NCBI RefSeq assembly: GCF_013155395.1
Contig: NZ_JABJWC010000015.1
Coordinates: forward strand, 1-64,000
Reading direction: 5' to 3'
Length of the DNA stretch: 64,000 nt
Source: Komagataeibacter melomenusus
GTDB taxonomy: Bacteria > Pseudomonadota > Alphaproteobacteria > Acetobacterales > Acetobacteraceae
In this document: one piece after another, positions 1 to 64,000 of the stretch
Layout of the letters: each line of letters opens with the position of its first letter
Position numbering within the stretch: the stretch's first letter is position 1
The notes under the pieces: generated by a model
Databases searched by the model: none
What the model was told of the DNA's origin: nothing
What the model saw: the letters and a program-made list of their open reading frames with translations, nothing else
Translations under genes and position numbers: made by a program

Positions 1-114
1 GATACGCCAAGCTACCCAGACCAGTCTCACCCAGTCCAGACCGCCAATCATCATCCCCTAAAGGACAACAATCGCGCCGCCAGCATATCCCTTCCAGATA
101 CTCTCTCTATTCTC

Positions 115-127
115 TTGTCAAAGAACC
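115..127 (-). promoter_or_regulatory. boxA-like antitermination site of an rRNA leader
   Basis: The minus strand reads GGTTCTTTGACAA. It matches the core of the bacterial rRNA boxA (consensus near TGCTCTTTGACAA), which recruits NusB/NusE for antitermination. It lies about 80 bases downstream of the candidate promoter in the same orientation. Confidence 0.6.
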
Positions 128-207
128 CTCAACCCAACAGGGCCGAGTAACCTAGCAAATCCACCAAGAAACCTCAAGAAGTTTCCTCAGCGCCGCCGGT
201 GATTGGG

Positions 208-236
208 GATATAGGACCACCACCAACCACCGTCAA
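208..236 (-). promoter_or_regulatory. Candidate rRNA operon promoter
   Basis: On the minus strand a TTGACG hexamer (231-236) is followed after exactly 17 bases by TATATC (208-213) and then a C-rich stretch. This is close to a strong sigma-70 promoter. It points left toward the boxA-like element at 115-127, so it is best read as an rRNA operon promoter. Confidence 0.6.
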
Positions 237-458
237 TTAGAAAAATGCAGCCTGGGCGAAAAAACTTGCCCCTATCTCAAGGCATATGCCCGGAAAACGG
301 CATCAGACTGCGGGTTTCTGGCCATAAAAAAACAACCGTCAAAAAGGGGCTTCCCCCATTGAAGGCATAAATCCTATCCATTTAAGGCAGGCGCAAAGCG
401 ACATGTTTTGAGACATACCGCCTGAACCAGTGTCATTCATTGCAAAAAGCAGGGTCTC

Positions 459-911
459 ATGACGAATCAGTCCCCCAAGTCTTCCCTCATCAGCGAGGTC
501 AACGAGCGCGTTGCCGTGCGCATGACCATCATCTTCGGCAGCATCTGGTGTGTTTACGGCTTTCTGGTTTTTTCGCTCATTCCACTGGCGGCACCCGCAT
601 GGCAGAATACGCTGCTCTATATAAGCAACTGCATCCAGCTCGTTGCCCTGCCCGCATTGATGGTGGGCAACGCGGTTCTGAGCCGCGGGGCCGACCAGCG
701 CGCGGCGGAAGACCATGCAGCCCTGATGGAAATTCTCAATGACGTGCGCGACGAGGTCACCGAACTGAAAACGGTCATCAGTGACCTGACCCGCAAAACG
801 GATGAAGTAGCCCATCGCCCGCCGTCAGAAGTCGTATCGATTTCTGATGAGGCTGTTATCAATGTGACGGATGAAGCGCCGCACGCCACCCCGCCTGCCC
901 CGGCATCCTGA
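459..911 (+). CDS. Small membrane protein with coiled-coil tail, unknown function
   Basis: A 150-residue protein that I do not recognise. Two hydrophobic segments lie at about residues 23-45 and 50-68, separated by a short polar link. A charged, probably helical region follows (about 78-115) and then a Pro/Ala-rich tail, which suggests a two-pass inner membrane protein with a cytoplasmic helical tail. The ATG at 459 is preceded by an AGGG at normal distance. The stop lies 28 bases before hpxZ, so the two may share a transcript, but nothing in the sequence links it to purine breakdown. Confidence 0.75.
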   Translation: MTNQSPKSSLISEVNERVAVRMTIIFGSIWCVYGFLVFSLIPLAAPAWQNTLLYISNCIQLVALPALMVGNAVLSRGADQRAAEDHAALMEILNDVRDEVTELKTVISDLTRKTDEVAHRPPSEVVSISDEAVINVTDEAPHATPPAPAS

Positions 912-939
912 CCTGTCGCATATATTAAGGGAGAACCGC

Positions 940-1329
940 ATGCCTCCGGAACTGAACCGCTGTGAAATCGTGGCGGAACTGACCGCCATGTCCGACCGCT
1001 ACGAGCGTGCATTGGGTGAAAACGACATCCCCGAACTCGATGCCCTGTTCTATCATGGCCCGGAAACGGTGCGTTATGGCGTCGGCGAGACGCTGTATGG
1101 ATATGACGAGATTGCCGCCTTCCGCCGTAACCGCACCGGCGGCTCGCCGCCGCGCGATGTGCTGCGCCGGCACATTACCGCCATCGGCACGGATCTGGGC
1201 ACGGTTGACCTGGAATTCCGCCGCCACGGTGGCGAACGCATCGGGCGGCAGAGCCAGACATGGGTGCGCATGCCCGATGGATGGAAAATCATTGCGGCGC
1301 ATGTCTCCCTCATGGCCGATATTTCCTGA
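940..1329 (+). CDS. hpxZ: HpxZ / AtzH-like SnoaL-fold protein (DUF3225)
   Basis: A 129-residue protein of the AtzH-like/DUF3225 family, small NTF2/SnoaL-fold proteins that accompany amidase pairs such as HpxXY (oxalurate branch of purine breakdown) and AtzGE. Family-like stretches are ETVRYGVGETLYGYDEI and the C-terminal W-K-I-I-A-A-HVS. I chose the ATG at 940 because a good AAGGGA ribosome site lies just ahead; an in-frame start at 871 would overlap the upstream gene and adds a Pro/Arg-rich stretch. Its exact role is unknown; a helper role for the amidase complex is likely. The partners hpxW, hpxX and hpxY are in this window but about 47 kb away. Confidence 0.8.
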   Translation: MPPELNRCEIVAELTAMSDRYERALGENDIPELDALFYHGPETVRYGVGETLYGYDEIAAFRRNRTGGSPPRDVLRRHITAIGTDLGTVDLEFRRHGGERIGRQSQTWVRMPDGWKIIAAHVSLMADIS

Positions 1330-1333
1330 CCTA

Positions 1334-1409
1334 GGACAGATACCGTTTGAATAGATACATTCGAACTGGTGAAGATGCTCGATAAACAATGAGTTAGAGA
1401 AATTCCACT
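1334..1409. repeat. Dispersed intergenic repeat, copy 1
   Basis: About 75 bases that recur, in opposite orientation and with roughly ten differences, at about 60221-60296. The shared core contains GATAAACAATGAGTT and GAACTGGTGAAGA. Both copies lie in short intergenic gaps. Both have an open frame beginning M-F-I-E-x-L-H-Q-F, but this ends differently and is probably not translated. The repeat could be the decayed end of an insertion element or a repetitive extragenic sequence. Confidence 0.7.
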
Positions 1410-1436
1410 GAGCCTGAGTTCAGTGGAATTTCTCTA
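1395..1436. terminator. Perfect 17-bp inverted repeat between hpxZ and thiM
   Basis: Arms 1395-1411 and 1420-1436 are perfectly complementary, with an 8-base loop. It lies between convergent hpxZ and thiM, and its right arm overlaps the last bases of thiM. It probably ends transcription in both directions, although no long T-run follows. Confidence 0.5.
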
Positions 1437-2258
1437 GTCGCCTGCCATGCCCTGTAGCTGCGCCAGGGCATCGACAAACCCCGTGGCGAAGGAGGCCGGG
1501 CCCTGCGCAGCACCAGCCGCTTTTTCAGCCGCGCGGGCATACAGGGCATGCACGGCCGCAACCATTGTCAGTTGCTCGCCCGGCAGGGGCGTTACCGCAA
1601 GCCCTGCTGCAATCAGGCCACCAAGGGCGCAGCCCGCCCCGGTTACGGTTGTCAGCCAACGGTGCCCGCCCGGTATGATGACCTGCTGGCCATCAGGCGA
1701 AAGGACATGGTCCTCCGGCCCGCTAATGGCCACGATCGCACCCAGCCTGCGTGCCAGCGCCTGCCCCGGCGGCACGGCCTGCGCGATCGAGGCGGTTGTC
1801 TCCACCCCGCGCGCGGAGGCTGCGCCGCCTGCCAAGGCCATGATTTCACTGGCATTGCCGCGAATGACAGCGGGCCTGCGCGCCGCCATGGTGCGAATGA
1901 TATCGTCATATTCCGCAGCACCCGCCCCCATGGCGACGGGGTCGAGCACCCAGGGCACCCCTGCCGCATTGGCGGCGTCGATCGCGGCCAGCATGTCCTG
2001 CATTGTCGCATTGATCAGCCCTGCCGCGTTCACCCATAGCCCACCGGCCTGCGCGCCGAAGGCCGCGGGCCAGCCGGGTGCTGCCCCGATCGCTGGCGCG
2101 GCACCTGCCGCAAGCAGCACGTTGGCGCTTAAGGTGGCTGCGACATAATTCGTCAGGCCATAAACAAATGGTGCCTGGGAGCGGATGCGCCGCAGGGCGG
2201 GGCCGCAATCGGGACTGTCATACTGCATGCGGCGCGTGACACATGTTACAGAATGCAT
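1434..2258 (-). CDS. thiM: Hydroxyethylthiazole kinase ThiM
   Basis: ThiM phosphorylates 4-methyl-5-(2-hydroxyethyl)thiazole with ATP in thiamine salvage. The 274-residue length is normal. The N-terminal substrate region with YGLTNYVAATLSANVLLA (the T-N-x-V-x-x-x-x-x-A-N pattern) and the C-terminal TGAGCALGG motif, with the family's catalytic Cys, are visible. I chose the ATG at 2258, which has AAGGGA ahead of it; an upstream in-frame start at 2363 lacks support, and a shorter one at 2228 is possible. I looked for a TPP riboswitch upstream and found no THI-box-like sequence. thiL, which makes TPP, is elsewhere in the window (9088-10074). Confidence 0.9.
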   Translation of the reverse strand: MHSVTCVTRRMQYDSPDCGPALRRIRSQAPFVYGLTNYVAATLSANVLLAAGAAPAIGAAPGWPAAFGAQAGGLWVNAAGLINATMQDMLAAIDAANAAGVPWVLDPVAMGAGAAEYDDIIRTMAARRPAVIRGNASEIMALAGGAASARGVETTASIAQAVPPGQALARRLGAIVAISGPEDHVLSPDGQQVIIPGGHRWLTTVTGAGCALGGLIAAGLAVTPLPGEQLTMVAAVHALYARAAEKAAGAAQGPASFATGFVDALAQLQGMAGD

Positions 2259-2426
2259 GGTTACGTTCCCTTCCCTTCCCGTCATGCAGACAGTGGGCAT
2301 GAAGCAGACAGGGGTTGCCTTTTGATGATAATCAACTGAAAAACAAAGAACGAAGCCGGTCAACCATGCCGGAACCCAGTGACGGCCTTCATGCTCCCAG
2401 CCAGCCTATCGTAACAGGAACATATC

Positions 2427-2924
2427 GTGCGCCCAGCCCTTCTTTCCGCCCCCGTCCTTCTTGTAGCGGGACTACTGGCCGCCCCCTCCGCCCGGGCGGC
2501 TGACGCGCTGGGCCAGCCAACGGCTTCGCTGTGCTTCCGCCTGCATGACGCTGCCCTTGCCGGTGGCTATTCATGGGGCAAGGGGCGGCTTTATTTTGGC
2601 GGCCATTCCTACCCGGTCAAGATCACGGGTGGCGGCGCGGTGGGAATCGGCTACAGCACGCTGCGGGGCGAAGGGAAAGTCTACAACCTTGCCCGCCTGT
2701 CCGACATCAATGGCACGTACTGGTCGGTTCGGGCCGAAGGTACGATTGGCCGGGGCCGTAACGTAACAGTGCTCGATAACAACCATGGCGTTGATATCAA
2801 GGCGAGCATGCGAACGAGCGGGGCGCATCTGGCCGCCGCCGTCATGCGCCTGACCCTGAAGGTTGATCCTGGTGGGGAGCGGGTCGAGGCCATGCCCGCC
2901 TCCTGCAGTTTCCCCATCCGCTAG
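2427..2924 (+). CDS. Secreted protein, unknown function
   Basis: A 165-residue protein beginning with GTG at 2427, with a clear Sec signal peptide: a hydrophobic run at about residues 4-20 ending in S-A-R-A-A, so cleavage near residue 24 is likely. The mature part is glycine-rich with alternating hydrophobic residues, which suggests a beta-rich periplasmic domain. Two cysteines (near residues 36 and 161) could form a disulfide. It is divergent from thiM. I cannot assign a family. Confidence 0.75.
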   Translation: MRPALLSAPVLLVAGLLAAPSARAADALGQPTASLCFRLHDAALAGGYSWGKGRLYFGGHSYPVKITGGGAVGIGYSTLRGEGKVYNLARLSDINGTYWSVRAEGTIGRGRNVTVLDNNHGVDIKASMRTSGAHLAAAVMRLTLKVDPGGERVEAMPASCSFPIR

Positions 2925-2980
2925 GAACGTGTGTAAAAAATTTTGTTATTTCAGGGCATTATCGGGTCTTTCCTTCCCCG

Positions 2981-4681
2981 CTAGACTGTACTGATCACGA
3001 TCTCGACAAGGTTGGGCCGCCCCGATGCCATCGCGGCCTCAATGGCCGGGGCAATGTCGGCGGCCCGCGTGATCTGCCGGGATTCCAGCCCGTATGACGT
3101 CGCCATCGCCTGATAATCAATGGGCGGATCACACAGGTCCATCGCCAGGAAATTGCCCTGCCGGGCCGAGACATAATGCGTCTGCCCGCGCATGAAGCCC
3201 TTGAGCACGTTATATTCGCGGTTGTTCATCACCACGAATGTCACGGGCAACTGCTCATGCGCCGCCGTCCAGATCGCCTGTGGGGAATAAAGGGCCGCGC
3301 CATCGCCCACCAGGCAGACCACCGGCTCGCGCCCCAGCCCGAGCGAAGCGCCTACCGCAGCCGGCATGCCCCAGCCCAGCGCGCCCCCGCGCAGAAAGGA
3401 ATACTGCGCCGCCCAGTCGCTGTTGAGGAACATGCGCGTGTAGGACGAGGTGGCGATCGCCTCATCCACGATGGCAACCTGCGGGCCTATGGCGCGCACG
3501 GCCTCATGGGCAGCAACACACGGGGCGATGACGGCATCATCCTGATGGGCCACGACCAGTTCTTCAGCCTCGCGCCGCCTGCGGGCGCGGGCGGCCACGA
3601 CGTTTTCACGCGCGGCGACATACGCCGCGCGACGGGGTTCGGTCTCGCGCCCGAGCAGCGGCAGCAGTACCTCGAGCGAGGCACGGATATTGCCCACGAG
3701 GGAGAGCGGCGTCTGGAACGTGCGGCCAAGGTCACGCGCATCGGCCGAGACCTGATAGACCGCGCAGCCCGGTGGCACAGGCGAGCCCTCGGAATACAGG
3801 ATGGTGATGAGCGACTTGCCGCCGAGTGCGAAAATCGCATCATAATCCGCAAGGCGGCTGGCTATGTCGGTTGCGCGCGTGGGCATGTTGCCTGCCCAGA
3901 GCGGGCACGACGTGGCGAACGGAATGCGCGAGGGCCATGACGCGCCATAAACCGGCGCACCCAGTATGTCAGCCACGGCCGCGACCTGTGCTGCGGCACC
4001 GGCTCCATGCACCTCGTCGCCCGCGATGATGGCCAGCCGCCCCGGCGTGATGCCAGCCAGCGCGCGGGCCAGTTCGGGCAGCCCACCGGCTATGGCCTCG
4101 CGGTTGATGACAGAGGGCCTGCCGATGTCGATATCACTGGCCTCCTCCATTACATCCATAGGCAGCGACAGGAAAACCGGCCCCGAGGGCGCGGCCATCG
4201 AATCGTTGAAAGCCCGGCGCACCAGCACGGGCAACTGGTCGGCATGCAGCACTTCCTGCGCCCATTTCACCGCCGGGGTGGCGATGCTGACCAGATCGCC
4301 AAACAGCAGCGGGTCGGAAATGGTATGCCGCGAATCCTGCTGGCCCGCCGTCACCACCAGCGGTGTCTGTGATACGCTGGCATTGAGCAGGTTGCCCATG
4401 CCATGCCCCAGCCCGCCCGCCGTATGCAGGTTGAGAAAGCCGGGGCGGCCTGCCGCCTGCGCATAGCCATCGGCCATGGCCACAACACTCGCCTCCTGCA
4501 GGGCCAGGATGTATTTCAGGTCCGGGCGGCGCTGCAGGGCATCGATCAGGGGCAGTTCCGTCGTGCCGGGATTGCCAAAGATATAGCGCACCCCTTCACT
4601 TTCCAGAATTTCGAGAAGGATGTCGGCGCCGCGCCGACCGCCCGTTCCCCGTGCCGCGACCTCAAGCGGTGTAATGGCCAT
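2981..4681 (-). CDS. ThDP-dependent decarboxylase, benzoylformate decarboxylase-like
   Basis: A 566-residue thiamine-diphosphate enzyme. The N-terminal Pyr domain has GNPGTTELPLIDA and the activating Glu in LQEASVVAMADGYAQ; the C-terminal PP domain has GDGAALYSPQAIWTAA followed by NN, the ThDP/Mg motif. The closest family I know is benzoylformate decarboxylase (MdlC): the active-site His of NLH-S/T-A is kept. The active-site Ser of GNPGSNELP is Thr here, and the region of the second MdlC histidine (HQYDPG) is not conserved. The substrate is therefore uncertain; another 2-keto acid is possible. The start has a good AGGGAA site. A strong Fur-box palindrome lies about 100 bases upstream, suggesting iron-responsive control. 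Confidence 0.85.
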   Translation of the reverse strand: MAITPLEVAARGTGGRRGADILLEILESEGVRYIFGNPGTTELPLIDALQRRPDLKYILALQEASVVAMADGYAQAAGRPGFLNLHTAGGLGHGMGNLLNASVSQTPLVVTAGQQDSRHTISDPLLFGDLVSIATPAVKWAQEVLHADQLPVLVRRAFNDSMAAPSGPVFLSLPMDVMEEASDIDIGRPSVINREAIAGGLPELARALAGITPGRLAIIAGDEVHGAGAAAQVAAVADILGAPVYGASWPSRIPFATSCPLWAGNMPTRATDIASRLADYDAIFALGGKSLITILYSEGSPVPPGCAVYQVSADARDLGRTFQTPLSLVGNIRASLEVLLPLLGRETEPRRAAYVAARENVVAARARRRREAEELVVAHQDDAVIAPCVAAHEAVRAIGPQVAIVDEAIATSSYTRMFLNSDWAAQYSFLRGGALGWGMPAAVGASLGLGREPVVCLVGDGAALYSPQAIWTAAHEQLPVTFVVMNNREYNVLKGFMRGQTHYVSARQGNFLAMDLCDPPIDYQAMATSYGLESRQITRAADIAPAIEAAMASGRPNLVEIVISTV

Positions 4682-4777
4682 GCTGTTCCCTGCCTGCTTT
4701 GAAGGTGTGGGTCATGGCACCACGTTTTGGGGTGCGGGTCCAGCAGCGGCGGGGCAGGCAGGTGTCAATTTTTATCT

Positions 4778-4804
4778 TGATAATGATAGTGATTATCATT
4801 ATCA
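4778..4804. promoter_or_regulatory. Fur box (27-bp perfect palindrome)
   Basis: TGATAATGATA and TATCATTATCA form perfect arms (4778-4788 and 4794-4804) around GTGAT. It is made of GATAAT-type hexamers, matching the classical Fur site. It sits between the ThDP decarboxylase (start 4681, minus) and the small gene at 5024 (plus), so it could repress either or both when iron is sufficient. Confidence 0.8.
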
Positions 4805-5023
4805 GTAATGCACCCCGTGGGTTCCCCGACAGATTCCCAACCGTCGATTTCCCAACCCTTCCCACGGCAACTTGCGGCATCACCTGCACCCGGGTGATGC
4901 CGTTTTTTATCACGGGCATCACAGGCCCACGGTACCGACGCGCACAAGCGTGCATCTTGTGATTGACCACCTGCTGCAACACGAAGATGATACACGCTTA
5001 CGCGACCATGAAAGTACGCTCCC

Positions 5024-5482
5024 TTGCCTGCCGACAGTCCCGCGCCACCGACTGCACAGACAACCGCCCACGGCGCGCAGGCGGATCATGACCCGGCACT
5101 TCCCGTCATTATCGAGGCGCTGCGCCATGATGGCATCATCACCGCCCGCCAGGTCGAGGCGGCACGGTTCTGGGCCACGGATTACCGGATTGGCGTGATG
5201 GGGCTGGATGACCCGCTGTTTGACCGGACATCGCTCGGCCTGTCGCGTCGCCCGCTCAACGGGCGGATCGGGTCGATCAACCGGTATCGCCATATCCATG
5301 ATATCATCGGGGCGCGTTACGAGCGCGTGCTCGTCGCCGCGATGATCGATCACCGGCCCCTGGCCGAACTTGCCCGCCATGCGCGCCACGACCCCGAGCA
5401 TATGGGGCAGGTTCTGGCCCTGCTGCTTGATTTCCTGACCCGGCATTACGATGCCATGCCCGGCCACCTGTGGCGCGGCTGA
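5024..5482 (+). CDS. Conserved hypothetical protein
   Basis: A 152-residue protein without signal peptide or membrane segment. A disordered Pro/Ala/Thr-rich N-terminus (about residues 1-22) is followed by a helical region containing ARFWATDYRIGVMGLDDP. I do not recognise the family. The only in-frame start that covers the helical region is a TTG at 5024; an ATG at 5008 is in another frame and stops early, so the true N-terminus is uncertain. A Fur box lies about 220 bases upstream. Confidence 0.55.
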   Translation: MPADSPAPPTAQTTAHGAQADHDPALPVIIEALRHDGIITARQVEAARFWATDYRIGVMGLDDPLFDRTSLGLSRRPLNGRIGSINRYRHIHDIIGARYERVLVAAMIDHRPLAELARHARHDPEHMGQVLALLLDFLTRHYDAMPGHLWRG

Positions 5483-5513
5483 AACTGGCAGCCTCTATCA
5501 TAGCCTGAAATCA

Positions 5514-5553
5514 TAAAAGTTTCAGAAGACGTCGCCTAGGAACTTTTCTCATT
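5514..5553. repeat. Degenerate member of the AAAAGTT...AACTTTT hairpin family
   Basis: The outer arms of the dispersed element (AAAAGTTTC and GGAACTTTTC) are present, but the central hairpin found in the copies at 9005, 29048 and 34680 has decayed. It lies downstream of the gene at 5024 and next to the glk terminator. Confidence 0.35.
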
Positions 5554-5567
5554 TTTAAACAGTCGCC

Positions 5568-5604
5568 TAAAAAAATGCCGCCCTTTCTCGCGAAAAGGCG
5601 GCAT
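5568..5604 (-). terminator. Rho-independent terminator of glk
   Basis: On the minus strand ATGCCGCC (5597-5604) and GGCGGCAT (5575-5582) form a GC-rich stem, followed directly by a T-run (5568-5575). It lies 50 bases past the glk stop. Confidence 0.8.
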
Positions 5605-5653
5605 CGGGAAACTGTCTTTAATTTTTATCAGTCAGCCGTTTTCAGGCAGGCTG

Positions 5654-6628
5654 TCAGTCCTGGCGGTACGCCTCGGCAAAGGCCGCGGCCGCGCCAAGCA
5701 GGCCGGGCTGCGGATAGGTGATCAGTTTCACCGGCATTTCCGACATCATGCCCTCGAACCGGCCCTTGGCCACGAAGCGCTCGGCAAAGCCGGAATTGGG
5801 CAGGTGCTTGGCTAGGCGCAGCCCCAGGCCGCCTGCAATCACCACGGCACTGCCGCCCTGCGCCAGCGCAAGGTCGCCCGCCACGGTGCCCAGGCTGAGG
5901 CAGAAGCGCTCGAGGGCCGCCGCCGCCACGGGGTCGGAGCCTTCCAGCGCCATGGTCCACAGGGCCTTGTCATCACGCGCCTTGACCGAGAGTTCCCCCA
6001 TCTCGGCAATCGCCTCATACAGGTTCAGCAGGCCCGGCCCGGACACCACGCGCTCGACCGACACGCGACGGTAACGGCGGCGCAGCACGGTCAGGATACG
6101 GTCTTCAAGCGGGTCGAGCGGCGAGAAATCGATATGCCCGCCCTCGGTCTCGCACACGAAGTAACCGTTTTTGCGCCGCACGATGTAAGCCGAGCCCAGC
6201 CCCGTGCCCGGCCCCACCACGGTGGTCACGCCCTGCTCGGGCAGCGGCACGTCAGGCCCGCAGATATGCTGGAGGCTATCCGCCCCCACCTGCGCCACGG
6301 CGTGGGCCACGGCGCCGAAGTCATTGACCAGGATCAGTTCATCCACCCCGAGCTTGACCGGCAGCCACGCAGGCTGGATCACCCAAGGGTTGTTGGTCAG
6401 CTTGAGGATATCGCCCTTGATCGGGCACGCCACGGCAATGCCGGCCGCCTTGGGCAGCGGGCGGTCGACCACGCGGGCAAAGGCCTCCCATGCCAGTTGC
6501 AGGCTGGCGTGATCGGCACATTTCAGGGTCGTGGCCTCCCCCAGCGTGACGACACGGCCCTGGTCCACCTGGGCAATGGCGAACCGCGCATGGGTTCCAC
6601 CAATGTCAACTGCTACGATCTCTTTCAT
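5654..6628 (-). CDS. glk: Glucokinase Glk
   Basis: Glk phosphorylates glucose to glucose-6-phosphate with ATP in the cytoplasm. The 324-residue protein has the phosphate loop DIGGTHARFA (about residue 8), the catalytic Asp in LVNDFGAVAHA (Asp103), GPGTGLGSAYIV, the sugar-binding EGGHIDFSP, and a C-terminal AGGLGLRL adenosine motif. This is the E. coli-type glucokinase rather than a ROK-type kinase. It is monocistronic, with a good terminator downstream. In acetic acid bacteria most glucose is oxidised in the periplasm, so Glk serves the part taken up. Confidence 0.93.
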   Translation of the reverse strand: MKEIVAVDIGGTHARFAIAQVDQGRVVTLGEATTLKCADHASLQLAWEAFARVVDRPLPKAAGIAVACPIKGDILKLTNNPWVIQPAWLPVKLGVDELILVNDFGAVAHAVAQVGADSLQHICGPDVPLPEQGVTTVVGPGTGLGSAYIVRRKNGYFVCETEGGHIDFSPLDPLEDRILTVLRRRYRRVSVERVVSGPGLLNLYEAIAEMGELSVKARDDKALWTMALEGSDPVAAAALERFCLSLGTVAGDLALAQGGSAVVIAGGLGLRLAKHLPNSGFAERFVAKGRFEGMMSEMPVKLITYPQPGLLGAAAAFAEAYRQD

Positions 6629-6882
6629 GTCCGGTCACGCTCCGTGGCCATACGGCAGATGGCTGCCCGCATCATTGTAATAAAAATGGCCTGCAAGTGT
6701 GCCCGTCCCCGGCATTGCATGCAACAGGCGGATCAATTCGGGCTTCGCAGGCCTGTGGATTCACATCTCGATCCTGAAAAGAGACCAGCCGGGTCGGCAT
6801 TTCATTGATCGAAGTCACAAAATGGCCCTAATCGTTGCGATCAGGACTAAAATACATTTTATAACCGCAACACAGCGGCAGA

Positions 6883-7680
6883 TCAGTCCGTCTGGTCCGC
6901 CCTGATGGCGGCAAGGATGCGCCGCTTGAGCGGCCACGGCACCAGCGTATCGACCAGCCGCAGCACCGAAAACACGAACGGAAAGACCAGGTGCGGCTGG
7001 TTACGCGCCACCGCGCGCGCAATGCGGCGCGCGGCAGAGGGCGCGCTCTGCAGGAAGGGCTTGGCCCCCACCACGCGGCGGCTCATGGGGGTATCGACAA
7101 ACCCCGGCGAGACCAGCGTCACCCCGATGCCCAGGGGCGCGAGCGCCATCTGCTGGGCCTCGGCAAAGCGCTTGAGCCCGGCCTTTGAGCCGGAATAGGC
7201 CGCAGCAAACGGCAGCGCATGAAAGGCCGCGACCGAAGCGAGCATGACGATATGCCCCCGCCCGCGCGCCACCATGCATTCCGCCGCCGCCGCCGCCATG
7301 GCGGAAGGGGTGGCGTAGTTGACCAGCCCCAGCCGCAGCACGTCCTCCGCCTTTTCCACCACGTCATCGCTGCGCCGCATGTCGCCAAGCCCTGCGGCAA
7401 GGATGGCGATGCCAATGGGATGGGCCGCATCATCGGCGCGCAGGGCCGCGATGGCGGCGGCGCCATCGGCCAGGTCGAGCACGCGGGTCTGCACCGTCAC
7501 ACCGCAGGCCCGCGCGCGCGCCGCCACCGCCTCGAGCCGCGCCGCGTCGCGCCCCCACAGCAAAAGCGGCCGCCCTTGGGCGGCATAGAGCCATGCCAGT
7601 TCCGCTCCTATCCCGCTCGAGGCCCCCGTAATCAGCACATATCGGCCTTCATCCGTGCGTGATGCGGTGCTTCCTGTCAT
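6883..7680 (-). CDS. Short-chain dehydrogenase/reductase
   Basis: A 265-residue classical SDR. The cofactor loop TGASSGIG lies at 18-25, the NAG-like motif is AAG at about 95-97, and the catalytic Ser149, Tyr162 and Lys166 (YSGSK) are all present. The C-terminus (about 220-255) is hydrophobic and basic (PFVFSVLRLVDTLVPWPLKRR), suggesting membrane association, as in lipid-related SDRs. It is divergent, about 155 bases apart, from a large GNAT-like acyltransferase gene. The substrate is unknown; a lipid precursor such as a 3-keto intermediate is only a guess. Confidence 0.85.
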   Translation of the reverse strand: MTGSTASRTDEGRYVLITGASSGIGAELAWLYAAQGRPLLLWGRDAARLEAVAARARACGVTVQTRVLDLADGAAAIAALRADDAAHPIGIAILAAGLGDMRRSDDVVEKAEDVLRLGLVNYATPSAMAAAAAECMVARGRGHIVMLASVAAFHALPFAAAYSGSKAGLKRFAEAQQMALAPLGIGVTLVSPGFVDTPMSRRVVGAKPFLQSAPSAARRIARAVARNQPHLVFPFVFSVLRLVDTLVPWPLKRRILAAIRADQTD

Positions 7681-7835
7681 TGTCCATCTTCCTTTTCGGG
7701 GTCCATCTGTGCCATGAGCACAACAACAGGACGGACCACCGAATCATTTCTTTTAACCCATGCCTGCATAGCCTGCCCCGTTTTGCCACGGAATGAGGTC
7801 GATGCCGGTAATGTTCAGGATGCAACGAACCGGTC

Positions 7836-8996
7836 ATGAACGAAACCGATCGTCTTACTATCATACCCGTTTCCGGTTTTCGTCAGATGACCACCTTCAT
7901 CCAGTTGCCCCGCCACCTCTATGCGGGGCTGCCGGGCTATGTGCCGCCGCTCGACCTGACCCAGCGCGACCTGCTCACCCCGCGCAAGAACTCCTTTTTC
8001 CGCAACGGGCGGGCGCAGTATTTCCTGGCCATGCGCGGCAGGCGGGCCGTGGGCCGCATCTCGGCGCAGATCGATCCGGTCTCGATGGAGCATTACGGCG
8101 CGCCGATCGGCTTTTTTGGCGCGCTCGATGCGATTGACGACCTTGAGGTGGTCTCCGCCCTGCTCGATACGGCGGGCACCTGGCTGCGGCAGCGCGGCAT
8201 GAAGACCATGCGCGGCCCCCAGACGCTCGACAGCAATGGCGAGTTCGGGATGATGCTCGAAGGCCACCACGCCCTGCCCATGGTGGCCATGCCGTGGCAC
8301 CCCAAATGGCTGCCCGGCATGATGGAGGCCTGCGGCTGCACCAAGGTGCGCGACCTCGTGGCCTACCAGATGCATACCGGGCCTGATGCGGAGGAAGCCC
8401 ATCTCGTGCCCGCCAGCCTGCGGCTGGGCGAAGGCAGGCTGGGCAATGTCACCACGCGCGGCCTGCGCATGGACCGCATCAAGGAAGATGGCGAGATCCT
8501 GCGCCAGCTTTACAACGATGCGTGGCGCAATAACTGGGGCTCGATCCCGCTGGCGCGCGAAGATATCGAATCCATGATCGTGGAGATGAAGCCACTGCTC
8601 AAGCCCGAGCATTTCGTGCTGATCGAGCAGGCGGGCAAGCCGGTGTGCGTGGCGCTGGTGGTGCCCAACGTGTTCGACATCTCGGCCGACCTCAATGGCG
8701 ATCCTTCGCCGCTGGGCTGGCTCAAGCTGGGCAAGCGGCTGCTGCGCCACGAGTTCCATTCCGCGCGCGTGATCCTGCTGGGCGTAAGCTCCGTGCTCGA
8801 TGGCACGGCCCTTGGCGCGATCATGCCCGCCCTGGCCATTACCGAACTCATGAAGCGCGGCCGCAGCCTGCCCTACCGCACCATCGAACTGGGCTGGGTG
8901 CTGGAGACCAACACGTCAATGCGCCGCCTGATCGAGCGCATCACGCCCGAGCCGTGCAAGCGCTACCGGGTGTATGACCGCCTTTTGGAAGAATAA
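7836..8996 (+). CDS. GNAT-superfamily acyltransferase of the YghO type
   Basis: A 386-residue protein of the large GNAT-like family that includes E. coli YghO. Family features are the N-terminal F-x-x-LPRHLYAGLPGYVPPL, the RNGRAQYFLAMRGRRAVGRISAQID core, and a second acyltransferase-like half ending in LGWVLETNTSMRRLIE. Members are often annotated only as N-acetyltransferases; some alphaproteobacterial relatives take part in ceramide synthesis, and acetic acid bacteria do make ceramides. That function for this copy is inference. It is divergent from an SDR gene, and a hairpin element follows its stop. Confidence 0.75.
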   Translation: MNETDRLTIIPVSGFRQMTTFIQLPRHLYAGLPGYVPPLDLTQRDLLTPRKNSFFRNGRAQYFLAMRGRRAVGRISAQIDPVSMEHYGAPIGFFGALDAIDDLEVVSALLDTAGTWLRQRGMKTMRGPQTLDSNGEFGMMLEGHHALPMVAMPWHPKWLPGMMEACGCTKVRDLVAYQMHTGPDAEEAHLVPASLRLGEGRLGNVTTRGLRMDRIKEDGEILRQLYNDAWRNNWGSIPLAREDIESMIVEMKPLLKPEHFVLIEQAGKPVCVALVVPNVFDISADLNGDPSPLGWLKLGKRLLRHEFHSARVILLGVSSVLDGTALGAIMPALAITELMKRGRSLPYRTIELGWVLETNTSMRRLIERITPEPCKRYRVYDRLLEE

Positions 8997-9004
8997 GAGA
9001 AAAT

Positions 9005-9087
9005 AAAAGTTCTTGGGTGCCGCCTTTTTTTCCAAAAAGGCGGTGCTCTTTCAAAGCTTTTTGAAAAAAGCTTCACCAAAAACTTTC
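9005..9087. repeat. Dispersed hairpin element, full-length copy
   Basis: A nested palindrome. Outer arms AAAAGTTCTTGGGTG and CACCAAAAACTTT enclose two hairpins, GCCGCC-T-run/A-run-GGCGG and AGCTTTTT/AAAAAAGCT. It lies between the convergent acyltransferase gene and thiL and abuts the thiL stop; it probably serves as a two-way terminator. Related copies are at 29048-29105 and 34680-34757, with remnants at 5514, 43713, 58752 and 60201. Confidence 0.75.
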
Positions 9088-10074
9088 CTATGTGTCAGGG
9101 CTGGCGACATGGCTCCAGCCCTGCCGGGCCAGCTTTATGTCCTGCCCCGCATCATCATGCACCCGCACGCCGCTCCCTGGCACGATCTGGCCGATGCGGG
9201 TCACGGCAATGCCCACGCGGGCGGCATGGGCCAGCAGGCGGCTTTCCTGCGCGGGCGGTACGGCCAGCAGCAATTCATAATCATCGCCGCCTGTCAGGCA
9301 CCGCGGCAGCCATGTGGGGCCAAGCGCGCGCACCGCGGGCGAAAGCGGCACCCGTGCGGCCTCGATCATGGCCCCCACCCCGCTCTCGCGCGCCATGTGC
9401 CCCAGATCCTGCACCAGCCCGTCGGATACATCCATGCCTGCCGAGGCAATGCCGCCGAGTTCAAGCCCCAGCCGCGGGCGCGGTAGCTGGTAGCGGCTGG
9501 CCAGGTAGCCATCAGGGTCGGGCACCTGCCCCTGCCGGGCCAGCAGGCCCATGGCGCCATCGCCAATCGTACCGGTCACCCATATGCCATCCCCCGCCTG
9601 CGCGGTACTGCGCCGCAGCGCCATGCCGGGCGCCACATGCCCCAGTATGGTCAGCGAGAGCACCAGCGGGCCGGTTGTCGCGGTCGTATCGCCACCCAGC
9701 AGGGCAAGGGCGAACTGCTGCTGGTCGCGTGCAAGACCGGCCGCAAAACCGGCAAACCAGGCTTCATCACGCGCAGGCGGCATGGACACGGTCAGCAGGT
9801 AGCCCAGAGGCGTAGCATCCATGGCCGCAAGGTCGGACAGGTTGCAGCGCAGCAGCTTGCGGCCAATGGTGTGCGAAGGGTCATCGGGCAGGAAATGCAC
9901 GCCCTCGACCATGGCATCCGCCGCGACAACAAGCTGCCGCCCGGCTGGCGGCGTGAAGACGGCCGCGTCATCACGCAGGTCCAGCGCGCCATCACCCGCC
10001 AGCGGGCGGAACACGCGGGCAATGAAGCCGAATTCAGCCGGCAGGCCGTGCTCGCCAGCGCGATCCGGTGCCAT
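9088..10074 (-). CDS. thiL: Thiamine-monophosphate kinase ThiL
   Basis: ThiL converts thiamine monophosphate to thiamine diphosphate, the last step of cofactor synthesis. The 328-residue protein shows the PurM-like fold: an early DDAAV motif, the VVAADAMVEGVHF strand, NLSDLAAM, the GGDTTAT ATP loop, GMDVSDGL and a C-terminal TGGDDYELL. I placed the start at 10074 because a strong AAGGAGGG site lies just upstream; a longer reading to 10149 would overlap nusB. It follows nusB by 25 bases, the common alphaproteobacterial nrdR-nusB-thiL order. Confidence 0.93.
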   Translation of the reverse strand: MAPDRAGEHGLPAEFGFIARVFRPLAGDGALDLRDDAAVFTPPAGRQLVVAADAMVEGVHFLPDDPSHTIGRKLLRCNLSDLAAMDATPLGYLLTVSMPPARDEAWFAGFAAGLARDQQQFALALLGGDTTATTGPLVLSLTILGHVAPGMALRRSTAQAGDGIWVTGTIGDGAMGLLARQGQVPDPDGYLASRYQLPRPRLGLELGGIASAGMDVSDGLVQDLGHMARESGVGAMIEAARVPLSPAVRALGPTWLPRCLTGGDDYELLLAVPPAQESRLLAHAARVGIAVTRIGQIVPGSGVRVHDDAGQDIKLARQGWSHVASPDT

Positions 10075-10099
10075 GGCCGCCCTCCTTAATGACCCCGCT

Positions 10100-10645
10100 T
10101 CAGGAAGCCTGGCTGTCAGGCGCTTCATCAACGCCATCCTGCGCCGCATCGGCAGGGGCTGCGGGGGCGGGTTCGTTCACGCGGCGCGACAGGGCATCGA
10201 GCACGCCGTTGAGCATGCGCGGCTCGTCACCGGCGAGGAAGCCGTGCCCGATATCCATGTATTCGTTGATGATGACGCGCGCGGGCGCGGGGTCGGCTGC
10301 CAGCATCTCGCCGCCTGCGGCGTGCATGATGGCGCGCAGCACCGGGTCAAGGCGGGCCAGCGGCCATGAGGCGGGCAGGATCTCGTGCAGCAGCGCGTCG
10401 ATACGCTCCTGCCGGGCCACGGCCCCGCGCACCACGATGCCGAACAGCCGGGCATCGGCCTCGGGCACCTGGCCTTCGGCATATTCGGAACTGGCCCCGC
10501 CAAGGCGGTGCCGGTTGAACTGGTTGATGACCTGCTCCGCCCCTTCATGCCCCTGCTCGATCTGGAACAGGGCCTGCACTGCTGCCACGCGTGAAGCGGT
10601 GCGGGAACGGACCTTGGGCTGCCGGTCGCCGTCTGTCTGTGTCAT
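10100..10645 (-). CDS. nusB: Transcription antitermination factor NusB
   Basis: NusB pairs with NusE (S10) and binds boxA RNA in rRNA leaders to allow antitermination. The 181-residue protein has the expected all-helical pattern: SRTASRVAAVQALFQIEQ near the N-terminus and the C-terminal RVIINEYMDIGHGFLAGDEPRMLNGVLDALSRR signature region. A short Ala/Pro-rich tail follows. It lies between nrdR and thiL in one operon. A boxA-like target is visible at the left end of the window. Confidence 0.93.
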   Translation of the reverse strand: MTQTDGDRQPKVRSRTASRVAAVQALFQIEQGHEGAEQVINQFNRHRLGGASSEYAEGQVPEADARLFGIVVRGAVARQERIDALLHEILPASWPLARLDPVLRAIMHAAGGEMLAADPAPARVIINEYMDIGHGFLAGDEPRMLNGVLDALSRRVNEPAPAAPADAAQDGVDEAPDSQAS

Positions 10646-10717
10646 GGCGCGTTACTCCTGCTGTGGCGTTGCTGCAAAATCACGGCTTCATCGCCTCTTT
10701 GGGCGGCGGGGTCCAGT

Positions 10718-11224
10718 TCAATCTTTGTCTTTCGGGCCGGAAGGCGGAAAGTCCTCGCTGCCCGCCCCCGGTCCCGCGGTTGAAATCGTGGCCAGAATAT
10801 CAGCAAAATCCTTGGTTTCACGGAAATCCCAGTGCACGCTGGCAAAGCGGATATAGGCGACTGAATCAATTTCACGCAGCGTTTCCATGACCAGCCGCCC
10901 GATATCGCGTGAGGGGATGTCCGTCTCCCCCATCGCCTCGAGCCTGCGCACCAGCCCGTTGACAATCCGCTCGATGCGCTCGGCATCGACCGGGCGCTTG
11001 CGCAGCGCGACCTTGACCGAGCGGGCCAGCTTGTCACGCTCGAAGGGCACGCGCCGCGCATCGGCCTTGATCACCACCAGATCACGCAACTGCACGCGCT
11101 CGATGGTGGTGAAGCGCTGCCCGCACGAGCCACAGATGCGCCTGCGGCGGATGGCCGCCCCATCTTCATGCGGGCGGCTGTCCTTTACCTGTGTGTCGTC
11201 ATGTCCGCAAAAAGGGCAACGCAT
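10718..11224 (-). CDS. nrdR: Ribonucleotide reductase repressor NrdR
   Basis: NrdR represses ribonucleotide reductase genes in response to ATP/dATP. The 168-residue protein opens with the zinc ribbon MRCPFCG and a second CGSCG pair at about 31-34 (numbered from this start), then an ATP-cone domain at about 45-135 with [18 protein letters not shown] took the ATG at 11224, the conserved start, over an alternative start two codons upstream. It is followed by nusB and thiL. The acidic and basic tail after the cone is variable in the family. Confidence 0.94.
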
Positions 11225-11271
11225 GGGCAAGCTGTTCCTGATCTGGGGGCAAAAACACGCGTGGCGTGGCC

Positions 11272-13104
11272 TCAGGCCCCGGTCTGCGCCAGCACGTCGA
11301 GCACCGCCTCGCCATAGCGGGCCAGCTTCGAGCCGCCCACGCCACGGATCATGCCAAGTTCATCGAGCGAGGTCGGGCGCTCGAGGGCAATATCATGCAG
11401 CACCGCATCATGAAAAATGACATAAGGCGGAATTTCCTGCTCACGCGCCTCGCCCAGCCGCCAGGCGCGCAGCGCCTCGTAGCGGGCAGCGGCCTCGGGG
11501 GTCAGGTCGGCCATGGCAGGGCGCGTGCCGCCCCCGGTGCCGCGCGCGGCCTTGAGGTCCTCGGTCGCGTCCTCGCGCAGCATGATCGGTTCCTCGCCGC
11601 GCAATATGGGGCGCGCGCGGCCTTCCTCAAGGGCAAGGGCGTTATATTCGCCCGTTACCCTGATGGCGCCACGCGCGATAAGCTGGCGGATCACGCCGCG
11701 CCAGAACGGCTCGGGCCGGTCGCGGCCGATGCCGAACACGCTCAGCTTTTCATGTCCGTGCCGCGCCGTCATGTCCGATGTCTTGCCCCGCAGCACGCCC
11801 GCCACATGCACCGCGCCAAAGCGCTGGCCGGTGCGGTAGATGGCCGAGAGCACCTTCTGCGCGGCCACGGTGCCATCAAACGTGGCCACCGGGCTGCGGC
11901 AGTTGTCGCAATGGCCGCAGGCTTCATCAAGTTCCTCGCCAAAGCACGAGAGCAGCGCCTGGGTGCGGCAGCCCGTGGTTTCGGTCAGGGCGATCATGGC
12001 CTCGAGCCGTGCGCTCATGATGCGTTTCTGCGCATCGGGCGCGTTGGACTGCTCCAGCCAGTAGCGCGCACGTGCCATGTCATCGCCGCCATACAGCAGC
12101 ACGGTCTCGGCCTGCTCGCCATCACGCCCGGCACGACCGATCTGCTGGTAATACCCTTCAGGCGAGGATGGCATGTCCAGATGCACCACGGCGCGTACGT
12201 CGGGCCGGTCGATGCCCATGCCAAAGGCGATGGTAGCCACGATCACCACCGGCTCGCCCGAGCGGAAGCGCATCAGTGCCGCGCGCTTTTCCACCGGCGA
12301 GAGGCCGGCATGGAACGGCAGCGCCGCATAGCCCTTGCCCGCCAGCGAACGCGCCACGCGCTCGGTCTTGCTGCGGCTGCCACAATACACGATGGAGGCC
12401 GCCCCCCGGTGCCGGTCGAGAATGGTGGTGAGCTGCCGGATTTCCGATGTCTTGGGCTTGACCGCGATATCGAGGTTGGGGCGATGGAAACTGGCCTTGA
12501 ACACCGTGGCATCCGGCATGGCCAGGGCTTCAAGGATATCGCTGCGCGTGCGCGCATCCGCCGTGGCGGTGAGTGCGATGCGCGGCACATTTGGGAAATG
12601 CTGCGGCAGGGCCGCAAGTTCACGGTATTCGGGGCGGAATTCATGCCCCCAGGCCGAGATGCAGTGCGCCTCGTCAATGGCGATGACCGAAAGCGTGAGC
12701 CGCCCGAGCCGGTCGAGCATGCCCGGCGAGAGCAGGCGCTCGGGCGAGACGTAGAGAATATCGAGCCGACCCGCCATCAGGTCCGAGCGCACGCGGGCGG
12801 CATCCTCGGGTTCCTGCTCGGAGTGCAGGGCACCGGCATTGACGCCAAGCTGCCGCAGCGCGGCCACCTGGTCATCCATCAACGCGATCAGGGGAGATAT
12901 GACCAGCCCCGTGCCGGGCCGGGCCAGGGCGGGCACCTGATAGCACACGCTCTTGCCGCCGCCGGTCGGCATGAGCACGAGGCAGTCGCGCCCGGCCATG
13001 ACCTCGGCGACAGCCTGCTGCTGCAGGCCACGGAAATCAGGGAAGCCGAATACCTCGGCCAGCACCGCGCGCGGGTCGCGCGTGCTGCCTTCGGGCGGCA
13101 TCAT
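11272..13104 (-). CDS. recQ: ATP-dependent DNA helicase RecQ
   Basis: RecQ is a 3'-5' DNA helicase acting in recombination and replication repair. The 610-residue protein has Walker A MPTGGGKS (about 45-52), the DEAH box (144-147), motif [12 protein letters not shown], the RecQ zinc-binding cysteines in the stretch around ACGHCDNCR, a winged-helix region and a C-terminal HRDC domain (about 525-605). The length is that of full bacterial RecQ. It lies 47 bases upstream of nrdR and 23 bases downstream of a lipoprotein gene on the same strand. Confidence 0.95.
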
Positions 13105-13127
13105 ATCATGAAAGGCGGGGCCTTGGC

Positions 13128-13502
13128 TCAGTGTCCGCCAACCTCGATCTCGACCCGGCGCGAGGCCAGCGCACCGTCCTCGTTGTTCATCGGGCCACGC
13201 GGCTGCTGGGTGATATGGCCGGCATCCACGCCGTCAACCGCAAGCTGGCGGGCCACGATCTTGGCGCGGTCAATGGCCAGCAGTTCATCAGCCGACAGGT
13301 CATGGCTGGCGGCGGCATAGCCTTCAACCCGCACCTTGGCGTTGTTGGCCACGGCACGCTGGGCCGCCTGCGAGATCACGGTCTGGGCCGGGGCATCAAG
13401 CTGGGCCGAATTGGGGGTGAAGAACACGACATACTTGCCCGGATGGCCACCAGCGCATCCTGCCAGCAGACCAAGACCAAGAAGAAGGGACAGGCGACGC
13501 AT
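13128..13502 (-). CDS. OmpA-like lipoprotein
   Basis: A 124-residue exported lipoprotein: signal with lipobox LAGC, so the acylated Cys is residue 16. The rest is a compact OmpA/MotB-type domain, with FFTPNSAQLDAPAQ at the start, VRVEGYAAASHD in the middle, and a final ASRRVEIEV strand, the usual ending of peptidoglycan-binding OmpA domains. It probably tethers the outer membrane or the periplasmic face of a membrane to the cell wall. The domain is shorter than usual. Confidence 0.8.
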   Translation of the reverse strand: MRRLSLLLGLGLLAGCAGGHPGKYVVFFTPNSAQLDAPAQTVISQAAQRAVANNAKVRVEGYAAASHDLSADELLAIDRAKIVARQLAVDGVDAGHITQQPRGPMNNEDGALASRRVEIEVGGH

Positions 13503-13636
13503 GATGGAGTTACTCCCGTTTCAGATATGCATGACGGACCGCGCCCAGCCTTGAGGTGTGTCCGATCCGGTTTTGAGCTACTTCGTGCCCGCTGGGGCGG
13601 GGCACGTCAATCCTTTCGGCAGGCATGGCCGCCCCT

Positions 13637-15334
13637 TCATGCCGTAGCGGCCACGGTTTTGCCACCGACGATACGCCATGCCTGATCCAGCTTTTCCACA
13701 CCCGTCAGCCGGTGCACGATCAGAATGACCGTGCGCCCCTGCGTCACCTCATTGAGGGTGAGCAGGAATTCGCGCTCGGTCTGGGCATCCAGCCCGGTGG
13801 CCGGTTCATCCAGGATCAGGATCGGCGCGCGCGACAGCAGCACACGCGCCAGCGCCAGCCGCCGTCCCTGCCCGCCTGACACGCTTGCCCCGCCTTCACC
13901 CAGCCAGCTATCCAGCCCATCGGGCAGGGCGCGCACCACATCGGCCACGCGGGCCTGCTCCAGCGCCGCCCACAGGTCGGCCTCGGTGGCGTCGGGGCGG
14001 CCGAGCAGCAGGTTGGCGCGAATCGTATCGGTAAACAGATGCGTCGCCTGAGAAAGCCACGCAATCCGCGCGCGCATCGCCTCATCGCGGATGGTGGCGA
14101 TATCCTCGCCGCCAAGCATAATGCGCCCCGCCTGCGGCCCCACCACCTTGAGCAGCAGCGCTGCCAGCGTGGACTTGCCCGCCCCCGAAGGCCCCATGAC
14201 CGCAATGCGCTGGCCTGCGGGAATGCTCAGGTCAAGATGGTCGAGCACCGGGGCGCGCGCCGCATCCCACCGGAAGGAAACCTGCTCGAAGCGGATGTCG
14301 GTGCCCGCGGGCGCAGGCTGCGTGCCTTCGGGCGGCGCGTGCTCGGGCAGGTCGCCCACCGCCACCACGCGGGCGGCGGCGCGGGTAATGTTGCCTGCAA
14401 GCGCGCCCGCGCGCGTCAGCCCGCCAATGCTCTCGAAGGCCGCGACCGTCAGGAACAGCACGGCAGCCGCCTGCAGCGGGGCAATACGCGGCAGGCCCAG
14501 ACCCAGTGCTGCGGCCAGAACCGCCACAACCGCCGCCTGCCCGCACAGATAGGAGGCGGCACCGGCCAGCGCCAGCATGCGGGCCTGCTTCATCTGCGCA
14601 CGGTAGAGGCCGGCGTCACGGTCGCGCACATGGTCGAGCATGCGCCCCTCCGCCCCGAAGGTGGCGATTTCACGCAGGCCACCGACCATGTCGAGCACGC
14701 CCACGCGCAGTTGCGCCGCCTCATGGTTGACCTGTCCGCCTTCGCGCCGCCCCAGCACGGCGGCGCACAGCGGCAGCACGAAGGCCCCGCAGGCGAACAG
14801 CGCGCAGACCACCACGGCCAGCACCGTGCAGACCATGTTGATGGCAATGAACAGGAACGGCAGCACAAGACACGCGCCCGCCAGCGGCAGGATGATGCGC
14901 AGGTACAGCCCGTCCAGCGTCTCGACATCCGACACGAGGCGCGAGAGCAGGTCGCCCGCGCGGCGGAAGCCAAGCCCCGCCGCCGCCCCGCGCGCAAGGT
15001 GGCGGAAGAACCACACCCGCACATCGGCCAGCGCGCGGAACATGGCATCATGCGCGACCAGCCGCTCCGCATAGCGCAGGATCACGCGCGCACTGCCAAA
15101 GATGCGCAGCGCCCCGGTCGTGACCACGATCATGCCCATGGTCATGGCGGCGACACGGATGCCGGCCTCGCGCATCAGCACAAGGCCGATGATCAGCGCC
15201 AGCAGCGACAGCAGAGCACCTGCCGTAAGCAGCGGCGCACGGCGCTGCCAGATGTGCAGGATGCGGCCCACGGGGGCGAGCACGCCCTCGCGCTGTGCCT
15301 GACGGTCGAGTTCCCTTGTCTGTGAGGATTTCAC
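13637..15334 (-). CDS. cydC: Thiol exporter ABC subunit CydC
   Basis: CydDC exports cysteine and glutathione to the periplasm and is needed for cytochrome bd assembly. This 565-residue half has six predicted membrane segments (about 35-305) and an ATPase domain with Walker A GPSGAGKS (about 381-388), signature VSGGQ and Walker B ILILDEP. The start codon overlaps the cydD stop by 4 bases, so the two are translationally coupled. No cydAB oxidase genes lie in the window. I assigned it as CydC by gene order and by the shorter, more divergent membrane part. Confidence 0.88.
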   Translation of the reverse strand: MKSSQTRELDRQAQREGVLAPVGRILHIWQRRAPLLTAGALLSLLALIIGLVLMREAGIRVAAMTMGMIVVTTGALRIFGSARVILRYAERLVAHDAMFRALADVRVWFFRHLARGAAAGLGFRRAGDLLSRLVSDVETLDGLYLRIILPLAGACLVLPFLFIAINMVCTVLAVVVCALFACGAFVLPLCAAVLGRREGGQVNHEAAQLRVGVLDMVGGLREIATFGAEGRMLDHVRDRDAGLYRAQMKQARMLALAGAASYLCGQAAVVAVLAAALGLGLPRIAPLQAAAVLFLTVAAFESIGGLTRAGALAGNITRAAARVVAVGDLPEHAPPEGTQPAPAGTDIRFEQVSFRWDAARAPVLDHLDLSIPAGQRIAVMGPSGAGKSTLAALLLKVVGPQAGRIMLGGEDIATIRDEAMRARIAWLSQATHLFTDTIRANLLLGRPDATEADLWAALEQARVADVVRALPDGLDSWLGEGGASVSGGQGRRLALARVLLSRAPILILDEPATGLDAQTEREFLLTLNEVTQGRTVILIVHRLTGVEKLDQAWRIVGGKTVAATA

Positions 15335-17046
15335 GATACTTTCTCCCCACTGGTCACGACATGGCCCTGCGCCAGGTCGATGCGCTGGCCGTCAAACCCC
15401 GCCACCGCGCTGGAATGGGTGGCCAGGATGACGGTGCGCCGGGCGGCAAGGCGGCGCAGGCTTTCAAACACATCGGCCTCGGTATCAGGGTCGAGATGCG
15501 CGGTGGGCTCGTCCAGCACCACAAGCGGCGCATCCTTGAGGAAGGCACGCGCAATCGCCACGCGCTGCGCCTGGCCGCCAGACAGGCCAAAGCCGCCCTC
15601 GCCAATAAAGGTATCTAGCCCATGGGGCAGGCTGGCCACGAAATTCCCGGCTGCTGCCGCCTCCACCGCGGCACGAAGCTGGTCTTCGGTTGCATCGGGG
15701 CGGGCGAAAAGGATGTTCTCGCGCAGCGTGCCCGCAAACAGCACCGGCTTCTGCCCGATCCATGAGGTCATGGCCACCAGGGCTTCCGGCGCCAGCGTGG
15801 TCATGTCCACGCCGTTGAACGTAATGCGCCCGCTGGCCGGCTGGATAAAGCCGAGCAGCAGTTCGATGATGGTGGACTTGCCCGAGCCCGACGCACCGCA
15901 CAGCAGCAGCGTCTGGCCCGCGGGCACGCTGAAGGACACATCATCAACCGCCATGCCGCGTGCGATGTCCCATGCGAAGCTGACATGCTCGAAGGCAACC
16001 GCGACGCCCCCCGTCATGTCGCACACCGCCTGGCCGCCCACCCGCGCGGGCGTGGCCCCATCGGGCAGGATGCGCATCGCACTTGCCGCACCCGAGGCAT
16101 GCGCCCGGTCCTGATAGGCCAGGGCAAGGCTGCGGAAAGGCGCAAAGAATTCCGGCACCACCAGCACCACGAACAGCCCGCGCGCGACCTGCCCTGCCAT
16201 GAAGGCAGCGGGCACGCCCTGCTCGTGCAGGTCCATCAGATGCGCACCGTTGCGCAGGGCAATGAGCACAAGGGCCACGACCATGGCGCAGTCAATGGAG
16301 GCGGAAGAGAGGAATGCCACGCGCAGCACCTTCATGGTGCGCAGGCGCAACTCCTCAGCACTTGCCGCAAGCCTGCGGGTTTCATCCTCGGTGCGGCCGG
16401 ACAGCACGATGGTGGCGATGCCGCGCACCCGGTCAAGGAAGCGGGCCTGAAGGCGGGTCATGGCCAGGAACTGGTTGCGCGAGGCCACCGCCGCCCCGAT
16501 GCCGAACAGCGCCTGGCCAAACGGCACGGCAAGGCCGCACACGGCCATGATCAGCGCCGAGCCCGGCTGCACGAGCGCCGCCAGCACGCCAATGACAAGC
16601 GGTGCCGCCACCCACAGCACGGAAGCAGGCAGCCAGCGGGCAAAGAACCCGTCCAGCGCCTCGATCCGGTCAACGGCCAGCGCGGTCAGCTCGCCCGTAT
16701 GGTGCTGGCGCAACAGGCCCGGGCCGCCACGCATGATGGCCTCGATCACGCCGCCACGCAGGCGGGCGCGGCCCTTCATGCCCGCGCGCGCGGCCAGCGT
16801 GTCCGATGCCGCCTGCAGGCCCGCGCGCGCCACAGCCAGCCCGACCAGCCCGGCCAGCGGCCATGCAACAACCGGCATGCCACCGGGCACCAGCACGCAG
16901 GCCAGCACGGTGGCGATGCACCACACCTGCCCCACGGCGATGGCGGATATGGCCAGACCCAGCAACACCACAGGCATGGCCTGCCTGCGCCCCAGGCGCG
17001 ACTGTGCCCGGGTCCACGCCTTCATCACTGTCTTGTCATCACTCAT
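15331..17046 (-). CDS. cydD: Thiol exporter ABC subunit CydD
   Basis: The partner of CydC in the heterodimeric cysteine/glutathione exporter. 571 residues: the membrane domain spans about residues 20-310, and the ATPase domain has Walker A GASGSGKS (about 384-391), signature LSGGQAQRVAIARAF and Walker B LVVLDEPTAHLD. It is the first gene of the pair, overlapping cydC by 4 bases. The CydD/CydC assignment relies on order and similarity pattern; swapping the two names would not change the function. Confidence 0.88.
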   Translation of the reverse strand: MSDDKTVMKAWTRAQSRLGRRQAMPVVLLGLAISAIAVGQVWCIATVLACVLVPGGMPVVAWPLAGLVGLAVARAGLQAASDTLAARAGMKGRARLRGGVIEAIMRGGPGLLRQHHTGELTALAVDRIEALDGFFARWLPASVLWVAAPLVIGVLAALVQPGSALIMAVCGLAVPFGQALFGIGAAVASRNQFLAMTRLQARFLDRVRGIATIVLSGRTEDETRRLAASAEELRLRTMKVLRVAFLSSASIDCAMVVALVLIALRNGAHLMDLHEQGVPAAFMAGQVARGLFVVLVVPEFFAPFRSLALAYQDRAHASGAASAMRILPDGATPARVGGQAVCDMTGGVAVAFEHVSFAWDIARGMAVDDVSFSVPAGQTLLLCGASGSGKSTIIELLLGFIQPASGRITFNGVDMTTLAPEALVAMTSWIGQKPVLFAGTLRENILFARPDATEDQLRAAVEAAAAGNFVASLPHGLDTFIGEGGFGLSGGQAQRVAIARAFLKDAPLVVLDEPTAHLDPDTEADVFESLRRLAARRTVILATHSSAVAGFDGQRIDLAQGHVVTSGEKVS

Positions 17047-17144
17047 GACCGCTCCCTATACCGAATGACACGACACAGGGACAGCCATCATGCGCCGCGA
17101 TAAACTGCCCGTGAGATAACTCTGCCATGCATTTTTGCATGCAT

Positions 17145-18950
17145 TCAGTCGGCCAGTTCGTCCTGATCAGGCTGCTTTAACGGAAAAACAAGCACATAGC
17201 GGGTGCCGTTCTCCTCAAACATCTGCAACGTGCCCCCCAGCTGCCGCGCAAAGCCGCGGATCAGTTGCATGCCGATCCCGCCGCGTTCGTCTTCCGCCCC
17301 CCTGAGGTTGCGGCCCGCCGCCATGCCCACGCCGTTATCGGCAATCCACAGACACGCCCGCCCGCCATCAAGCGCGCGCAGCCCGACTTCAAGCGTGCCG
17401 TGCAACTGGTCGGGAAAAGCGTATTTGATGGTGTTGCTCACCGCCTCGGTCACGATCAGGGCCAGCGGCACCGCCTGGTCGGGCACCATCAGCAGGTCAT
17501 CGACGCGGATATCGAGCGTGATGCGCCCTTCATCGGATTCACCAATGGCGTGCATGATCTGGCCGCACAGTTCACGCACGAAGCTCTGCATGTTCAGGCT
17601 GTACAGCTCGCCATCGGCATACAGGTAGCGGTGCAGGGTGGCCAGCGCGCGCACGCGGTCACGCGCCTGGGCAAATTCCTCGCGCGCGCCGGGCTGGCGG
17701 ATGCGGCCCGCCTGCAGGTTGAGCAGGGAGGCCACGATCTGCAGGTTGTTCTTGACGCGGTGGTGCATCTCCTTGAGCAGCAGTTCCTGGCGCACCTGCG
17801 CGCGCTCAAGGCGCCTTTCATGCCGCGCCAGCCTGCGCGTGGCCTTGCTGAAGGCATGGGCCAACTGCCTGACCTCAAGCGGCATGGCCCAGTTCGAGCG
17901 CACGTCATACACGCCCCCGAGCTGCCACTGGTTGACCGACGCCGTAAGCTGGCGCAGCGGCGTGATCACCAGCACGTCAGCACTTTTCGAGGCACCGAGA
18001 AGCCCCACGAGCAGCAGCACCCCGCTGGTAACGAGCGAAATGGCGAACATGACCACCGCATGCCGCTCGCTGGCGTTGCGCCGCGTCATGGTCAGCACAT
18101 AAACGCCGCCCTGCACCCGCCCGATGGAATACGAGCCCTCCGGCAGGGTGATGTGGTCATGCTCCATGCCATGCGTGACCTCGAAACGCGCCCACTGCAT
18201 GATCCGCACCGGGGGATGGGCCTGCCAGTTGCAGTCCGCGCAGAGGGGGGTCGTGGCGCGGGCGCGGCTGTCCATGACCCAGATCTCGATGGGGCCGTTC
18301 TGCTGCATCAGGTCAAGCCGGGGGTCGCTGGTCTGGAGCATGGCGCTGCGCCATGACAGCGGCATGATGGCGGTCAGGTAGCCCGCGCGCGCCGGGCGGC
18401 CCGCGTCATCGCCAATCATGGCCGCAACCGTGATGCGGAAATGATCGGGCACGCCTGTCAGCGCGTCAGGTATGGCCACGAGTTTCACATCACCCTGAAA
18501 GCGGGGCATCTCGTCAATGGTCAGGGGGGTCATGTCGTGGTCGGGGCCGACGGCGGCGGCGATGTTGCCCCGGTCATCCGCCAGCGCGATCTGGCTGTAA
18601 TGCCGCCCGGTCAGGGACTGCACAAGCTCAAGCATGCGCGCAAGCCCACCGTTATCGAGCCGCATGCGCGCCACCGCCTGCAGCAGGGAGGCGAGATGCT
18701 CGGATTCATGGTGCAGTTCAAGATCGATCCGCGCCACGGCCATGTCCGTGCGGTAGCCTGGCGCCTCGAGGGTATTATGATAGCTGTGCCACGCCTGCAC
18801 GGCCCCGATCAGGGCAATGGGCATGGCCGCGAGCAGGATGATCGCCATCATCCGGCCCCGCACGGCGTCGAACACGCGCCCGACCCGCGTAAACAGGCTG
18901 CGATGGCGCCCGTGCCTGCCGCCCCGACCGGAGGAAGGTGGAACGGACAT
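17145..18950 (-). CDS. HisKA_2-type sensor histidine kinase
   Basis: A 601-residue membrane kinase, probably the input to the PhyR pathway. Layout: TM1 about 35-52, a periplasmic sensory domain about 60-295, TM2 about 298-320, a HAMP-like linker, then the dimerisation/phosphotransfer region with MHHRVKNNLQIVASLLNLQ (His397 likely phosphorylated) and an HATPase domain with TEAVSNTIKYAFP (N box) and WIADNGVGM. HisKA_2/HWE kinases are the usual PhyR phosphodonors in Alphaproteobacteria. Its start directly follows the nepR stop, so the two genes are one unit. The signal sensed is unknown; the periplasmic domain has one close Cys pair (CADC). Confidence 0.88.
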   Translation of the reverse strand: MSVPPSSGRGGRHGRHRSLFTRVGRVFDAVRGRMMAIILLAAMPIALIGAVQAWHSYHNTLEAPGYRTDMAVARIDLELHHESEHLASLLQAVARMRLDNGGLARMLELVQSLTGRHYSQIALADDRGNIAAAVGPDHDMTPLTIDEMPRFQGDVKLVAIPDALTGVPDHFRITVAAMIGDDAGRPARAGYLTAIMPLSWRSAMLQTSDPRLDLMQQNGPIEIWVMDSRARATTPLCADCNWQAHPPVRIMQWARFEVTHGMEHDHITLPEGSYSIGRVQGGVYVLTMTRRNASERHAVVMFAISLVTSGVLLLVGLLGASKSADVLVITPLRQLTASVNQWQLGGVYDVRSNWAMPLEVRQLAHAFSKATRRLARHERRLERAQVRQELLLKEMHHRVKNNLQIVASLLNLQAGRIRQPGAREEFAQARDRVRALATLHRYLYADGELYSLNMQSFVRELCGQIMHAIGESDEGRITLDIRVDDLLMVPDQAVPLALIVTEAVSNTIKYAFPDQLHGTLEVGLRALDGGRACLWIADNGVGMAAGRNLRGAEDERGGIGMQLIRGFARQLGGTLQMFEENGTRYVLVFPLKQPDQDELAD

Positions 18951-19187
18951 CTATTTTGTCCGCTTCCGGTCTTCCTCGATAAGACGCAGCAGTTCCTCGG
19001 GAACAGGCTCTTTGGTCACATCATCGAATAACTGGTGCAGCCCTCGCCGCAGCCATAGCTCGAATGCATCATCCGATCTGCTTGTGGACTTCTTTCCTGG
19101 TTGCCTGGGAGGACACCTGTCCTTCAGAGCCATCGCATTATCCCGAAGTAAATTCCCGTTCGTAGCCGTATTCTCGGGCGGTTTCAT
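18951..19187 (-). CDS. nepR: Anti-sigma factor NepR
   Basis: A 78-residue protein. The C-terminal half, LWLRRGLHQLFDDVTKEPVP, matches the NepR core (L-R-x-L-(Y/F)-D-D-v-x-x-E-P-V-P). NepR binds EcfG sigma factors in unstressed cells and is taken up by phosphorylated PhyR under stress. A basic, disordered N-terminus (about 1-38) precedes the core, as usual. It is immediately followed by the histidine kinase and lies in the same locus as two EcfG sigma factors and phyR. The ATG at 19187 has only a weak ribosome site. Confidence 0.88.
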   Translation of the reverse strand: MKPPENTATNGNLLRDNAMALKDRCPPRQPGKKSTSRSDDAFELWLRRGLHQLFDDVTKEPVPEELLRLIEEDRKRTK

Positions 19188-19265
19188 TGGAAATGTATCT
19201 TGCTTTTCCCTTAAACATAACCGCAGACCATGGCGCCGTTCATACGGCCATGTTCACGCATACCC

Positions 19266-19652
19266 TCACTCCGGCGTGGCGCCGGTCGCCTTGTCGTTGC
19301 TGCGCCAGTAACTTGAAACCGCCATCAGAACAGCCGGTATGACCAGCACGAACGGACCGATGGCCCCCATGAGAAGAAACATCAAGAAATAGGCAAGGCC
19401 GTGATCGTAAAGAAAGGCCACACCGGAAAGAATAAGCGCGCCGAACGTCTTGTCACCGTCGTCTTTTTTCTTCTTCTTCTTTTCTTCTTCCTCACTATTG
19501 AACGTGATGTTGTAAATGGCCAGATTCAGCAGATACGCGGACGAAAGCCACACGATCAGCATGCTGACAAGCAGGAGCGCCAGATAGGAGGGGCGCTCAT
19601 ACCACCACTGTGCGTTGAAGAGTCCGAATATATACTGCTCATGATCGTGCAT
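19266..19652 (-). CDS. Small membrane protein in the stress locus, unknown function
   Basis: A 128-residue protein that I do not recognise. TM1 lies at about 24-48; a strongly charged loop follows at about 50-68, with E4 then K6 then DDGD; two further hydrophobic segments lie at about 70-85 and 88-112. The abrupt acidic-to-lysine run is unusual for this GC-rich genome. It is placed between nepR and ecfG on the same strand. A role in stress signalling is inference from position only. Confidence 0.7.
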   Translation of the reverse strand: MHDHEQYIFGLFNAQWWYERPSYLALLLVSMLIVWLSSAYLLNLAIYNITFNSEEEEKKKKKKDDGDKTFGALILSGVAFLYDHGLAYFLMFLLMGAIGPFVLVIPAVLMAVSSYWRSNDKATGATPE

Positions 19653-19780
19653 ATGTCACCTGCCCTCATACAACCGCTGGATGTGCCAGCACGCTCTACC
19701 CTTCCGAAGCCCGGGATATCAACGGCGATGCCATTGTCAGTGCCATATTCACGCCATGATTCAAAGCGGGAATTCCCGTT

Positions 19781-20353
19781 TCAGACCGATGCCGCAGCCG
19801 TGGCGCCACGGGCCTGCGTGCGTGAACGCAGGCGCTGCACCGCCCCGCGCAGTTCAACGGTGGAGATATCGCGCTCCTCGCCATACAGCCATGTGGCAAG
19901 CTGGCGGCGCGCGCGGAACACGCGGCTCTTGGCGGTGCCCACGGCGCAGCTTGTGGCGGCGGCGAGTTCATCGTAACTCATGCCCTGCATCACCACGAGC
20001 ACCAGCGCCTCGCGCTGGTCAGCGGGCAGGCGGTTCATGGCCTCGGCCAGTTCCTTGACCATCAGGCGCTCTTCATGCGCGCCACTGCCCGCCATGCTGG
20101 ATGCGGGCACATCCTCGATATTGCCGGTCTCGCGCTTCTTGCGCAGGTCGGAAATGAAGCGGTTGCGCAGGATACGGTGCATCCATGCCGAGAAATTGGT
20201 GCCCGGCGTAAAGCTGTGCTGGGCGGCCAGCGCATTGCACACGGCATCCTGCACCAGGTCATCGGCTGCGGCGCGGTTGCGCGTGAGCGACAGGGCCTGC
20301 ACACGCAGTCGGGGCAGGATTGCAATCATCTGGTCATGAAAGCTGCTGGTCAT
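19781..20353 (-). CDS. ecfG: EcfG-type RNA polymerase sigma factor (paralogue 1)
   Basis: A 190-residue ECF sigma factor. Region 2 runs from ADDLVQDAVCNALAA to FSAWMHRILRNRFISDLRK, and region 4 contains LPADQREALVLVVMQGMSYDELA and GTAKSRVFRARRQL. With NepR and PhyR next to it, this is the general stress sigma factor. I placed the start at 20353, where AGGGG sits at a good distance; in-frame ATGs at 20359 and 20380 are possible. A perfect palindrome lies about 60 bases upstream (20410-20428). A Ser/Thr/Ala tail follows region 4. Confidence 0.87.
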   Translation of the reverse strand: MTSSFHDQMIAILPRLRVQALSLTRNRAAADDLVQDAVCNALAAQHSFTPGTNFSAWMHRILRNRFISDLRKKRETGNIEDVPASSMAGSGAHEERLMVKELAEAMNRLPADQREALVLVVMQGMSYDELAAATSCAVGTAKSRVFRARRQLATWLYGEERDISTVELRGAVQRLRSRTQARGATAAASV

Positions 20354-20409
20354 TTTCATTTCCCCTGTTTCGTCGTTCATGCCAGTGCAATGAACGGGCG
20401 GGAGGAAAG

Positions 20410-20428
20410 GTTACATTTTCCATGTAAC
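20410..20428. promoter_or_regulatory. Palindrome upstream of ecfG
   Basis: GTTACAT and ATGTAAC (20410-20416 and 20422-20428) are perfect inverted arms with a 5-base spacer. It lies between the two sigma-factor genes, just upstream of paralogue 1. It could be an operator; I know of no regulator with this consensus in the locus. Confidence 0.4.
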
Positions 20429-20457
20429 GAAAACGCGAGCACGACACGGCGCTTGCC

Positions 20458-20949
20458 TCAGCCTTCGCCCGCAGCGCCCGCCTGCATGTAGTCCATGATC
20501 TGGGCGCGCGCGCGTGACACGCGGGCCTTGAGCGTGCCCACTGTCACGCCGCACACATGCGCGGCCTCGGCATAGGTCATTTCCTGCACGCCCACCAGCA
20601 CCAGCGCCTCACGCAGGCGGGGGGTGAGCTGCCAGATCGCGCCGTTGAGGTCGCGCAACGCATCGGCCTCCCCCGCGCCGGCGCCGCTTTCGGCCTGGTC
20701 GGGGCGCAGGGCGTAGTCCGACATCACATCGCGCTCGCGCCTGCCTTTTCGTGCCTGTTCGTAAAACAGGTTGCGCGCGATGGTATAGAGCCACGCCTTC
20801 ATGCTCGTGCCCGGCGTGAACTGCTCGAGCGCGCCGAGCGCGCGCAGCACGGTTTCCTGCACCAGGTCATCCGCCGCCGCGGGCTGGCCGGTCAGGAAAC
20901 GGGCAAAACCACGCAACTGTGGCAGGAGGGACAGGATCTCCCCACGCAA
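20458..20949 (-). CDS. EcfG-type RNA polymerase sigma factor (paralogue 2)
   Basis: A second ECF sigma factor of the EcfG type, at least 163 residues: region 2 with ADDLVQETVLRALGALEQF and MKAWLYTIARNLFYEQARK, region 4 with LTPRLREALVLVGVQEMTYAEAA and GTLKARVSRARAQI. The reading frame has no ATG or GTG near the N-terminus; the best standard start is TTG at 20949. The frame stays open upstream to about 21003 and reads like protein (N-K-L-E-S-R-I-P-F-D-P-S), so a CTG start near 20991 is possible. It is divergent from phyR. Confidence 0.83.
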   Translation of the reverse strand: MRGEILSLLPQLRGFARFLTGQPAAADDLVQETVLRALGALEQFTPGTSMKAWLYTIARNLFYEQARKGRRERDVMSDYALRPDQAESGAGAGEADALRDLNGAIWQLTPRLREALVLVGVQEMTYAEAAHVCGVTVGTLKARVSRARAQIMDYMQAGAAGEG

Positions 20950-21076
20950 GTGCGTGACCCGTGACGGATCAAATGGTATTCTGGATTCCAGTTTGTTTAC
21001 TCTTCAACTCTTGCAGCACAGCCTAACGCTGTCATGATCCGGAGTGTAACAGTTTATCTGGGGAGATGAATGCCTC

Positions 21077-21817
21077 ATGCCGCTATCACGGCGTCAAGAC
21101 CTGCTTCGCGCCCTGCCCTATGCCCGGCGTTACGCCCGCGCGTTATGTGGCAGCCAGTCAAGCGGCGACCTTCTGGTAGCCGAGAGCCTGCGCGAACTCA
21201 TGGCGGTGGATGACCCCACCCTGCCACCGAGGCTACGCCTGTACCAATGGATCTCGCGCCACCATGCCCAGCACGGCGCACAGGAGACGAAGGCGGGCGG
21301 CATGCCGCCGCTGGCGCGCAAGCTGCTCCTGCTCACCTCGCTTGAGGAACTGAGCGTGAATGATGCCGCCCGCGTGCTGGCCATTGCCCAGCCCCAGGCC
21401 GCCGCCATGCTGGAGGATGCGCATGCCCGCCTGCGCTCGTGCGCCCAGACCAGCGTGCTGATCATCGAGGATGAGCCGATCATCGCGATGGATATCGAGG
21501 AACTGGTGCGCCAGTGCGGCCACACCATCGCAGGCGTTGCCAGCAGCGAGGAAGAGGCCGTGCGCCTTGCGCGCGAGACCCGGCCCGGCCTGATCCTGGC
21601 CGACATCAACCTTGGCGATGGCGGCGACGGGATGAAGGCCGTCTCGGCCATATTGCAGCACCAGGATATTCCGATCATCTTCGTCACCGCCTACCCCGAG
21701 CGCCTGCTCACGGGCGATACGATCGAGCCCGCCTTTGTCATCACCAAGCCATTCGAGCCGCTGACGCTGGCGGTCTCCACCTATCAGGCCGTATCGGGTG
21801 GCGTGCCGCTGAACTGA
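21077..21817 (+). CDS. phyR: Response regulator PhyR
   Basis: PhyR is the anti-anti-sigma factor of the alphaproteobacterial general stress response. The 246 residues comprise an N-terminal sigma-like domain (about 1-122, with LRLYQWISRHHAQ and LEELSVNDAARVLAI) and a C-terminal receiver domain (about 125-240) with acidic Glu131-Asp132, phospho-acceptor Asp176 in LILADINLG, Thr204 and Lys224. On phosphorylation the sigma-like domain opens and binds NepR. It is divergent from the second sigma gene. The sigma-like part is short and diverged but keeps the family layout. Confidence 0.9.
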   Translation: MPLSRRQDLLRALPYARRYARALCGSQSSGDLLVAESLRELMAVDDPTLPPRLRLYQWISRHHAQHGAQETKAGGMPPLARKLLLLTSLEELSVNDAARVLAIAQPQAAAMLEDAHARLRSCAQTSVLIIEDEPIIAMDIEELVRQCGHTIAGVASSEEEAVRLARETRPGLILADINLGDGGDGMKAVSAILQHQDIPIIFVTAYPERLLTGDTIEPAFVITKPFEPLTLAVSTYQAVSGGVPLN

Positions 21818-21942
21818 CAAAGCCGCATGCCAGTCCCGGCGCAACTGCCATCCCGCTGCCCGGCAAGATGTGTATGCTGCCCCCGTCGTGCTGCCGGACA
21901 AAGCTGGGCCGCCATGCGACAGCTGAGTGAAGAGAGGGCAGA

Positions 21943-23322
21943 ATGAAACGGCTGGTCATCGTCTCCAATCGCGTTCCGGTTCCCAAGGAGGGGCTGCGGC
22001 CCGGTGGCCTCGCGGTCGTGCTCAAGGACCTGCTCGCCCGCCAGGGCGGCATGTGGTTCGGCTGGAACGGCACCTGCCACCCCGACGCCGCCCACCTGCC
22101 ACCTGAACACCAGCAGGCCGAAGGGGTGGAATACGCCACCATCGGCCTCACCCCGGCCGAGCACCGCAATTACTACACCGGCTTTTCCAATGCCACGCTG
22201 TGGCCGCTCATGCATTCACTGCCCGAGCACATCCACTTCGAGCGGCGCGAGCTTGCCACCTACTGGTCGGTCAACCAGCGCTTCTGCGAGAACCTGCTGC
22301 CCCTGCTGCGGCCCGATGACATCATCTGGATTCACGACTACCACCTGCTGCCGCTACCCGCCCTGCTGCGCCGCAGCGGCGTGCGCCAGCCCATCGGCTT
22401 CTTCCTGCACACGCCCTTCCCCGCGCCCGACATGCTGGCCACCGCCCCTGATGGCGGCACCTTCCTGCGCGACCTGCTCAGGGCGGACCTGCTGGGCTTC
22501 CAGACGGCTGATGACACCGCCAATTTCATCTTCGCCGCAACCCGCACGGCAGGCGCGGTGCTAAAGGACGAGGACACGCTGGTGTTCGAGGGCCATGTGG
22601 TGCGCGTCGGCACCTTTCCCGTCGAGATCGACCCGCAGGCCTTTGCCCGGGTGGCCGCGGCAGCCGCCGATTCGCAGGACCTCAAGCGCCTTTCGGGCTC
22701 GCTGGCGGGGCGCAAGCTGATCTTTGGCGTGGACCGCATGGACCCCACCAAGGGGCTGGACCACCGGCTGGCGGGCTACGAGCGCATGCTCGAGACCTAC
22801 CCCGAGCGCGAGCGGCAGGTCACCTTCCTGCAGATCGCAGCCGAAAGCCGCACCGAGGTCGAATCCTACAAGGCGCTGCGCAAGAAGCTCGAACTCCAGA
22901 TCGGCAAGCTCAACGCCCATCGCGGCCAGGCGGACTGGACGCCGCTGCGCTTCCTCACCCGCGGCAGCCCGCGCCCCACGGTGGCGGGCTACATGCGCCT
23001 GGCCGATATCGGCTACATCACCCCGCTGCGTGATGGCATGAACCTCGTGGCCAAGGAATTCATCGCAGCCCAGGACCCTGAAAATCCCGGCGTGCTGATC
23101 CTGTCGCGGCTGGCGGGGGCCGCCAACCAGCTTGATGCCGCCCTGCTGGTCAACCCGCTCGACCATGATGGCATGGCCGATGCGCTCGAGCGCGCGCTGG
23201 CCATGCCGGCGGCCGAAAAGCGTGAACGCTGGCAGGCGTGCTGGAACGCCATCGCCAACCGCACGGCACTGGGCTGGGGGCTGTCCTTCCTGAAACTGCT
23301 GGAAAGCACGGCGCGCAAATAG
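21943..23322 (+). CDS. otsA: Trehalose-6-phosphate synthase OtsA
   Basis: OtsA makes trehalose-6-phosphate from UDP-glucose and glucose-6-phosphate (GT20). The 459-residue protein has IVSNRVP at the N-terminus, [40 protein letters not shown] and the C-terminal [10 protein letters not shown] loop that holds the donor nucleotide. The length fits OtsA without a fused phosphatase. It follows phyR by 125 bases; trehalose synthesis is a common target of this stress response, so control by EcfG would make sense, but I see no clear EcfG promoter. No otsB is adjacent. Confidence 0.94.
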
Positions 23323-23375
23323 GGGTTGCCCACACGGACCTTGCGCCCGGCCTGTCTGACACGACATAAGCGGGT

Positions 23376-25205
23376 ATGGCTCCTCCTCCCCTTCTCCTCC
23401 TCCAGGATATTACCCTGACCCTTGGCGGCGCGCCGCTGCTTGATGGCGCGGGGTTTGGCATCGGCCCCGGCGAGCGGGTCTGCCTTGTCGGGCGCAATGG
23501 CTGCGGCAAGTCCACCCTGCTGCGCATTGCCGCAGGCGAGATCCAGGCCGATTCCGGCACCGTGTTCCTCCAGCCCGGCACCACGGTGCGCTACCTGCCG
23601 CAGGAGCCCGACCTGTCGGGCTTTGCCACCACGCTGGATTACGTGCGCGCGGGCATGGGGCCAAACGACCCCGAATACCGCGCCGAACTGCTGCTGACCG
23701 AACTCGGCCTGAACGGCACGGAAGACCCCGCCACCCTCTCGGGCGGGGAAGCGCGCCGCTGCGCGCTGGCCCGCGCGCTCGCCCCCGAGCCGGACCTGCT
23801 CCTGCTTGATGAGCCGACCAACCACCTCGACATGCCCACCATTGAATGGCTGGAGCGCGAACTGCTTTCGCTGTCATCAGCCATGGTCATCATCAGCCAT
23901 GACCGCCGCCTGCTTGAAACGCTGTCGCGCTCGGTGGTGTGGCTCGACCGTGGCGTGACCCGCAGGCTCGACCAGGGCTTCGCCCGCTTCGAGACCTGGC
24001 GCGAGGAAGTGCTGGAGCAGGAGGAACGCGACAGCCACAAGCTCGACCGCCAGATCGCGCGCGAGGAAGACTGGATGCGCTACGGCGTAACCGCGCGGCG
24101 CAAGCGCAACGTGCGCCGCGTGGCCGAACTGGCCGAACTGCGTAACCAACGCCGCACCGCCATCCGCCCGCAGGGCGGGCTGAAGATGGAAGCCCGCGAG
24201 AGCGACCTGTCGGGCAAGCTCGTCGCCGTGGCCGAGGATGTGTGCCGCGCCTATGACCCCGCCCACCCCGTGGTCAGCCACCTCGACCTGCGCGTGCTGC
24301 GTAAGGACCGGCTGGGCATTGTAGGGGCCAATGGTGCGGGCAAGAGTACGCTGCTGCGCCTGCTCACCGGGCAGGACCAGCCCGATTCCGGCACGATTAC
24401 CATCGGCAGCGCGCTGTCGGTCGTGACCCTTGACCAGCAGCGCCGCACGCTCGACCCCAAGGCCACCCTGGCCGATACGCTGACCGGCGGCGGGGGCGAC
24501 ATGGTGCAGGTGGGCGACGAGAAGCGCCATGTCATTGGCTACATGAAGGACTTCCTGTTCCGCCCCGAGCAGGCGCGCACCCCGGTGGGCGTGCTGTCAG
24601 GCGGCGAGCGCGGGCGGCTGATGCTGGCCTGTGCGCTGGCGCGGCCTTCTAACCTGCTGGTGCTTGATGAGCCGACCAACGACCTCGACCTTGAAACGCT
24701 CGACCTGCTGCAGGAGATGCTGGCCGCCTATTCCGGCACGGTGCTGCTCGTCAGCCACGACCGTGACTTCCTCGACCGGGTCGCCTCCTCCATCCTGATG
24801 GCCGAAGGCGGGGGCAAATGGGTGGAATATGCCGGTGGCTACAGCGACATGCTGGCCCAGCGCCAGGATGCCACACTCGCTGCCCGCCCCCGCGCCGAAC
24901 GCGTTGAGGCCGCCGCACCGGCAAAAACCGATGTCACGCCCAGCGCCTCGCCCCGCCAGCCCGCACGCAAGATGACCTACAAGGACAGGCATGCGCTCGA
25001 GCAGTTGCCGGGGCAGATGGCAGCCCTTGAGGCGGACATCGAGCGCCTGCGCGCCATCCTGAGCGATGGCGGGCTTTATGCCCGCGACCCCGCTGCCTTC
25101 ACCGCCGCCACCGCAGCACTGGAAAAGGCGCAGGCTGGCCTGACCGCCGCCGAGGAGCGCTGGCTGGAGCTTGAAATGCTGCGCGAGACGCTTCAGTCCT
25201 CCTGA
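23376..25205 (+). CDS. uup: ABC-F ATPase of the Uup type
   Basis: A soluble ABC-F protein with two ATPase domains and no membrane segments. Walker A motifs are GRNGCGKS (near residue 42) and GANGAGKS (near residue 318); signatures are LSGGEARR and LSGGERGR; each Walker B is followed by EPTN(H/D)LD. The C-terminal coiled-coil domain (about 530-605) with [12 protein letters not shown] is typical of Uup. ABC-F proteins act on ribosomes or on DNA structures. The end overlaps the convergent oxidoreductase gene by 13 bases. Confidence 0.9.
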
Positions 25206-26194
25206 ACGGGGGGAATGATCAGCCCCGAGGCCTCCATCCGCGCCCGTGTCGCGGCAATGCCCTGTGTCACCGCAAGGGCGGCTGCCAGCGCCCGGCGGCC
25301 TGCCGCGCCATCAACCAGCACTTTCGCGCCATCAAGGCAGGCAGCGGCGAAGGCCGCGTGCTCGGCGGCCAGCGTGTCATGGTCGCGCCACGTGACCGAT
25401 TCGCGGCGGAAGCCGCCGGTGCCTGGCAGCGGCAGGCCCCGCTCGCGCCCGATCATGGTCAGTTCGCGCTTCATGAAATCGGCGGAGAGATAGCCCTCCT
25501 GCGAGAACAGGCGCATGCGCCGCTCGGTCTTGAGCGAGATGCGGCTGGCCGCAATCGTGGCGACACAGCCATTTTCAAAACGCACGCGGGCATTGGCGAT
25601 ATCCTCGAACGGGGAACTCACCGCAGCGCCCAGCGCATCCACGCTCTCGATCGGGCTGTCGACAATGGCCAGCACCAGGTCGAGGTCATGGATCATGAGG
25701 TCGAGGATGACCGATACATCCGTGCCGCGCGGCTTGTAGGGCGCGATGCGGGTTGCCTCGATATAGAGCGGGCGGGTGATGCGCTCGGTAATGGCGCGGT
25801 GCTCGGCGGAATAGCGCAGCAGGTGGCCAACCTGGAGCACCACGCCGTGCCTTTGTGCGAGATGCATCAGTTCATCGGCCTGCTCCAGCGTCGCGGCCAT
25901 GGGTTTTTCCACCAGCACATGCCTGCCCGCCGCCAGTGCCGCGCGGGCAAGGTCGAAATGATATTCCGCCGGGGCCGCCACGATGATCGCATCCGAACAG
26001 GCCAGCAGGTCGGGATAGGACAGCACCGGCACGCCCCCGGCCTCATCAGCTACCCTGCGCGCCCGCGCGGTGTCGGGATCGTGGATGCCCACGAGTTCCT
26101 CCCGCGCGCCAGACAACACCTTGAGCGCGTGGAAGCGGCCAAAATGCCCTGCCCCCACAATGCCGATGCGTAACCGCCGTGCTGCCTGCGCCAT
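25193..26194 (-). CDS. Gfo/Idh/MocA-family NAD(P) oxidoreductase
   Basis: A 333-residue dehydrogenase of the Gfo/Idh/MocA type. The N-terminal Rossmann fold begins IGIVGAGHFGRFHA, the conserved Lys motif is VEKPMA at about residue 97, and a C-terminal alpha/beta domain follows. Family members oxidise or reduce sugars, inositols or nucleotide sugars. The substrate cannot be told from the sequence and no sugar genes are next to it. Confidence 0.85.
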   Translation of the reverse strand: MAQAARRLRIGIVGAGHFGRFHALKVLSGAREELVGIHDPDTARARRVADEAGGVPVLSYPDLLACSDAIIVAAPAEYHFDLARAALAAGRHVLVEKPMAATLEQADELMHLAQRHGVVLQVGHLLRYSAEHRAITERITRPLYIEATRIAPYKPRGTDVSVILDLMIHDLDLVLAIVDSPIESVDALGAAVSSPFEDIANARVRFENGCVATIAASRISLKTERRMRLFSQEGYLSADFMKRELTMIGRERGLPLPGTGGFRRESVTWRDHDTLAAEHAAFAAACLDGAKVLVDGAAGRRALAAALAVTQGIAATRARMEASGLIIPPVQED

Positions 26195-26227
26195 ATCCTG
26201 CCTCCCCTGCGTACTGTTTTTTCAAAA

Positions 26228-26274
26228 GACCGTTTCAAAAACCGGCCTGCCCCGACCATGCTTTTGAAACGGTC
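26228..26274. repeat. 13-bp inverted repeat between the oxidoreductase and secD genes
   Basis: GACCGTTTCAAAA (26228-26240) and TTTTGAAACGGTC (26262-26274) are perfectly complementary across a 21-base loop. It lies upstream of both divergent genes. The remaining 230 bases before secD hold no gene that I can support. Confidence 0.6.
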
Positions 26275-26504
26275 CCCCTGCCGGATTAGCAGCCAGCACG
26301 CCGGTCGCACAGCCCCCGCCCTGCCGGCGCGCCCCCGCCAATGCGGCAAAACGGCAACGCCGGGCAGGCGCTCGGTGCATCAGCGGTTGCATCATCGGGC
26401 GCGGGGCGGCATGTTCCCGCACTGATTTTACGTGCACACGACACATTGACCATGCCGGGCAAGGGAACCGGCTCAGCCGGGCGCAGGGAGCTTTCCATCA
26501 AGTC

Positions 26505-28055
26505 ATGATGTATTACAGTCGGCTCAGAATGGCTTCGGTCATTGGCGTATGTCTGGTCGGGCTGGCGCTGTGCCTGCCCAATTTCATCCGCCAGCCCAGC
26601 CCCTCCCTACCCTGGCGCCAGATCCATCTGGGCCTTGACCTGCGTGGCGGCTCATACCTGCTGTTGCAGGTGGACATGGCCAGTGTCGCCGCCGACAGGC
26701 TGCACGCCCTGCAGGATGAAACCCGCCAGACCCTGCTCAAGGCCGGGCTGGGCTACCGCAACCTCGCCACCGGCCCCCGTGGCGTGACCTTCACGCCCCG
26801 CACGCCCGACGAGACGCAGCCCGACCTCAAGGCGCTGCGCGCCATGCCGATGAACGCACCGGGCGAGTTCAGGGTGGAAGAGAGCGAAGGCGGGCAGGTT
26901 GCCATCACCCTCTCGCCCGATGCGGCCCGCCAGCGCGCCTATGACGCCGTGACCCAGTCCATCGAGATCGTGCGCCGCCGCATTGACGCCACCGGCGCCA
27001 TCGACCCCGAGATCACCCGCCAGGGCGAGGACCGGATCATTGTCGAACTGCCCGGCATCAGCGACCCCGAGCGGGTGAAGAACCTGCTCGGCACCACGGC
27101 GAAGATGACCTTCCACCTCGTGGCGGATTCCGCCATTGGCTCCGCTGTACCGCCCGCGGGCGTGGAAATGCTGCCCATGAGCGACGGGCAGGGCACGCTG
27201 CCGGTGTTCTCCCACGTGGACGTGGATGGCGCGGACCTGACCAACGCCAGCGCCTCGATCGATCAGGAAGGCGGCGAATGGGCGGTGAACTTCACCTTCG
27301 ATTCGACCGGCGCGCAGGAATTCGGCGATGTCACCCGCGCCAATGTGGGCAAGCGCTTTGCCATCGTGCTCGATAACAAGGTGATCGAGGCTCCGGTCAT
27401 CCGCACCGCCATTACCGGCGGCAATGGGCAGATTACCGGCGGCTTCTCCGCCCAGCAGGCCACCGACATCGCCCTGCTGCTGCGCGCGGGCGCCCTGCCC
27501 GCCCCGCTCAACGTGATCGAGCAGCGCTCCATCGGCCCGTCGCTCGGTGCGGATTCGATCCGGGCGGGTGGCTACAGCCTCGCGGCTGGCTTCGTGCTCG
27601 TGATCGCGTTCATGGCGCTGTTCTATGGCCGGTTTGGCTGGTACGCCAACATTGCGCTGCTGGCCAACCTGGTGCTGATGACCGCCATCCTCTCGCTGTT
27701 CGAGGCAACACTGACCCTGCCGGGCATGGCGGGCATGCTGCTGACCCTGGGCATGGCGGTGGATGCCAACATCCTGATCAACGAGCGCATCCGTGAGGAA
27801 GTAGCCCGTGGCCGCAGCGCGCTGCAGGCCATGCAGGCAGGCTTCGAGCGGGCCACCGCCACCATCGTGGACAGTAACGCCACCGCCCTGCTGGCCCATG
27901 TGATGCTGTTCGTTTTCGGAACCGGGCCGGTGCGCGGCTTCGCGCTCACCATCACGATCGGTATCGTGACGACCCTGTTTACCACCCTTCTCCTCTCAAG
28001 GATGCTGATGGTGCGCTGGTATGCCCGCACACGCCCCAGCACCCTGCCGGTCTGA
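26505..28055 (+). CDS. secD: Protein translocase subunit SecD
   Basis: SecD works with SecF to drive late steps of Sec protein export using the proton gradient. The 516-residue protein has TM1 (about 10-30), LGLDLRGGSYLLLQVD, the periplasmic P1 domain (about 40-330) with AYDAVTQSIEIVRRRID, and five C-terminal TM segments with GMAVDANILINERIREE. It is shorter than E. coli SecD, as is common in this group. It is followed by secF 10 bases on. yajC is not in the window. Confidence 0.95.
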   Translation: MMYYSRLRMASVIGVCLVGLALCLPNFIRQPSPSLPWRQIHLGLDLRGGSYLLLQVDMASVAADRLHALQDETRQTLLKAGLGYRNLATGPRGVTFTPRTPDETQPDLKALRAMPMNAPGEFRVEESEGGQVAITLSPDAARQRAYDAVTQSIEIVRRRIDATGAIDPEITRQGEDRIIVELPGISDPERVKNLLGTTAKMTFHLVADSAIGSAVPPAGVEMLPMSDGQGTLPVFSHVDVDGADLTNASASIDQEGGEWAVNFTFDSTGAQEFGDVTRANVGKRFAIVLDNKVIEAPVIRTAITGGNGQITGGFSAQQATDIALLLRAGALPAPLNVIEQRSIGPSLGADSIRAGGYSLAAGFVLVIAFMALFYGRFGWYANIALLANLVLMTAILSLFEATLTLPGMAGMLLTLGMAVDANILINERIREEVARGRSALQAMQAGFERATATIVDSNATALLAHVMLFVFGTGPVRGFALTITIGIVTTLFTTLLLSRMLMVRWYARTRPSTLPV

Positions 28056-28065
28056 GGCGCGCCGA

Positions 28066-29019
28066 ATGATGTTTGATCGTCCCCTTCTCCGGTTCGTGCC
28101 GCGTGGCACGAAAATCAACTTCATGCGCGGGCGCTTCATCGGGCTGGCCACGTCGGCCGTGCTGTCCATCGCCTCGCTGATCCTGTTCTTCCACCCCGGG
28201 CTTACGCTGGGGTTGGATTTCAGGGGTGGCATCGTGGTCGAGGCCCGCACGCAGGGTCCGGCCGATTTCAACGTCATCCGCGCAGCCCTTGCCGCCCAGC
28301 ATGTCTCGGCTGCGGGCGTGCAGTCCTTTGGCGGGCCGGATGACGTGCTGATCCGCCTTGATACGCCGCCCGACAGCGAGCCCGACCACGAGGCCCGCAC
28401 GCAGGCCATGGTCGACTCCGTGCGCCATGCCATCGCCACCCTGCCCGGCGCCCAGGTGCTGCGGGCGGATGCGGTGGGGGCTTCGGTGTCGAAGGAACTG
28501 TTCCGCAACGGCATGCTGGCGCTGGGCATCAGCCTGCTGATGATCCTGGCCTATATCTGGTTCCGTTTTGAATGGGAGTTCGCGGTCAGCGCGGTGGTGA
28601 CGCTGGTGCTGGACCTGACCAAGGCCATCGGCTTCCTGGTCATTACGCATTTCGAGTTCGATCTGGTGATGGTGGCCGCCATCCTGACCATCCTGGGCTA
28701 TTCCACCAACGACAAGGTGGTGGTGTATGACCGCGTGCGCGAGAACCTGCGCAAATACCGCACCATGCCGCTGGCCGAACTGATCGACCTGTCGATCAAC
28801 GAAACACTCAGCCGCACGCTGGGCACGTCATGCACCGTGTTCCTGGCCGCCCTGCCGCTGGCCCTGTTTGGCGGGGCCAGCCTGTCCGGCTTTGCGTGGG
28901 TGATGCTGTTCGGGATCGTGGTGGGCACGTCGTCTTCCATCTTCATCGCAGCGCCTTTGCTGCTGCTGATGGGCGAGAAGCGCCTGCGCCGCGATGCACG
29001 ACCGCCCGCGCGCTCCTGA
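28066..29019 (+). CDS. secF: Protein translocase subunit SecF
   Basis: The partner of SecD in the export machinery. 317 residues: TM1 at about 22-42, then LGLDFRGGIVVEA, a small periplasmic domain, and five TM segments with ILGYSTNDKVVVYDRVRE, the SecF signature. I took the ATG at 28066, ten bases after secD; ATG at 28069 is equally possible, and a longer reading from 28021 would overlap secD heavily. A hairpin element follows the stop. Confidence 0.94.
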   Translation: MMFDRPLLRFVPRGTKINFMRGRFIGLATSAVLSIASLILFFHPGLTLGLDFRGGIVVEARTQGPADFNVIRAALAAQHVSAAGVQSFGGPDDVLIRLDTPPDSEPDHEARTQAMVDSVRHAIATLPGAQVLRADAVGASVSKELFRNGMLALGISLLMILAYIWFRFEWEFAVSAVVTLVLDLTKAIGFLVITHFEFDLVMVAAILTILGYSTNDKVVVYDRVRENLRKYRTMPLAELIDLSINETLSRTLGTSCTVFLAALPLALFGGASLSGFAWVMLFGIVVGTSSSIFIAAPLLLLMGEKRLRRDARPPARS

Positions 29020-29047
29020 GCACGTGCCGGGCAGAATGATAAAAAAT

Positions 29048-29105
29048 AAAAGTTGTGGGTGAAGCTTTTTTCAAAAAGCTTCGAAAGACGCCTTCAACAA
29101 CTTTT
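29048..29105. repeat. Dispersed hairpin element, single-hairpin copy
   Basis: Outer arms AAAAGTTGTGGGTG and CAACAACTTTT enclose one hairpin, GAAGCTTTTTTCAAAAAGCTTC. It is the same family as 9005-9087 and 34680-34757. It lies between convergent secF and a lipoprotein gene, the position of a two-way terminator. Confidence 0.7.
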
Positions 29106-29112
29106 CTCAAGA

Positions 29113-29565
29113 TTATCTGGGGGCAGGTTTAACCGATGGCGGTTGAACCTGCCCTTGTGCATTGACGGGCATGAGCGGCGCGCCGGGAAGGCAGCGCGGG
29201 GGCGCTACGCCATTGAGCGTGGAGGGATCGGGCTGGTTGGCGCAGGCCACCATCAGGGCGACGGCCTGCTGGCCTTCGCGGCGGGCGCGGCGCGAGGGCT
29301 TCTGCAGCACGGTCATGATCGTGTGCTTGCCATATTTGAGCGAGGCCGCCATGTCATACACCTGCTGGCCGGACAGCCCGCCATCCTGCAGGCGGCTGAC
29401 AAGGCTGCCCTCGGCCATGAAATAGGTCGAGACCAGCAGGTAATCCTGGGCCGGGCCGGGCAGGCGCGCCATGTCCGGGCGCTGCGGGCCATGGCAGCCC
29501 GCCAGCACGCTGGCCGCTGCCACAAGCAGCATGCCGGAACGGACATGTCGTAGGAAATCAGTCAT
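29113..29565 (-). CDS. Small lipoprotein, unknown function
   Basis: A 150-residue lipoprotein: basic start, hydrophobic run, lipobox LAGC with the acylated Cys at residue 24 of the ATG at 29565. The mature part is mostly helical (about 35-110) with the polar KPSRRARREGQQAVALMVACA stretch, and ends in a Pro-rich, probably unstructured tail. I do not recognise the family. The last ~8 bases before the stop border the hairpin element. Confidence 0.7.
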   Translation of the reverse strand: MTDFLRHVRSGMLLVAAASVLAGCHGPQRPDMARLPGPAQDYLLVSTYFMAEGSLVSRLQDGGLSGQQVYDMAASLKYGKHTIMTVLQKPSRRARREGQQAVALMVACANQPDPSTLNGVAPPRCLPGAPLMPVNAQGQVQPPSVKPAPR

Positions 29566-29742
29566 GTAGCGCCAACCCTGTAACGGCTGTGAAAATTCTC
29601 TCATGCACAACGCATGCCCCGCACCGTGGCCAGTTCAGGCGGGCGGGTTACGGCCATCGGGTTACACAAACGCCGCAAGGGATCAACCCGCGCCTGCCAT
29701 AGTGGGCACGCAGGCCACCGGGCACAAGGGCGCGGGCGGACA

Positions 29743-29774
29743 CAAAAAAACGGGCACCCCGACAGGGTGCCCGT
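29743..29774 (-). terminator. Rho-independent terminator of mscL
   Basis: ACGGGCACCC (29750-29759) and GGGTGCCCGT (29765-29774) form a 10-bp stem. Read on the minus strand, it is followed by seven T residues. It lies 28 bases past the mscL stop. Confidence 0.88.
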
Positions 29775-29801
29775 TCCTTACGCTGCGCCGGGGGCGGGCG
29801 T

Positions 29802-30311
29802 TCAGGCCTTGGGGGCCTCGCCTTTCTGGGCGGCTTCGGTCTTGAGCACGTCGAGAATGTCCTGCAGCAGCACTTCGCTGCGCGGGGGGGCGGGCGGCGT
29901 TGTCGGCTTCTCGGCTTCTTTCTTCGCGGTCAGGCGGTTGATGACCTTGACCACCCAGAAAATCACGAAGCCGATGATGACGAACTGGATCACGGCATTG
30001 AGGAACAGGCCCACGTTCAGGGTGACCGCGCCCGCCTTCTGCGCATCGGCCAGCGTGGCCAGATGCGGGCCGCGCAGGGTGATGAACAGGTTGGTGAAGT
30101 CGATACCACCAATGAGCAGGCCAAGGATGGGGGTGAAGATATCCTTCACCAGGCTGTTCACGATGGCCGTGAACGCCGCGCCGACGATAACACCGACAGC
30201 GAGGTCAACCACGTTGCCGCGCATGAGGAAGTTACGGAATTCGCCCAGCCAACCGGGTACATGAATATCCTTGACGTGCAGTTCAGGCACGTGATCCGGC
30301 AGTTTTGCCAT
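29802..30311 (-). CDS. mscL: Large-conductance mechanosensitive channel MscL
   Basis: MscL opens under membrane tension to release solutes on osmotic downshock. The 169-residue protein has the family core FLMRGNVVDLAVGVIVGAAF (TM1, with the Gly/Ala-rich pore) and TM2 (about 95-120), then a charged C-terminal helix ending DILDVLK. An extra N-terminal stretch of about 20 residues (PDHVPELHVKDIHVP) precedes the core and a Pro-rich insert precedes the last helix. The ATG at 30311 has AAAGGA upstream. Confidence 0.95.
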   Translation of the reverse strand: MAKLPDHVPELHVKDIHVPGWLGEFRNFLMRGNVVDLAVGVIVGAAFTAIVNSLVKDIFTPILGLLIGGIDFTNLFITLRGPHLATLADAQKAGAVTLNVGLFLNAVIQFVIIGFVIFWVVKVINRLTAKKEAEKPTTPPAPPRSEVLLQDILDVLKTEAAQKGEAPKA

Positions 30312-30472
30312 TAACGCCAATCCTTTATTTCTCAGAAGATATTTACTCCTAGCAACATCGGGCGCGCGTGACGACTGCATCAACGCTGCTTTTTTGCCAT
30401 TCCGCGCGCCTGATGCAACGCGGTAACACCCTGCCTGCCCGCAACAGGCGTGGGTTTTCTTGCCATCGGGTG

Positions 30473-30500
30473 TTGATCTCGGGCGCCCATCTCGTCTATA
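30473..30500 (+). promoter_or_regulatory. Candidate rpmE promoter
   Basis: TTGATC (30473-30478) and TCTATA (30495-30500) lie 16 bases apart, about 60 bases before the rpmE start. This is a reasonable housekeeping-type promoter, but it rests on the sequence match alone. Confidence 0.4.
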
Positions 30501-30560
30501 GGCCAGCCGAACATACGCCCCCGGTCGGCATCGGTGGGCCCAGCGCGAAAGTTGTTTGAA

Positions 30561-30791
30561 ATGAAATCCGGCATCCACCCCGACTACCACGAGATCAATG
30601 TCATCATGACCGATGGCACCGAGTACAAGACCCGCTCCTGCTACGGCAAGCCGGGCGATACGCTCCGCCTCGACATCGATACCAAGTCCCACCCGGCGTG
30701 GACCGGCGTGCAGCGCATGATGGACACCGGGGGCCAGGTCGCCAAGTTCAACAAGAAGTTCGGCGCGCTGGGCCAGCGCAAGAAGGGCTGA
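30561..30791 (+). CDS. rpmE: 50S ribosomal protein L31
   Basis: L31 sits at the bridge between ribosomal subunits. The 76-residue protein begins [19 protein letters not shown] and has SHPAWTG and the C-terminal KFNKKF run. Only one Cys is left of the zinc-binding set, so this is the zinc-independent form. I set the start at the ATG at 30561, which matches the family start, not at the upstream in-frame codon at 30534. Confidence 0.95.
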
Positions 30792-30831
30792 TAACCCTCA
30801 CCTCCACCGAATACACACTGCGGTTACCGGC

Positions 30832-30865
30832 AATGCCCGGTCCCTTGAACGGGGGGCCGGGCATT
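30832..30865 (+). terminator. Hairpin downstream of rpmE
   Basis: AATGCCCGG (30832-30840) and CCGGGCATT (30857-30865) pair perfectly, with more G-C pairs toward the loop. It lies 41 bases past rpmE. No T-run follows, so termination is likely but not certain. Confidence 0.5.
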
Positions 30866-30874
30866 CCCATGTCT

Positions 30875-30910
30875 GGATCATGCGAATGCCCGAGCGGGTT
30901 CGCATGATCC
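30875..30910. repeat. 12-bp inverted repeat upstream of hsp20
   Basis: GGATCATGCGAA (30875-30886) and TTCGCATGATCC (30899-30910) are perfect arms around a 12-base loop. It may be the 5' hairpin of the hsp20 leader or a second rpmE terminator. Confidence 0.5.
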
Positions 30911-30917
30911 CTACAGC

Positions 30918-30977
30918 GCGGCCTGCTCGACCGAGGGGCCGCTTATCCGCAGACCTTGCTTCATGGAGGTTTTGAAC
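30918..30977 (+). promoter_or_regulatory. ROSE-like RNA thermometer of hsp20
   Basis: The last hairpin before the start pairs ACCTTGCT (30953-30960) with the ribosome site GGAGGT (30965-30970), leaving one unpaired G inside TTGCT. This U-U/C-G-C-U motif with a bulged G opposite the ribosome site is the hallmark of ROSE elements, which melt on heating. A GC-rich hairpin (30918-30942) lies just upstream, as in known ROSE leaders. The element sits directly before an Hsp20 gene, the usual ROSE target in Alphaproteobacteria. Confidence 0.6.
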
Positions 30978-31484
30978 ATGGCTTATGATTTCGCACCGCT
31001 GTTTCGCAGCGCGATCGGATTTGACCGGCTGGCCCAGCTTGTCGACACGGCGGCCCAGAATCCGGTCAGCCCGTCCTACCCGCCCTACAATATCGAAAAA
31101 CTGTCCGATGCCCGTTACGCCCTGACCATGGCGGTGGCAGGCTTCGGCCCCGATGACATCGAGCTGACCGTGCAGGACAACACGCTGATCGTGGCCGGTC
31201 GCGTGGCAGAAAACACGCAGGAGCGCGAGATGCTCCATCGCGGCATCGCCACCCGTGCCTTCGAGCGCCGCTTCGTGCTGGCCGACCATGTGGTGGTGGA
31301 AAAGGCCGACATGACCAACGGGCTGCTGCGCATTGCCGTGCGCCAGATCGTGCCCGAGGCGCTCAAGCCGCGGCGCATTCCCATCTCGTCAGGGCAGGTC
31401 GTGGCCATGGAGGGCGCGCAGCCCGCGCCAGCCTCCGTTGCCACCCCTGCCCCACAGCCCGCCGCGTGCGGCTGCGCGGCCTGA
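30978..31484 (+). CDS. Small heat-shock protein Hsp20
   Basis: A 168-residue alpha-crystallin-type chaperone of the IbpA class that holds unfolded proteins. The N-terminal MAYDFAPLFRSAIGFDRL and PPYNIEKLSDARYALTMAVAGF are typical of alphaproteobacterial Hsp20; the crystallin domain ends in ADMTNGLLRIAV, and the I-x-I-like motif is in RRIPISS. I chose ATG 30978, 8 bases after a GGAGG, over ATG 30963, which would place that site inside the gene. A thermometer-like leader precedes it and a strong terminator follows. Confidence 0.93.
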   Translation: MAYDFAPLFRSAIGFDRLAQLVDTAAQNPVSPSYPPYNIEKLSDARYALTMAVAGFGPDDIELTVQDNTLIVAGRVAENTQEREMLHRGIATRAFERRFVLADHVVVEKADMTNGLLRIAVRQIVPEALKPRRIPISSGQVVAMEGAQPAPASVATPAPQPAACGCAA

Positions 31485-31500
31485 GCACGGTCATTGATTG

Positions 31501-31535
31501 CGGGGGCGGGCCAGATGGCCCGCCCCCGTTTTTGT
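31501..31535 (+). terminator. Rho-independent terminator of hsp20
   Basis: A 12-bp GC-rich stem (31501-31512 with 31517-31528) is followed by a T5 run. It lies 16 bases past the hsp20 stop. The next 245 bases up to the DUF1013 gene hold no gene that I can support. Confidence 0.88.
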
Positions 31536-31782
31536 ACGGTACGCGCGTCGGCATTGCTGGTCCGCATCTTTTCAGGCTCCGGGCTGATGGATGCGAAACA
31601 TCCGGTGCGGGCGGATTGATGTCTTGACCTTTGGCGCCCTCAACCTTCATATCACTTCCACGAGTGTTTTCCGTTTAAGCGCGCCAGCAGGCCCGCACGG
31701 TTCCCGCTTCGGGATGGAGCCGTTTCAAACACCCTTTCAGGTGCCTGCGTGTGGCGCCACACGCTGTAGGACCTGAGTGACA

Positions 31783-32370
31783 ATGACTGCCCTGCCCCTG
31801 ATGCCCAAGGCAACCGCCGTGTGGCTTATTGAAAAGACGGCGCTGACCTTTACCCAGATTGCCGAATTCTGTGGAATGCACCCCCTTGAGGTGCAGGCCA
31901 TCGCCGATGGCGAAGTGGCGCAGGGAATCGTGGGCTATGACCCGATTGCCAACCACCAGTTGACCCAGGCGGAAATCGACCGCTGCGAAAAGGACCCTGA
32001 GTCGCGCCTCAAGATCCTGCCGCCCGCCAACCCGATCAACCGCCGCTCGAAGGGCGCGCGCTACACCCCGGTGGCCAAGCGCAACGACCGGCCTGATGCG
32101 ATTGCGTTCATCCTGCGCAACTTCCCGCAGCTGTCCGAGCAGCAGACCAGCAAGCTGCTGGGCACCACCAAGGACACGATCGAGAAAGTGCGCAGCAAGC
32201 AGCACTGGAACAGCCCCAACATCAAGCCGCGCGATCCTGTCACGCTGGGCCTGTGCAGCCAGACCGACCTCAATGCCATGGTTGCCGCCGCCAATGAGCG
32301 CCTTGCCCGTGAAGGTCAGGCCGTGCCGCCGCCGCTCGAGCTTGATGACGACAGCGAGCACGCACTGTAA
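31783..32370 (+). CDS. trcR: DUF1013 family, cell-cycle regulator TrcR-like
   Basis: A 195-residue protein of the alphaproteobacterial DUF1013 family, annotated in NCBI families as the cell cycle transcriptional regulator TrcR. The N-terminal half has a helix-turn-helix-like stretch (TFTQIAEFCGMHPLEVQAIADGE) and the middle carries AIAFILRNFPQLSEQQTSKLLGTTKDTIEKV, a second such region, suggesting DNA binding. The acidic C-terminus is short. I took ATG 31783 over GTG 31777. Function in this organism is inferred from family only. Confidence 0.8.
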   Translation: MTALPLMPKATAVWLIEKTALTFTQIAEFCGMHPLEVQAIADGEVAQGIVGYDPIANHQLTQAEIDRCEKDPESRLKILPPANPINRRSKGARYTPVAKRNDRPDAIAFILRNFPQLSEQQTSKLLGTTKDTIEKVRSKQHWNSPNIKPRDPVTLGLCSQTDLNAMVAAANERLAREGQAVPPPLELDDDSEHAL

Positions 32371-32419
32371 GCCTGACCGCCCGGCGGCATGACCCGCCGG
32401 GCGAAAGCAGGGCCTTTGT

Positions 32420-32590
32420 TCAGCCCAGCCTGGCCAGTCGCTCGATTTCTTCCTTTACGCGCAGTTTTTCCAGCTTGAGGCGCCTGATCGCGCCTTCATC
32501 AGGCAGCGGGCGGCGGTCTTCATCAAAAATGCGGGCATCAAGCCGCGCATGGCGAGTTTTGAGGCTGTTGATACGCGCTTCATACGACAT
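32420..32590 (-). CDS. DUF465 (YdcH-like) small protein
   Basis: A 56-residue protein starting at the ATG at 32590 behind a GGAGGG site. It begins MSYEARINSLKTRHARLDAR and ends KLRVKEEIERLARLG. The pattern of an early helix (R-L-D) and a late L-K-K/L-K-x-E-I helix is that of DUF465/YdcH, short antiparallel helical hairpins of unknown function. It is back-to-back with another DUF465 gene at 32750. Confidence 0.8.
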   Translation of the reverse strand: MSYEARINSLKTRHARLDARIFDEDRRPLPDEGAIRRLKLEKLRVKEEIERLARLG

Positions 32591-32749
32591 GGAACCCTCC
32601 AGCGTCTTTGCTACGACCCGATCAGGCTAGACCAGACGCGCAGGCAAATTCCATGCTAAAATTGCAGGCCGTGGGGCAAGGCACGCATTTCGCCTTTTGG
32701 CGCGGATATGCTTAGACTGGCCCCCTGCCCACCGAACAGATGAGCCGCC

Positions 32750-32950
32750 ATGCTGACAGATCGCGAGACCCTCCTTCGCAAGCTGCATGAACTGCGCAGC
32801 GAACATCGTGACCTTGATACGGTCATAAGCCGCATGGCCCTGCAGATATCGGACCAGTTGCAACTGCAACGGCTGAAAAAGCGCAAACTGCTGCTCAAGG
32901 ACGAGATCACCTGGCTGGAAAGCCGCCTGATCCCCGACAGTATTGCCTGA
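32750..32950 (+). CDS. DUF465 (YdcH-like) small protein
   Basis: A 66-residue helical-hairpin protein of DUF465: [15 protein letters not shown] in the first helix and [21 protein letters not shown] in the second. Its last bases run to just before purE. It is divergent from a second, shorter DUF465 gene; the pair recurs in many alphaproteobacterial genomes, but no function is established. Confidence 0.82.
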
Positions 32951-32975
32951 CGACCTGACGAGAGTATTCCAAACC

Positions 32976-33485
32976 GTGAGCCACCCTTCCCCCGCCTCTT
33001 CCGCCTCCCCCCGCGTGGGGATCATCATGGGCAGCCAGTCCGACTGGGAAACCATGCGCCACGCCACCGCCGTGCTGGAAAAGCTCGCGGTTGCGCATGA
33101 GGTGCGCATCGTCTCCGCCCACCGCACGCCAGACCGGCTGGCCGACTATGCAAAAGCCGCGCAGGGGCGCGGGCTTTCGGTCATCATCGCGGGGGCTGGC
33201 GGGGCCGCGCACCTGCCGGGCATGTGCGCGGCCTGGACGGCGCTGCCGGTGCTGGGGGTTCCGGTCGAATCGCATGCGCTCAAGGGCATGGACAGCCTGC
33301 TTTCCATCGTGCAGATGCCCGGCGGCATTCCCGTAGGCACGCTGGCCATTGGCAAGGCAGGGGCCACCAATGCCGCCCTGATGGCAGCCTCCATCCTCGC
33401 CCTGGCTGACCCGGCACTGGGCACGCGGCTGGCAGCGTGGCGCGCGGCCCAGACGGCGGCCGTGGCCGATGAGCCGACCCGATGA
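32976..33485 (+). CDS. purE: N5-carboxyaminoimidazole ribonucleotide mutase PurE
   Basis: PurE converts N5-CAIR to CAIR in purine synthesis. The 169-residue class I protein has [22 protein letters not shown] (catalytic His), [12 protein letters not shown] and the final [13 protein letters not shown] loop. I chose GTG at 32976; a longer TTG start at 32943 would overlap the upstream gene. purK overlaps by 4 bases, so the two are coupled. Confidence 0.95.
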
Positions 33486-34642
33486 GCATGCTGCCCCCCG
33501 GTTCCGTTCTGGGCATCGTGGGCGGTGGCCAGCTTGGCCGCATGTCCGCCATTGCCGCCGCCCGCCTTGGCTACCGCGCCCATATCCTGACCACCGAGGC
33601 CGATGGCCCGGCCGCCCAGGTGGCGCATGCCGTAACCCTTGGCGCGTATGATGACCATGATGCCCTGCGCCGCTTTGCCGGTGCGGTGGATGTCATCACC
33701 TTCGAGTTCGAGAACATCAGCGCCGACGGACTGGACCTGCTCTCGAGCCTGCGCCCGGTTCACCCGGCGGGTGCGATCCTGCGCATCAGCCAGGACCGCA
33801 TTGCCGAGAAAAGCTTCATGGGCGAGCACGGCATTCCCGTCGCCCCCTGGCACGCGGTGGAAAGCCGGGCCGACCTGGACCGCGCGGCAGACGTGCTGGG
33901 CTATCCCTTCATCCTCAAGACCACCCGGCTGGGCTATGACGGCAAGGGCCAGGCCCGCATTCACAGCGCGGCCGACCTCGACCATGCCTTTGATGCGCTG
34001 CGCCCGCACCCGCTGGTGGCCGAGGGCATGATCCGCTTCGCGTGTGAAGTGAGCGTGATGGTGGCGCGTAATGAGCGCGGCGAGATCAGCACCTTTGACG
34101 TAACCGAGAACCGCCACCGCAACGGCATTCTCGACATCAGCCTGGCCCCGGCCCGCATTGCACCCGATCTGGCGGCGCAGGCGCGTGATCTGGCCCGCCG
34201 CATTGCCACGGCCCTCGGCCTTGTGGGCCTGCTGGGCGTGGAAATGTTCGTCGATCATGACGGCAGCCTGCGCGTGAACGAGATCGCGCCCCGCCCGCAT
34301 AATTCGGGCCACTGGACCATGAATGCCTGCCCGGTGGACCAGTTCGAGATGCATGTGCGTGCCGTGACCAATCTGCCGCTGCCGCCCGCCACCCGCCACA
34401 GCGACGCGGTGATGAAAAACCTGATCGGCCCCGAAGACATGGCGCTGTGGCCCGAGATCATGGCCACCCCGCGCCTGCTGGCCCACCATTACGGCAAGGC
34501 CGAGGCCCGGCCGGGGCGCAAGATGGGGCATGTGAACGTGATCTTTCCGCCCGGCAGCCTGCCTGGCGCGTTCGGTGTTGAAGCCGCCCTTGGCCCGCTG
34601 GCAACGCCCGTGAACCCAAAAGACGACGCCGCTGATCAATAA
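33482..34642 (+). CDS. purK: N5-carboxyaminoimidazole ribonucleotide synthase PurK
   Basis: PurK uses ATP and bicarbonate to make N5-CAIR from AIR. The 386-residue ATP-grasp protein has [11 protein letters not shown] at the N-terminus, [12 protein letters not shown], the ATP-grasp loop [11 protein letters not shown] and [17 protein letters not shown] near the C-terminus. It follows purE with a 4-base overlap and ends before a dispersed hairpin element. Confidence 0.96.
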
Positions 34643-34679
34643 GAGACTGTTTGAAAACAACTCATTGATGAAAAATGAT

Positions 34680-34757
34680 AAAAGTTTTGGGGTGCCGCCT
34701 TTTTTCAAAAAGGCGGTGCTCTTTGAAGCTTTTTGAAAAAGGCTTCACCAAACACTT
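34680..34757. repeat. Dispersed hairpin element, full-length copy
   Basis: Outer arms AAAAGTTTTGGGGTG and CACCAAACACTT enclose the hairpins GCCGCC-T/A-GGCGG and GAAGCTTTTT/AAAAAGGCTTC. It is very similar to 9005-9087. It lies between convergent purK and a radC-like gene. Confidence 0.75.
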
Positions 34758-34759
34758 AC

Positions 34760-35431
34760 TCAGGCAATCAGCCCCATGGCGCGAAAGCTATGGCTGCGCC
34801 CGTTACCCACGATAATATGGTCATGTACCACAACGCCCATCAGCCTGCCGATCTGGGCAATGCGCATGGTCATCTCGATATCGGCCCCCGATGGCTCGGG
34901 GCGGCCTGCGGGGTGGTTATGGGCCAGCACCAGCTTCTGCGCGCCAAGGTGCAGGGCACGGCGCATGATCTCGCGCGGATAGACGGGGGAATGGTTGACC
35001 GTGCCGGTGCCCATCAGGTCATCAGCCAGCAGATGGAAATCCCCGTCAAGGAACAGCACCCGGAACTGCTCGATCACCTCATGGCCCATGCAGGCCTGCA
35101 GGTAGGCCTCCAGCCCCTTGCGGCCCGCGAGCACATCAGTCCTGCGCACCCGGCTCCGGTACAGCCGTAGCGCCGCCTCACGCGCCACTGCCAGCAGTGG
35201 CGGCACGAGGGCCTCGCGCCCCGCCACTTCATCCAGCCCGCCCACATGCGCCGAAAGCGCCATGCCCGCCGAACCAAACCGGGCCAGAAGGCTGGCAGCC
35301 AGCCGGTCAGGAGCGGGGTGCGCCGTATCAAGCGTGCGGATGAGACGATGCAGCAGGGCATGGTCCTGCGCGCGGCTGATGCTGCCGCCAAGCGGCACCG
35401 ATGCGGGGGCGGGTGGCTTATGGTCGGACAA
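34760..35431 (-). CDS. radC: RadC family JAMM-domain protein (motif intact)
   Basis: A 223-residue RadC protein. An N-terminal helical HhH-like region (about 20-95) is followed by an MPN/JAMM domain with RVLFLD, TGTVNHSPVYPREI and the metal motif HNHPAGRPEPSGAD (His171, His173, Asp184). The molecular role of RadC is unsettled; the old repair assignment has been questioned. A second, degenerate RadC lies at 36220-36915, with gph between them. Confidence 0.88.
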   Translation of the reverse strand: MSDHKPPAPASVPLGGSISRAQDHALLHRLIRTLDTAHPAPDRLAASLLARFGSAGMALSAHVGGLDEVAGREALVPPLLAVAREAALRLYRSRVRRTDVLAGRKGLEAYLQACMGHEVIEQFRVLFLDGDFHLLADDLMGTGTVNHSPVYPREIMRRALHLGAQKLVLAHNHPAGRPEPSGADIEMTMRIAQIGRLMGVVVHDHIIVGNGRSHSFRAMGLIA

Positions 35432-35514
35432 AACGGCCCTTCCCCAACAATTGCAGGACAGAACGCGCCGCCATGGTGCATGATGGCGGCAAAATAAGGA
35501 GGTTATGAACCTGC

Positions 35515-36207
35515 ATGCGTCTTCATCAGTCCCATACCGTACTTTTTGACCTCGACGGCACCATCATCCGCTCGCGCGATGGCATTGTCGAATCCATCCA
35601 TGCCGTGCTGCGCGACCTCGGGCATGAACCCGACCTGTCGATGGACCTGACCTGGGTGGTCGGCCCACCGCTTGAGGAACTGATCGGCCACATCCTTGCC
35701 CATTATGGCGATGACCGGGTTCAGGAGGCAATGGCGCTGTATCGCAAGCACTACGAGTCGGCCGGCATGCACAAGAGCCCGGTTTTCGAGCACATGCGCG
35801 AGGTGATCGAGACCCTCTCGGCCGAGGGCGTGCGGCTGTTCGTGGCCACCTCCAAGCCGCGCTACCTGGCGCGCAAGATCCTGCACATGCGCGGCCTCGT
35901 GCAGTATTTTGATGGCCTGTCCGGCGCGCGCGAGGATGAAAGCGGGGCCGAAAAGCCCGAACTGATCGCCGCCGTGCTGCGTGAATACGCGGTCAACCGC
36001 GAGGATGCGCTGATGATCGGTGACCGCCGCTTCGACATCAGCGGCGCGCATGCCAACCACGTGCGCGCGCTGGGCGTGCTGTGGGGCTATGGCACGCGCG
36101 AGGAACTGGTGCAGGCGGGTGCTGATGCGCTGGTCAGCCAGCCTGCCGAACTGCTGGCCGCCATCCGCCAGCAATTCGCGGCGGAAGAAGCCCATCCCCA
36201 CACCTGA
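35515..36207 (+). CDS. gph: HAD-family phosphatase, phosphoglycolate phosphatase-like
   Basis: A 230-residue HAD hydrolase of the Gph/PGMB subgroup. Motif I is FDLDGTIIRS (nucleophile Asp), motif II is ATSKP, and motif IV is MIGDRRFD. The cap domain lies at about 17-90. Phosphoglycolate is the usual substrate; other sugar phosphates are possible. It is convergent with radC-like gene 2, 12 bases apart. Confidence 0.82.
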   Translation: MRLHQSHTVLFDLDGTIIRSRDGIVESIHAVLRDLGHEPDLSMDLTWVVGPPLEELIGHILAHYGDDRVQEAMALYRKHYESAGMHKSPVFEHMREVIETLSAEGVRLFVATSKPRYLARKILHMRGLVQYFDGLSGAREDESGAEKPELIAAVLREYAVNREDALMIGDRRFDISGAHANHVRALGVLWGYGTREELVQAGADALVSQPAELLAAIRQQFAAEEAHPHT

Positions 36208-36219
36208 AGAAGGACGGTT

Positions 36220-36915
36220 TCAGCGGTCCATCAGCCCCCGCATGCTCACCACCTGCCCTGCTCCGCGCAGCAGGCAGTCCTGAAACACCAGGCCAAGCAG
36301 GCGGGCATGCGTGTGCAGCATGCGCACAAAGCGCAGTTCGGGCAGGCTGTGTGGCGGTGGGGGCGCGTGCTGGCCCATGTCGCGCACCGCAATGAGCGAG
36401 ACCGCATGCAGTTCCAGCGCGCGGGCCAGTACCACGCGGCACTGCGCGGCAGCAGCACCTGCGGGCACGACCTCATCGGCCAGCATCTGGCGGGCTGAAT
36501 CAAGGTAGAACAGCCGCATGCCATCGGGTGCGGTGGCAGGCAGGCGGTCGCAGTAATCGAGCAGCACCGCCATGTCGGCAAACACCACCTGCCCGCGCAG
36601 ATCGGCATGGGCCAGGCGCTGCGCCACCGCGCCCGGCACGCCCATGACCGCCACCCCGCGCGGGCCGAGTCCTGCTGCCCGCAGGGCGGCGGGCGTCGCT
36701 TCAAGCACCGCCTCGAGGCTGCCAAAGGCTGCCAGCAGCGCCTTGGCCTGCGGCTTGGTGTCGCGCCGGGGGGTTGCTGCAAAAAGCAGCACCTCGAGCA
36801 GTTCATAATCAGCCAGCGAATGCGCGCCCGCCATGCGGATGCGCTGGCGCATGCGCGCCCTGTGCCCACCGGGGCCGATCCGTGCCGGTGTCTTTGCGGG
36901 TTCCGTTTCTTTCAT
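36220..36915 (-). CDS. RadC-like protein with degenerate JAMM motif
   Basis: A 231-residue RadC-family protein with an intact N-terminal domain (GHRARMRQRI, LADYELLEVLLF, RRDTKPQAKALL, FGSLEAVL) but a diverged C-terminal domain. Aligned with the RadC at 34760-35431, the metal motif HxHP becomes Arg178-Asp-Met180-Gly and the Asp is also lost, so no JAMM metal site remains. The ATG at 36915 has a GGAGG site. Likely a catalytically inactive paralogue. Confidence 0.8.
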   Translation of the reverse strand: MKETEPAKTPARIGPGGHRARMRQRIRMAGAHSLADYELLEVLLFAATPRRDTKPQAKALLAAFGSLEAVLEATPAALRAAGLGPRGVAVMGVPGAVAQRLAHADLRGQVVFADMAVLLDYCDRLPATAPDGMRLFYLDSARQMLADEVVPAGAAAAQCRVVLARALELHAVSLIAVRDMGQHAPPPPHSLPELRFVRMLHTHARLLGLVFQDCLLRGAGQVVSMRGLMDR

Positions 36916-36978
36916 TCCCCCTCCTGACAGCCGATAGCATTGGTGCTGACCCGCCGGATTGGTATAGAAGAAAGCGTG

Positions 36979-39192
36979 ATGGACAGCCTTATCCCCACCG
37001 GCAACGCGCCGGAATACCTCAGCCGCCTCAACCCCGAGCAGCGCGCCGCGATCGAGACGACCGACGGCCCGCTGCTGGTCCTTGCCGGCGCAGGCACGGG
37101 CAAGACGCGGGTGCTGACCACGCGGTTCGCGCATATCCTGCTCTCGGGCCGGGCGCGGCCCAACCAGATCCTGGCCGTGACCTTCACCAACAAGGCCGCG
37201 CGCGAGATGCGCGAGCGCGTGAGCGCGCTGCTCGGTGAACCGGCGGAGGGGCTGTGGCTGGGCACCTTCCACGCGCTATGCGCGCGCATGCTGCGCCGCC
37301 ATGCGGAATATGTGGGTCTTACCAGCAGCTTCACCATCCTTGATACCGATGACCAGTTGCGCCTGCTCAAGCAGGTGCTCGAGCCCTACCGTATCGACAC
37401 CAAGCGCTGGCCGCCACAGGCGATCATGGGCGTGATCCAGCGCTGGAAGGACCGTGGCCTCATGCCCGACGCCATCACGGCGGCCGAGGACACGGATTTC
37501 GCCAATGGCCGCTGCGCCGAGATCTATACCGACTATCAGAACCGGCTGAAGCAGATCAACGCCTGCGACTTTGGCGACCTGATGCTGCACATGACGGAAA
37601 TCCTGCGCAGGCATCCTGCCGTGCTCGAGCAGTATCACCGCTACTTCCGCTACATCCTGGTTGATGAATATCAGGACACCAACACCATCCAGTACCTGTG
37701 GCTGCGGCTGCTGGCCCACAGGCCGGGCCAGCCATCGAACATCTGCTGCGTGGGGGATGATGACCAGTCCATCTACTCATGGCGCGGGGCGGAGGTGGAG
37801 AACATCCTGCGCTTCGAGCGTGACTTCCCTGGTGCGCGCGTGGTGCGGCTCGAGCGCAATTACCGCTCCACCCGCCAGATCCTTGGCGCGGCCTCGGGCC
37901 TGATCGCCCATAACGAGGAGCGCCTTGGCAAAACGCTGCACCCCGGCCGCGAGGATGCGGAAGGCGAGAAAGTGCGCGTGATTGCCGTGCAGGACTCCGA
38001 TGACGAGGCCCGCATGGTCGGCGCCGAGATCGAGCGCCTGCGCGCCGATGGCCACGCCATGAGCGAGATCGCCATCCTCGTGCGCGCGGGCTTCCAGACC
38101 CGCGCATTCGAGGAACGGCTGATCACCCTCGGCCTGCCTTACCGCGTGGTGGGTGGCCTGCGCTTTTACGAGCGCGCCGAGATCCGCGATGCCATTGCCT
38201 ATATGCGCGTGGTCAGCCAGCCCTCCGATGACCTGGCGTTCGAGCGCATCATCAACGTGCCGCGCCGGGGCGTGGGCGCCACGGGGTTGCAGAAGCTGCA
38301 CATGCACGCCCGCGAGCGCCAGATCCCGCTCACCGCCGCCGTGCTGGAAATGCTGGCTACCGGCGAGATCAGGGGCAAGGCAAAGGAACAGTTGACCGCG
38401 CTGATGCACGCACTCGCCACCGCACGCGAGCAGGCCGGGCGCGAGGGGCATGTCGTGGCCATCGACAACCTGCTTGATGAAAGCGGGTATATCGAGATGT
38501 GGAAGGCCGACAAGTCACCCGACGCGCCGGGCCGGATCGAGAACCTCAAGGAACTCGTCCGCTCGCTGGCGGATTACGAGAACCTTGGCGGCTTCCTCGA
38601 ACATGTCGCCCTTGTCATGGATACCGAGGCGAAGGCGGGCGATGACAGCATGAGCATCATGACGCTGCATGGCGCCAAGGGGCTGGAATTCGACACCGTA
38701 TTCCTGCCCGGCTGGGAGGAAGGCGTGTTCCCCTCGCAGCGCACGCTTGATGAAGGCGGCCTGAAGGGGCTGGAGGAGGAACGCCGCCTGGCCTATGTGG
38801 GCATTACGCGCGCGCGCAGGCTGGCCATCATCAGCCACGCCGCCAACCGGCTCATCTATGGTAGCTGGCAGTCCGCCATTCCCAGTCGGTTTGTGGAAGA
38901 ACTGCCCGCCGAGCACATTGAAAGCCGGGGCGACAGCGCCAACAGCCGCCGCAACTTCCTCGGGCGGCCTGCGGTATTCGGGTCCTCCCCCTTCCCGCTC
39001 GTGGCGGCCAGACGGGTGCATGACGTCACCCCCGCAGCCGCCCCGGCTGCGGGCATGAAGGTGGGGGTGCGTGTATTCCACCAGAAATTCGGCTACGGCA
39101 CGATTACCTCGGTCGAGGGAAACCGGCTGGAAGTCGCATTTGAAAAAGCAGGCCCCAAGCGGGTGATCGATAAATTTGTTGAGCAGGTATAG
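36979..39192 (+). CDS. uvrD: DNA helicase UvrD/PcrA
   Basis: A 737-residue superfamily 1A helicase for excision repair and replication restart. Visible motifs: LNPEQRAAIETTDGPLLVLAGAGTGKT (Q motif and Walker A; start of motif given only), DEYQDTN, DDDQSIYSWRGA, ERNYRS, TLHGAKGLEFD and YVGITRAR. The C-terminal Tudor-like domain (about 685-735) with FHQKFGYGTI is typical of PcrA/UvrD. I used ATG 36979 in preference to one 39 bases upstream. prmA begins immediately after the stop. Confidence 0.95.
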   Translation: MDSLIPTGNAPEYLSRLNPEQRAAIETTDGPLLVLAGAGTGKTRVLTTRFAHILLSGRARPNQILAVTFTNKAAREMRERVSALLGEPAEGLWLGTFHALCARMLRRHAEYVGLTSSFTILDTDDQLRLLKQVLEPYRIDTKRWPPQAIMGVIQRWKDRGLMPDAITAAEDTDFANGRCAEIYTDYQNRLKQINACDFGDLMLHMTEILRRHPAVLEQYHRYFRYILVDEYQDTNTIQYLWLRLLAHRPGQPSNICCVGDDDQSIYSWRGAEVENILRFERDFPGARVVRLERNYRSTRQILGAASGLIAHNEERLGKTLHPGREDAEGEKVRVIAVQDSDDEARMVGAEIERLRADGHAMSEIAILVRAGFQTRAFEERLITLGLPYRVVGGLRFYERAEIRDAIAYMRVVSQPSDDLAFERIINVPRRGVGATGLQKLHMHARERQIPLTAAVLEMLATGEIRGKAKEQLTALMHALATAREQAGREGHVVAIDNLLDESGYIEMWKADKSPDAPGRIENLKELVRSLADYENLGGFLEHVALVMDTEAKAGDDSMSIMTLHGAKGLEFDTVFLPGWEEGVFPSQRTLDEGGLKGLEEERRLAYVGITRARRLAIISHAANRLIYGSWQSAIPSRFVEELPAEHIESRGDSANSRRNFLGRPAVFGSSPFPLVAARRVHDVTPAAAPAAGMKVGVRVFHQKFGYGTITSVEGNRLEVAFEKAGPKRVIDKFVEQV

Positions 39193-40095
39193 ATGAGCCT
39201 TTCCCCCCGGCGTCACGCCACCGAACTTGAAACCATATCGGTCACCGTTCCGCCTGATGCGGTCGAGGCCTATGAATCCGCCCTCGCCACCGTGTGCGCC
39301 ACCATCGGCATCTTCGAACTCGATGACAGCCAGACCCTGTGGCGCGTGGAAGGGGTGAAGGACACCGGCAGCGGCGAGGACGAACTGCGCGCGGCCCTGA
39401 TCCTCGCCGCCCTGACCAGCGGCGTGGATGCCGAACTCGAGCGCAGCCACACCGAGGCCGAAGGCTGGCTGGCCCGCACCTACGAATCCTTCCCCGAGCA
39501 GCTTGCAGGCAGGCGCTTCGCCATTCGCGGCACCCACCTTGAGGATGCCCCCAACCCGCAGCGCATTACCATAACACTCGATGCGGGGGTTGCCTTCGGC
39601 TCGGGCGAGCACGGCTCCACGCGCGGCTGCCTGCGCGCACTCGAGATGGTGGCATATCGCAGGCCGCAACGCATTCTCGACCTTGGCTGCGGGTCGGGCA
39701 TTCTGGCCATGGCGGCGGCAGCGCTGCTGCACAAGCCGGTGCTGGCCACCGATATCGATCCGTGGTCGGTGCGGGTGACCAGACGCAACGCCGCCATGAA
39801 CGGGCTGTCCAACCTGATCGACTGCCATCTGGGTAATGGCTGGTCCACGCCCGCCATCCGCCGCCATGCGCCTTACGACCTTGTGTTCGCCAACATCCTG
39901 GCCCGCCCGCTCTGCGCCATGGCCGCTGACCTCGCGCTTAACCTGATGCCCGGCGGCACCGCCATCCTGGCGGGGCTGCTCAACACGCAGGTGCGCATGG
40001 TGCTGGCCGCCCACAGGCGGCACGGGCTTGTGCTCGAGCGCCACCTGCGCGAGGGAGACTGGGGCACGCTGATCCTGCGCAAACCCCATGGCTGA
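39193..40095 (+). CDS. prmA: Ribosomal protein L11 methyltransferase PrmA
   Basis: PrmA trimethylates L11 with SAM. The 300-residue protein has the N-terminal recognition domain (about 1-105) and a class I methyltransferase domain with VAFGSGEHGSTRGCL, ILDLGCGSGILAMAAA and FANILARPL (N-P-P-Y-like loop). It starts directly after the uvrD stop and overlaps the next gene by 8 bases. Confidence 0.93.
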   Translation: MSLSPRRHATELETISVTVPPDAVEAYESALATVCATIGIFELDDSQTLWRVEGVKDTGSGEDELRAALILAALTSGVDAELERSHTEAEGWLARTYESFPEQLAGRRFAIRGTHLEDAPNPQRITITLDAGVAFGSGEHGSTRGCLRALEMVAYRRPQRILDLGCGSGILAMAAAALLHKPVLATDIDPWSVRVTRRNAAMNGLSNLIDCHLGNGWSTPAIRRHAPYDLVFANILARPLCAMAADLALNLMPGGTAILAGLLNTQVRMVLAAHRRHGLVLERHLREGDWGTLILRKPHG

Positions 40096-40606
40096 TACCC
40101 CCGCCCTCCTGATCCGCGATGCGACGGATGATGACATCCCGGCCATTGTCGAGATCGTCAACCACGCCATCCGCAACAGCACCTCGATGTGGGAAACGCA
40201 GGAAACCACGCTCGAGGCCCGGCTGGACTGGCTGCACACCAGCCAGGCCAGCGGCTTTCCCGTGCTGGTGGCGCAGATGCCCGATGGCAATGTGGCGGGC
40301 TACAGTAGCTGGAAGATGTTCCGCCCGTTCTCGGGTTATCGCCATACGGTGGAGCATTCGCTCTATATCGCGCCCGCCTACAAGCGCCAGGGCATTGGCA
40401 GCGCCCTGCTGCAGGCCCTGTGCGAGCGGGCGACGGCTGCAAACGTGCATGTCATGATCGCGGGCATTACGTCCACCAACATCGCCTCGCGCAGGCTGCA
40501 TGAGCGCTTTGGCTTCCAGCATGGGGGCCTGCTGCCTGAATGCGGCACCAAGTACGGCCGCTGGATGGACCTCCTGTTCCTGTACCGCATCATGTCACCG
40601 GCGTAG
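40088..40606 (+). CDS. GNAT acetyltransferase, phosphinothricin acetyltransferase-like
   Basis: A 172-residue GNAT enzyme of the Pat/Bar/YncA group: IRDATDDDIPAIVEIVNHAI at the start, EHSLYIAPAYKRQGIGSALL (acetyl-CoA loop), ASRRLHERFGFQHGG and a C-terminal G-R-W-M-D. Relatives acetylate phosphinothricin, methionine sulfoximine or amino acid analogues; the natural substrate here is unknown. It overlaps prmA by 8 bases. Confidence 0.85.
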   Translation: MADTPALLIRDATDDDIPAIVEIVNHAIRNSTSMWETQETTLEARLDWLHTSQASGFPVLVAQMPDGNVAGYSSWKMFRPFSGYRHTVEHSLYIAPAYKRQGIGSALLQALCERATAANVHVMIAGITSTNIASRRLHERFGFQHGGLLPECGTKYGRWMDLLFLYRIMSPA

Positions 40607-40631
40607 TTCCACCCCCAGCAAGGATACCCCC

Positions 40632-42404
40632 ATGTTGCCTGTTTCCAGCCGCCCCGATGCCCTGCGCGCCGCCCTGAGCCGGATGGGCGTGGACGGTTTC
40701 ATCCTGCCGCGTGGCGATGAACATCTGGGCGAATATGTCGCCCCCTGCGCGGAACGGCTGGCCTGGCTCACCGGCTTTACCGGCAGCGCGGGGCTGGCGG
40801 CCATCCTGCCCGGGTGCGCCGCCGTGTTCTCCGACGGGCGCTACATGACCCAGATGGACCAGCAGGTTGATGCAGCAGCGTGGGAGCGGCTGCACATTAC
40901 CCGGACCCCGCCCGCAGGCTGGCTGGCGCAGCATGGAGCGAGCCTGCGCATCGGCTACGACCCGCGCCTGACCAGCGAGAGCGCGCTGCGCCCGTTCAGT
41001 GATGCGGGGCTGACGCTGGTGCCGCTGGCCGAAAACCCCGTGGACCAGGTCTGGACCGACCGCCCTGCTGCCCCCTGCACGCCCTGCGTGCCCCAGCCCG
41101 AGGCCTGGGCGGGGCAGGCAAGTGCCGCCAAGCGCGAAGCCCTTGCCGCCAGCCTGCGCGCAGCGGGCGAGCACGCGCTGGTGCTGAGTGATCCGGCCTC
41201 GATTGCGTGGCTGCTCAACATCCGCGGCAATGATGTGCCCTACACGCCGCTCAGCCTGAGCTTTGCCATTGTGCAGGGCGACGGACAGGTGACGCTGTTC
41301 ATCAACCCGGCCAAGGTGGCGCAGCAGACGCGCGACTGGCTGGGCGCCGACGTGACCCTGCTGCCGCCATCAGCACTGGAGGAGAGCCTGCGCGCCCTCG
41401 CCCCGGCCCGCGTGCAGGTTGACCCCGCCCGCAACGCGATATGGTTCATGCAGGTGCTGGAACAGGCGGGGGCCACGATCATCCGCAAGGATGACCCGTG
41501 CCAGTTGCCCAAGGCCATCAAGAACCCGACCGAGCAGGAGGGCAGCAGGCGTGCCCACCTGCTTGATGGCGTGGCCATATGCCGCTTCCTGCACTGGCTG
41601 GATGACAATGCAGCCCGCACCACGGAGCTTGATGCGGCTGAACAGCTCAATGGCTTTCGCGCCGACTGCCCCGATTACCGCGAGGAGAGCTTTCCCGCCA
41701 TTTCCGGCGCGGGGCCGAACGGGGCGATCATCCATTACCGCGTCACCCCCGAGAGCAACCGCGCGCTGCGCCCCAACGAGGTCTACCTGATCGATAGCGG
41801 CGGGCAGTACCCCTTTGGCACCACCGACATCACCCGCACCATCTGGACCGGGCCGGGGGCGCCCGATGCGGATGTGCGCGATGCCTTTACCCGCGTGCTG
41901 CGCGGGCATATCGCGCTGGCCCGCGCGCGCTTCCCCACTGGCGTAACCGGCCACGCGCTCGATGCGCTGGCCCGCCATGCCCTGTGGGAGGGCGGGCTGA
42001 ATTACGACCACGGCACCGGCCACGGCATTGGCAGCTACCTGTCGGTGCATGAGGGACCGGCCACGATCTCGCCCGTGTTCCGGCCCATAGCACTGCATGC
42101 GGGCATGATCCTGTCCAACGAGCCGGGCTATTACCGCCCCGGCGCGTTTGGCATCCGGCTTGAAAACCTGCATCTGGTCCAGCCCAGCAATGTGGGCGAG
42201 GCCAATCGCTCGTTTCTGGAATTCGAGGTGCTTACCCTGGCCCCATTCGACAGGCGGCTGATCGATGCAGCCAGCCTGTCAGCAGCCGAGACGGCATGGC
42301 TGGATGGCTATCATGCACGGGTTTTTGAAAGCGTCGCGCCGCATCTGCAAACTCCGGCGCGCACATGGCTTGCGGCAGCCTGCGCGCCGCTGCACGCCGG
42401 ATAA
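40632..42404 (+). CDS. pepP: Xaa-Pro aminopeptidase (M24B)
   Basis: A 590-residue aminopeptidase P of the three-domain type, removing N-terminal residues ahead of proline. The N-terminal creatinase-like domains precede a pita-bread metallopeptidase domain (about 300-520): LIDSGGQYPFGTTDITRT gives two Asp ligands, HGTGHGIGSYLSVHEGP the His, ILSNEPGYY and FLEFEVLTL the Glu ligands. I used ATG 40632 with AAGGA ahead; an in-frame ATG at 40500 lies inside the upstream gene. Confidence 0.92.
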   Translation: MLPVSSRPDALRAALSRMGVDGFILPRGDEHLGEYVAPCAERLAWLTGFTGSAGLAAILPGCAAVFSDGRYMTQMDQQVDAAAWERLHITRTPPAGWLAQHGASLRIGYDPRLTSESALRPFSDAGLTLVPLAENPVDQVWTDRPAAPCTPCVPQPEAWAGQASAAKREALAASLRAAGEHALVLSDPASIAWLLNIRGNDVPYTPLSLSFAIVQGDGQVTLFINPAKVAQQTRDWLGADVTLLPPSALEESLRALAPARVQVDPARNAIWFMQVLEQAGATIIRKDDPCQLPKAIKNPTEQEGSRRAHLLDGVAICRFLHWLDDNAARTTELDAAEQLNGFRADCPDYREESFPAISGAGPNGAIIHYRVTPESNRALRPNEVYLIDSGGQYPFGTTDITRTIWTGPGAPDADVRDAFTRVLRGHIALARARFPTGVTGHALDALARHALWEGGLNYDHGTGHGIGSYLSVHEGPATISPVFRPIALHAGMILSNEPGYYRPGAFGIRLENLHLVQPSNVGEANRSFLEFEVLTLAPFDRRLIDAASLSAAETAWLDGYHARVFESVAPHLQTPARTWLAAACAPLHAG

Positions 42405-42577
42405 TGTGACTGTAAAACCGCCAGCCCGGCCCCGTGGCCCGATTGTCACGCCGGACTGGGGGGCCTAGGACTTTTAACCAGTTCCGACGGGGCACCCGGC
42501 AACGAACCGGGTCCGCCAAGCCGGTGCGTATGCTGAAACGCTTTTCAGTAGCAAGCACTAAAGGGAGACGTTCGAGA

Positions 42578-43606
42578 ATGTCTGCAGAAAAAACAATTCC
42601 CGCTACCCTGATTCCCGGTGATGGAATCGGGCCTGAAATTGTCGACTCCGTTATCGAGATCCTGGATGCGGTTGGCGCCCCCTTCAAATGGGAAAAGGCG
42701 CTTGGTGGTGTGTCCGCGCTTGAAGCCACCGGCAGCCCGCTGCCCAAGGAGACGATCGAAAGCATCCGCCGCACCGGCCTTGCGCTGAAAGGCCCGCTGA
42801 CCACGCCCGTCGGTGGTGGCTTCAAGTCCATCAACGTCACACTGCGCCAGGAGTTCGGCCTGTTCGCGAATGTGCGCCCCACAAAGACGATCGTGCCGGG
42901 CGGGCGGTTCGAGAACATCAACCTCGTCATCTTCCGCGAGAACCTCGAGGGCTATTACGCCGCACTCGAAAACTACATCCCCGTCGGTGATGACCCGCAC
43001 GCCATCGCCACCAGCGCAGGCTACACCTCGCGCGCGGAATGCAACCGCATCGTGCGCTATGCCTTTGAATACGCGGTCAAGAACAACCGCAAGCGCGTCA
43101 CCCTGGTGCACAAGGCCAACATCCTCAAGCTGCTGACCGGCCTGTTCCTGGAAGAAGGCCGCAAGGTCGCCAAGGAATATGAAGGCCGCGTGGAAGTGAA
43201 CGAGCGCATCGTTGACGCCTGCGCCATGCAGCTCGTGACCGATCCGTGGCAGTATGACTGCATCGTTACCACCAACCTGTTTGGTGATATCCTGTCCGAC
43301 CTGACCGCTGGCCTCGTGGGCGGGCTTGGCCTGGCACCGGGTGCGAATATTGGCGAAAAGGCTGCCGTGTTCGAAGCCGTGCATGGCTCGGCCCCCGACA
43401 TTGCGGGCCAGAACAAGGCCAACCCGACCTCGCTGCTGCTGGCAGCGAACATGATGTTGCAGCATGTGGGCCGCCAGGATCTGGCCACCCGCATCGACAA
43501 GGCCATCGAGAAGGTCATCTCCTCGGGTGCCGTGCGCACCGGCGACCTTGGCGGCAAGGCCAGCACGACCGACCTGACGGCAGCGCTGAAGCAGGCTGTT
43601 TCCTGA
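42578..43606 (+). CDS. icd: NAD-dependent isocitrate dehydrogenase
   Basis: A 342-residue decarboxylating dehydrogenase of the short IDH3/LeuB-like class. TLIPGDGIGPE, substrate-binding RENLEGYY, the K-and-N motif HKANILK, and FGDILSDLTAGLVGGLG are all visible. Asp-Ile in HGSAPDIAG, in place of the Lys-Tyr of NADP-type IDH, indicates NAD use. I set the start at 42578; the upstream in-frame segment from 42434 lacks support. It is followed by a strong terminator. It is the main oxidative decarboxylating step of the TCA cycle here. Confidence 0.93.
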   Translation: MSAEKTIPATLIPGDGIGPEIVDSVIEILDAVGAPFKWEKALGGVSALEATGSPLPKETIESIRRTGLALKGPLTTPVGGGFKSINVTLRQEFGLFANVRPTKTIVPGGRFENINLVIFRENLEGYYAALENYIPVGDDPHAIATSAGYTSRAECNRIVRYAFEYAVKNNRKRVTLVHKANILKLLTGLFLEEGRKVAKEYEGRVEVNERIVDACAMQLVTDPWQYDCIVTTNLFGDILSDLTAGLVGGLGLAPGANIGEKAAVFEAVHGSAPDIAGQNKANPTSLLLAANMMLQHVGRQDLATRIDKAIEKVISSGAVRTGDLGGKASTTDLTAALKQAVS

Positions 43607-43647
43607 TTTCGGTGCATCCTGCGGCGGGGCAACCTGCCGCAGGGGCA

Positions 43648-43694
43648 TGCAAAAAGGGCCGTGGCATGACTGCCGCGGCCCTTTTTGCATTTTC
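43648..43694 (+). terminator. Rho-independent terminator of icd
   Basis: A 19-bp stem (43648-43666 with 43671-43689, one G-U pair) has a TGAC loop and both A- and T-rich outer ends, so it can work in both directions. It lies between convergent icd and uraH. Confidence 0.88.
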
Positions 43695-43712
43695 CAGAAG
43701 TTACCGTTATCC

Positions 43713-43743
43713 GAAGATTTTTGAAAAAAGCTTCACCGGAAAC
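43713..43743. repeat. Remnant of the dispersed hairpin element
   Basis: The right half of the element, with TTTTTGAAAAAAGCTTCACC, followed by GGAAAC. The left half has been lost. It lies between the icd terminator and uraH. Confidence 0.5.
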
Positions 43744-43752
43744 GTCTGGCTT

Positions 43753-44109
43753 TCAGCTCCCGCGATAGGTCGAAAACCCGAACGGCGAGGCCAGGAGCGG
43801 CACGTGGTAATGCCCGCCCCTGCCATCGGCCCCCGCTGCCGCCATGCCGAATGCAATCGGCACCACGTCAAGGAAAGGCGGCTCGGACAAGGCAGCGCCC
43901 TGCGCGCGGAAATAGGCGGCCACGGCAAATTCCAGCCGGTAGGCACCGGGCTGCATCTCGCCCATCTGCTGGCCCAGTTCAGGGCAGCGCCCATCGGCGT
44001 TGGTCACGCCACGGAACAGGCAGTCCTGCCCCGCCCACAGGCTGATGGCCATGCCAGCAGCGGGCCTGCCCGATACGAGGTCAAGCACATGGGTGGAAAG
44101 CGTGCTCAC
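43753..44109 (-). CDS. uraH: 5-hydroxyisourate hydrolase
   Basis: UraH (transthyretin-like) opens 5-hydroxyisourate to OHCU in urate breakdown. The 118-residue protein starts STHVLDLVSGRPA (active-site His), contains RLEFAVAAYF and the HYHVPLLASPFGFSTYRGS ending, where the C-terminal Y-R-G-S is the diagnostic motif of hydrolases versus transthyretins. It is the last gene of a nine-gene operon and overlaps uraD by 4 bases. Confidence 0.95.
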   Translation of the reverse strand: MSTLSTHVLDLVSGRPAAGMAISLWAGQDCLFRGVTNADGRCPELGQQMGEMQPGAYRLEFAVAAYFRAQGAALSEPPFLDVVPIAFGMAAAGADGRGGHYHVPLLASPFGFSTYRGS

Positions 44110-44633
44110 AGGTCATGCTCCAGGCGTTCAAGCACATCGGCCAGGCGGAGTGCCGCAATCTTGTTGATCTCGGCCAGCGCGGTCTGCTGCTCGGCCTGTG
44201 GCGTGTTGTCCAGCCGGGTGCGCAGGCCGTTGAGGATCGCCTGCTTGTCCGAGCGCCGCACGCAGATGATGAACGGCATGCCGAATTTGGCGGCATAAGC
44301 CTCATTGAGCGCGCGGAAGCTGGAAAACTCATCCGGCGTCAGCCGGTCCAGCCCGGCGGAGGCCTGCTCGGCTGCCGAGGCCGAGGTGAGCGTGGGGTCA
44401 ACCCCCATGCGCTGCGCCAGTTCGGGGTGGGCGCGGATGAGGGCCATCTTTTCGGCCTCGTCCGCCTGTTCCAGCACCAGCGCCATGGCCGCCAGCATGG
44501 CCTCGCGCCCGGTAAAGGGCGCATGGCCATGGGCGCGCTGGGCAATCCAGGGGGAATGCTCGTATATCGGGCCGAACAGTTCCACAAACCGCACGGCGGA
44601 GAGCGAATTCACCCGGTCAAAAACACGGTTCAT
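44106..44633 (-). CDS. uraD: OHCU decarboxylase
   Basis: UraD decarboxylates 2-oxo-4-hydroxy-4-carboxy-5-ureidoimidazoline to S-allantoin. The 175-residue helical protein has the family motif IRAHPELAQRMG with the catalytic His, and FRALNEAYAAKFGMPFIICVR. It overlaps uraH and puuE by 4 bases each. With uraH it gives stereospecific allantoin. Confidence 0.95.
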   Translation of the reverse strand: MNRVFDRVNSLSAVRFVELFGPIYEHSPWIAQRAHGHAPFTGREAMLAAMALVLEQADEAEKMALIRAHPELAQRMGVDPTLTSASAAEQASAGLDRLTPDEFSSFRALNEAYAAKFGMPFIICVRRSDKQAILNGLRTRLDNTPQAEQQTALAEINKIAALRLADVLERLEHDL

Positions 44634-45541
44634 GCCGGGTGCGTCTCCAGCCAGTGCCGGGCGATGTCCAGCCGGGTCGCAACCCAGACCTTCTCGCGCT
44701 GGGCAATATAGTCAAGGAACCGCGCCACCGCCCTTGCACGGCCGGGGCGGCCCGCCACGCGGCAGTGCAGGCCGACCGACATCATGCGCGGCTTCTCGGC
44801 CCCTTCCTCATACAGTTCGTCAAACGTGTCACGCAGGTAGTTGAAGAACTGCTCGCCCTCGGTAAAGCCGTTCAGCGCCACGAAGCGCATGTCGTTCACA
44901 TCGAGCGTGTAGGGCACGATCAGTTGCGGCCGCCCCGCACTACGGTCGTAATAAGGCAGGTCATCGGCGTAGGAATCAGCGTCGTACACAAAGCCGCCTT
45001 CCTCCGCCACGATGCGGGCGGTGTTGGGGCTGGTGCGGCCCTGGTACCAGCCCAGCGGGCGCGAGCCGGTCAGCTTTTCATGCAGCGCGATGCATTCAAG
45101 GATATGGGCGCGCTCCACGGCCTCGGGTATGTGCTGGTAGTCGATCCAGCGCAGCCCGTGGGAGGCGATTTCCCACCCGGCTTCCTTCATCGCGGCAACC
45201 GCTGCGGGGTTGCGCGCCATGGCGGCAGCCACGGCAAACACCGTGAGCGGCTGCCTGCGCTGGGTAAAGATGCGGTGCAGCCGCCAGAACCCGGCGCGCG
45301 AGCCATATTCGTACAGGCTTTCCATCGCAATGGCGCGGGCGCCGGGAATGGACTGCGCGCCCACCATCTCGGACAGGAATGCCTCCGACCCGCGATCGCC
45401 ATGGAGGACCGAGTTCTCGGCCCCCTCCTCGTAATTGATGACGAACTGGACCGCGATCCGCGCCCCGCCAGGCCATTTTGCATCTGGCGGGTTGCCCGCG
45501 TAGCCAACCATGTCGCGCGGATAGGCACCTGTGTCAGACAT
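44630..45541 (-). CDS. puuE: Allantoinase PuuE (polysaccharide deacetylase fold)
   Basis: PuuE hydrolyses allantoin to allantoate with a deacetylase-like barrel instead of the amidohydrolase fold. The 303-residue protein has VQFVINYEEGAENSVL, the ESLYEYGSRAGFWRL motif, ASHGLRWIDYQHIPE and GWYQGRTSPNTARI, all typical of the family. It overlaps uraD by 4 bases and follows pucG by 20. Confidence 0.94.
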   Translation of the reverse strand: MSDTGAYPRDMVGYAGNPPDAKWPGGARIAVQFVINYEEGAENSVLHGDRGSEAFLSEMVGAQSIPGARAIAMESLYEYGSRAGFWRLHRIFTQRRQPLTVFAVAAAMARNPAAVAAMKEAGWEIASHGLRWIDYQHIPEAVERAHILECIALHEKLTGSRPLGWYQGRTSPNTARIVAEEGGFVYDADSYADDLPYYDRSAGRPQLIVPYTLDVNDMRFVALNGFTEGEQFFNYLRDTFDELYEEGAEKPRMMSVGLHCRVAGRPGRARAVARFLDYIAQREKVWVATRLDIARHWLETHPA

Positions 45542-45561
45542 TATGCCGTAATCTCCCGTTA

Positions 45562-46791
45562 TCAGTCGTTATAGGCGGCAAGGGCAGCATCGACGCCTGC
45601 GCCCGCGGCAAAGCCGTGGCCCTCATGGCGCAGCACGGTTTCAAGCGCGCCCATGGTCAGCAGCACCTTGTGCTTTTCAGCGTTGTAGCCCATGGCGCCG
45701 ATGCGCCAGATTTTGCCCTGCAGCGGGCCAAAGGCGGAGCCGATCTCGATCTCGAAATCCTCGCGCATGCGCCTGCGCACCTGCTCCCCGTCAATGCCCC
45801 TGGGGATGTACACGCCGGTCACGTTGGTCATGCGGTGTGCGTCGCCGCCAAACAGTTCCAGCCCCATGGCGCGCAGCCCGGCGCACACCGCGCGCGAGGC
45901 GGCGGCATGGCGGGCGAAGCGGGCCTGAAGCCCTTCCTCCAGCACCACGCGGGCGGCTTCACGCGCGCCATACAGCATGGTGGTGGCCTCGGTGTGGTGA
46001 TTCAGGCGCTTTTCGGACCAGTAATCCATGACCATGGCCAGGTCGAAATAGTTCGACGGAATGCGCACGCGCGTGCCGTCCGTGGTGTCGCTGCCGCGGA
46101 TGCCCGCCTCGACATGGCGGCGGGCGAAGATGTGCTCGGCCGCGCGGTCGGAGAGGGTGATGGGCGCCGAGCCCGGCGGGCCGCCCATGCATTTCTGCAG
46201 GCCCGAACTCACCACGTCCACGCCCCAGCGGTCGGTCGCCACTTCCATGCCGCCCAGGGTGGCCGTGGTGTCGACATAGGAGAGCACATCGTATTTGCGG
46301 CACAATGCGCCCACGCCATCAAGCGGCTGGGCCATGGTGGTGGAGGTATCGCCATGAATGCACGCCAGCACATGCGGGCGGTGGGTGATGATGGCGTCCT
46401 CGATCTGTTCGAGGCTGGCCACCTCGCCCCAGGGCAGGTCCAGCGTCACGATCTCGGCGCCGATGCGCTGCGCGATCTCGGAGAGCAGCAGGCCAAAGCG
46501 CCCCGCGCGCACGATCAAAAGCTTCATGCCCGGCTCGACGAGCGAGACGAGGGCCGCCTCGATACCCGCGCGCGCCGTGCCATCGACCAGCAGGGTCCAG
46601 CGGTTGTTGGTCATGAACACCTGACGGTAGAGATCCATCGTCTGGTTCATGTAGTCGGTCATCTCGGGGTCGAACTGGCCCAGCATGTCGGCCGCCATGG
46701 CGCGCAGCACGCGCGGGTGCGCGTTGACCGGCCCCGGCCCCATCAGCAGCCGGGCGGGAGGGTTGATCTGGCCGAAAAAGGTCTGGGTCAT
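45562..46791 (-). CDS. pucG: Ureidoglycine-glyoxylate aminotransferase
   Basis: A 409-residue PLP enzyme of fold type I, close to alanine-glyoxylate aminotransferase. In purine clusters this protein (UGXT/PucG) transfers the amino group of ureidoglycine to glyoxylate, giving oxalurate and glycine. RLLMGPGPVNAHPRVL at the start and GLQKCMGGPPG with the likely Schiff-base Lys200 are visible. Its place between an allantoate hydrolase and puuE, and beside hpxWXY, supports the ureidoglycine role. It overlaps the hydrolase by 4 bases. Confidence 0.88.
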   Translation of the reverse strand: MTQTFFGQINPPARLLMGPGPVNAHPRVLRAMAADMLGQFDPEMTDYMNQTMDLYRQVFMTNNRWTLLVDGTARAGIEAALVSLVEPGMKLLIVRAGRFGLLLSEIAQRIGAEIVTLDLPWGEVASLEQIEDAIITHRPHVLACIHGDTSTTMAQPLDGVGALCRKYDVLSYVDTTATLGGMEVATDRWGVDVVSSGLQKCMGGPPGSAPITLSDRAAEHIFARRHVEAGIRGSDTTDGTRVRIPSNYFDLAMVMDYWSEKRLNHHTEATTMLYGAREAARVVLEEGLQARFARHAAASRAVCAGLRAMGLELFGGDAHRMTNVTGVYIPRGIDGEQVRRRMREDFEIEIGSAFGPLQGKIWRIGAMGYNAEKHKVLLTMGALETVLRHEGHGFAAGAGVDAALAAYND

Positions 46792-48059
46792 CCGAAATGT
46801 CTCTCAAAAAGTCCGATAAAGGCGATCATCGCCCGCAGGGCTGCATCCGTATCCGCATCGGTTACGGATTCAGCGGGGTTATGGCTGATACCGCCCGCAC
46901 AGCGGATGAACAACATGGAAACAGGAGCCAGATGCGCCATGATCATGGCGTCATGCCCGGCACCGCTGACCAGCAGCCGCGCCTCATGCCCGGTTACGGT
47001 ACCGACCGCCTGTTCCATGAAGGTGGTCAGCCTCGGGTCGCACGGCGTGGCATCAAGATCCTGCTGCATGCTGATGGCGAGTTCCAGCCTGCGTGCCTTT
47101 GCCACTTCATGGGCTACGGCCAGGATGTCGCGGGCCGCACGGTCACGCACTTCATTGGTGCCGGCACGCAGGTCCAGGGTGAACACCACCTCGCCCGGCA
47201 CCACGTTGGCCGCCCCCGGCACCACGTCAAGCGACCCCACGGTGGCCACCAGCCCATCCGTGCCCGCGCGGCCGATCCGCTCGGCGGCGAGGATGATCTC
47301 GGCAGCGCCTGCCAGCGCATCACGCCGCAGGTCCATCGATACGGTGCCCGCATGCCCCGCCATGCCGCGCAGGGTCATGCGGTAGCGGTGCTGGGCGGCA
47401 ATGGCGCTGACCACGCCAAGCGCACGGCCCTCGGCCTCGAGCACGGGCCCCTGCTCGATATGCGCCTCGACATAGGCAAGGATCTTTTCGCCCCTGCGCG
47501 ATGCCGTGTGCATCTGCCCCGCATCCAGCCCGAATGCCCCCAGCGCCGTGGCCAGCGTGGTGGTCTCGGCCCAGTCGCGCATGGCGGGATCGGGGGTTTC
47601 GAGCACGCCTGCCACGGCATGCGAGGTCAGCATGCCGGATGGAAAGCGCGAGCCCTCCTCATCGCCAAAACCGATCACTTCCAGCGCAAAGGGGAAGCGT
47701 TTTCCCTGCCGGGCAAAATGGGCCACGGTCTCGATACCCAGGATGACACCGAGCATGCCATCAAAGAAGCCACCATCACGCACGCTGTCGATATGCGAGC
47801 CGATCAGCAGCACCGGGGCATCAGGTGTCAACCCTTCATAGCGCCCCAGCAGGTTGCCGGCCGCATCCATGCGCGTTGTCATGTCCGCTTCGTGCATCCA
47901 TGTGGCCAGCCGGTCGCAGGTGGCGCGGTAGGAGGGGCCGAGATAGGGGCGGAACAGCCCGCCCTCCATCTCGGAATACGGCGCACGCCCCAGTTCGGTG
48001 CAGCGCCGGACCGCGCGCGGGCCGGAAGGCTGCCGCCTCTGTTCTACAAGATTCACCAT
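46788..48059 (-). CDS. Allantoate amidohydrolase (M20 family)
   Basis: A 423-residue metal-dependent hydrolase of the M20/AllC-HyuC group. Metal ligands appear in GSHIDSVRDGGFFDGMLG (His and Asp) and DEEGSRF (Glu); the late CAGGISHNPAESV is also conserved. It would convert allantoate to ureidoglycine with loss of ammonia and CO2. N-carbamoyl amino acid hydrolases and ureidoglycolate hydrolases look similar, so the assignment rests on the context. I chose ATG 48059, which overlaps the hpxW stop by 7 bases; a GTG at 48071 is also possible. Confidence 0.88.
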   Translation of the reverse strand: MVNLVEQRRQPSGPRAVRRCTELGRAPYSEMEGGLFRPYLGPSYRATCDRLATWMHEADMTTRMDAAGNLLGRYEGLTPDAPVLLIGSHIDSVRDGGFFDGMLGVILGIETVAHFARQGKRFPFALEVIGFGDEEGSRFPSGMLTSHAVAGVLETPDPAMRDWAETTTLATALGAFGLDAGQMHTASRRGEKILAYVEAHIEQGPVLEAEGRALGVVSAIAAQHRYRMTLRGMAGHAGTVSMDLRRDALAGAAEIILAAERIGRAGTDGLVATVGSLDVVPGAANVVPGEVVFTLDLRAGTNEVRDRAARDILAVAHEVAKARRLELAISMQQDLDATPCDPRLTTFMEQAVGTVTGHEARLLVSGAGHDAMIMAHLAPVSMLFIRCAGGISHNPAESVTDADTDAALRAMIAFIGLFERHFG

Positions 48060-49645
48060 GCCGCGACACACCCGTCACTCCGGGGGTCGCTCGCTCCCTC
48101 CAGCAGCCCCGATTCATGGCGCACCAGCGCACCCGCATGCCCCATGATGGAGGAAAATGGCGGCACGCGTTCCATCTGGTGGCCTGCGGCACGCATGCGG
48201 GCGATCACCTCGGGGTCGAAGCGGTCCTCATATTTCAGGCTGACGCTTGATTCGCCCCATGTGCGGCCCAGCAGCCAGCGCGGCGCGGTGATGGCGCGCT
48301 GCAACGGCATGCCATAGCGTGCATAGCGGGTGAAAAGGGCCGCCTGTGTCTGGGGCTGGCCTTCGCCGCCCATGGTACCGTACACCATGGTCCGGCCATC
48401 CTCGAAGCGCGCACCCGCCGGGTTGAGCGTATGGAACGGCTTGCGGCCCGGCTGCAGCCCGTTCCACCCCTGCGGGTCAAGCCCGAAGCTGGTGCCGCGG
48501 TTCTGCCACACCACGCCGGTGCGCGGCAGCACCACGCCCGAGCCATATTCAAAATACAGGCTCTGGATCATGCTCACGGCCAGCCCGTCGGAATCGATCA
48601 CGCCCAGCCAGACCGTATCGCCCTGCTGTGATTGCCATGGCCACGGCGCCGCCTTGTTGGGGTCGATGCCTGCCGCCATGCGGTCGAGTGCCTTGCGGTC
48701 ATCAAGGATGTCCTGCGCCTGCACGGTCATGTAGGCGGGGTCGCCCACATGCGTGTCGCGGTAGCGGAAGGCCTGCTTGGTGGCCTCGACCAGCCCGTGC
48801 AGGTAATCGAAATCATCCGCTTCTGCCGCCTTGAGCCGGTCAAACAGCGCCAGGATCAGCAGCGAGGCCACGCCCTGCGTGGGCGGCGCCATGTTGTACA
48901 GGTCCGCGCCGTGAATGCGGGCATGGAGTGCGGGCTGGTGGGTTGCCTTGTGCGCCTGCAGGTCGGCCAGTGCCAGCGGGCTGCCAAGGGCCTGCAGGTC
49001 GGCGGCGAGTTCACGCGCCACCGTGCCGCGATAGAAGCTGGAAAGCCCTTCATCAACCAGTTGGCGCAGGGTCGTTGCCAGGCGCGGGTTATGCAGGATG
49101 TCGCCTGCCTGCGGCAGCTTGCCGCCGGGCATGAACTGTGCGGCAAAACCGGGCACGTCCTTGAGTTCTTCCGCCTTCTGGCGGGTGATCTCGGCAGCCC
49201 CCGCCGTGACGGGCACGCCCTGTTCGGCATAGTACAGCGCATCGCGCAGCACGCGGCCAAGCGGCAGGCCCGGCGCCATGGCGTGGCTCCATGACAGGGC
49301 CATCTCCCACCCCGACACCGTGCCCGCGACCGTATTGGCCGCAAGCGGGCCACGCCACGGAATCGTGTCATGGCCCGCGGCGTGATAGAACGCGGCATCC
49401 GCCTTGCCTGCGGCAGCCCCGCAGGCATCGATGGTTTCCACCCTTCCATCGGGCCACATGGTCAGCCAGAAGGCATCGCCGCCAATGCCGGTCATGTGCG
49501 GATAGACCACGGCCAGGGCCGCGGCGGTGGCAACGGCGGCCTCGATGGCCGTGCCGCCTGCCTTGAGCACGTCAAGACCGGCCTGGCTGGCAAGGTGGTG
49601 GGGGGATGTGACCATCCCCCGGCATGAACGTGGCGTATTCAGCAT
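48053..49645 (-). CDS. hpxW: HpxW, gamma-glutamyltransferase-like oxamate amidohydrolase
   Basis: A 530-residue Ntn-hydrolase of the gamma-glutamyltransferase fold. The nucleophile of the self-processed small subunit is Thr344 in QQGDTVWLGV. No signal peptide is seen, so it is cytoplasmic, unlike glutathione-directed GGTs. In Klebsiella, HpxW hydrolyses oxamate to oxalate and ammonia at the end of the urate pathway. Its position beside hpxY, hpxX and pucG (which makes oxalurate) fits that role. It overlaps hpxY and the downstream hydrolase by 7 bases each. Confidence 0.87.
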   Translation of the reverse strand: MLNTPRSCRGMVTSPHHLASQAGLDVLKAGGTAIEAAVATAAALAVVYPHMTGIGGDAFWLTMWPDGRVETIDACGAAAGKADAAFYHAAGHDTIPWRGPLAANTVAGTVSGWEMALSWSHAMAPGLPLGRVLRDALYYAEQGVPVTAGAAEITRQKAEELKDVPGFAAQFMPGGKLPQAGDILHNPRLATTLRQLVDEGLSSFYRGTVARELAADLQALGSPLALADLQAHKATHQPALHARIHGADLYNMAPPTQGVASLLILALFDRLKAAEADDFDYLHGLVEATKQAFRYRDTHVGDPAYMTVQAQDILDDRKALDRMAAGIDPNKAAPWPWQSQQGDTVWLGVIDSDGLAVSMIQSLYFEYGSGVVLPRTGVVWQNRGTSFGLDPQGWNGLQPGRKPFHTLNPAGARFEDGRTMVYGTMGGEGQPQTQAALFTRYARYGMPLQRAITAPRWLLGRTWGESSVSLKYEDRFDPEVIARMRAAGHQMERVPPFSSIMGHAGALVRHESGLLEGASDPRSDGCVAAW

Positions 49646-51012
49646 GCCTTTTCCTTCCGCGCGTAACCCGCATCAAGCGGGCGGCAGGCGGCAAGGCCCG
49701 CGCGCTGCAGTTCGGCCGCCACGGCAAACAGCTTTGCCTCGGCTCCGGGCGCGCCGATGAGCTGGATGCCCAGCGGCAGGCCCGGCGCGGCCAGCGGGGT
49801 GGCCAGCACCGGCAGCCCGGCCAGGCTGATGGGCTGGGTGTAAATGCCCAGATTGGCCCGCGCGGAAACGCTCTTGCCATCCACCATGATGGAAGGCTGG
49901 TCGATACGCGGCGCAACCCCCACCGTGGTCGGCGCCACCAGCACATCGGCCTGCGTCAGGGCTTCATGCACCTGCGCGCGGAACCACCGGCGGAAGCGCT
50001 GCGCCTGCACGAAGGTCGCCGCGGGCAGCATGGCGCCCGCCATGAGGCGGCTGCGGGTGGCGGGATCATACTGCATGGAGCGTCGGCGCAGGCGCGGCAG
50101 GTGCAGGTTGCCCCCTTCCGCCGCGCTGATGAGGAAGGCCGATGCCCGCGCGCGCGCCACCTCGGGCAGTTCAATGACACGGTCATGGCCCAGATGCGCC
50201 ATCACGCCATCGATCGCGGCCGTCAGCCCGGTGCTGACATTGCGGGCAAACCACCCCCCCAGCCGCGCCACTTTAACGGATGCCACATCAGGCAGGACCG
50301 ATACGTCCCGGCCTGCCATGATGGCATATACCGCCATCAGGTCCTCAAGCGTATCGGCCATGGGGCCTGCGGTATCAAGGCTGGCCACGAAGGGATAGAC
50401 ACCGCGCAGCGGCACCTGGCCATAGGTGGGCTTGAGCCCCCACACCCCGCACAGCGCGGAGGGGATGCGGATCGAGCCATTGGTGTCCGAGCCCAGCGTA
50501 AAGGGCAGCAGCCCCGCCGCCACGGCGGCTGCCGACCCGCCCGACGAGCCACCGGCAAGGCGGTCGCGGTCATGCGGGTTGCGGGTGGTGCCGTTATGGG
50601 CGTTCTCGGTGGAGAAGCCGTAGGCAAACTCATCCATGTTCAGGGTGGCCACCGGCACGGCGCCAGCCGCGCGCAGGCGGGCGATGACGGTGGCGTCCTC
50701 GGTGGCGGGCAGGTTGTCGCGCAGCACGATCGAGCCTGCGGTGGTGACTTCGCCGCGCACGTCAAACAGGTCTTTTACGCCAAAGGGCACGCCTGCGAGC
50801 GGGCCGGGGTCCTGACCCGCGGCCATGGCCTTGTCCACCGCCTCGGCCTGCGCCACGGCGGCGGGGCCAAGAATGCGGGTTACGCTGTTGAAGCGGGTGT
50901 CACGCGCCTCGATATCGGAAATGACCGCCGTGACCACGCCCACGGCATTGCGGCGGCCGGCGCGTATGTCGGCGGCAATGCCAAGCGCGGCACCCATGGC
51001 ATGGGCGCTCAT
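49639..51012 (-). CDS. hpxY: AtzE-family amidase HpxY
   Basis: A 457-residue amidase-signature enzyme. Catalytic Lys80 (FGVKDLFD), cis-Ser156 (GGSSGGSAAA) and nucleophile Ser180 (GSDTNGSIR) are all in place. AtzE-type enzymes form a GatA-like complex with a small partner (AtzG; here HpxX, directly upstream). AtzEG cleaves carboxybiuret; HpxY is thought to act on oxalurate or a related ureido acid, not proved. It overlaps hpxX by 4 bases and hpxW by 7. Confidence 0.88.
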   Translation of the reverse strand: MSAHAMGAALGIAADIRAGRRNAVGVVTAVISDIEARDTRFNSVTRILGPAAVAQAEAVDKAMAAGQDPGPLAGVPFGVKDLFDVRGEVTTAGSIVLRDNLPATEDATVIARLRAAGAVPVATLNMDEFAYGFSTENAHNGTTRNPHDRDRLAGGSSGGSAAAVAAGLLPFTLGSDTNGSIRIPSALCGVWGLKPTYGQVPLRGVYPFVASLDTAGPMADTLEDLMAVYAIMAGRDVSVLPDVASVKVARLGGWFARNVSTGLTAAIDGVMAHLGHDRVIELPEVARARASAFLISAAEGGNLHLPRLRRRSMQYDPATRSRLMAGAMLPAATFVQAQRFRRWFRAQVHEALTQADVLVAPTTVGVAPRIDQPSIMVDGKSVSARANLGIYTQPISLAGLPVLATPLAAPGLPLGIQLIGAPGAEAKLFAVAAELQRAGLAACRPLDAGYARKEKAC

Positions 51013-51245
51013 GGCGCGTACTCATAGGCTGGCTCGCAGTCATCAGGCAGCACGAAGCCTGTCACGAGGTCGGCATAGCCCTGCAGCAGCGCCATATTGG
51101 CCACGACATCTGGCAGGCAGGCCACCGGAATGTTCAGGCCGATCATCCGGGCCATGTCTGCCACGGGGGGCACCTTGTGGTCATTGCTCGCCCCCGCGCC
51201 GGCAACACCCGGCGCGGAAGGTGAAAGGCTTACAGTGCTGCTCAT
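51009..51245 (-). CDS. hpxX: HpxX / AtzG-like small subunit (DUF4089)
   Basis: A 78-residue protein with the DUF4089 core: an N-terminal helix (ADMARMIGLNIPV), PDVVANMALLQGYADLV and the C-terminal FVLPDDCEPAYEYAP. AtzG-type proteins are GatC-like partners of AtzE amidases, and the gene overlaps hpxY by 4 bases. A disordered Ser/Ala/Pro stretch precedes the core. Confidence 0.88.
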   Translation of the reverse strand: MSSTVSLSPSAPGVAGAGASNDHKVPPVADMARMIGLNIPVACLPDVVANMALLQGYADLVTGFVLPDDCEPAYEYAP

Positions 51246-51287
51246 CTACTCACTCTCTCCCGAATGGATAAATCTACCCGGGGCGCA

Positions 51288-52736
51288 TCATGCAACAGGA
51301 GGATCGAGACTGACTAGTTCCGCCACGTCATAAGACAGCAGACTTTCAAGGTGCTTGCGGCCATCGGCCACGTACAGGTCACGCCCCAGCCCGTGGGCAA
51401 GACGCTCCACGCCAAAGCGCATGCCGCTGATCGACGCCCCCGAAAGCCCCATGCTCGGCGTGGCCGAGAACGTGAAATTGTGGATGTTGGCCAGCATGGG
51501 CGCCAGCGGATCATTCGGCTCGCGCGGCAGGAACTGGTAGCAGTCGCCCAGGTAGGGATAGCTTTCGAGCACCGCGCTCTCGGCCCCTGCGGGTGCCTTG
51601 TAGCGCTCGCCCCACAGGGCGACGGAGGGGGCAAACGATGCGGTCTCGGGCCTGCGGGACAGGTCGGTTGCGAAGCCCGTGCCAATGATCACGAAGTCAA
51701 AGCGCATCTCGCCGGTGGGCGAATCGACAACGATTTCATCGCCTTCCATGCGGGCGGCGGTCCAGGGGCAGCCGGTGCGGTAGGCAAAGTTTTCATGCCT
51801 GCGGCAGCGCCAGAACGTATCTTGCGGCGGCGGCTGGTTGAGGTCGAAGATACGGCGCATGAAGCCCCAGCGCAGTTCATCGGACAGGGCGGGGTAGTAG
51901 GCGAGGAAGCCGGTATTCTCCATCCACCGGTACGGGTTGATGGAAGGGATTTCCTTACGCCGCAGGCACAGCGTGACACTGCCCGCACCTTCCTCGAGTG
52001 CCGTGGCGGCATTATCGAACGCCGAGGCCCCGGCGCCGAGCACGCCGATGCGCTTGCCCCTGAGCGCTGCGAAATCGATCGCCTCGGATGTATGGGCATA
52101 ACGGTCGCGCGGCAGGCCGTTGCGGATGAAGTCGGGCACATGCCACGTGCCACAGCCCTCGATGCCGGTGGCCAGCACCAGCTTGCGGGCATAATGCACA
52201 TGGCTCGTGCCATCGGGGCGGCGGAAGGTCAGGCGCAGCAGGCCGTCCTCCCACGTCACGCCGCTGAATTCGTGGTCATTGGCCACCGGCAGGTCAAGGA
52301 TGTCGCGGTACCAGTCGAGATAGGCCTGCCAGTCCCCACGGGGGATCTTGTCCAGTTTCTCCCACGCCTGCGCGCCGTATCGCGCCTCATACCACGAGCG
52401 CGGGGTGAGCGAGGGCACGCCAAGGTCGGGGCCGGTCACGTATTTGGGGGTGCGCAGCGTGATCATGCGCGCGAAGGTCACCCACGGGCCTTCGCCACCT
52501 TTTGCGGCGCGGTCGAAGATGCGCACGTTGGTGATGTTGTTGCGCTTGAGCGCAAAGGCCGTGGCAAGCCCGCCCTGCCCCGCGCCGATGATCGCCACAT
52601 CCAGCACGCGCTGTCCATCACGCTCGATGGGGGGAATCCATTCCTTGCGCGGGTAGCGGATGATTTCCAGATCGCGGCGCACGGCTGCATCGAGCGCTGC
52701 CAGCCCCCCGTCTTTCGGCTGCATGTTGGTATCCAT
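51288..52736 (-). CDS. FAD/NAD(P)-dependent monooxygenase-like protein
   Basis: A 482-residue flavoprotein of the class B monooxygenase type. The FAD loop is IIGAGQGGLA (about 50-58), the NAD(P) loop is VLGAGASA (about 232-239), and a third conserved stretch is VIIGTGFATDL. Class B enzymes oxygenate carbon or heteroatoms; I cannot name the substrate. It heads the operon that leads into hpxX, hpxY and the urate genes, and no urate oxidase is recognisable in the window, so a role in an oxidation step of this pathway is an open possibility. A perfect T-N11-A palindrome lies upstream. Confidence 0.85.
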   Translation of the reverse strand: MDTNMQPKDGGLAALDAAVRRDLEIIRYPRKEWIPPIERDGQRVLDVAIIGAGQGGLATAFALKRNNITNVRIFDRAAKGGEGPWVTFARMITLRTPKYVTGPDLGVPSLTPRSWYEARYGAQAWEKLDKIPRGDWQAYLDWYRDILDLPVANDHEFSGVTWEDGLLRLTFRRPDGTSHVHYARKLVLATGIEGCGTWHVPDFIRNGLPRDRYAHTSEAIDFAALRGKRIGVLGAGASAFDNAATALEEGAGSVTLCLRRKEIPSINPYRWMENTGFLAYYPALSDELRWGFMRRIFDLNQPPPQDTFWRCRRHENFAYRTGCPWTAARMEGDEIVVDSPTGEMRFDFVIIGTGFATDLSRRPETASFAPSVALWGERYKAPAGAESAVLESYPYLGDCYQFLPREPNDPLAPMLANIHNFTFSATPSMGLSGASISGMRFGVERLAHGLGRDLYVADGRKHLESLLSYDVAELVSLDPPVA

Positions 52737-52779
52737 CTGCGGGTCCCCATCTGTTTTTGCGTCTTGTGCTGATGCAGCC

Positions 52780-52807
52780 CCGTATGACGTCCCCCGACGC
52801 CATACGG
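52780..52807. promoter_or_regulatory. Near-perfect palindrome upstream of the FAD gene
   Basis: CCGTATGACGTC (52780-52791) and GACGCCATACGG (52796-52807) pair at 11 of 12 positions around CCCC. It lies 43 bases before the FAD-gene start on its transcript side. It may be a leader hairpin or a second operator. Confidence 0.5.
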
Positions 52808-52887
52808 ATATCCCCCAACCGCACCACGATGGGTTGATCTAATCAGCCCGCAGGCTGTTCCGTCCAGTAGAATGATTTCATCGTTCC

Positions 52888-52904
52888 GTTGCGTAAATCG
52901 CAAC
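52888..52904. promoter_or_regulatory. Candidate LysR-type operator (T-N11-A)
   Basis: GTTGCG and CGCAAC flank TAAAT as a perfect inverted repeat. It contains TGCGTAAATCGCA, an exact T-N11-A site of the LysR class. It sits just past the lysR stop and about 150 bases upstream of the FAD gene that heads the hpx/ura operon, so the neighbouring LysR protein is the natural candidate. Confidence 0.6.
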
Positions 52905-52909
52905 AGGGT

Positions 52910-53866
52910 TCAGACCACGCGCTCGTCGCCCACGCCCTGCACGCGGCGCAACTCGAGGCGCAGTTCCTCGATCACGGTTTCCAGCAATGGCGGCAGCCAG
53001 CGGGATTCACGCACATAGGCCCCGAGGTCGGTCACGGCGCGGGTATCACGCAATGGCACATGGCGCAGGCTGTCCTGGCCGGGCTGCACGCCTACGGCCA
53101 GCGGCGACTGGAAGGCCAGCCCCGCGCCGGCAAGCACCATGCGGTTGGTCAGTTCGATCGAGCCGGTATGCAGCACCACGTTCAGCCGGTCCTGCCACGG
53201 GCGCAGCATGGGCTCCATCACGCGGTAGAGCGAGAGCGTGCGCGTGGGCAGGATCAGCCGGTAGGCCACGCATTCCTCCACCGTTACGGTGCGCAGGTGT
53301 GCCAGCGGATGATCGGCCCGCACCACCGCGCCGACCGGGAAGTGCCCCACCGCCACCCGCCGCAGTTCGGGGTACAGCGCCAGCGAGAACGCGATGCCAA
53401 GGTCCACCCGCCCATCCTGCAACGCCGAGACGATGGTTTTTGGGGCGCCGACCTCCACATGCAGCTCAACGCTGGGGAAGGCCGAGATGATGCGCTCGAG
53501 CAGCGCGGGCAAGAGCTGGCCCGCAATCCCTTCCACCGCCATGATGCGCAGCCTGCCGTCATGCCGGCCGGACAGGGCGTTGATCTGCTCCTCCGTCCGG
53601 GCGGCATCCTGCATCACGGTCACGATATGGCGGGCCATGATGGTGCCCACCTCGGTCAGGACCATGCCCTCGGGCAGGCGGTCGAACAGGGGCGCGCCGA
53701 TCTCGGCCTCCATCTGCGCAAGCTGGCGCGTCAGCGCCGAGGGCGTGACATTGAGCCTGCGCGCCGCCTCGCGGATGGAGCGGCATTCGCGCACCGCATT
53801 GAAATAGGAAATGCCCCGCGCGTGCAGGCGCATCATGCGGGGCGTGCGCGAAAGCGGATCGTTCAT
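52910..53866 (-). CDS. LysR-type transcriptional regulator
   Basis: A 318-residue regulator. The N-terminal winged helix-turn-helix (about 17-77) with YFNAVRECRSIREAARRLNVTPSALTRQLAQME and the C-terminal effector domain (about 100-300) are clear. The ligand is not evident; a purine intermediate such as urate or allantoin is likely from context. It overlaps xdhC by 4 bases, so it is transcribed with the xdh genes, and a T-N11-A palindrome lies between it and the next operon. Confidence 0.9.
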   Translation of the reverse strand: MNDPLSRTPRMMRLHARGISYFNAVRECRSIREAARRLNVTPSALTRQLAQMEAEIGAPLFDRLPEGMVLTEVGTIMARHIVTVMQDAARTEEQINALSGRHDGRLRIMAVEGIAGQLLPALLERIISAFPSVELHVEVGAPKTIVSALQDGRVDLGIAFSLALYPELRRVAVGHFPVGAVVRADHPLAHLRTVTVEECVAYRLILPTRTLSLYRVMEPMLRPWQDRLNVVLHTGSIELTNRMVLAGAGLAFQSPLAVGVQPGQDSLRHVPLRDTRAVTDLGAYVRESRWLPPLLETVIEELRLELRRVQGVGDERVV

Positions 53867-54717
53867 AGGCGTCTCTCATCCCCATCTGCATCACGGCCTT
53901 CCTGTGCGGCATGCACGAAGCGCGTGACGATTTCCGCCGCCACCAGCGCCGCGATGACCGAAGGCCGCTTGTCACGCACGCCCTGCCCCCCGATGGGGCA
54001 GACCATGGCCCTGATGCGCTCTTCAGGCAGGCCGAGCGCGCGGAAGGCCATCTCGAAGCGGCGGCGCTTGGTGTGCGAGCCGATCAGGCCCACATAGCGA
54101 AAGTCGCCCCGTTCGAGGATGGATGCAACAATCAGGCTGTCAAGCGCGTGGCTCTGGGTCAGCACCAGCGCGCCTGATCCGGCGGGCGCATCGGTTACAA
54201 GGCGCTGCCAGTCGCCATCATCATGCACCTCTACCCCTGCGGGAATGACGGGGCCGAATTCATGCGGGCGCGAATCGCACCATGCCAGCCGCAGCGGCAG
54301 CGGGGCCAGCACATGCGCCAGGGCGCGGCCCACATGCCCTGCCCCGAACAGCAACAGCAGCGGAGCCTCGCGGCGCTGGCGCTCGAGTTGCGCCATGACA
54401 GCGTCCAGCCCCCTGCCATCGGGCACGTCGATGAACAGCCTCACCTCGCCCCCGCAGCATTGCCCGGAGTTGCCCCCAAGGTCGATGCGCAGGTCCTGCC
54501 CGCCACCCCCCGTGGCCAGCAGGTGGCGGGCGTGATAGACGGCGTTCCATTCCAGATCCCCACCGCCCACCGTGCCGGACTGCTCCGTGGCGGTGACCAG
54601 CATGAAGGTGCCCGCCTCACGCGGGGTGGACCCCCGCGCGGCAGCCACGCTGATCCGGGCGACCGGCTGGCCCATGAGCCGCCAGCGGGCCAGATCGGCG
54701 CGCATTTCCATGCTCAT
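53863..54717 (-). CDS. xdhC: Xanthine dehydrogenase accessory protein XdhC
   Basis: XdhC inserts sulfurated molybdenum cofactor into the xanthine dehydrogenase catalytic subunit. The 284-residue protein has the N-terminal ARGSTPREAGTFMLV and GGGDLEWNAV regions, the conserved GQCCGGEVRLFI Cys pair and a C-terminal Rossmann-like domain (LLLFGAGHVGRALA, VCPIGGQGVRDKRP). It follows xdhB by 5 bases. Confidence 0.93.
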   Translation of the reverse strand: MSMEMRADLARWRLMGQPVARISVAAARGSTPREAGTFMLVTATEQSGTVGGGDLEWNAVYHARHLLATGGGGQDLRIDLGGNSGQCCGGEVRLFIDVPDGRGLDAVMAQLERQRREAPLLLLFGAGHVGRALAHVLAPLPLRLAWCDSRPHEFGPVIPAGVEVHDDGDWQRLVTDAPAGSGALVLTQSHALDSLIVASILERGDFRYVGLIGSHTKRRRFEMAFRALGLPEERIRAMVCPIGGQGVRDKRPSVIAALVAAEIVTRFVHAAQEGRDADGDERRL

Positions 54718-54722
54718 GGGGT

Positions 54723-57089
54723 TCAGCCAGCGGCAGGCTGGCCGCAGCGCAGGCGATCTGCCGTGCGCAGGATCATCTCCGGCGTGGCGGGCGCGTCCAG
54801 CCGGGGGCAGGTGCGGTAGCCATCAAGGCTGGCCAGCGCATCCGATATGGCCTGCAGCACCGACACCCCATGCACGAAGGGCGGCTCGCCTACCGCCTTG
54901 GAGCGGAAGATGGTGTGCTCGCGGTTGGGCGCGTTTTCCAGCAATTCCACGTTGAACACGCGCGGGCGGTCGGAACAGGCGGGGATTTTATAGGTGCTGG
55001 GCGCGTGCGTGCGCAGGCGGCCTGCATCGTCCCACACCAGTTCCTCGCATGTCAGCCAGCCAGCCCCCTGCACGAAACCGCCCTCGATCTGGCCGATGTC
55101 GAGGGCCGGGTTCAGCGACTGGCCCGCGTCATGCAGGATATCGACCCGGTCAATCTTCGTCTCGCCCGTCAGCAGGTCGATCACCACCTCCGAACACGCG
55201 GCCCCGTAGGCGAAGTAATAGAAGGGCCGCCCCTGCCCCGTATCGCCATTCCACGAGATCCTGGGCGTTTTGTAGAACCCGTTGGCCGACATGGACACGC
55301 GCGCGAAATAGGCCTGCCGGGTCAGGTGCGCAAACGCGATCACCTTCTCACCCACATGCACGCCATCGGGGGCGAAGCGCACCGCGTCCTCGCCTACGTT
55401 CCAGTGGCTGGCGGCAAATTCAACCAGCCTGCGCTTGATGCGGCGCACGGCATCGAGCACCGCCATGCCGTTGAGGTCCGCCCCACTCGAGGCCGCCGTG
55501 GCGGACGTGTTGGGCACCTTGCCGGTAGTGGTGGCGGTAATGCGCACCTGGTCGGTGCCCAGGCCGAATTCGCGCATGGCCACCTGCACCATCTTGGTGT
55601 GCAGGCCCTGGCCCATCTCGGTGCCGCCGTGGTTCACCTGCACCGAGCCATCGGTATAGACATGCACCAGCGCACCGGCCTGGTTGTAATGGGTGGCTGT
55701 GAACGAGATGCCGAATTTGACTGGCGTGATGGCAATGCCGCGCCGCAGGTAGGGGCTGGTGGCGTTGAATTCGCGGCATGCCGCGCGGCGTTCGGTATAA
55801 TGGCAGCGCCGGGCCAGTGCGGGCAGCAGGTCGTGGGTGATCGAGTCCTCCACCACCATGTTGTACGGCGTGACATTGCGCTCATGCGTGCCATAGACGT
55901 TGCGCAGCCGCACTTCGAGCGGGTCGAGGCCGGTGGCAAACGCAATCTCCTCGATCACGCGCTCGGCAGCGACAATGCCCTGCGGGCCGCCAAAGCCGCG
56001 ATAGGCGGTGTTGGACTGCGTGTTGGTGCGCAGCGGCTCCGAGCGCAGGCGCACATCGGGGTAGAAATAGGCGTTATCGGCATGGAACAGCGCCCGGTCG
56101 ATGACCGGGCCGGACAGGTCGGCCGACCAGCCACACCGCGCGGCAAGCACCATGTCCACCGCCACGATGCGCCCATCATCGGTAAAGCCTGCATCGTAAT
56201 CGATCACGAAGTCATGGCGCTTGCCGGTCATGGTCATGTCGTCATCGCGGTCGAGGCGCATCTTGGCCGCCCGGCCCGTCCTGTCAGCCACAAGGGCGGC
56301 GAGGCAGGCACAGGCATTGGCCTGCGTTTCCTTGCCGCCAAAGCCGCCGCCCATGCGCCGCACCTCGACGGTGATGAGGTTGGCGGGGCGGTCGAGCACA
56401 TGGGCGACCATATGCTGTGTCTCGGTCGGGTGCTGGGTGGATGAAGTGACATGCATCTCCCCCTCCTCGCCCGGCCGGGCCAGCGCCACCTGCCCCTCAA
56501 GGTAGAAATGCTCCTGCCCGCCCACCGTGATCCGGCCCGACAGCCTGCGCGGCGCGTGTTCCAGCCCGGCCAGAACGTCGCCGCGCTTCATTTCCATGGG
56601 CCGCCAGACCAGCGGGCTGCCATTCTCACGGGCCTGCGCGATATTGAGGATGGCGGGCAGGTCTTCATAATCCACAACCGCCAGACGCGCCGCGCGCCGG
56701 GCCGCTCCCCGCGTGGTGGCGGCCACGACAAAGAGCGGCTGGCCGTAAAAGGAGACAATATCTTTTGCCAGCAACGGCTCATCACCCTTGCCCACCGGGC
56801 TGATCTGGTTCTCGCCCGGTATGTCGGCCGCCGTATAGACCGCCACCACGCCTTTGGCCTGCCGCACGGCATCAAGGTTCATGGACACGATGCGGGCATG
56901 GGCGCGCGTGCTCAGGCCGGGCACGAGGTGCAGCGTGCCACGCGGTTCGGGCAGGTCGTCAATATAACTGGCCGTGCCCTGCACGTGCATGGCCGCACTC
57001 TCGTGGCGCAGGCTTTCCGATGCGCCGCCGGGCACGATGCCCGCAGCCGATACGGGGGCGGTGGTGGCCGTGATGTGTGCATCAGCCAT
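54723..57089 (-). CDS. xdhB: Xanthine dehydrogenase molybdopterin subunit
   Basis: The large catalytic subunit that oxidises hypoxanthine and xanthine to urate. 788 residues from the ATG at 57089, chosen because it follows a GGGAGA site and overlaps the xdhA stop by only 8 bases. Visible features include GTASYIDDLPEPRGTLHL, RRMGGGFGGKE (cofactor binding), GGTEMGQGLHTKMVQVA and the catalytic Glu in SKAVGEPPFVHG. It pairs with the Fe-S/FAD subunit just upstream. Confidence 0.95.
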   Translation of the reverse strand: MADAHITATTAPVSAAGIVPGGASESLRHESAAMHVQGTASYIDDLPEPRGTLHLVPGLSTRAHARIVSMNLDAVRQAKGVVAVYTAADIPGENQISPVGKGDEPLLAKDIVSFYGQPLFVVAATTRGAARRAARLAVVDYEDLPAILNIAQARENGSPLVWRPMEMKRGDVLAGLEHAPRRLSGRITVGGQEHFYLEGQVALARPGEEGEMHVTSSTQHPTETQHMVAHVLDRPANLITVEVRRMGGGFGGKETQANACACLAALVADRTGRAAKMRLDRDDDMTMTGKRHDFVIDYDAGFTDDGRIVAVDMVLAARCGWSADLSGPVIDRALFHADNAYFYPDVRLRSEPLRTNTQSNTAYRGFGGPQGIVAAERVIEEIAFATGLDPLEVRLRNVYGTHERNVTPYNMVVEDSITHDLLPALARRCHYTERRAACREFNATSPYLRRGIAITPVKFGISFTATHYNQAGALVHVYTDGSVQVNHGGTEMGQGLHTKMVQVAMREFGLGTDQVRITATTTGKVPNTSATAASSGADLNGMAVLDAVRRIKRRLVEFAASHWNVGEDAVRFAPDGVHVGEKVIAFAHLTRQAYFARVSMSANGFYKTPRISWNGDTGQGRPFYYFAYGAACSEVVIDLLTGETKIDRVDILHDAGQSLNPALDIGQIEGGFVQGAGWLTCEELVWDDAGRLRTHAPSTYKIPACSDRPRVFNVELLENAPNREHTIFRSKAVGEPPFVHGVSVLQAISDALASLDGYRTCPRLDAPATPEMILRTADRLRCGQPAAG

Positions 57090-58650
57090 GAGCGTGTTCT
57101 CCCGTGGCGGTACAGGCGGCGTGCACGCTGGTGGATGCACGGGCGGCCTGCGGCCCGCACTCAGCGTAAAGCCGGGTGAGCAGGTTGGCGGCCACCGTGC
57201 TGCGGTACCACGCGCTGGCCCGCATGTCGCTCAGCGGCGTGAAATCTGCCGTGATCGCCTCACGCGCGGCTGCCAGCGTGGCTTCAGTCCACTTCCGGCC
57301 CGCCAGGGCGGCTTCCGTGCGGGTGGCGCGCCGCGGGGTGGCCGCCATGCCGCCAAAGGCGATGCGCGGGTTACTGATGGTGCCATCAGGCGCAAGCGTG
57401 AGCGAAAACGCGCCCAGAATGGCCGAGATGTCCTGATCGAACCGCTTGGACACTTTCCATGCGCGGATGAGCGTATCGGGTGCCGGGGCAGGAATGGTGA
57501 TCCCTTCCACAAACTCGCCCGGCGCGCGGTCCTGCTGGCCGTAATCCACAAAGAAATCTTCCAGCGCGAGGGTGCGGCGCGTATCGCCCCGGCGCAGGTG
57601 CAACTGCGCCCCTGCCGCGATCAGCACCGGCGGCCCATCGCCAATGGGCGAGCCGTTGGCAATGTTGCCGCACACCGTGCCCGCATTGCGCACCTGCACC
57701 GAGCCGATGCGGCGGAACACTTCCTCATCCGGCTGGGGCAGGATGTGCGCCAGCGCCGCGCGGGCTTCCTGCCATGTTACCGCCGCGCCGATGTACAGCC
57801 CGTCCGCCGTGGCCGCGATACGCCGCAGGTCGGCAATCTGGCCAATGGAGATCACATGCGGCAGGTCGCGCAGGCCCTTGATCACCCACAGCCCCACATC
57901 GGTCGCCCCCGCCACGATGCGGGCCTGCGGGCTTTCAAGCAGCGTGTGGGCCAGTCCATCCGCCGTTGCGGGAATGCTCAGGCGGCCCGCAGGCCCGGTC
58001 ATGTCAACCGTGGCCCCGTCACGCAGGGCGCGCAGGCGCGCGGCCATATCATCGGCCATGGCATCGAAATGGTCCGGCCCGGCCTGCATGGCGTGGCGCA
58101 TGGCGCGCACGATGGGCGCATAGCCGGTGCAGCGGCACAGATTGCCTGCCAGCATGTCGTCAATGCCGCGTTCATCCTGCGCCAGTCCCGCCGCCTTGCG
58201 GCCCGCCACCATGGACATGACAAAGCCCGGCGTGCAGAAGCCGCATTGCGAGCCGTGATGCTCCACCATGGCCTGCTGCACCGGGTGCAGGCTGCCATCG
58301 GGGGCGCGCATGTCCTCGATGGTGAGCACCTGCGCGCCATCGAGCATGCATACGAACTGGATGCACGCATTGACCGCGCGCCAGACCAGGCGCGCGCCCT
58401 CAAGCCTGACCACGAGCACCGTGCAGGCGCCGCAATCGCCCTCGTTACAGCCTTCCTTGGTGCCGGTCAGGCCACGCTCCTCGCGCAGCCAGTCCAGCAG
58501 CGTACGTGTTGGCGCGATGCTGGCCAACGCATGATATTCGTTTCCGACATAGAAACGGATATCGTGTCTGATCCCCGTCAAACCTGTTCCCTTAGTCCTG
58601 TGGCCACGGACTGCCTCACCCCCCTCAAGGCAGACAGCCGGAACAGCCAT
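57082..58650 (-). CDS. xdhA: Xanthine dehydrogenase Fe-S/FAD subunit
   Basis: The electron-transfer subunit (522 residues at most). The N-terminal [2Fe-2S] ferredoxin domain has CNEGDCGACTVLV, the second cluster domain has SQCGFCTPGFVMS and NLCRCTGYAP, and the middle FAD domain (about 210-390) has NAGTVCGNIANGSPIGD. The start is uncertain: ATG 58650 has a distant ribosome site, while TTG at 58581 has AAGGGA at ideal spacing and gives the usual short N-terminus before RHDIRFYVG. Confidence 0.93.
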   Translation of the reverse strand: MAVPAVCLEGGEAVRGHRTKGTGLTGIRHDIRFYVGNEYHALASIAPTRTLLDWLREERGLTGTKEGCNEGDCGACTVLVVRLEGARLVWRAVNACIQFVCMLDGAQVLTIEDMRAPDGSLHPVQQAMVEHHGSQCGFCTPGFVMSMVAGRKAAGLAQDERGIDDMLAGNLCRCTGYAPIVRAMRHAMQAGPDHFDAMADDMAARLRALRDGATVDMTGPAGRLSIPATADGLAHTLLESPQARIVAGATDVGLWVIKGLRDLPHVISIGQIADLRRIAATADGLYIGAAVTWQEARAALAHILPQPDEEVFRRIGSVQVRNAGTVCGNIANGSPIGDGPPVLIAAGAQLHLRRGDTRRTLALEDFFVDYGQQDRAPGEFVEGITIPAPAPDTLIRAWKVSKRFDQDISAILGAFSLTLAPDGTISNPRIAFGGMAATPRRATRTEAALAGRKWTEATLAAAREAITADFTPLSDMRASAWYRSTVAANLLTRLYAECGPQAARASTSVHAACTATGEHAHG

Positions 58651-58751
58651 TGATGTCTGTTGATCCCCTTATATGGGAAAGTGATCCTACCCTGTCACCC
58701 CACCCCAAGGCAAAGGACAATGCCGTGACGCGTTTTTTGCAGGTGCGGGCC

Positions 58752-58793
58752 GGCACGCCGCCTTTTTGCAAAAAAAGCGGTGCCCAAAAGTTT
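58752..58793. repeat. Diverged copy of the dispersed hairpin element
   Basis: The hairpin GGCACGCCGCCTTTTT / AAAAAAGCGGTGCC followed by CAAAAGTTTC. The inner hairpin and right outer arm are kept, and the left outer arm is lost. It lies between the dihydropyrimidinase-like gene and xdhA. Confidence 0.55.
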
Positions 58794-58809
58794 CATTCCT
58801 GGCCTGTTT

Positions 58810-60159
58810 TCAAACGGATAACCGCGCTGCCTGCCGCATCCGCGCGGACAGGCCGGGCCGGAACGCGGGGCATGGCACGTAGGCCCCCTGGCCTGTGCCT
58901 TCATGCAATGCCCCGTTGCGGAACACGACCACGCCGCCCCGGATGACGCATTCTGGCTGGCCACCGAGCATGATGCCCCCGTACAGGCCGCCCGCGCTGG
59001 CTGGGCGCAACGCCTGCGCATCGGGGTTCCACAGCACGAGGTCGGCATCCGCGCCCGGCATGATGGCCCCCTTGCGGGGATAGATGTTGAATGCCATTGC
59101 CGCCGCCTCCGCCGTGGCGCGGACGAATTCCTCCGCCGTCAGCACGCCTGCCTGCACGCCATGCCGCCACACCACGCGCATCCGCTCGGCCAGCCCCTCC
59201 GCCATGCCATGCCCCGCCTGCCGGGCCGGGCTGAAGCCGCTGGCCACCATGCCCACCGCCCCACAGGACAGCGCACCCCACAGCGCGCGGCGATGCGTGC
59301 CATCCCGAAAGGGCGGGCGACTCAGGTAGGGGGACGGGTCATCGGCGTCATAAACCGCCTCATCGAGCACGAGATGCGGGGCGAGCACATGCGCCTGCAC
59401 GCGCTGGGCCTGGGCGCGGGCGGTGATGATGGCGGCACACGCGCCCGCGGTTGAAACCGGGCCGACATGCACCGGCGCCCCCACCAGCCCTGCCAGCATG
59501 ATGGCCCGGCCCACGGCTTCCGCCTCGATGGCTGGCGGGCAGGCCAGCGCGCAGGCCTCGGCCCCGCTCACCCCCGCATGGTCAAGGGCTGTGCGCAGGT
59601 AAGCCATGGCCTGCGCGTTCTGCGCCTCGATCACGCACAATGCGCCAAGCCCTGCCGCATGGGTCGCCAGATCAAGGATGTCACGATCCGCCATGCCCGA
59701 TGCCATGGGCAGGTGAAAGCTGTTGACCCCAAGGCCCGCCAGCGTGTCCATGCCGCCCATGACAGCGCCACCGGCCCCAGGCAGCCCCATGCACAGCCCG
59801 ACATCAACCGGCGCGCGGGCTGCCGCGTGCCGCCAGTCGCGCCCGGCGCGCGCCACGTCCCGCCCCTCGGGCCGCATCACATCAATGATGGTGGTGGTAC
59901 CGCCAGCCAGCGCCTCGGCCGTTGCGGCAAAACCGGCTTCATCCGCGCCGATGCCGGTGTGGGGGTCCACCCCGCCCGGCAGCACCAGCAGGCCACCGGC
60001 ATCAATGACCGTGCAGGCGGTGGGGGCCTCGAGTTCAGGCCCCACGGCCAGGATTTCACCCACGCCGCCACACAGCACGTCCACCCGCAGGCTGGCCTGC
60101 CCCGTGACCACCGTGCCCCCGCGGACCAGCAGCAGGTCACGCTGCGCTCCGTGCTTCAT
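58810..60159 (-). CDS. Dihydropyrimidinase/hydantoinase-like protein lacking metal ligands
   Basis: A 449-residue protein that follows the dihydropyrimidinase fold along its length, with AEALAGGTTTIIDV, SRPPFRDGTHRRALWGALSCG, FNIYPRKGAIMPGADADLVLWNP. The binuclear metal site is missing. HTH is His67-Thr-Gly69; the carboxylated Lys of NSFK is His149; the His of VHAEN is Ile177; the His of VVHVS is Pro234; the Asp of TDHCPF is Gly308. A short deletion follows HTG. It is probably a non-hydrolytic homologue. The ATG at 60159 has GGAGGG ahead. It sits upstream of the xdh operon on the same strand, 159 bases away. Confidence 0.85.
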   Translation of the reverse strand: MKHGAQRDLLLVRGGTVVTGQASLRVDVLCGGVGEILAVGPELEAPTACTVIDAGGLLVLPGGVDPHTGIGADEAGFAATAEALAGGTTTIIDVMRPEGRDVARAGRDWRHAAARAPVDVGLCMGLPGAGGAVMGGMDTLAGLGVNSFHLPMASGMADRDILDLATHAAGLGALCVIEAQNAQAMAYLRTALDHAGVSGAEACALACPPAIEAEAVGRAIMLAGLVGAPVHVGPVSTAGACAAIITARAQAQRVQAHVLAPHLVLDEAVYDADDPSPYLSRPPFRDGTHRRALWGALSCGAVGMVASGFSPARQAGHGMAEGLAERMRVVWRHGVQAGVLTAEEFVRATAEAAAMAFNIYPRKGAIMPGADADLVLWNPDAQALRPASAGGLYGGIMLGGQPECVIRGGVVVFRNGALHEGTGQGAYVPCPAFRPGLSARMRQAARLSV

Positions 60160-60200
60160 GCTGCCCTCCGTCACCGATCTGCCTGCGGGCAATCACGCAG

Positions 60201-60225
60201 GTGCCGCCTTTTTAGAAAAAGTGGA
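60201..60225. repeat. Remnant of the dispersed hairpin element
   Basis: Only the GGTGCCGCCTTTTTAGAAAAAG part of the inner hairpin remains. It merges directly into copy 2 of the other repeat, so one element may have inserted into or next to the other. Confidence 0.4.
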
Positions 60226-60296
60226 ATTGCTCCAACTCATTGTTTATCGAGCCTCTTCACCAGTTCGGATGTATCCATTCAAACTGGATCTGCTCT
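60221..60296. repeat. Dispersed intergenic repeat, copy 2
   Basis: About 75 bases matching, in the opposite orientation, the repeat at about 1334-1409. It lies upstream of the dihydropyrimidinase-like gene and downstream of ppx. The rest of this gap (60160-60326) holds no gene. Confidence 0.7.
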
Positions 60297-60326
60297 GGAC
60301 ACTTCTATTCTGCTTCAGTTTCTCAC

Positions 60327-61838
60327 TTAATGATCGCGGATGCGCACCGGCATGTCCATGGCGCTGCCCAGGCGCTCGAGCCTGCGGCGCACGCTCTCGC
60401 CCTGCACCACGTCGCGTCCCGGCGCGAAATGCAGCGACAGCGTGCCACCCGCCATTTCCAGCCGCGTGCCATCAAGCAGGGCCTCCGTGCCGCCACTCAC
60501 CGTATAGGCCAGCCGCAGCGCCTGCCCCAGCACCACGGCACGGGCAAACTGCGCGGGGTCCAGCAACTGGCGCGAGGGTTGCAGATATGCCACCGACAGG
60601 TCGGCCCCGTAGCGCACCGCAAGCGTAAGCGACAGGAACGCCCGCGCCTGATGCGTAAAGCCCACGCCCTGCAGGCGCAGGATGCGCAGGTAGGTCTGCT
60701 CGGCGCGGTATTCCGGGTGGTCATGCGCCCCCACATCCGACAGCCAGCACGCCACCGCGCGCAGCCGGGCGGCCACGGGGTCATCATCGGAGAAGAGCGG
60801 GGCCGTCCAGTCCGCCAGACGCTCGGGCAACTGCATGCTGCGGCCGAGCATGCTGCACATTTCACGCGCCACGGCATCCTGCGGGTCGTTATCGGCCACA
60901 CTTGCGGCGACATTGCGCATGTACCATCCCTCGCGCAGGCCATCGACGCAGAAGACCAGCCCATTAGGCTGCGCATGCCGCATGAGGCGGCGCAGCACGG
61001 TCGCGGCGAAGGGCGCATCATCAAGCCGCTTGCGCGGCACGCCGGGCAGGCGCTCGATCGAGCGCTTGCTGGCGCTCAGGATCCAGTCCGTCATCTCGCG
61101 CGCGGTGTCGGGCGCAAGCTGGTACAGGTGCACGATATTGAGCGGATAGGCCGTGCGCGCGATCTGCATGCGCGCCAGCGCCCGAAAGGCGCCGCCCACC
61201 AGGTACAGATCCTGCCCGCGCACGGCCTCCAGCCAGTCCACGCGGGCCAGGTCTTCATCAACCAGCGCGCGCGCGCGGGCCAGGTCACCATCGGCACGGT
61301 CATTGAGCCGGATCACGCCCAGCGGCAGGGTGCAGGCATCGCGCTTGCGCCCGTTCTCAATCCGGATCAGCTCAAGGGAGCCACCACCAATATCAGCCAC
61401 CAGACCGTTGGCATCAGGTATGCCGCACAGCACGCCGGTGGCGGAATAATCGGCCTCCTCCTCTCCGCTCAATATGCGGATCGGCACGCCGGGCAGGCGT
61501 GATTTCAGCCCCGCCACGAATTCCGGTCCGTTGGTGGCGTCACGCACCGCCGCCGTGGCCAGTACCTCGAACGGGCTGGCCTCCATGCCGCGCGCAATGG
61601 CGTTGAAGCGGGCCATGACCTCCATGGCCAGGGGCACCGCCTCCTCGTTCAGCCGGCCCGTGGCGTTGAGCCCCCGGCCCAGCCTGAGCACGACCTTCTC
61701 GTTGAAGATGGGCGCCGGATTGCGCGAAATGCCGTCAAACACCACAAGGCGCACGGAATTCGAACCCAGATCAATGACCGCCGAACGGCGAAACCCGCCA
61801 GCACCCGTCACATCGCGCCCCATATGCTGCCAGCGCAT
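60327..61838 (-). CDS. ppx: Exopolyphosphatase Ppx/GppA
   Basis: Ppx removes phosphate from polyphosphate ends. The 503-residue protein begins with the ASKHA phosphate loop IDLGSNSVRLVVFD, has the conserved ATAAVRDATNGPEF and LSGEEEADYSATGVL, and the second phosphate loop VADIGGGSLELI. A C-terminal helical domain (about 310-500) follows, as in the long Ppx/GppA form. GppA activity (pppGpp hydrolysis) cannot be excluded. It follows ppk by 30 bases. Confidence 0.92.
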   Translation of the reverse strand: MRWQHMGRDVTGAGGFRRSAVIDLGSNSVRLVVFDGISRNPAPIFNEKVVLRLGRGLNATGRLNEEAVPLAMEVMARFNAIARGMEASPFEVLATAAVRDATNGPEFVAGLKSRLPGVPIRILSGEEEADYSATGVLCGIPDANGLVADIGGGSLELIRIENGRKRDACTLPLGVIRLNDRADGDLARARALVDEDLARVDWLEAVRGQDLYLVGGAFRALARMQIARTAYPLNIVHLYQLAPDTAREMTDWILSASKRSIERLPGVPRKRLDDAPFAATVLRRLMRHAQPNGLVFCVDGLREGWYMRNVAASVADNDPQDAVAREMCSMLGRSMQLPERLADWTAPLFSDDDPVAARLRAVACWLSDVGAHDHPEYRAEQTYLRILRLQGVGFTHQARAFLSLTLAVRYGADLSVAYLQPSRQLLDPAQFARAVVLGQALRLAYTVSGGTEALLDGTRLEMAGGTLSLHFAPGRDVVQGESVRRRLERLGSAMDMPVRIRDH

Positions 61839-61868
61839 CCTGCCTTGAGCGTGCCCATGCCGTAATCC

Positions 61869-64000
61869 TCAGTCCTCAATAATCTGTTCCGCATGCCACG
61901 GCTGCGATGCGCTGACCCGGATCGGGGCTTCTGGCGCGCCACGCACCGGATAGCCCGGATGCTCCATGAAATACTCATGCGATGAAAAGGGCCTGCGCCC
62001 CGGCTCCAGCCGCCGCCAGACCCCGTTACGCTGTAGAATCCACGACTGCAGGTTGTCTTTGAGATCGATCATCATGATCTGGTCAAGCACGCGGGCATGA
62101 ATTTGCGGGTCGAGCATGGGCACCATGCTTTCCACCCGCCAGTCCATGTTGCGCTGCATCCAGTCCGCCGAGGAAATGTACAGCTTCGCCTGCTTCGACG
62201 GCAGGCGGTGCCCGTCGCCAAAGGCATAGATGCGCGCATGCTCCAAAAAGCGCCCCACGATGGACTTGACCTTGATGTTCTCCGAAAGGCCCGGAACACC
62301 GGGGCGCAGGCAGCAGATGCCGCGCACCACGGCCACGATGCGCACCCCCGCGTTGGATGCGGCATACAGCCGGTCGATCAGGTCGGGATCGACCAGCGAG
62401 TTCATCTTGAGCCAGATCTGCCCCGGCCTGCCCGCCTGCACATGCGCGATCTCGCCTGCAATCAGGTCTTCCAGCGTGCGGCGGATGGTCACGGGCGAGA
62501 ACGCGATCGCCTCCATCTTCGCAGGCATGGCGTAGCCGGTCATGTAGTTGAACAGCCGCGCCGAATCGCGCGCAAGCTCCGGGTTGCACGTAAAGAACGA
62601 CAGGTCGGTATAGATCCGCGCGGTGATGGGATGGTAGTTGCCGGTGCCGAAATGCGCGTACGAGCGCAGGCCACTGCCCTCGCGCCGCACCACGAGGCTG
62701 AGCTTGGCGTGGGTCTTGAGGTCGGAGAAGCCAAAGACCACCTGCACGCCCGCCGCCTCGAGCGCGCGGGCGAGGCGGATGTTTGCCTCCTCATCAAACC
62801 GGGCGCGCAGTTCCACCATGGCGGTGACCGCCTTGCCTGCTTCCGCCGCCTCGATCAGCGCCTTGACGATCGGGCTGTCACGCGAGGTGCGGTACAGTGT
62901 CTGCTTGATCGCCACCACGGCGGGGTCGAGCGCTGCCTGCCGCAGGAACTGCACCACCACGTCAAAACTTTCAAACGGGTGGTGGACGATCATGTCGCGC
63001 GCGCGGATGGCGGCAAAGCAGTCGCCCCCGCAATCGACAATCCGCTCGGGGAAGCGCGGCGTATAGGGCGGGAACAGAAGGTCGGGCCGGTCATCGACAA
63101 TAAGCTGCTTGAGGTCCACCACCCCGATCAGCCCGGACTGCACGAACACTTCATCAGGCGGGGGGGCAAGCCCGTCGGCCATGGAGCGGGCCAGGTCCTC
63201 GGGCATGCGCGATTCGATATCGAGATGGATCACCACGCCACGCCTGCGCCGCTTGAGCGCGCTCTCATAGGAGCGGACCAGATCCTCCGCCTCGTCCTCG
63301 AACTCCACATCCGTGTCGCGCACCACGCGCATCACGCCCCAGTCGCCTGCCACGAGGCCGGGGAACAGGCGGTCGATGCACATCACGATCAGGCGCTCGA
63401 GCAGGATGAAGCGCGTAACGCCGGGCGGCGACAGGGCGGCAGGCAGGCGGATGAAACGCTCGATGCGCGCGGGCAGCAGGATCAGCGCCTCCATCACGAA
63501 CTGCCCGGTCTCGGCATTCATCAGCCGCAGCGCCTGGGCTATGCCCATGTTGGGGATGAAGGGCAGCGGATGGGCGGGGTCGATGGCCAGCGGCGTAAGC
63601 ACGGGGAAGACGCGCTCCATGAAGCAGCTATCGAGCCATTCCTGCTCCTCGGCGGTGAACGAGACCTCATCGCACACCACCACGCCCGCGGCCTCGAGTT
63701 CGCGCTGCAGGTCGCGCCAGATGCGCTGCTGCTCCTGCAACAGCCGCCCCGTCCGCTCGCGCACGGCGGAAAGCTGCTGCTGCGGTGTCAGCCCATCGGG
63801 CGAGGTCTTGACCAGCCCCTCGCGCACCTGCCCCACAAGCCCGGCCACGCGCACGGAATAGAATTCATCAAGGTTCGAAGCACTGATCGACAGGAAGCGC
63901 ACGCGCTCGAGCAACGGGTTGCGGGGGTTGTCGGCCTCGTCAACCACGCGCTGGTTGAAGTCGAGCCAGGAGAGTTCGCGGTTGATGAAGCGGGCGGGCG
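61869..64000 (-). CDS. ppk: Polyphosphate kinase Ppk1, cut by the window edge
   Basis: Ppk1 makes polyphosphate from ATP. The frame stays open to the right end: the last bases read [16 protein letters not shown], the family's N-terminal signature, so the true start lies outside and at least 710 residues are present here. [12 protein letters not shown], the phosphorylated His in [23 protein letters not shown] and [15 protein letters not shown] are visible. The ppk-ppx order is common; both synthesis and breakdown are encoded as one unit. Confidence 0.95.

Follow-up and report, generated by a model that had tools for sequence, protein, structure and literature searches.

A flavoprotein in the purine island of Komagataeibacter melomenusus as a probable HpyO-type urate hydroxylase

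The window analysed here, a stretch of 64,000 nucleotides in contig C53 of the Komagataeibacter melomenusus genome (3.6 Mb, 146 contigs, completeness 100), holds a purine breakdown island in which one gene, 51288-52736, very probably encodes the island's urate hydroxylase, a flavoprotein of the HpyO type. That the protein is a urate hydroxylase at all, whether of the HpyO type or of independent origin, we regard as close to certain. The urate reaction itself is proposed from gene content, linkage, mutual exclusion with other urate oxidases, clade and signature residues. The kind of enzyme is most likely already known from Xanthomonas, and what is new is its annotation in acetic-acid bacteria; the literature that we searched, largely open papers, yielded no description of the gene in Komagataeibacter. 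The first-pass annotation had put the gene forward as a possible non-homologous urate hydroxylase and had called it unexplained. The former suggestion is strongly supported, whereas the latter does not stand, the HpyO type having been known in Xanthomonas since 2012. The apparent gap at urate is thus no mystery, because HpyO, which the first-pass annotation did not consider, has already been described, and both the clade of the gene and the arrangement of genes around its relatives agree with that type.

The purine island and its urate step

The purine genes all lie on the minus strand, running from xdhA (58650) to uraH (43753) (Table 1). Curated models for uraH, uraD, puuE, the allantoate amidohydrolase and AtzE, together with Pfam matches for the xanthine dehydrogenase genes, confirm the earlier reading that xanthine dehydrogenase is encoded in the window, as are the steps that start from 5-hydroxyisourate. 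The pucG and hpx names given at that stage hold in part: AtzE/HpxY and the allantoate amidohydrolase score above model cut-offs, and pucG and HpxW are named from position and weaker similarity. The AtzG-like gene, which had been missed, overlaps atzE by 4 bases.

Table 1 Features of the purine island (coordinates in the window)
Feature	Coordinates	Strand	Basis
uraH, 5-hydroxyisourate hydrolase	43753..44109	-	TIGR02962, 107 bits (cut-off 87)
uraD, OHCU decarboxylase	44106..44633	-	TIGR03164, 192 bits (cut-off 96)
puuE, allantoinase	44630..45541	-	TIGR03212, 537 bits (cut-off 425)
PucG/HpxJ-like class-V aminotransferase, named by context	45562..46791	-	PF00266; no equivalog over cut-off
Allantoate amidohydrolase (HpxK-like)	46788..48071	-	NF006775, 582 bits (cut-off 479)
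Gamma-glutamyltransferase-like, HpxW-like, named by context	48053..49645	-	PF01019; TIGR00066 below cut-off (325 of 358 bits)
AtzE-like amidohydrolase (HpxY-like)	49639..51012	-	NF006631, 589 bits (cut-off 461); TIGR02715 over cut-off
AtzG-like small subunit (HpxX-like by position)	51009..51245	-	PF13318, 1.8e-11
Proposed urate hydroxylase of the HpyO type (FAD/NAD(P)H flavoprotein), 482 aa	51288..52736	-	Motifs, Pfam, co-occurrence, clade, predicted fold
LysR-type regulator	52910..53866	-	PF00126, PF03466
xdhC, xanthine dehydrogenase maturation factor	53863..54717	-	PF02625, PF13478
xdhB, molybdopterin subunit	54723..57140	-	PF01315, PF02738, PF20256
xdhA, FeS/FAD subunit	57082..58650	-	PF00111, PF01799, PF00941, PF03450

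Profile searches of the whole 3.6-Mb assembly returned no match to Uox (PF01014) and none to PuuD (PF06181). HpxO (NF033623) did not reach its 500-bit cut-off in any of the 14 top-ranking stretches of the genome that were scored, out of 44 candidates (best E 2.2e-16), and the 51288-52736 protein itself did not match this model, nor any NCBIfam equivalog at its cut-off. The NF033623 test works: two proteins of other genomes, which their position and FAD motif had marked as likely HpxO ahead of the model search, scored 611 and 554 bits. Across 120 Acetobacteraceae genomes NF033623 exceeded its cut-off in none. The first-pass view that no Uox, PuuD or HpxO is visible is therefore borne out genome-wide, and its suggestion that the urate oxidase lies elsewhere in the genome finds no member of the three families in the assembly; on these negative searches, which for HpxO cover the 14 stretches scored, a hidden Uox, PuuD or HpxO was rejected.

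Distribution and neighbourhoods of the flavoprotein gene

The flavoprotein reading frame is intact and has relatives at 65–97% identity in 80 Acetobacteraceae genomes (the best 80 of 108), and so is no chance ORF; the counterparts in Komagataeibacter xylinus and K. nataicola are 96–97% identical. We surveyed 120 genomes of the family from 102 genera, most of which are represented once. uraD was present in 45 of them (43 over the cut-off), Uox in seven and PuuD in 29, 24 of these at full length; four short PuuD matches and one fragment, none of the five in a carrier genome, were left uncounted. Carriers of the flavoprotein numbered 28. A main clade accounts for 23 of them, comprising proteins with at least 55% identity plus that of genome G023 (45%), whose gene is sited between uraD and uraH; in the other five genomes the FAD gene adjoins uraH, and uraD is missing. 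In one main-clade carrier, G105, the gene is split across two contig ends.

In Fisher tests that take no account of shared ancestry among the 120 genomes, uraD was found in 22 of the 23 main-clade carriers compared with 23 of the 97 other genomes (1e-10), and full-length PuuD or Uox in none of the 28 carriers compared with 31 of 92 others (1e-4) or, when only uraD genomes are considered, in none of 22 carriers compared with 17 of 23 others (1e-7). Six of the 45 uraD genomes contain neither the carrier gene nor full-length PuuD or Uox. In two of these (G033 and G119) the uraD matches are broken or partial, in a third (G113) a fragment of PuuD lies at the edge of a contig, and a fourth (G075) is 77% complete; G006 and G052 offer no such flaw.

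A second set consisted of 80 named loci. UraD was detected in all 80 genomes, which were selected on the flavoprotein and represent the best 80 of 108: in 68 it lies within the fetched locus, together with uraH, and in 12 elsewhere in the genome, ten of the latter loci being cut by contig ends and two having their genes apart. PuuD was absent from all 50 named carrier genomes examined. The association with uraH and uraD that the first-pass annotation had proposed to look for is seen in both sets. PuuD, a membrane cytochrome c urate oxidase, catalyses the same step in other Acetobacteraceae but is unrelated to the flavoprotein, and none of the carriers tested for it has it.

The layout of these loci varies. 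The flavoprotein gene, puuE, uraD and uraH form a run in this order in 34 of the 80 named loci; in 40 the flavoprotein gene is followed by atzE as the nearest gene of the island, within 600 bases, and six have no island gene at that distance. In Gluconobacter the four-gene run stands beside a divergent LysR gene, and the fetched stretches contain no further gene of the window's island. The accessible text of PMC8358223 mentions a ‘uricase’ gene in Gluconobacter that is shared with Tatumella, and there does not state its family.

Relatives of the gene also occur between uraD and uraH in Niveispirillum (60% identity to the window protein), Sphingobium and Novosphingobium (44–45%), genome G672 (44%) and the Acetobacteraceae genome G023 (about 45–46%), and on a plasmid of Priestia filamentosa (Bacillota) a permease, uraD, uraH and the flavoprotein (45%) lie in a row. 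G672 is probably a gammaproteobacterium, of the same phylum and another class, and its order is represented by only two genomes in the collection. Both G672 and the sphingomonads have largely the same atzE, ggt, allC, pucG and puuE set as the window, and in them puuE is followed by a gene that is AtzH-like and has SnoaL/NTF2-type matches, and then by uraD, the flavoprotein gene and uraH. Among 219 genomes of the class of G672, uraD was found in 16; 14 of its uraD loci comprise eight with a PuuD-like gene, one (G672) with the flavoprotein and five with neither within the stretch. Genomes of one taxonomic family, f51, carry PuuD-like proteins (L162 and L165, recognised by eye) or a likely HpxO (L161).

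A homologue was found in 337 plasmid records, and of ten neighbourhoods examined four (Niveispirillum, Priestia, Sphingobium and Novosphingobium) are linked to uraD and uraH and six are unlinked. Within 398 Pseudomonadota genomes, 23 have a homologue at E ≤ 1e-60, 21 of them outside Acetobacteraceae. By coordinates none of the 21 is near its genome's uraD match, and none of 11 loci inspected is linked; beyond Acetobacteraceae the urate branch thus has a patchy distribution.

Clade membership and comparison with HpyO

The family to which the flavoprotein belongs is large and rich in paralogues. A tree of 81 proteins places every one of the 32 with linkage to uraH or uraD in the fetched stretch within a single 47-row group (support 98/95), and the remaining 34 rows show no such linkage. 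Because 15 of the 47 group rows are unlinked, the linkage label itself does not make up one clade (10 changes). Ten of these 15 are carriers with uraD elsewhere in the genome or with a short stretch; the other five, which come from Rhizobium, Mesorhizobium, Bradyrhizobium, G318 and Lichenicola, are outliers. When these five outliers, which retain the signature residues only partly, are set aside, M272, E273, N300, Q301 and S437 are found in all 42 remaining urate-clade rows compared with 0–6% of the 34 paralogues, at positions chosen by contrast on the same rows that they describe and in counts that ignore shared ancestry.

The motifs NPxRxME and NQPP are common to the window protein and its uraD/uraH-linked relatives and are both lacking in C113, a paralogue in the same genome that is 51% identical to the window protein, whereas the Sphingobium protein is 44% identical. 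That the urate clade keeps the motifs and the closer paralogue does not argues for shared function over overall similarity. These motifs may serve to tell urate hydroxylases from look-alike paralogues. C113 and a further paralogue, C91 (43–45%), both of full length, were considered as urate enzymes and rejected; both fall outside the urate group of the tree and have no uraH or uraD in the 20 kb fetched. Near C113 there are weak matches only, to hydantoinase (25%) and allantoate amidohydrolase (31%).

In its accessible text PMC4562309 recognises four urate-oxidising enzymes, Uox, HpxO, HpyO and PuuD, and describes Xanthomonas HpyO (2012, Michiel et al.) as an FAD/NAD(P)H urate hydroxylase that is not homologous to HpxO and sits in a large family with many paralogues. 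Its Table 1, which covers 1689 species, gives 44 urad species that have none of Uox, HpxO and PuuD, and 26 once HpyO is counted as well. The window protein resembles HpyO in these respects. It is a flavoprotein with folds for FAD and NAD(P)H (PF13738, PF07992 and PF13454, with PF13434 also over its cut-off), marked by an FAD motif, GAGQGG, and a second Rossmann motif, GAGASA, and its genome has uraH and uraD and no Uox, PuuD or HpxO. The Klebsiella enzyme HpxO would carry out the same proposed reaction with FAD and NAD(P)H but belongs to another family, and the sole convincing alignment of the window protein to an HpxO protein is the GxGxxG stretch, beyond which no homology was seen.

Gene order provides a further link to Xanthomonas. 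The accessible portion of PMC6337780 lists, in X. citri, a 5-hydroxyisourate hydrolase (XAC0295), a monooxygenase placed in the inorganic ion transport class (XAC0296), an OHCU decarboxylase (XAC0297), an NTF2-like protein (XAC0298) and a polysaccharide/chitin deacetylase (XAC0299), which we read as puuE; we took the order from these consecutive locus tags, which come without strand information. It is matched in Sphingobium, Novosphingobium and G672, with the AtzH-like gene in the NTF2-like slot, and the slot of XAC0296, between uraH and uraD, is therefore that of the clade's flavoprotein. The window is arranged differently: the Komagataeibacter gene precedes the AtzG-like gene and atzE, and island genes separate it from uraD. 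Gene order thus makes the flavoprotein most likely an orthologue of Xanthomonas HpyO, and XAC0296 would be the X. citri orthologue of the assayed X. campestris HpyO, whose locus tag we take to be XCC0279. The best Pfam match of two sphingomonad flavoproteins is PF13454, presumably named after HpyO in InterPro. Elsewhere, a COG2072 flavoprotein of Caballeronia has been annotated in one paper as KEGG K22879 (FAD-dependent urate hydroxylase), and a second paper reports EC 1.14.13.113 for Commensalibacter communis.

The flavoprotein could instead be a urate hydroxylase that is not orthologous to HpyO and was recruited independently from the same superfamily. Its identity to the branch formed by the sphingomonad, G672, Priestia and G023 proteins, part of whose gene order matches Xanthomonas, is 44–46% (only 44–45% for the sphingomonads), some paralogues are as similar or more so overall, and HpyO itself is known here by description and gene order. 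However, the window protein and this branch fall together in the supported 47-row group and have signature residues in common that are missing from the paralogues, and we consider separate recruitment unlikely. It is similarly doubtful that the Acetobacteraceae protein and the FAD-uraH pairs of its five relatives make up a urate hydroxylase family of their own, which would be a further independent solution to urate oxidation.

Predicted fold and proposed reaction

An AlphaFold2 model of the flavoprotein, built from 20 sequences, has a mean pLDDT of 82, and its top fold matches are the N-hydroxylating monooxygenases PvdA and SidA; the first has an E-value of 7.5e-21 at 18% identity, a TM-score of 0.57 by query and an rmsd of 5.8. 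The ten best matches extend over 451–494 alignment columns but reach only 15–18% identity, with TM-scores of 0.54–0.57 by query and rmsd values of 5.8–7.2, so that the domain packing is either unlike that of SidA and PvdA or badly modelled. HpxO is absent among the 50 fold matches listed. Statements on the active site are limited because segments 83–92 and 424–434 of the model are of low confidence. Searches of PDB sequences gave no family-level match, the hits being mainly partial and in the FAD and NAD(P) domains, and comparison with a viral fold library was uninformative.

The SidA/PvdA-like predicted fold suggests how the flavin chemistry might proceed. NAD(P)H would reduce the FAD bound to the flavoprotein, and the reduced flavin would react with O2 to form an oxygenating intermediate, which would hydroxylate urate at C5 to give 5-hydroxyisourate, water and NAD(P)+. 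In contrast to Uox, enzymes of the HpyO type make water and not H2O2, as stated in the accessible text of PMC4562309. UraH, UraD, PuuE, the allantoate amidohydrolase and the products of the PucG/Hpx genes could then break 5-hydroxyisourate down to ammonia and smaller compounds of nitrogen and carbon.

The flavoprotein might instead act at another point of purine breakdown, on hypoxanthine, xanthine or a ring-opened product for example, with urate being oxidised by another enzyme. The catalytic diversity among flavoproteins with this class of fold speaks for such a role. However, the cassettes FAD-puuE-uraD-uraH, permease-uraD-uraH-FAD and FAD-uraH leave the flavoprotein only the step that makes the substrate of UraH, and together with the lack of full-length PuuD or Uox in the 28 carriers they make another substrate very improbable. 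Least probable of all, and scarcely credible, is that the gene is unrelated to purine breakdown, with urate oxidation elsewhere or lost, as paralogues in other contexts, two of them in the same genome, might suggest, but against which stand the negative genome searches for Uox, PuuD and HpxO and the presence of UraD in every named carrier.

If the assignment as a urate hydroxylase is right, it closes the urate step in food, industrial and insect-associated bacteria of the genera Komagataeibacter, Gluconobacter, Acetobacter and Asaia. In the accessible text of PMC11936674, which leaves the genes unnamed, uric acid was lost with a strain of Acetobacter pasteurianus on one of two diets only. For such degradation of uric acid by Acetobacter associated with flies, the flavoprotein is a candidate.

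Further genes of the window and flavoprotein paralogues

A small AtzG-like (HpxX-like) gene, which the first-pass annotation had missed, overlaps atzE by 4 bases. Upstream of xdhA lies a dihydropyrimidinase/hydantoinase-like gene. Among the named Acetobacteraceae loci, which are the best 80 of 108 with the flavoprotein, 27 contain a relative. Elsewhere, the window's own genome (G000) encodes two more full-length flavoproteins of the same superfamily as the window flavoprotein; neither uraH nor uraD was found in the 20 kb around either paralogue.

Coordinates of these genes and the flavoprotein paralogues (identity is to the window flavoprotein)
Feature	Position	Strand	Remark
AtzG-like (HpxX-like) gene	51009-51245	-	
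Dihydropyrimidinase/hydantoinase-like gene	58810-60192	-	TIGR02033 261 bits, under cut-off 393
Flavoprotein paralogue, G000	C113:57426-58808 (in L141)		51% identity
Flavoprotein paralogue, G000	C91:124937-126340 (in L142)		43-45% identity

Further Acetobacteraceae genomes

Loci L189-L193 come from five genomes of the Acetobacteraceae in which a flavoprotein gene is paired with uraH, and a genome-wide search of all five gave no match to the uraD model TIGR03164. In two genomes with uraD, G006 (locus L145) and G052 (L146), we found no Uox, no flavoprotein-clade carrier gene and no full-length PuuD.

Plasmid-borne loci

A Rhizobium sp. ACO-34A plasmid (L218) encodes a flavoprotein with 49% identity to the window flavoprotein; in this locus, which contains neither uraH nor uraD, there is also a puuE-like deacetylase, and another gene carries the annotation 8-oxoguanine deaminase. 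Plasmid p5 of Priestia filamentosa carries a compact cassette of nucleobase permease, uraD, uraH and flavoprotein (L184, 5722-9404), which is likely a urate-to-allantoin unit in Bacillota.
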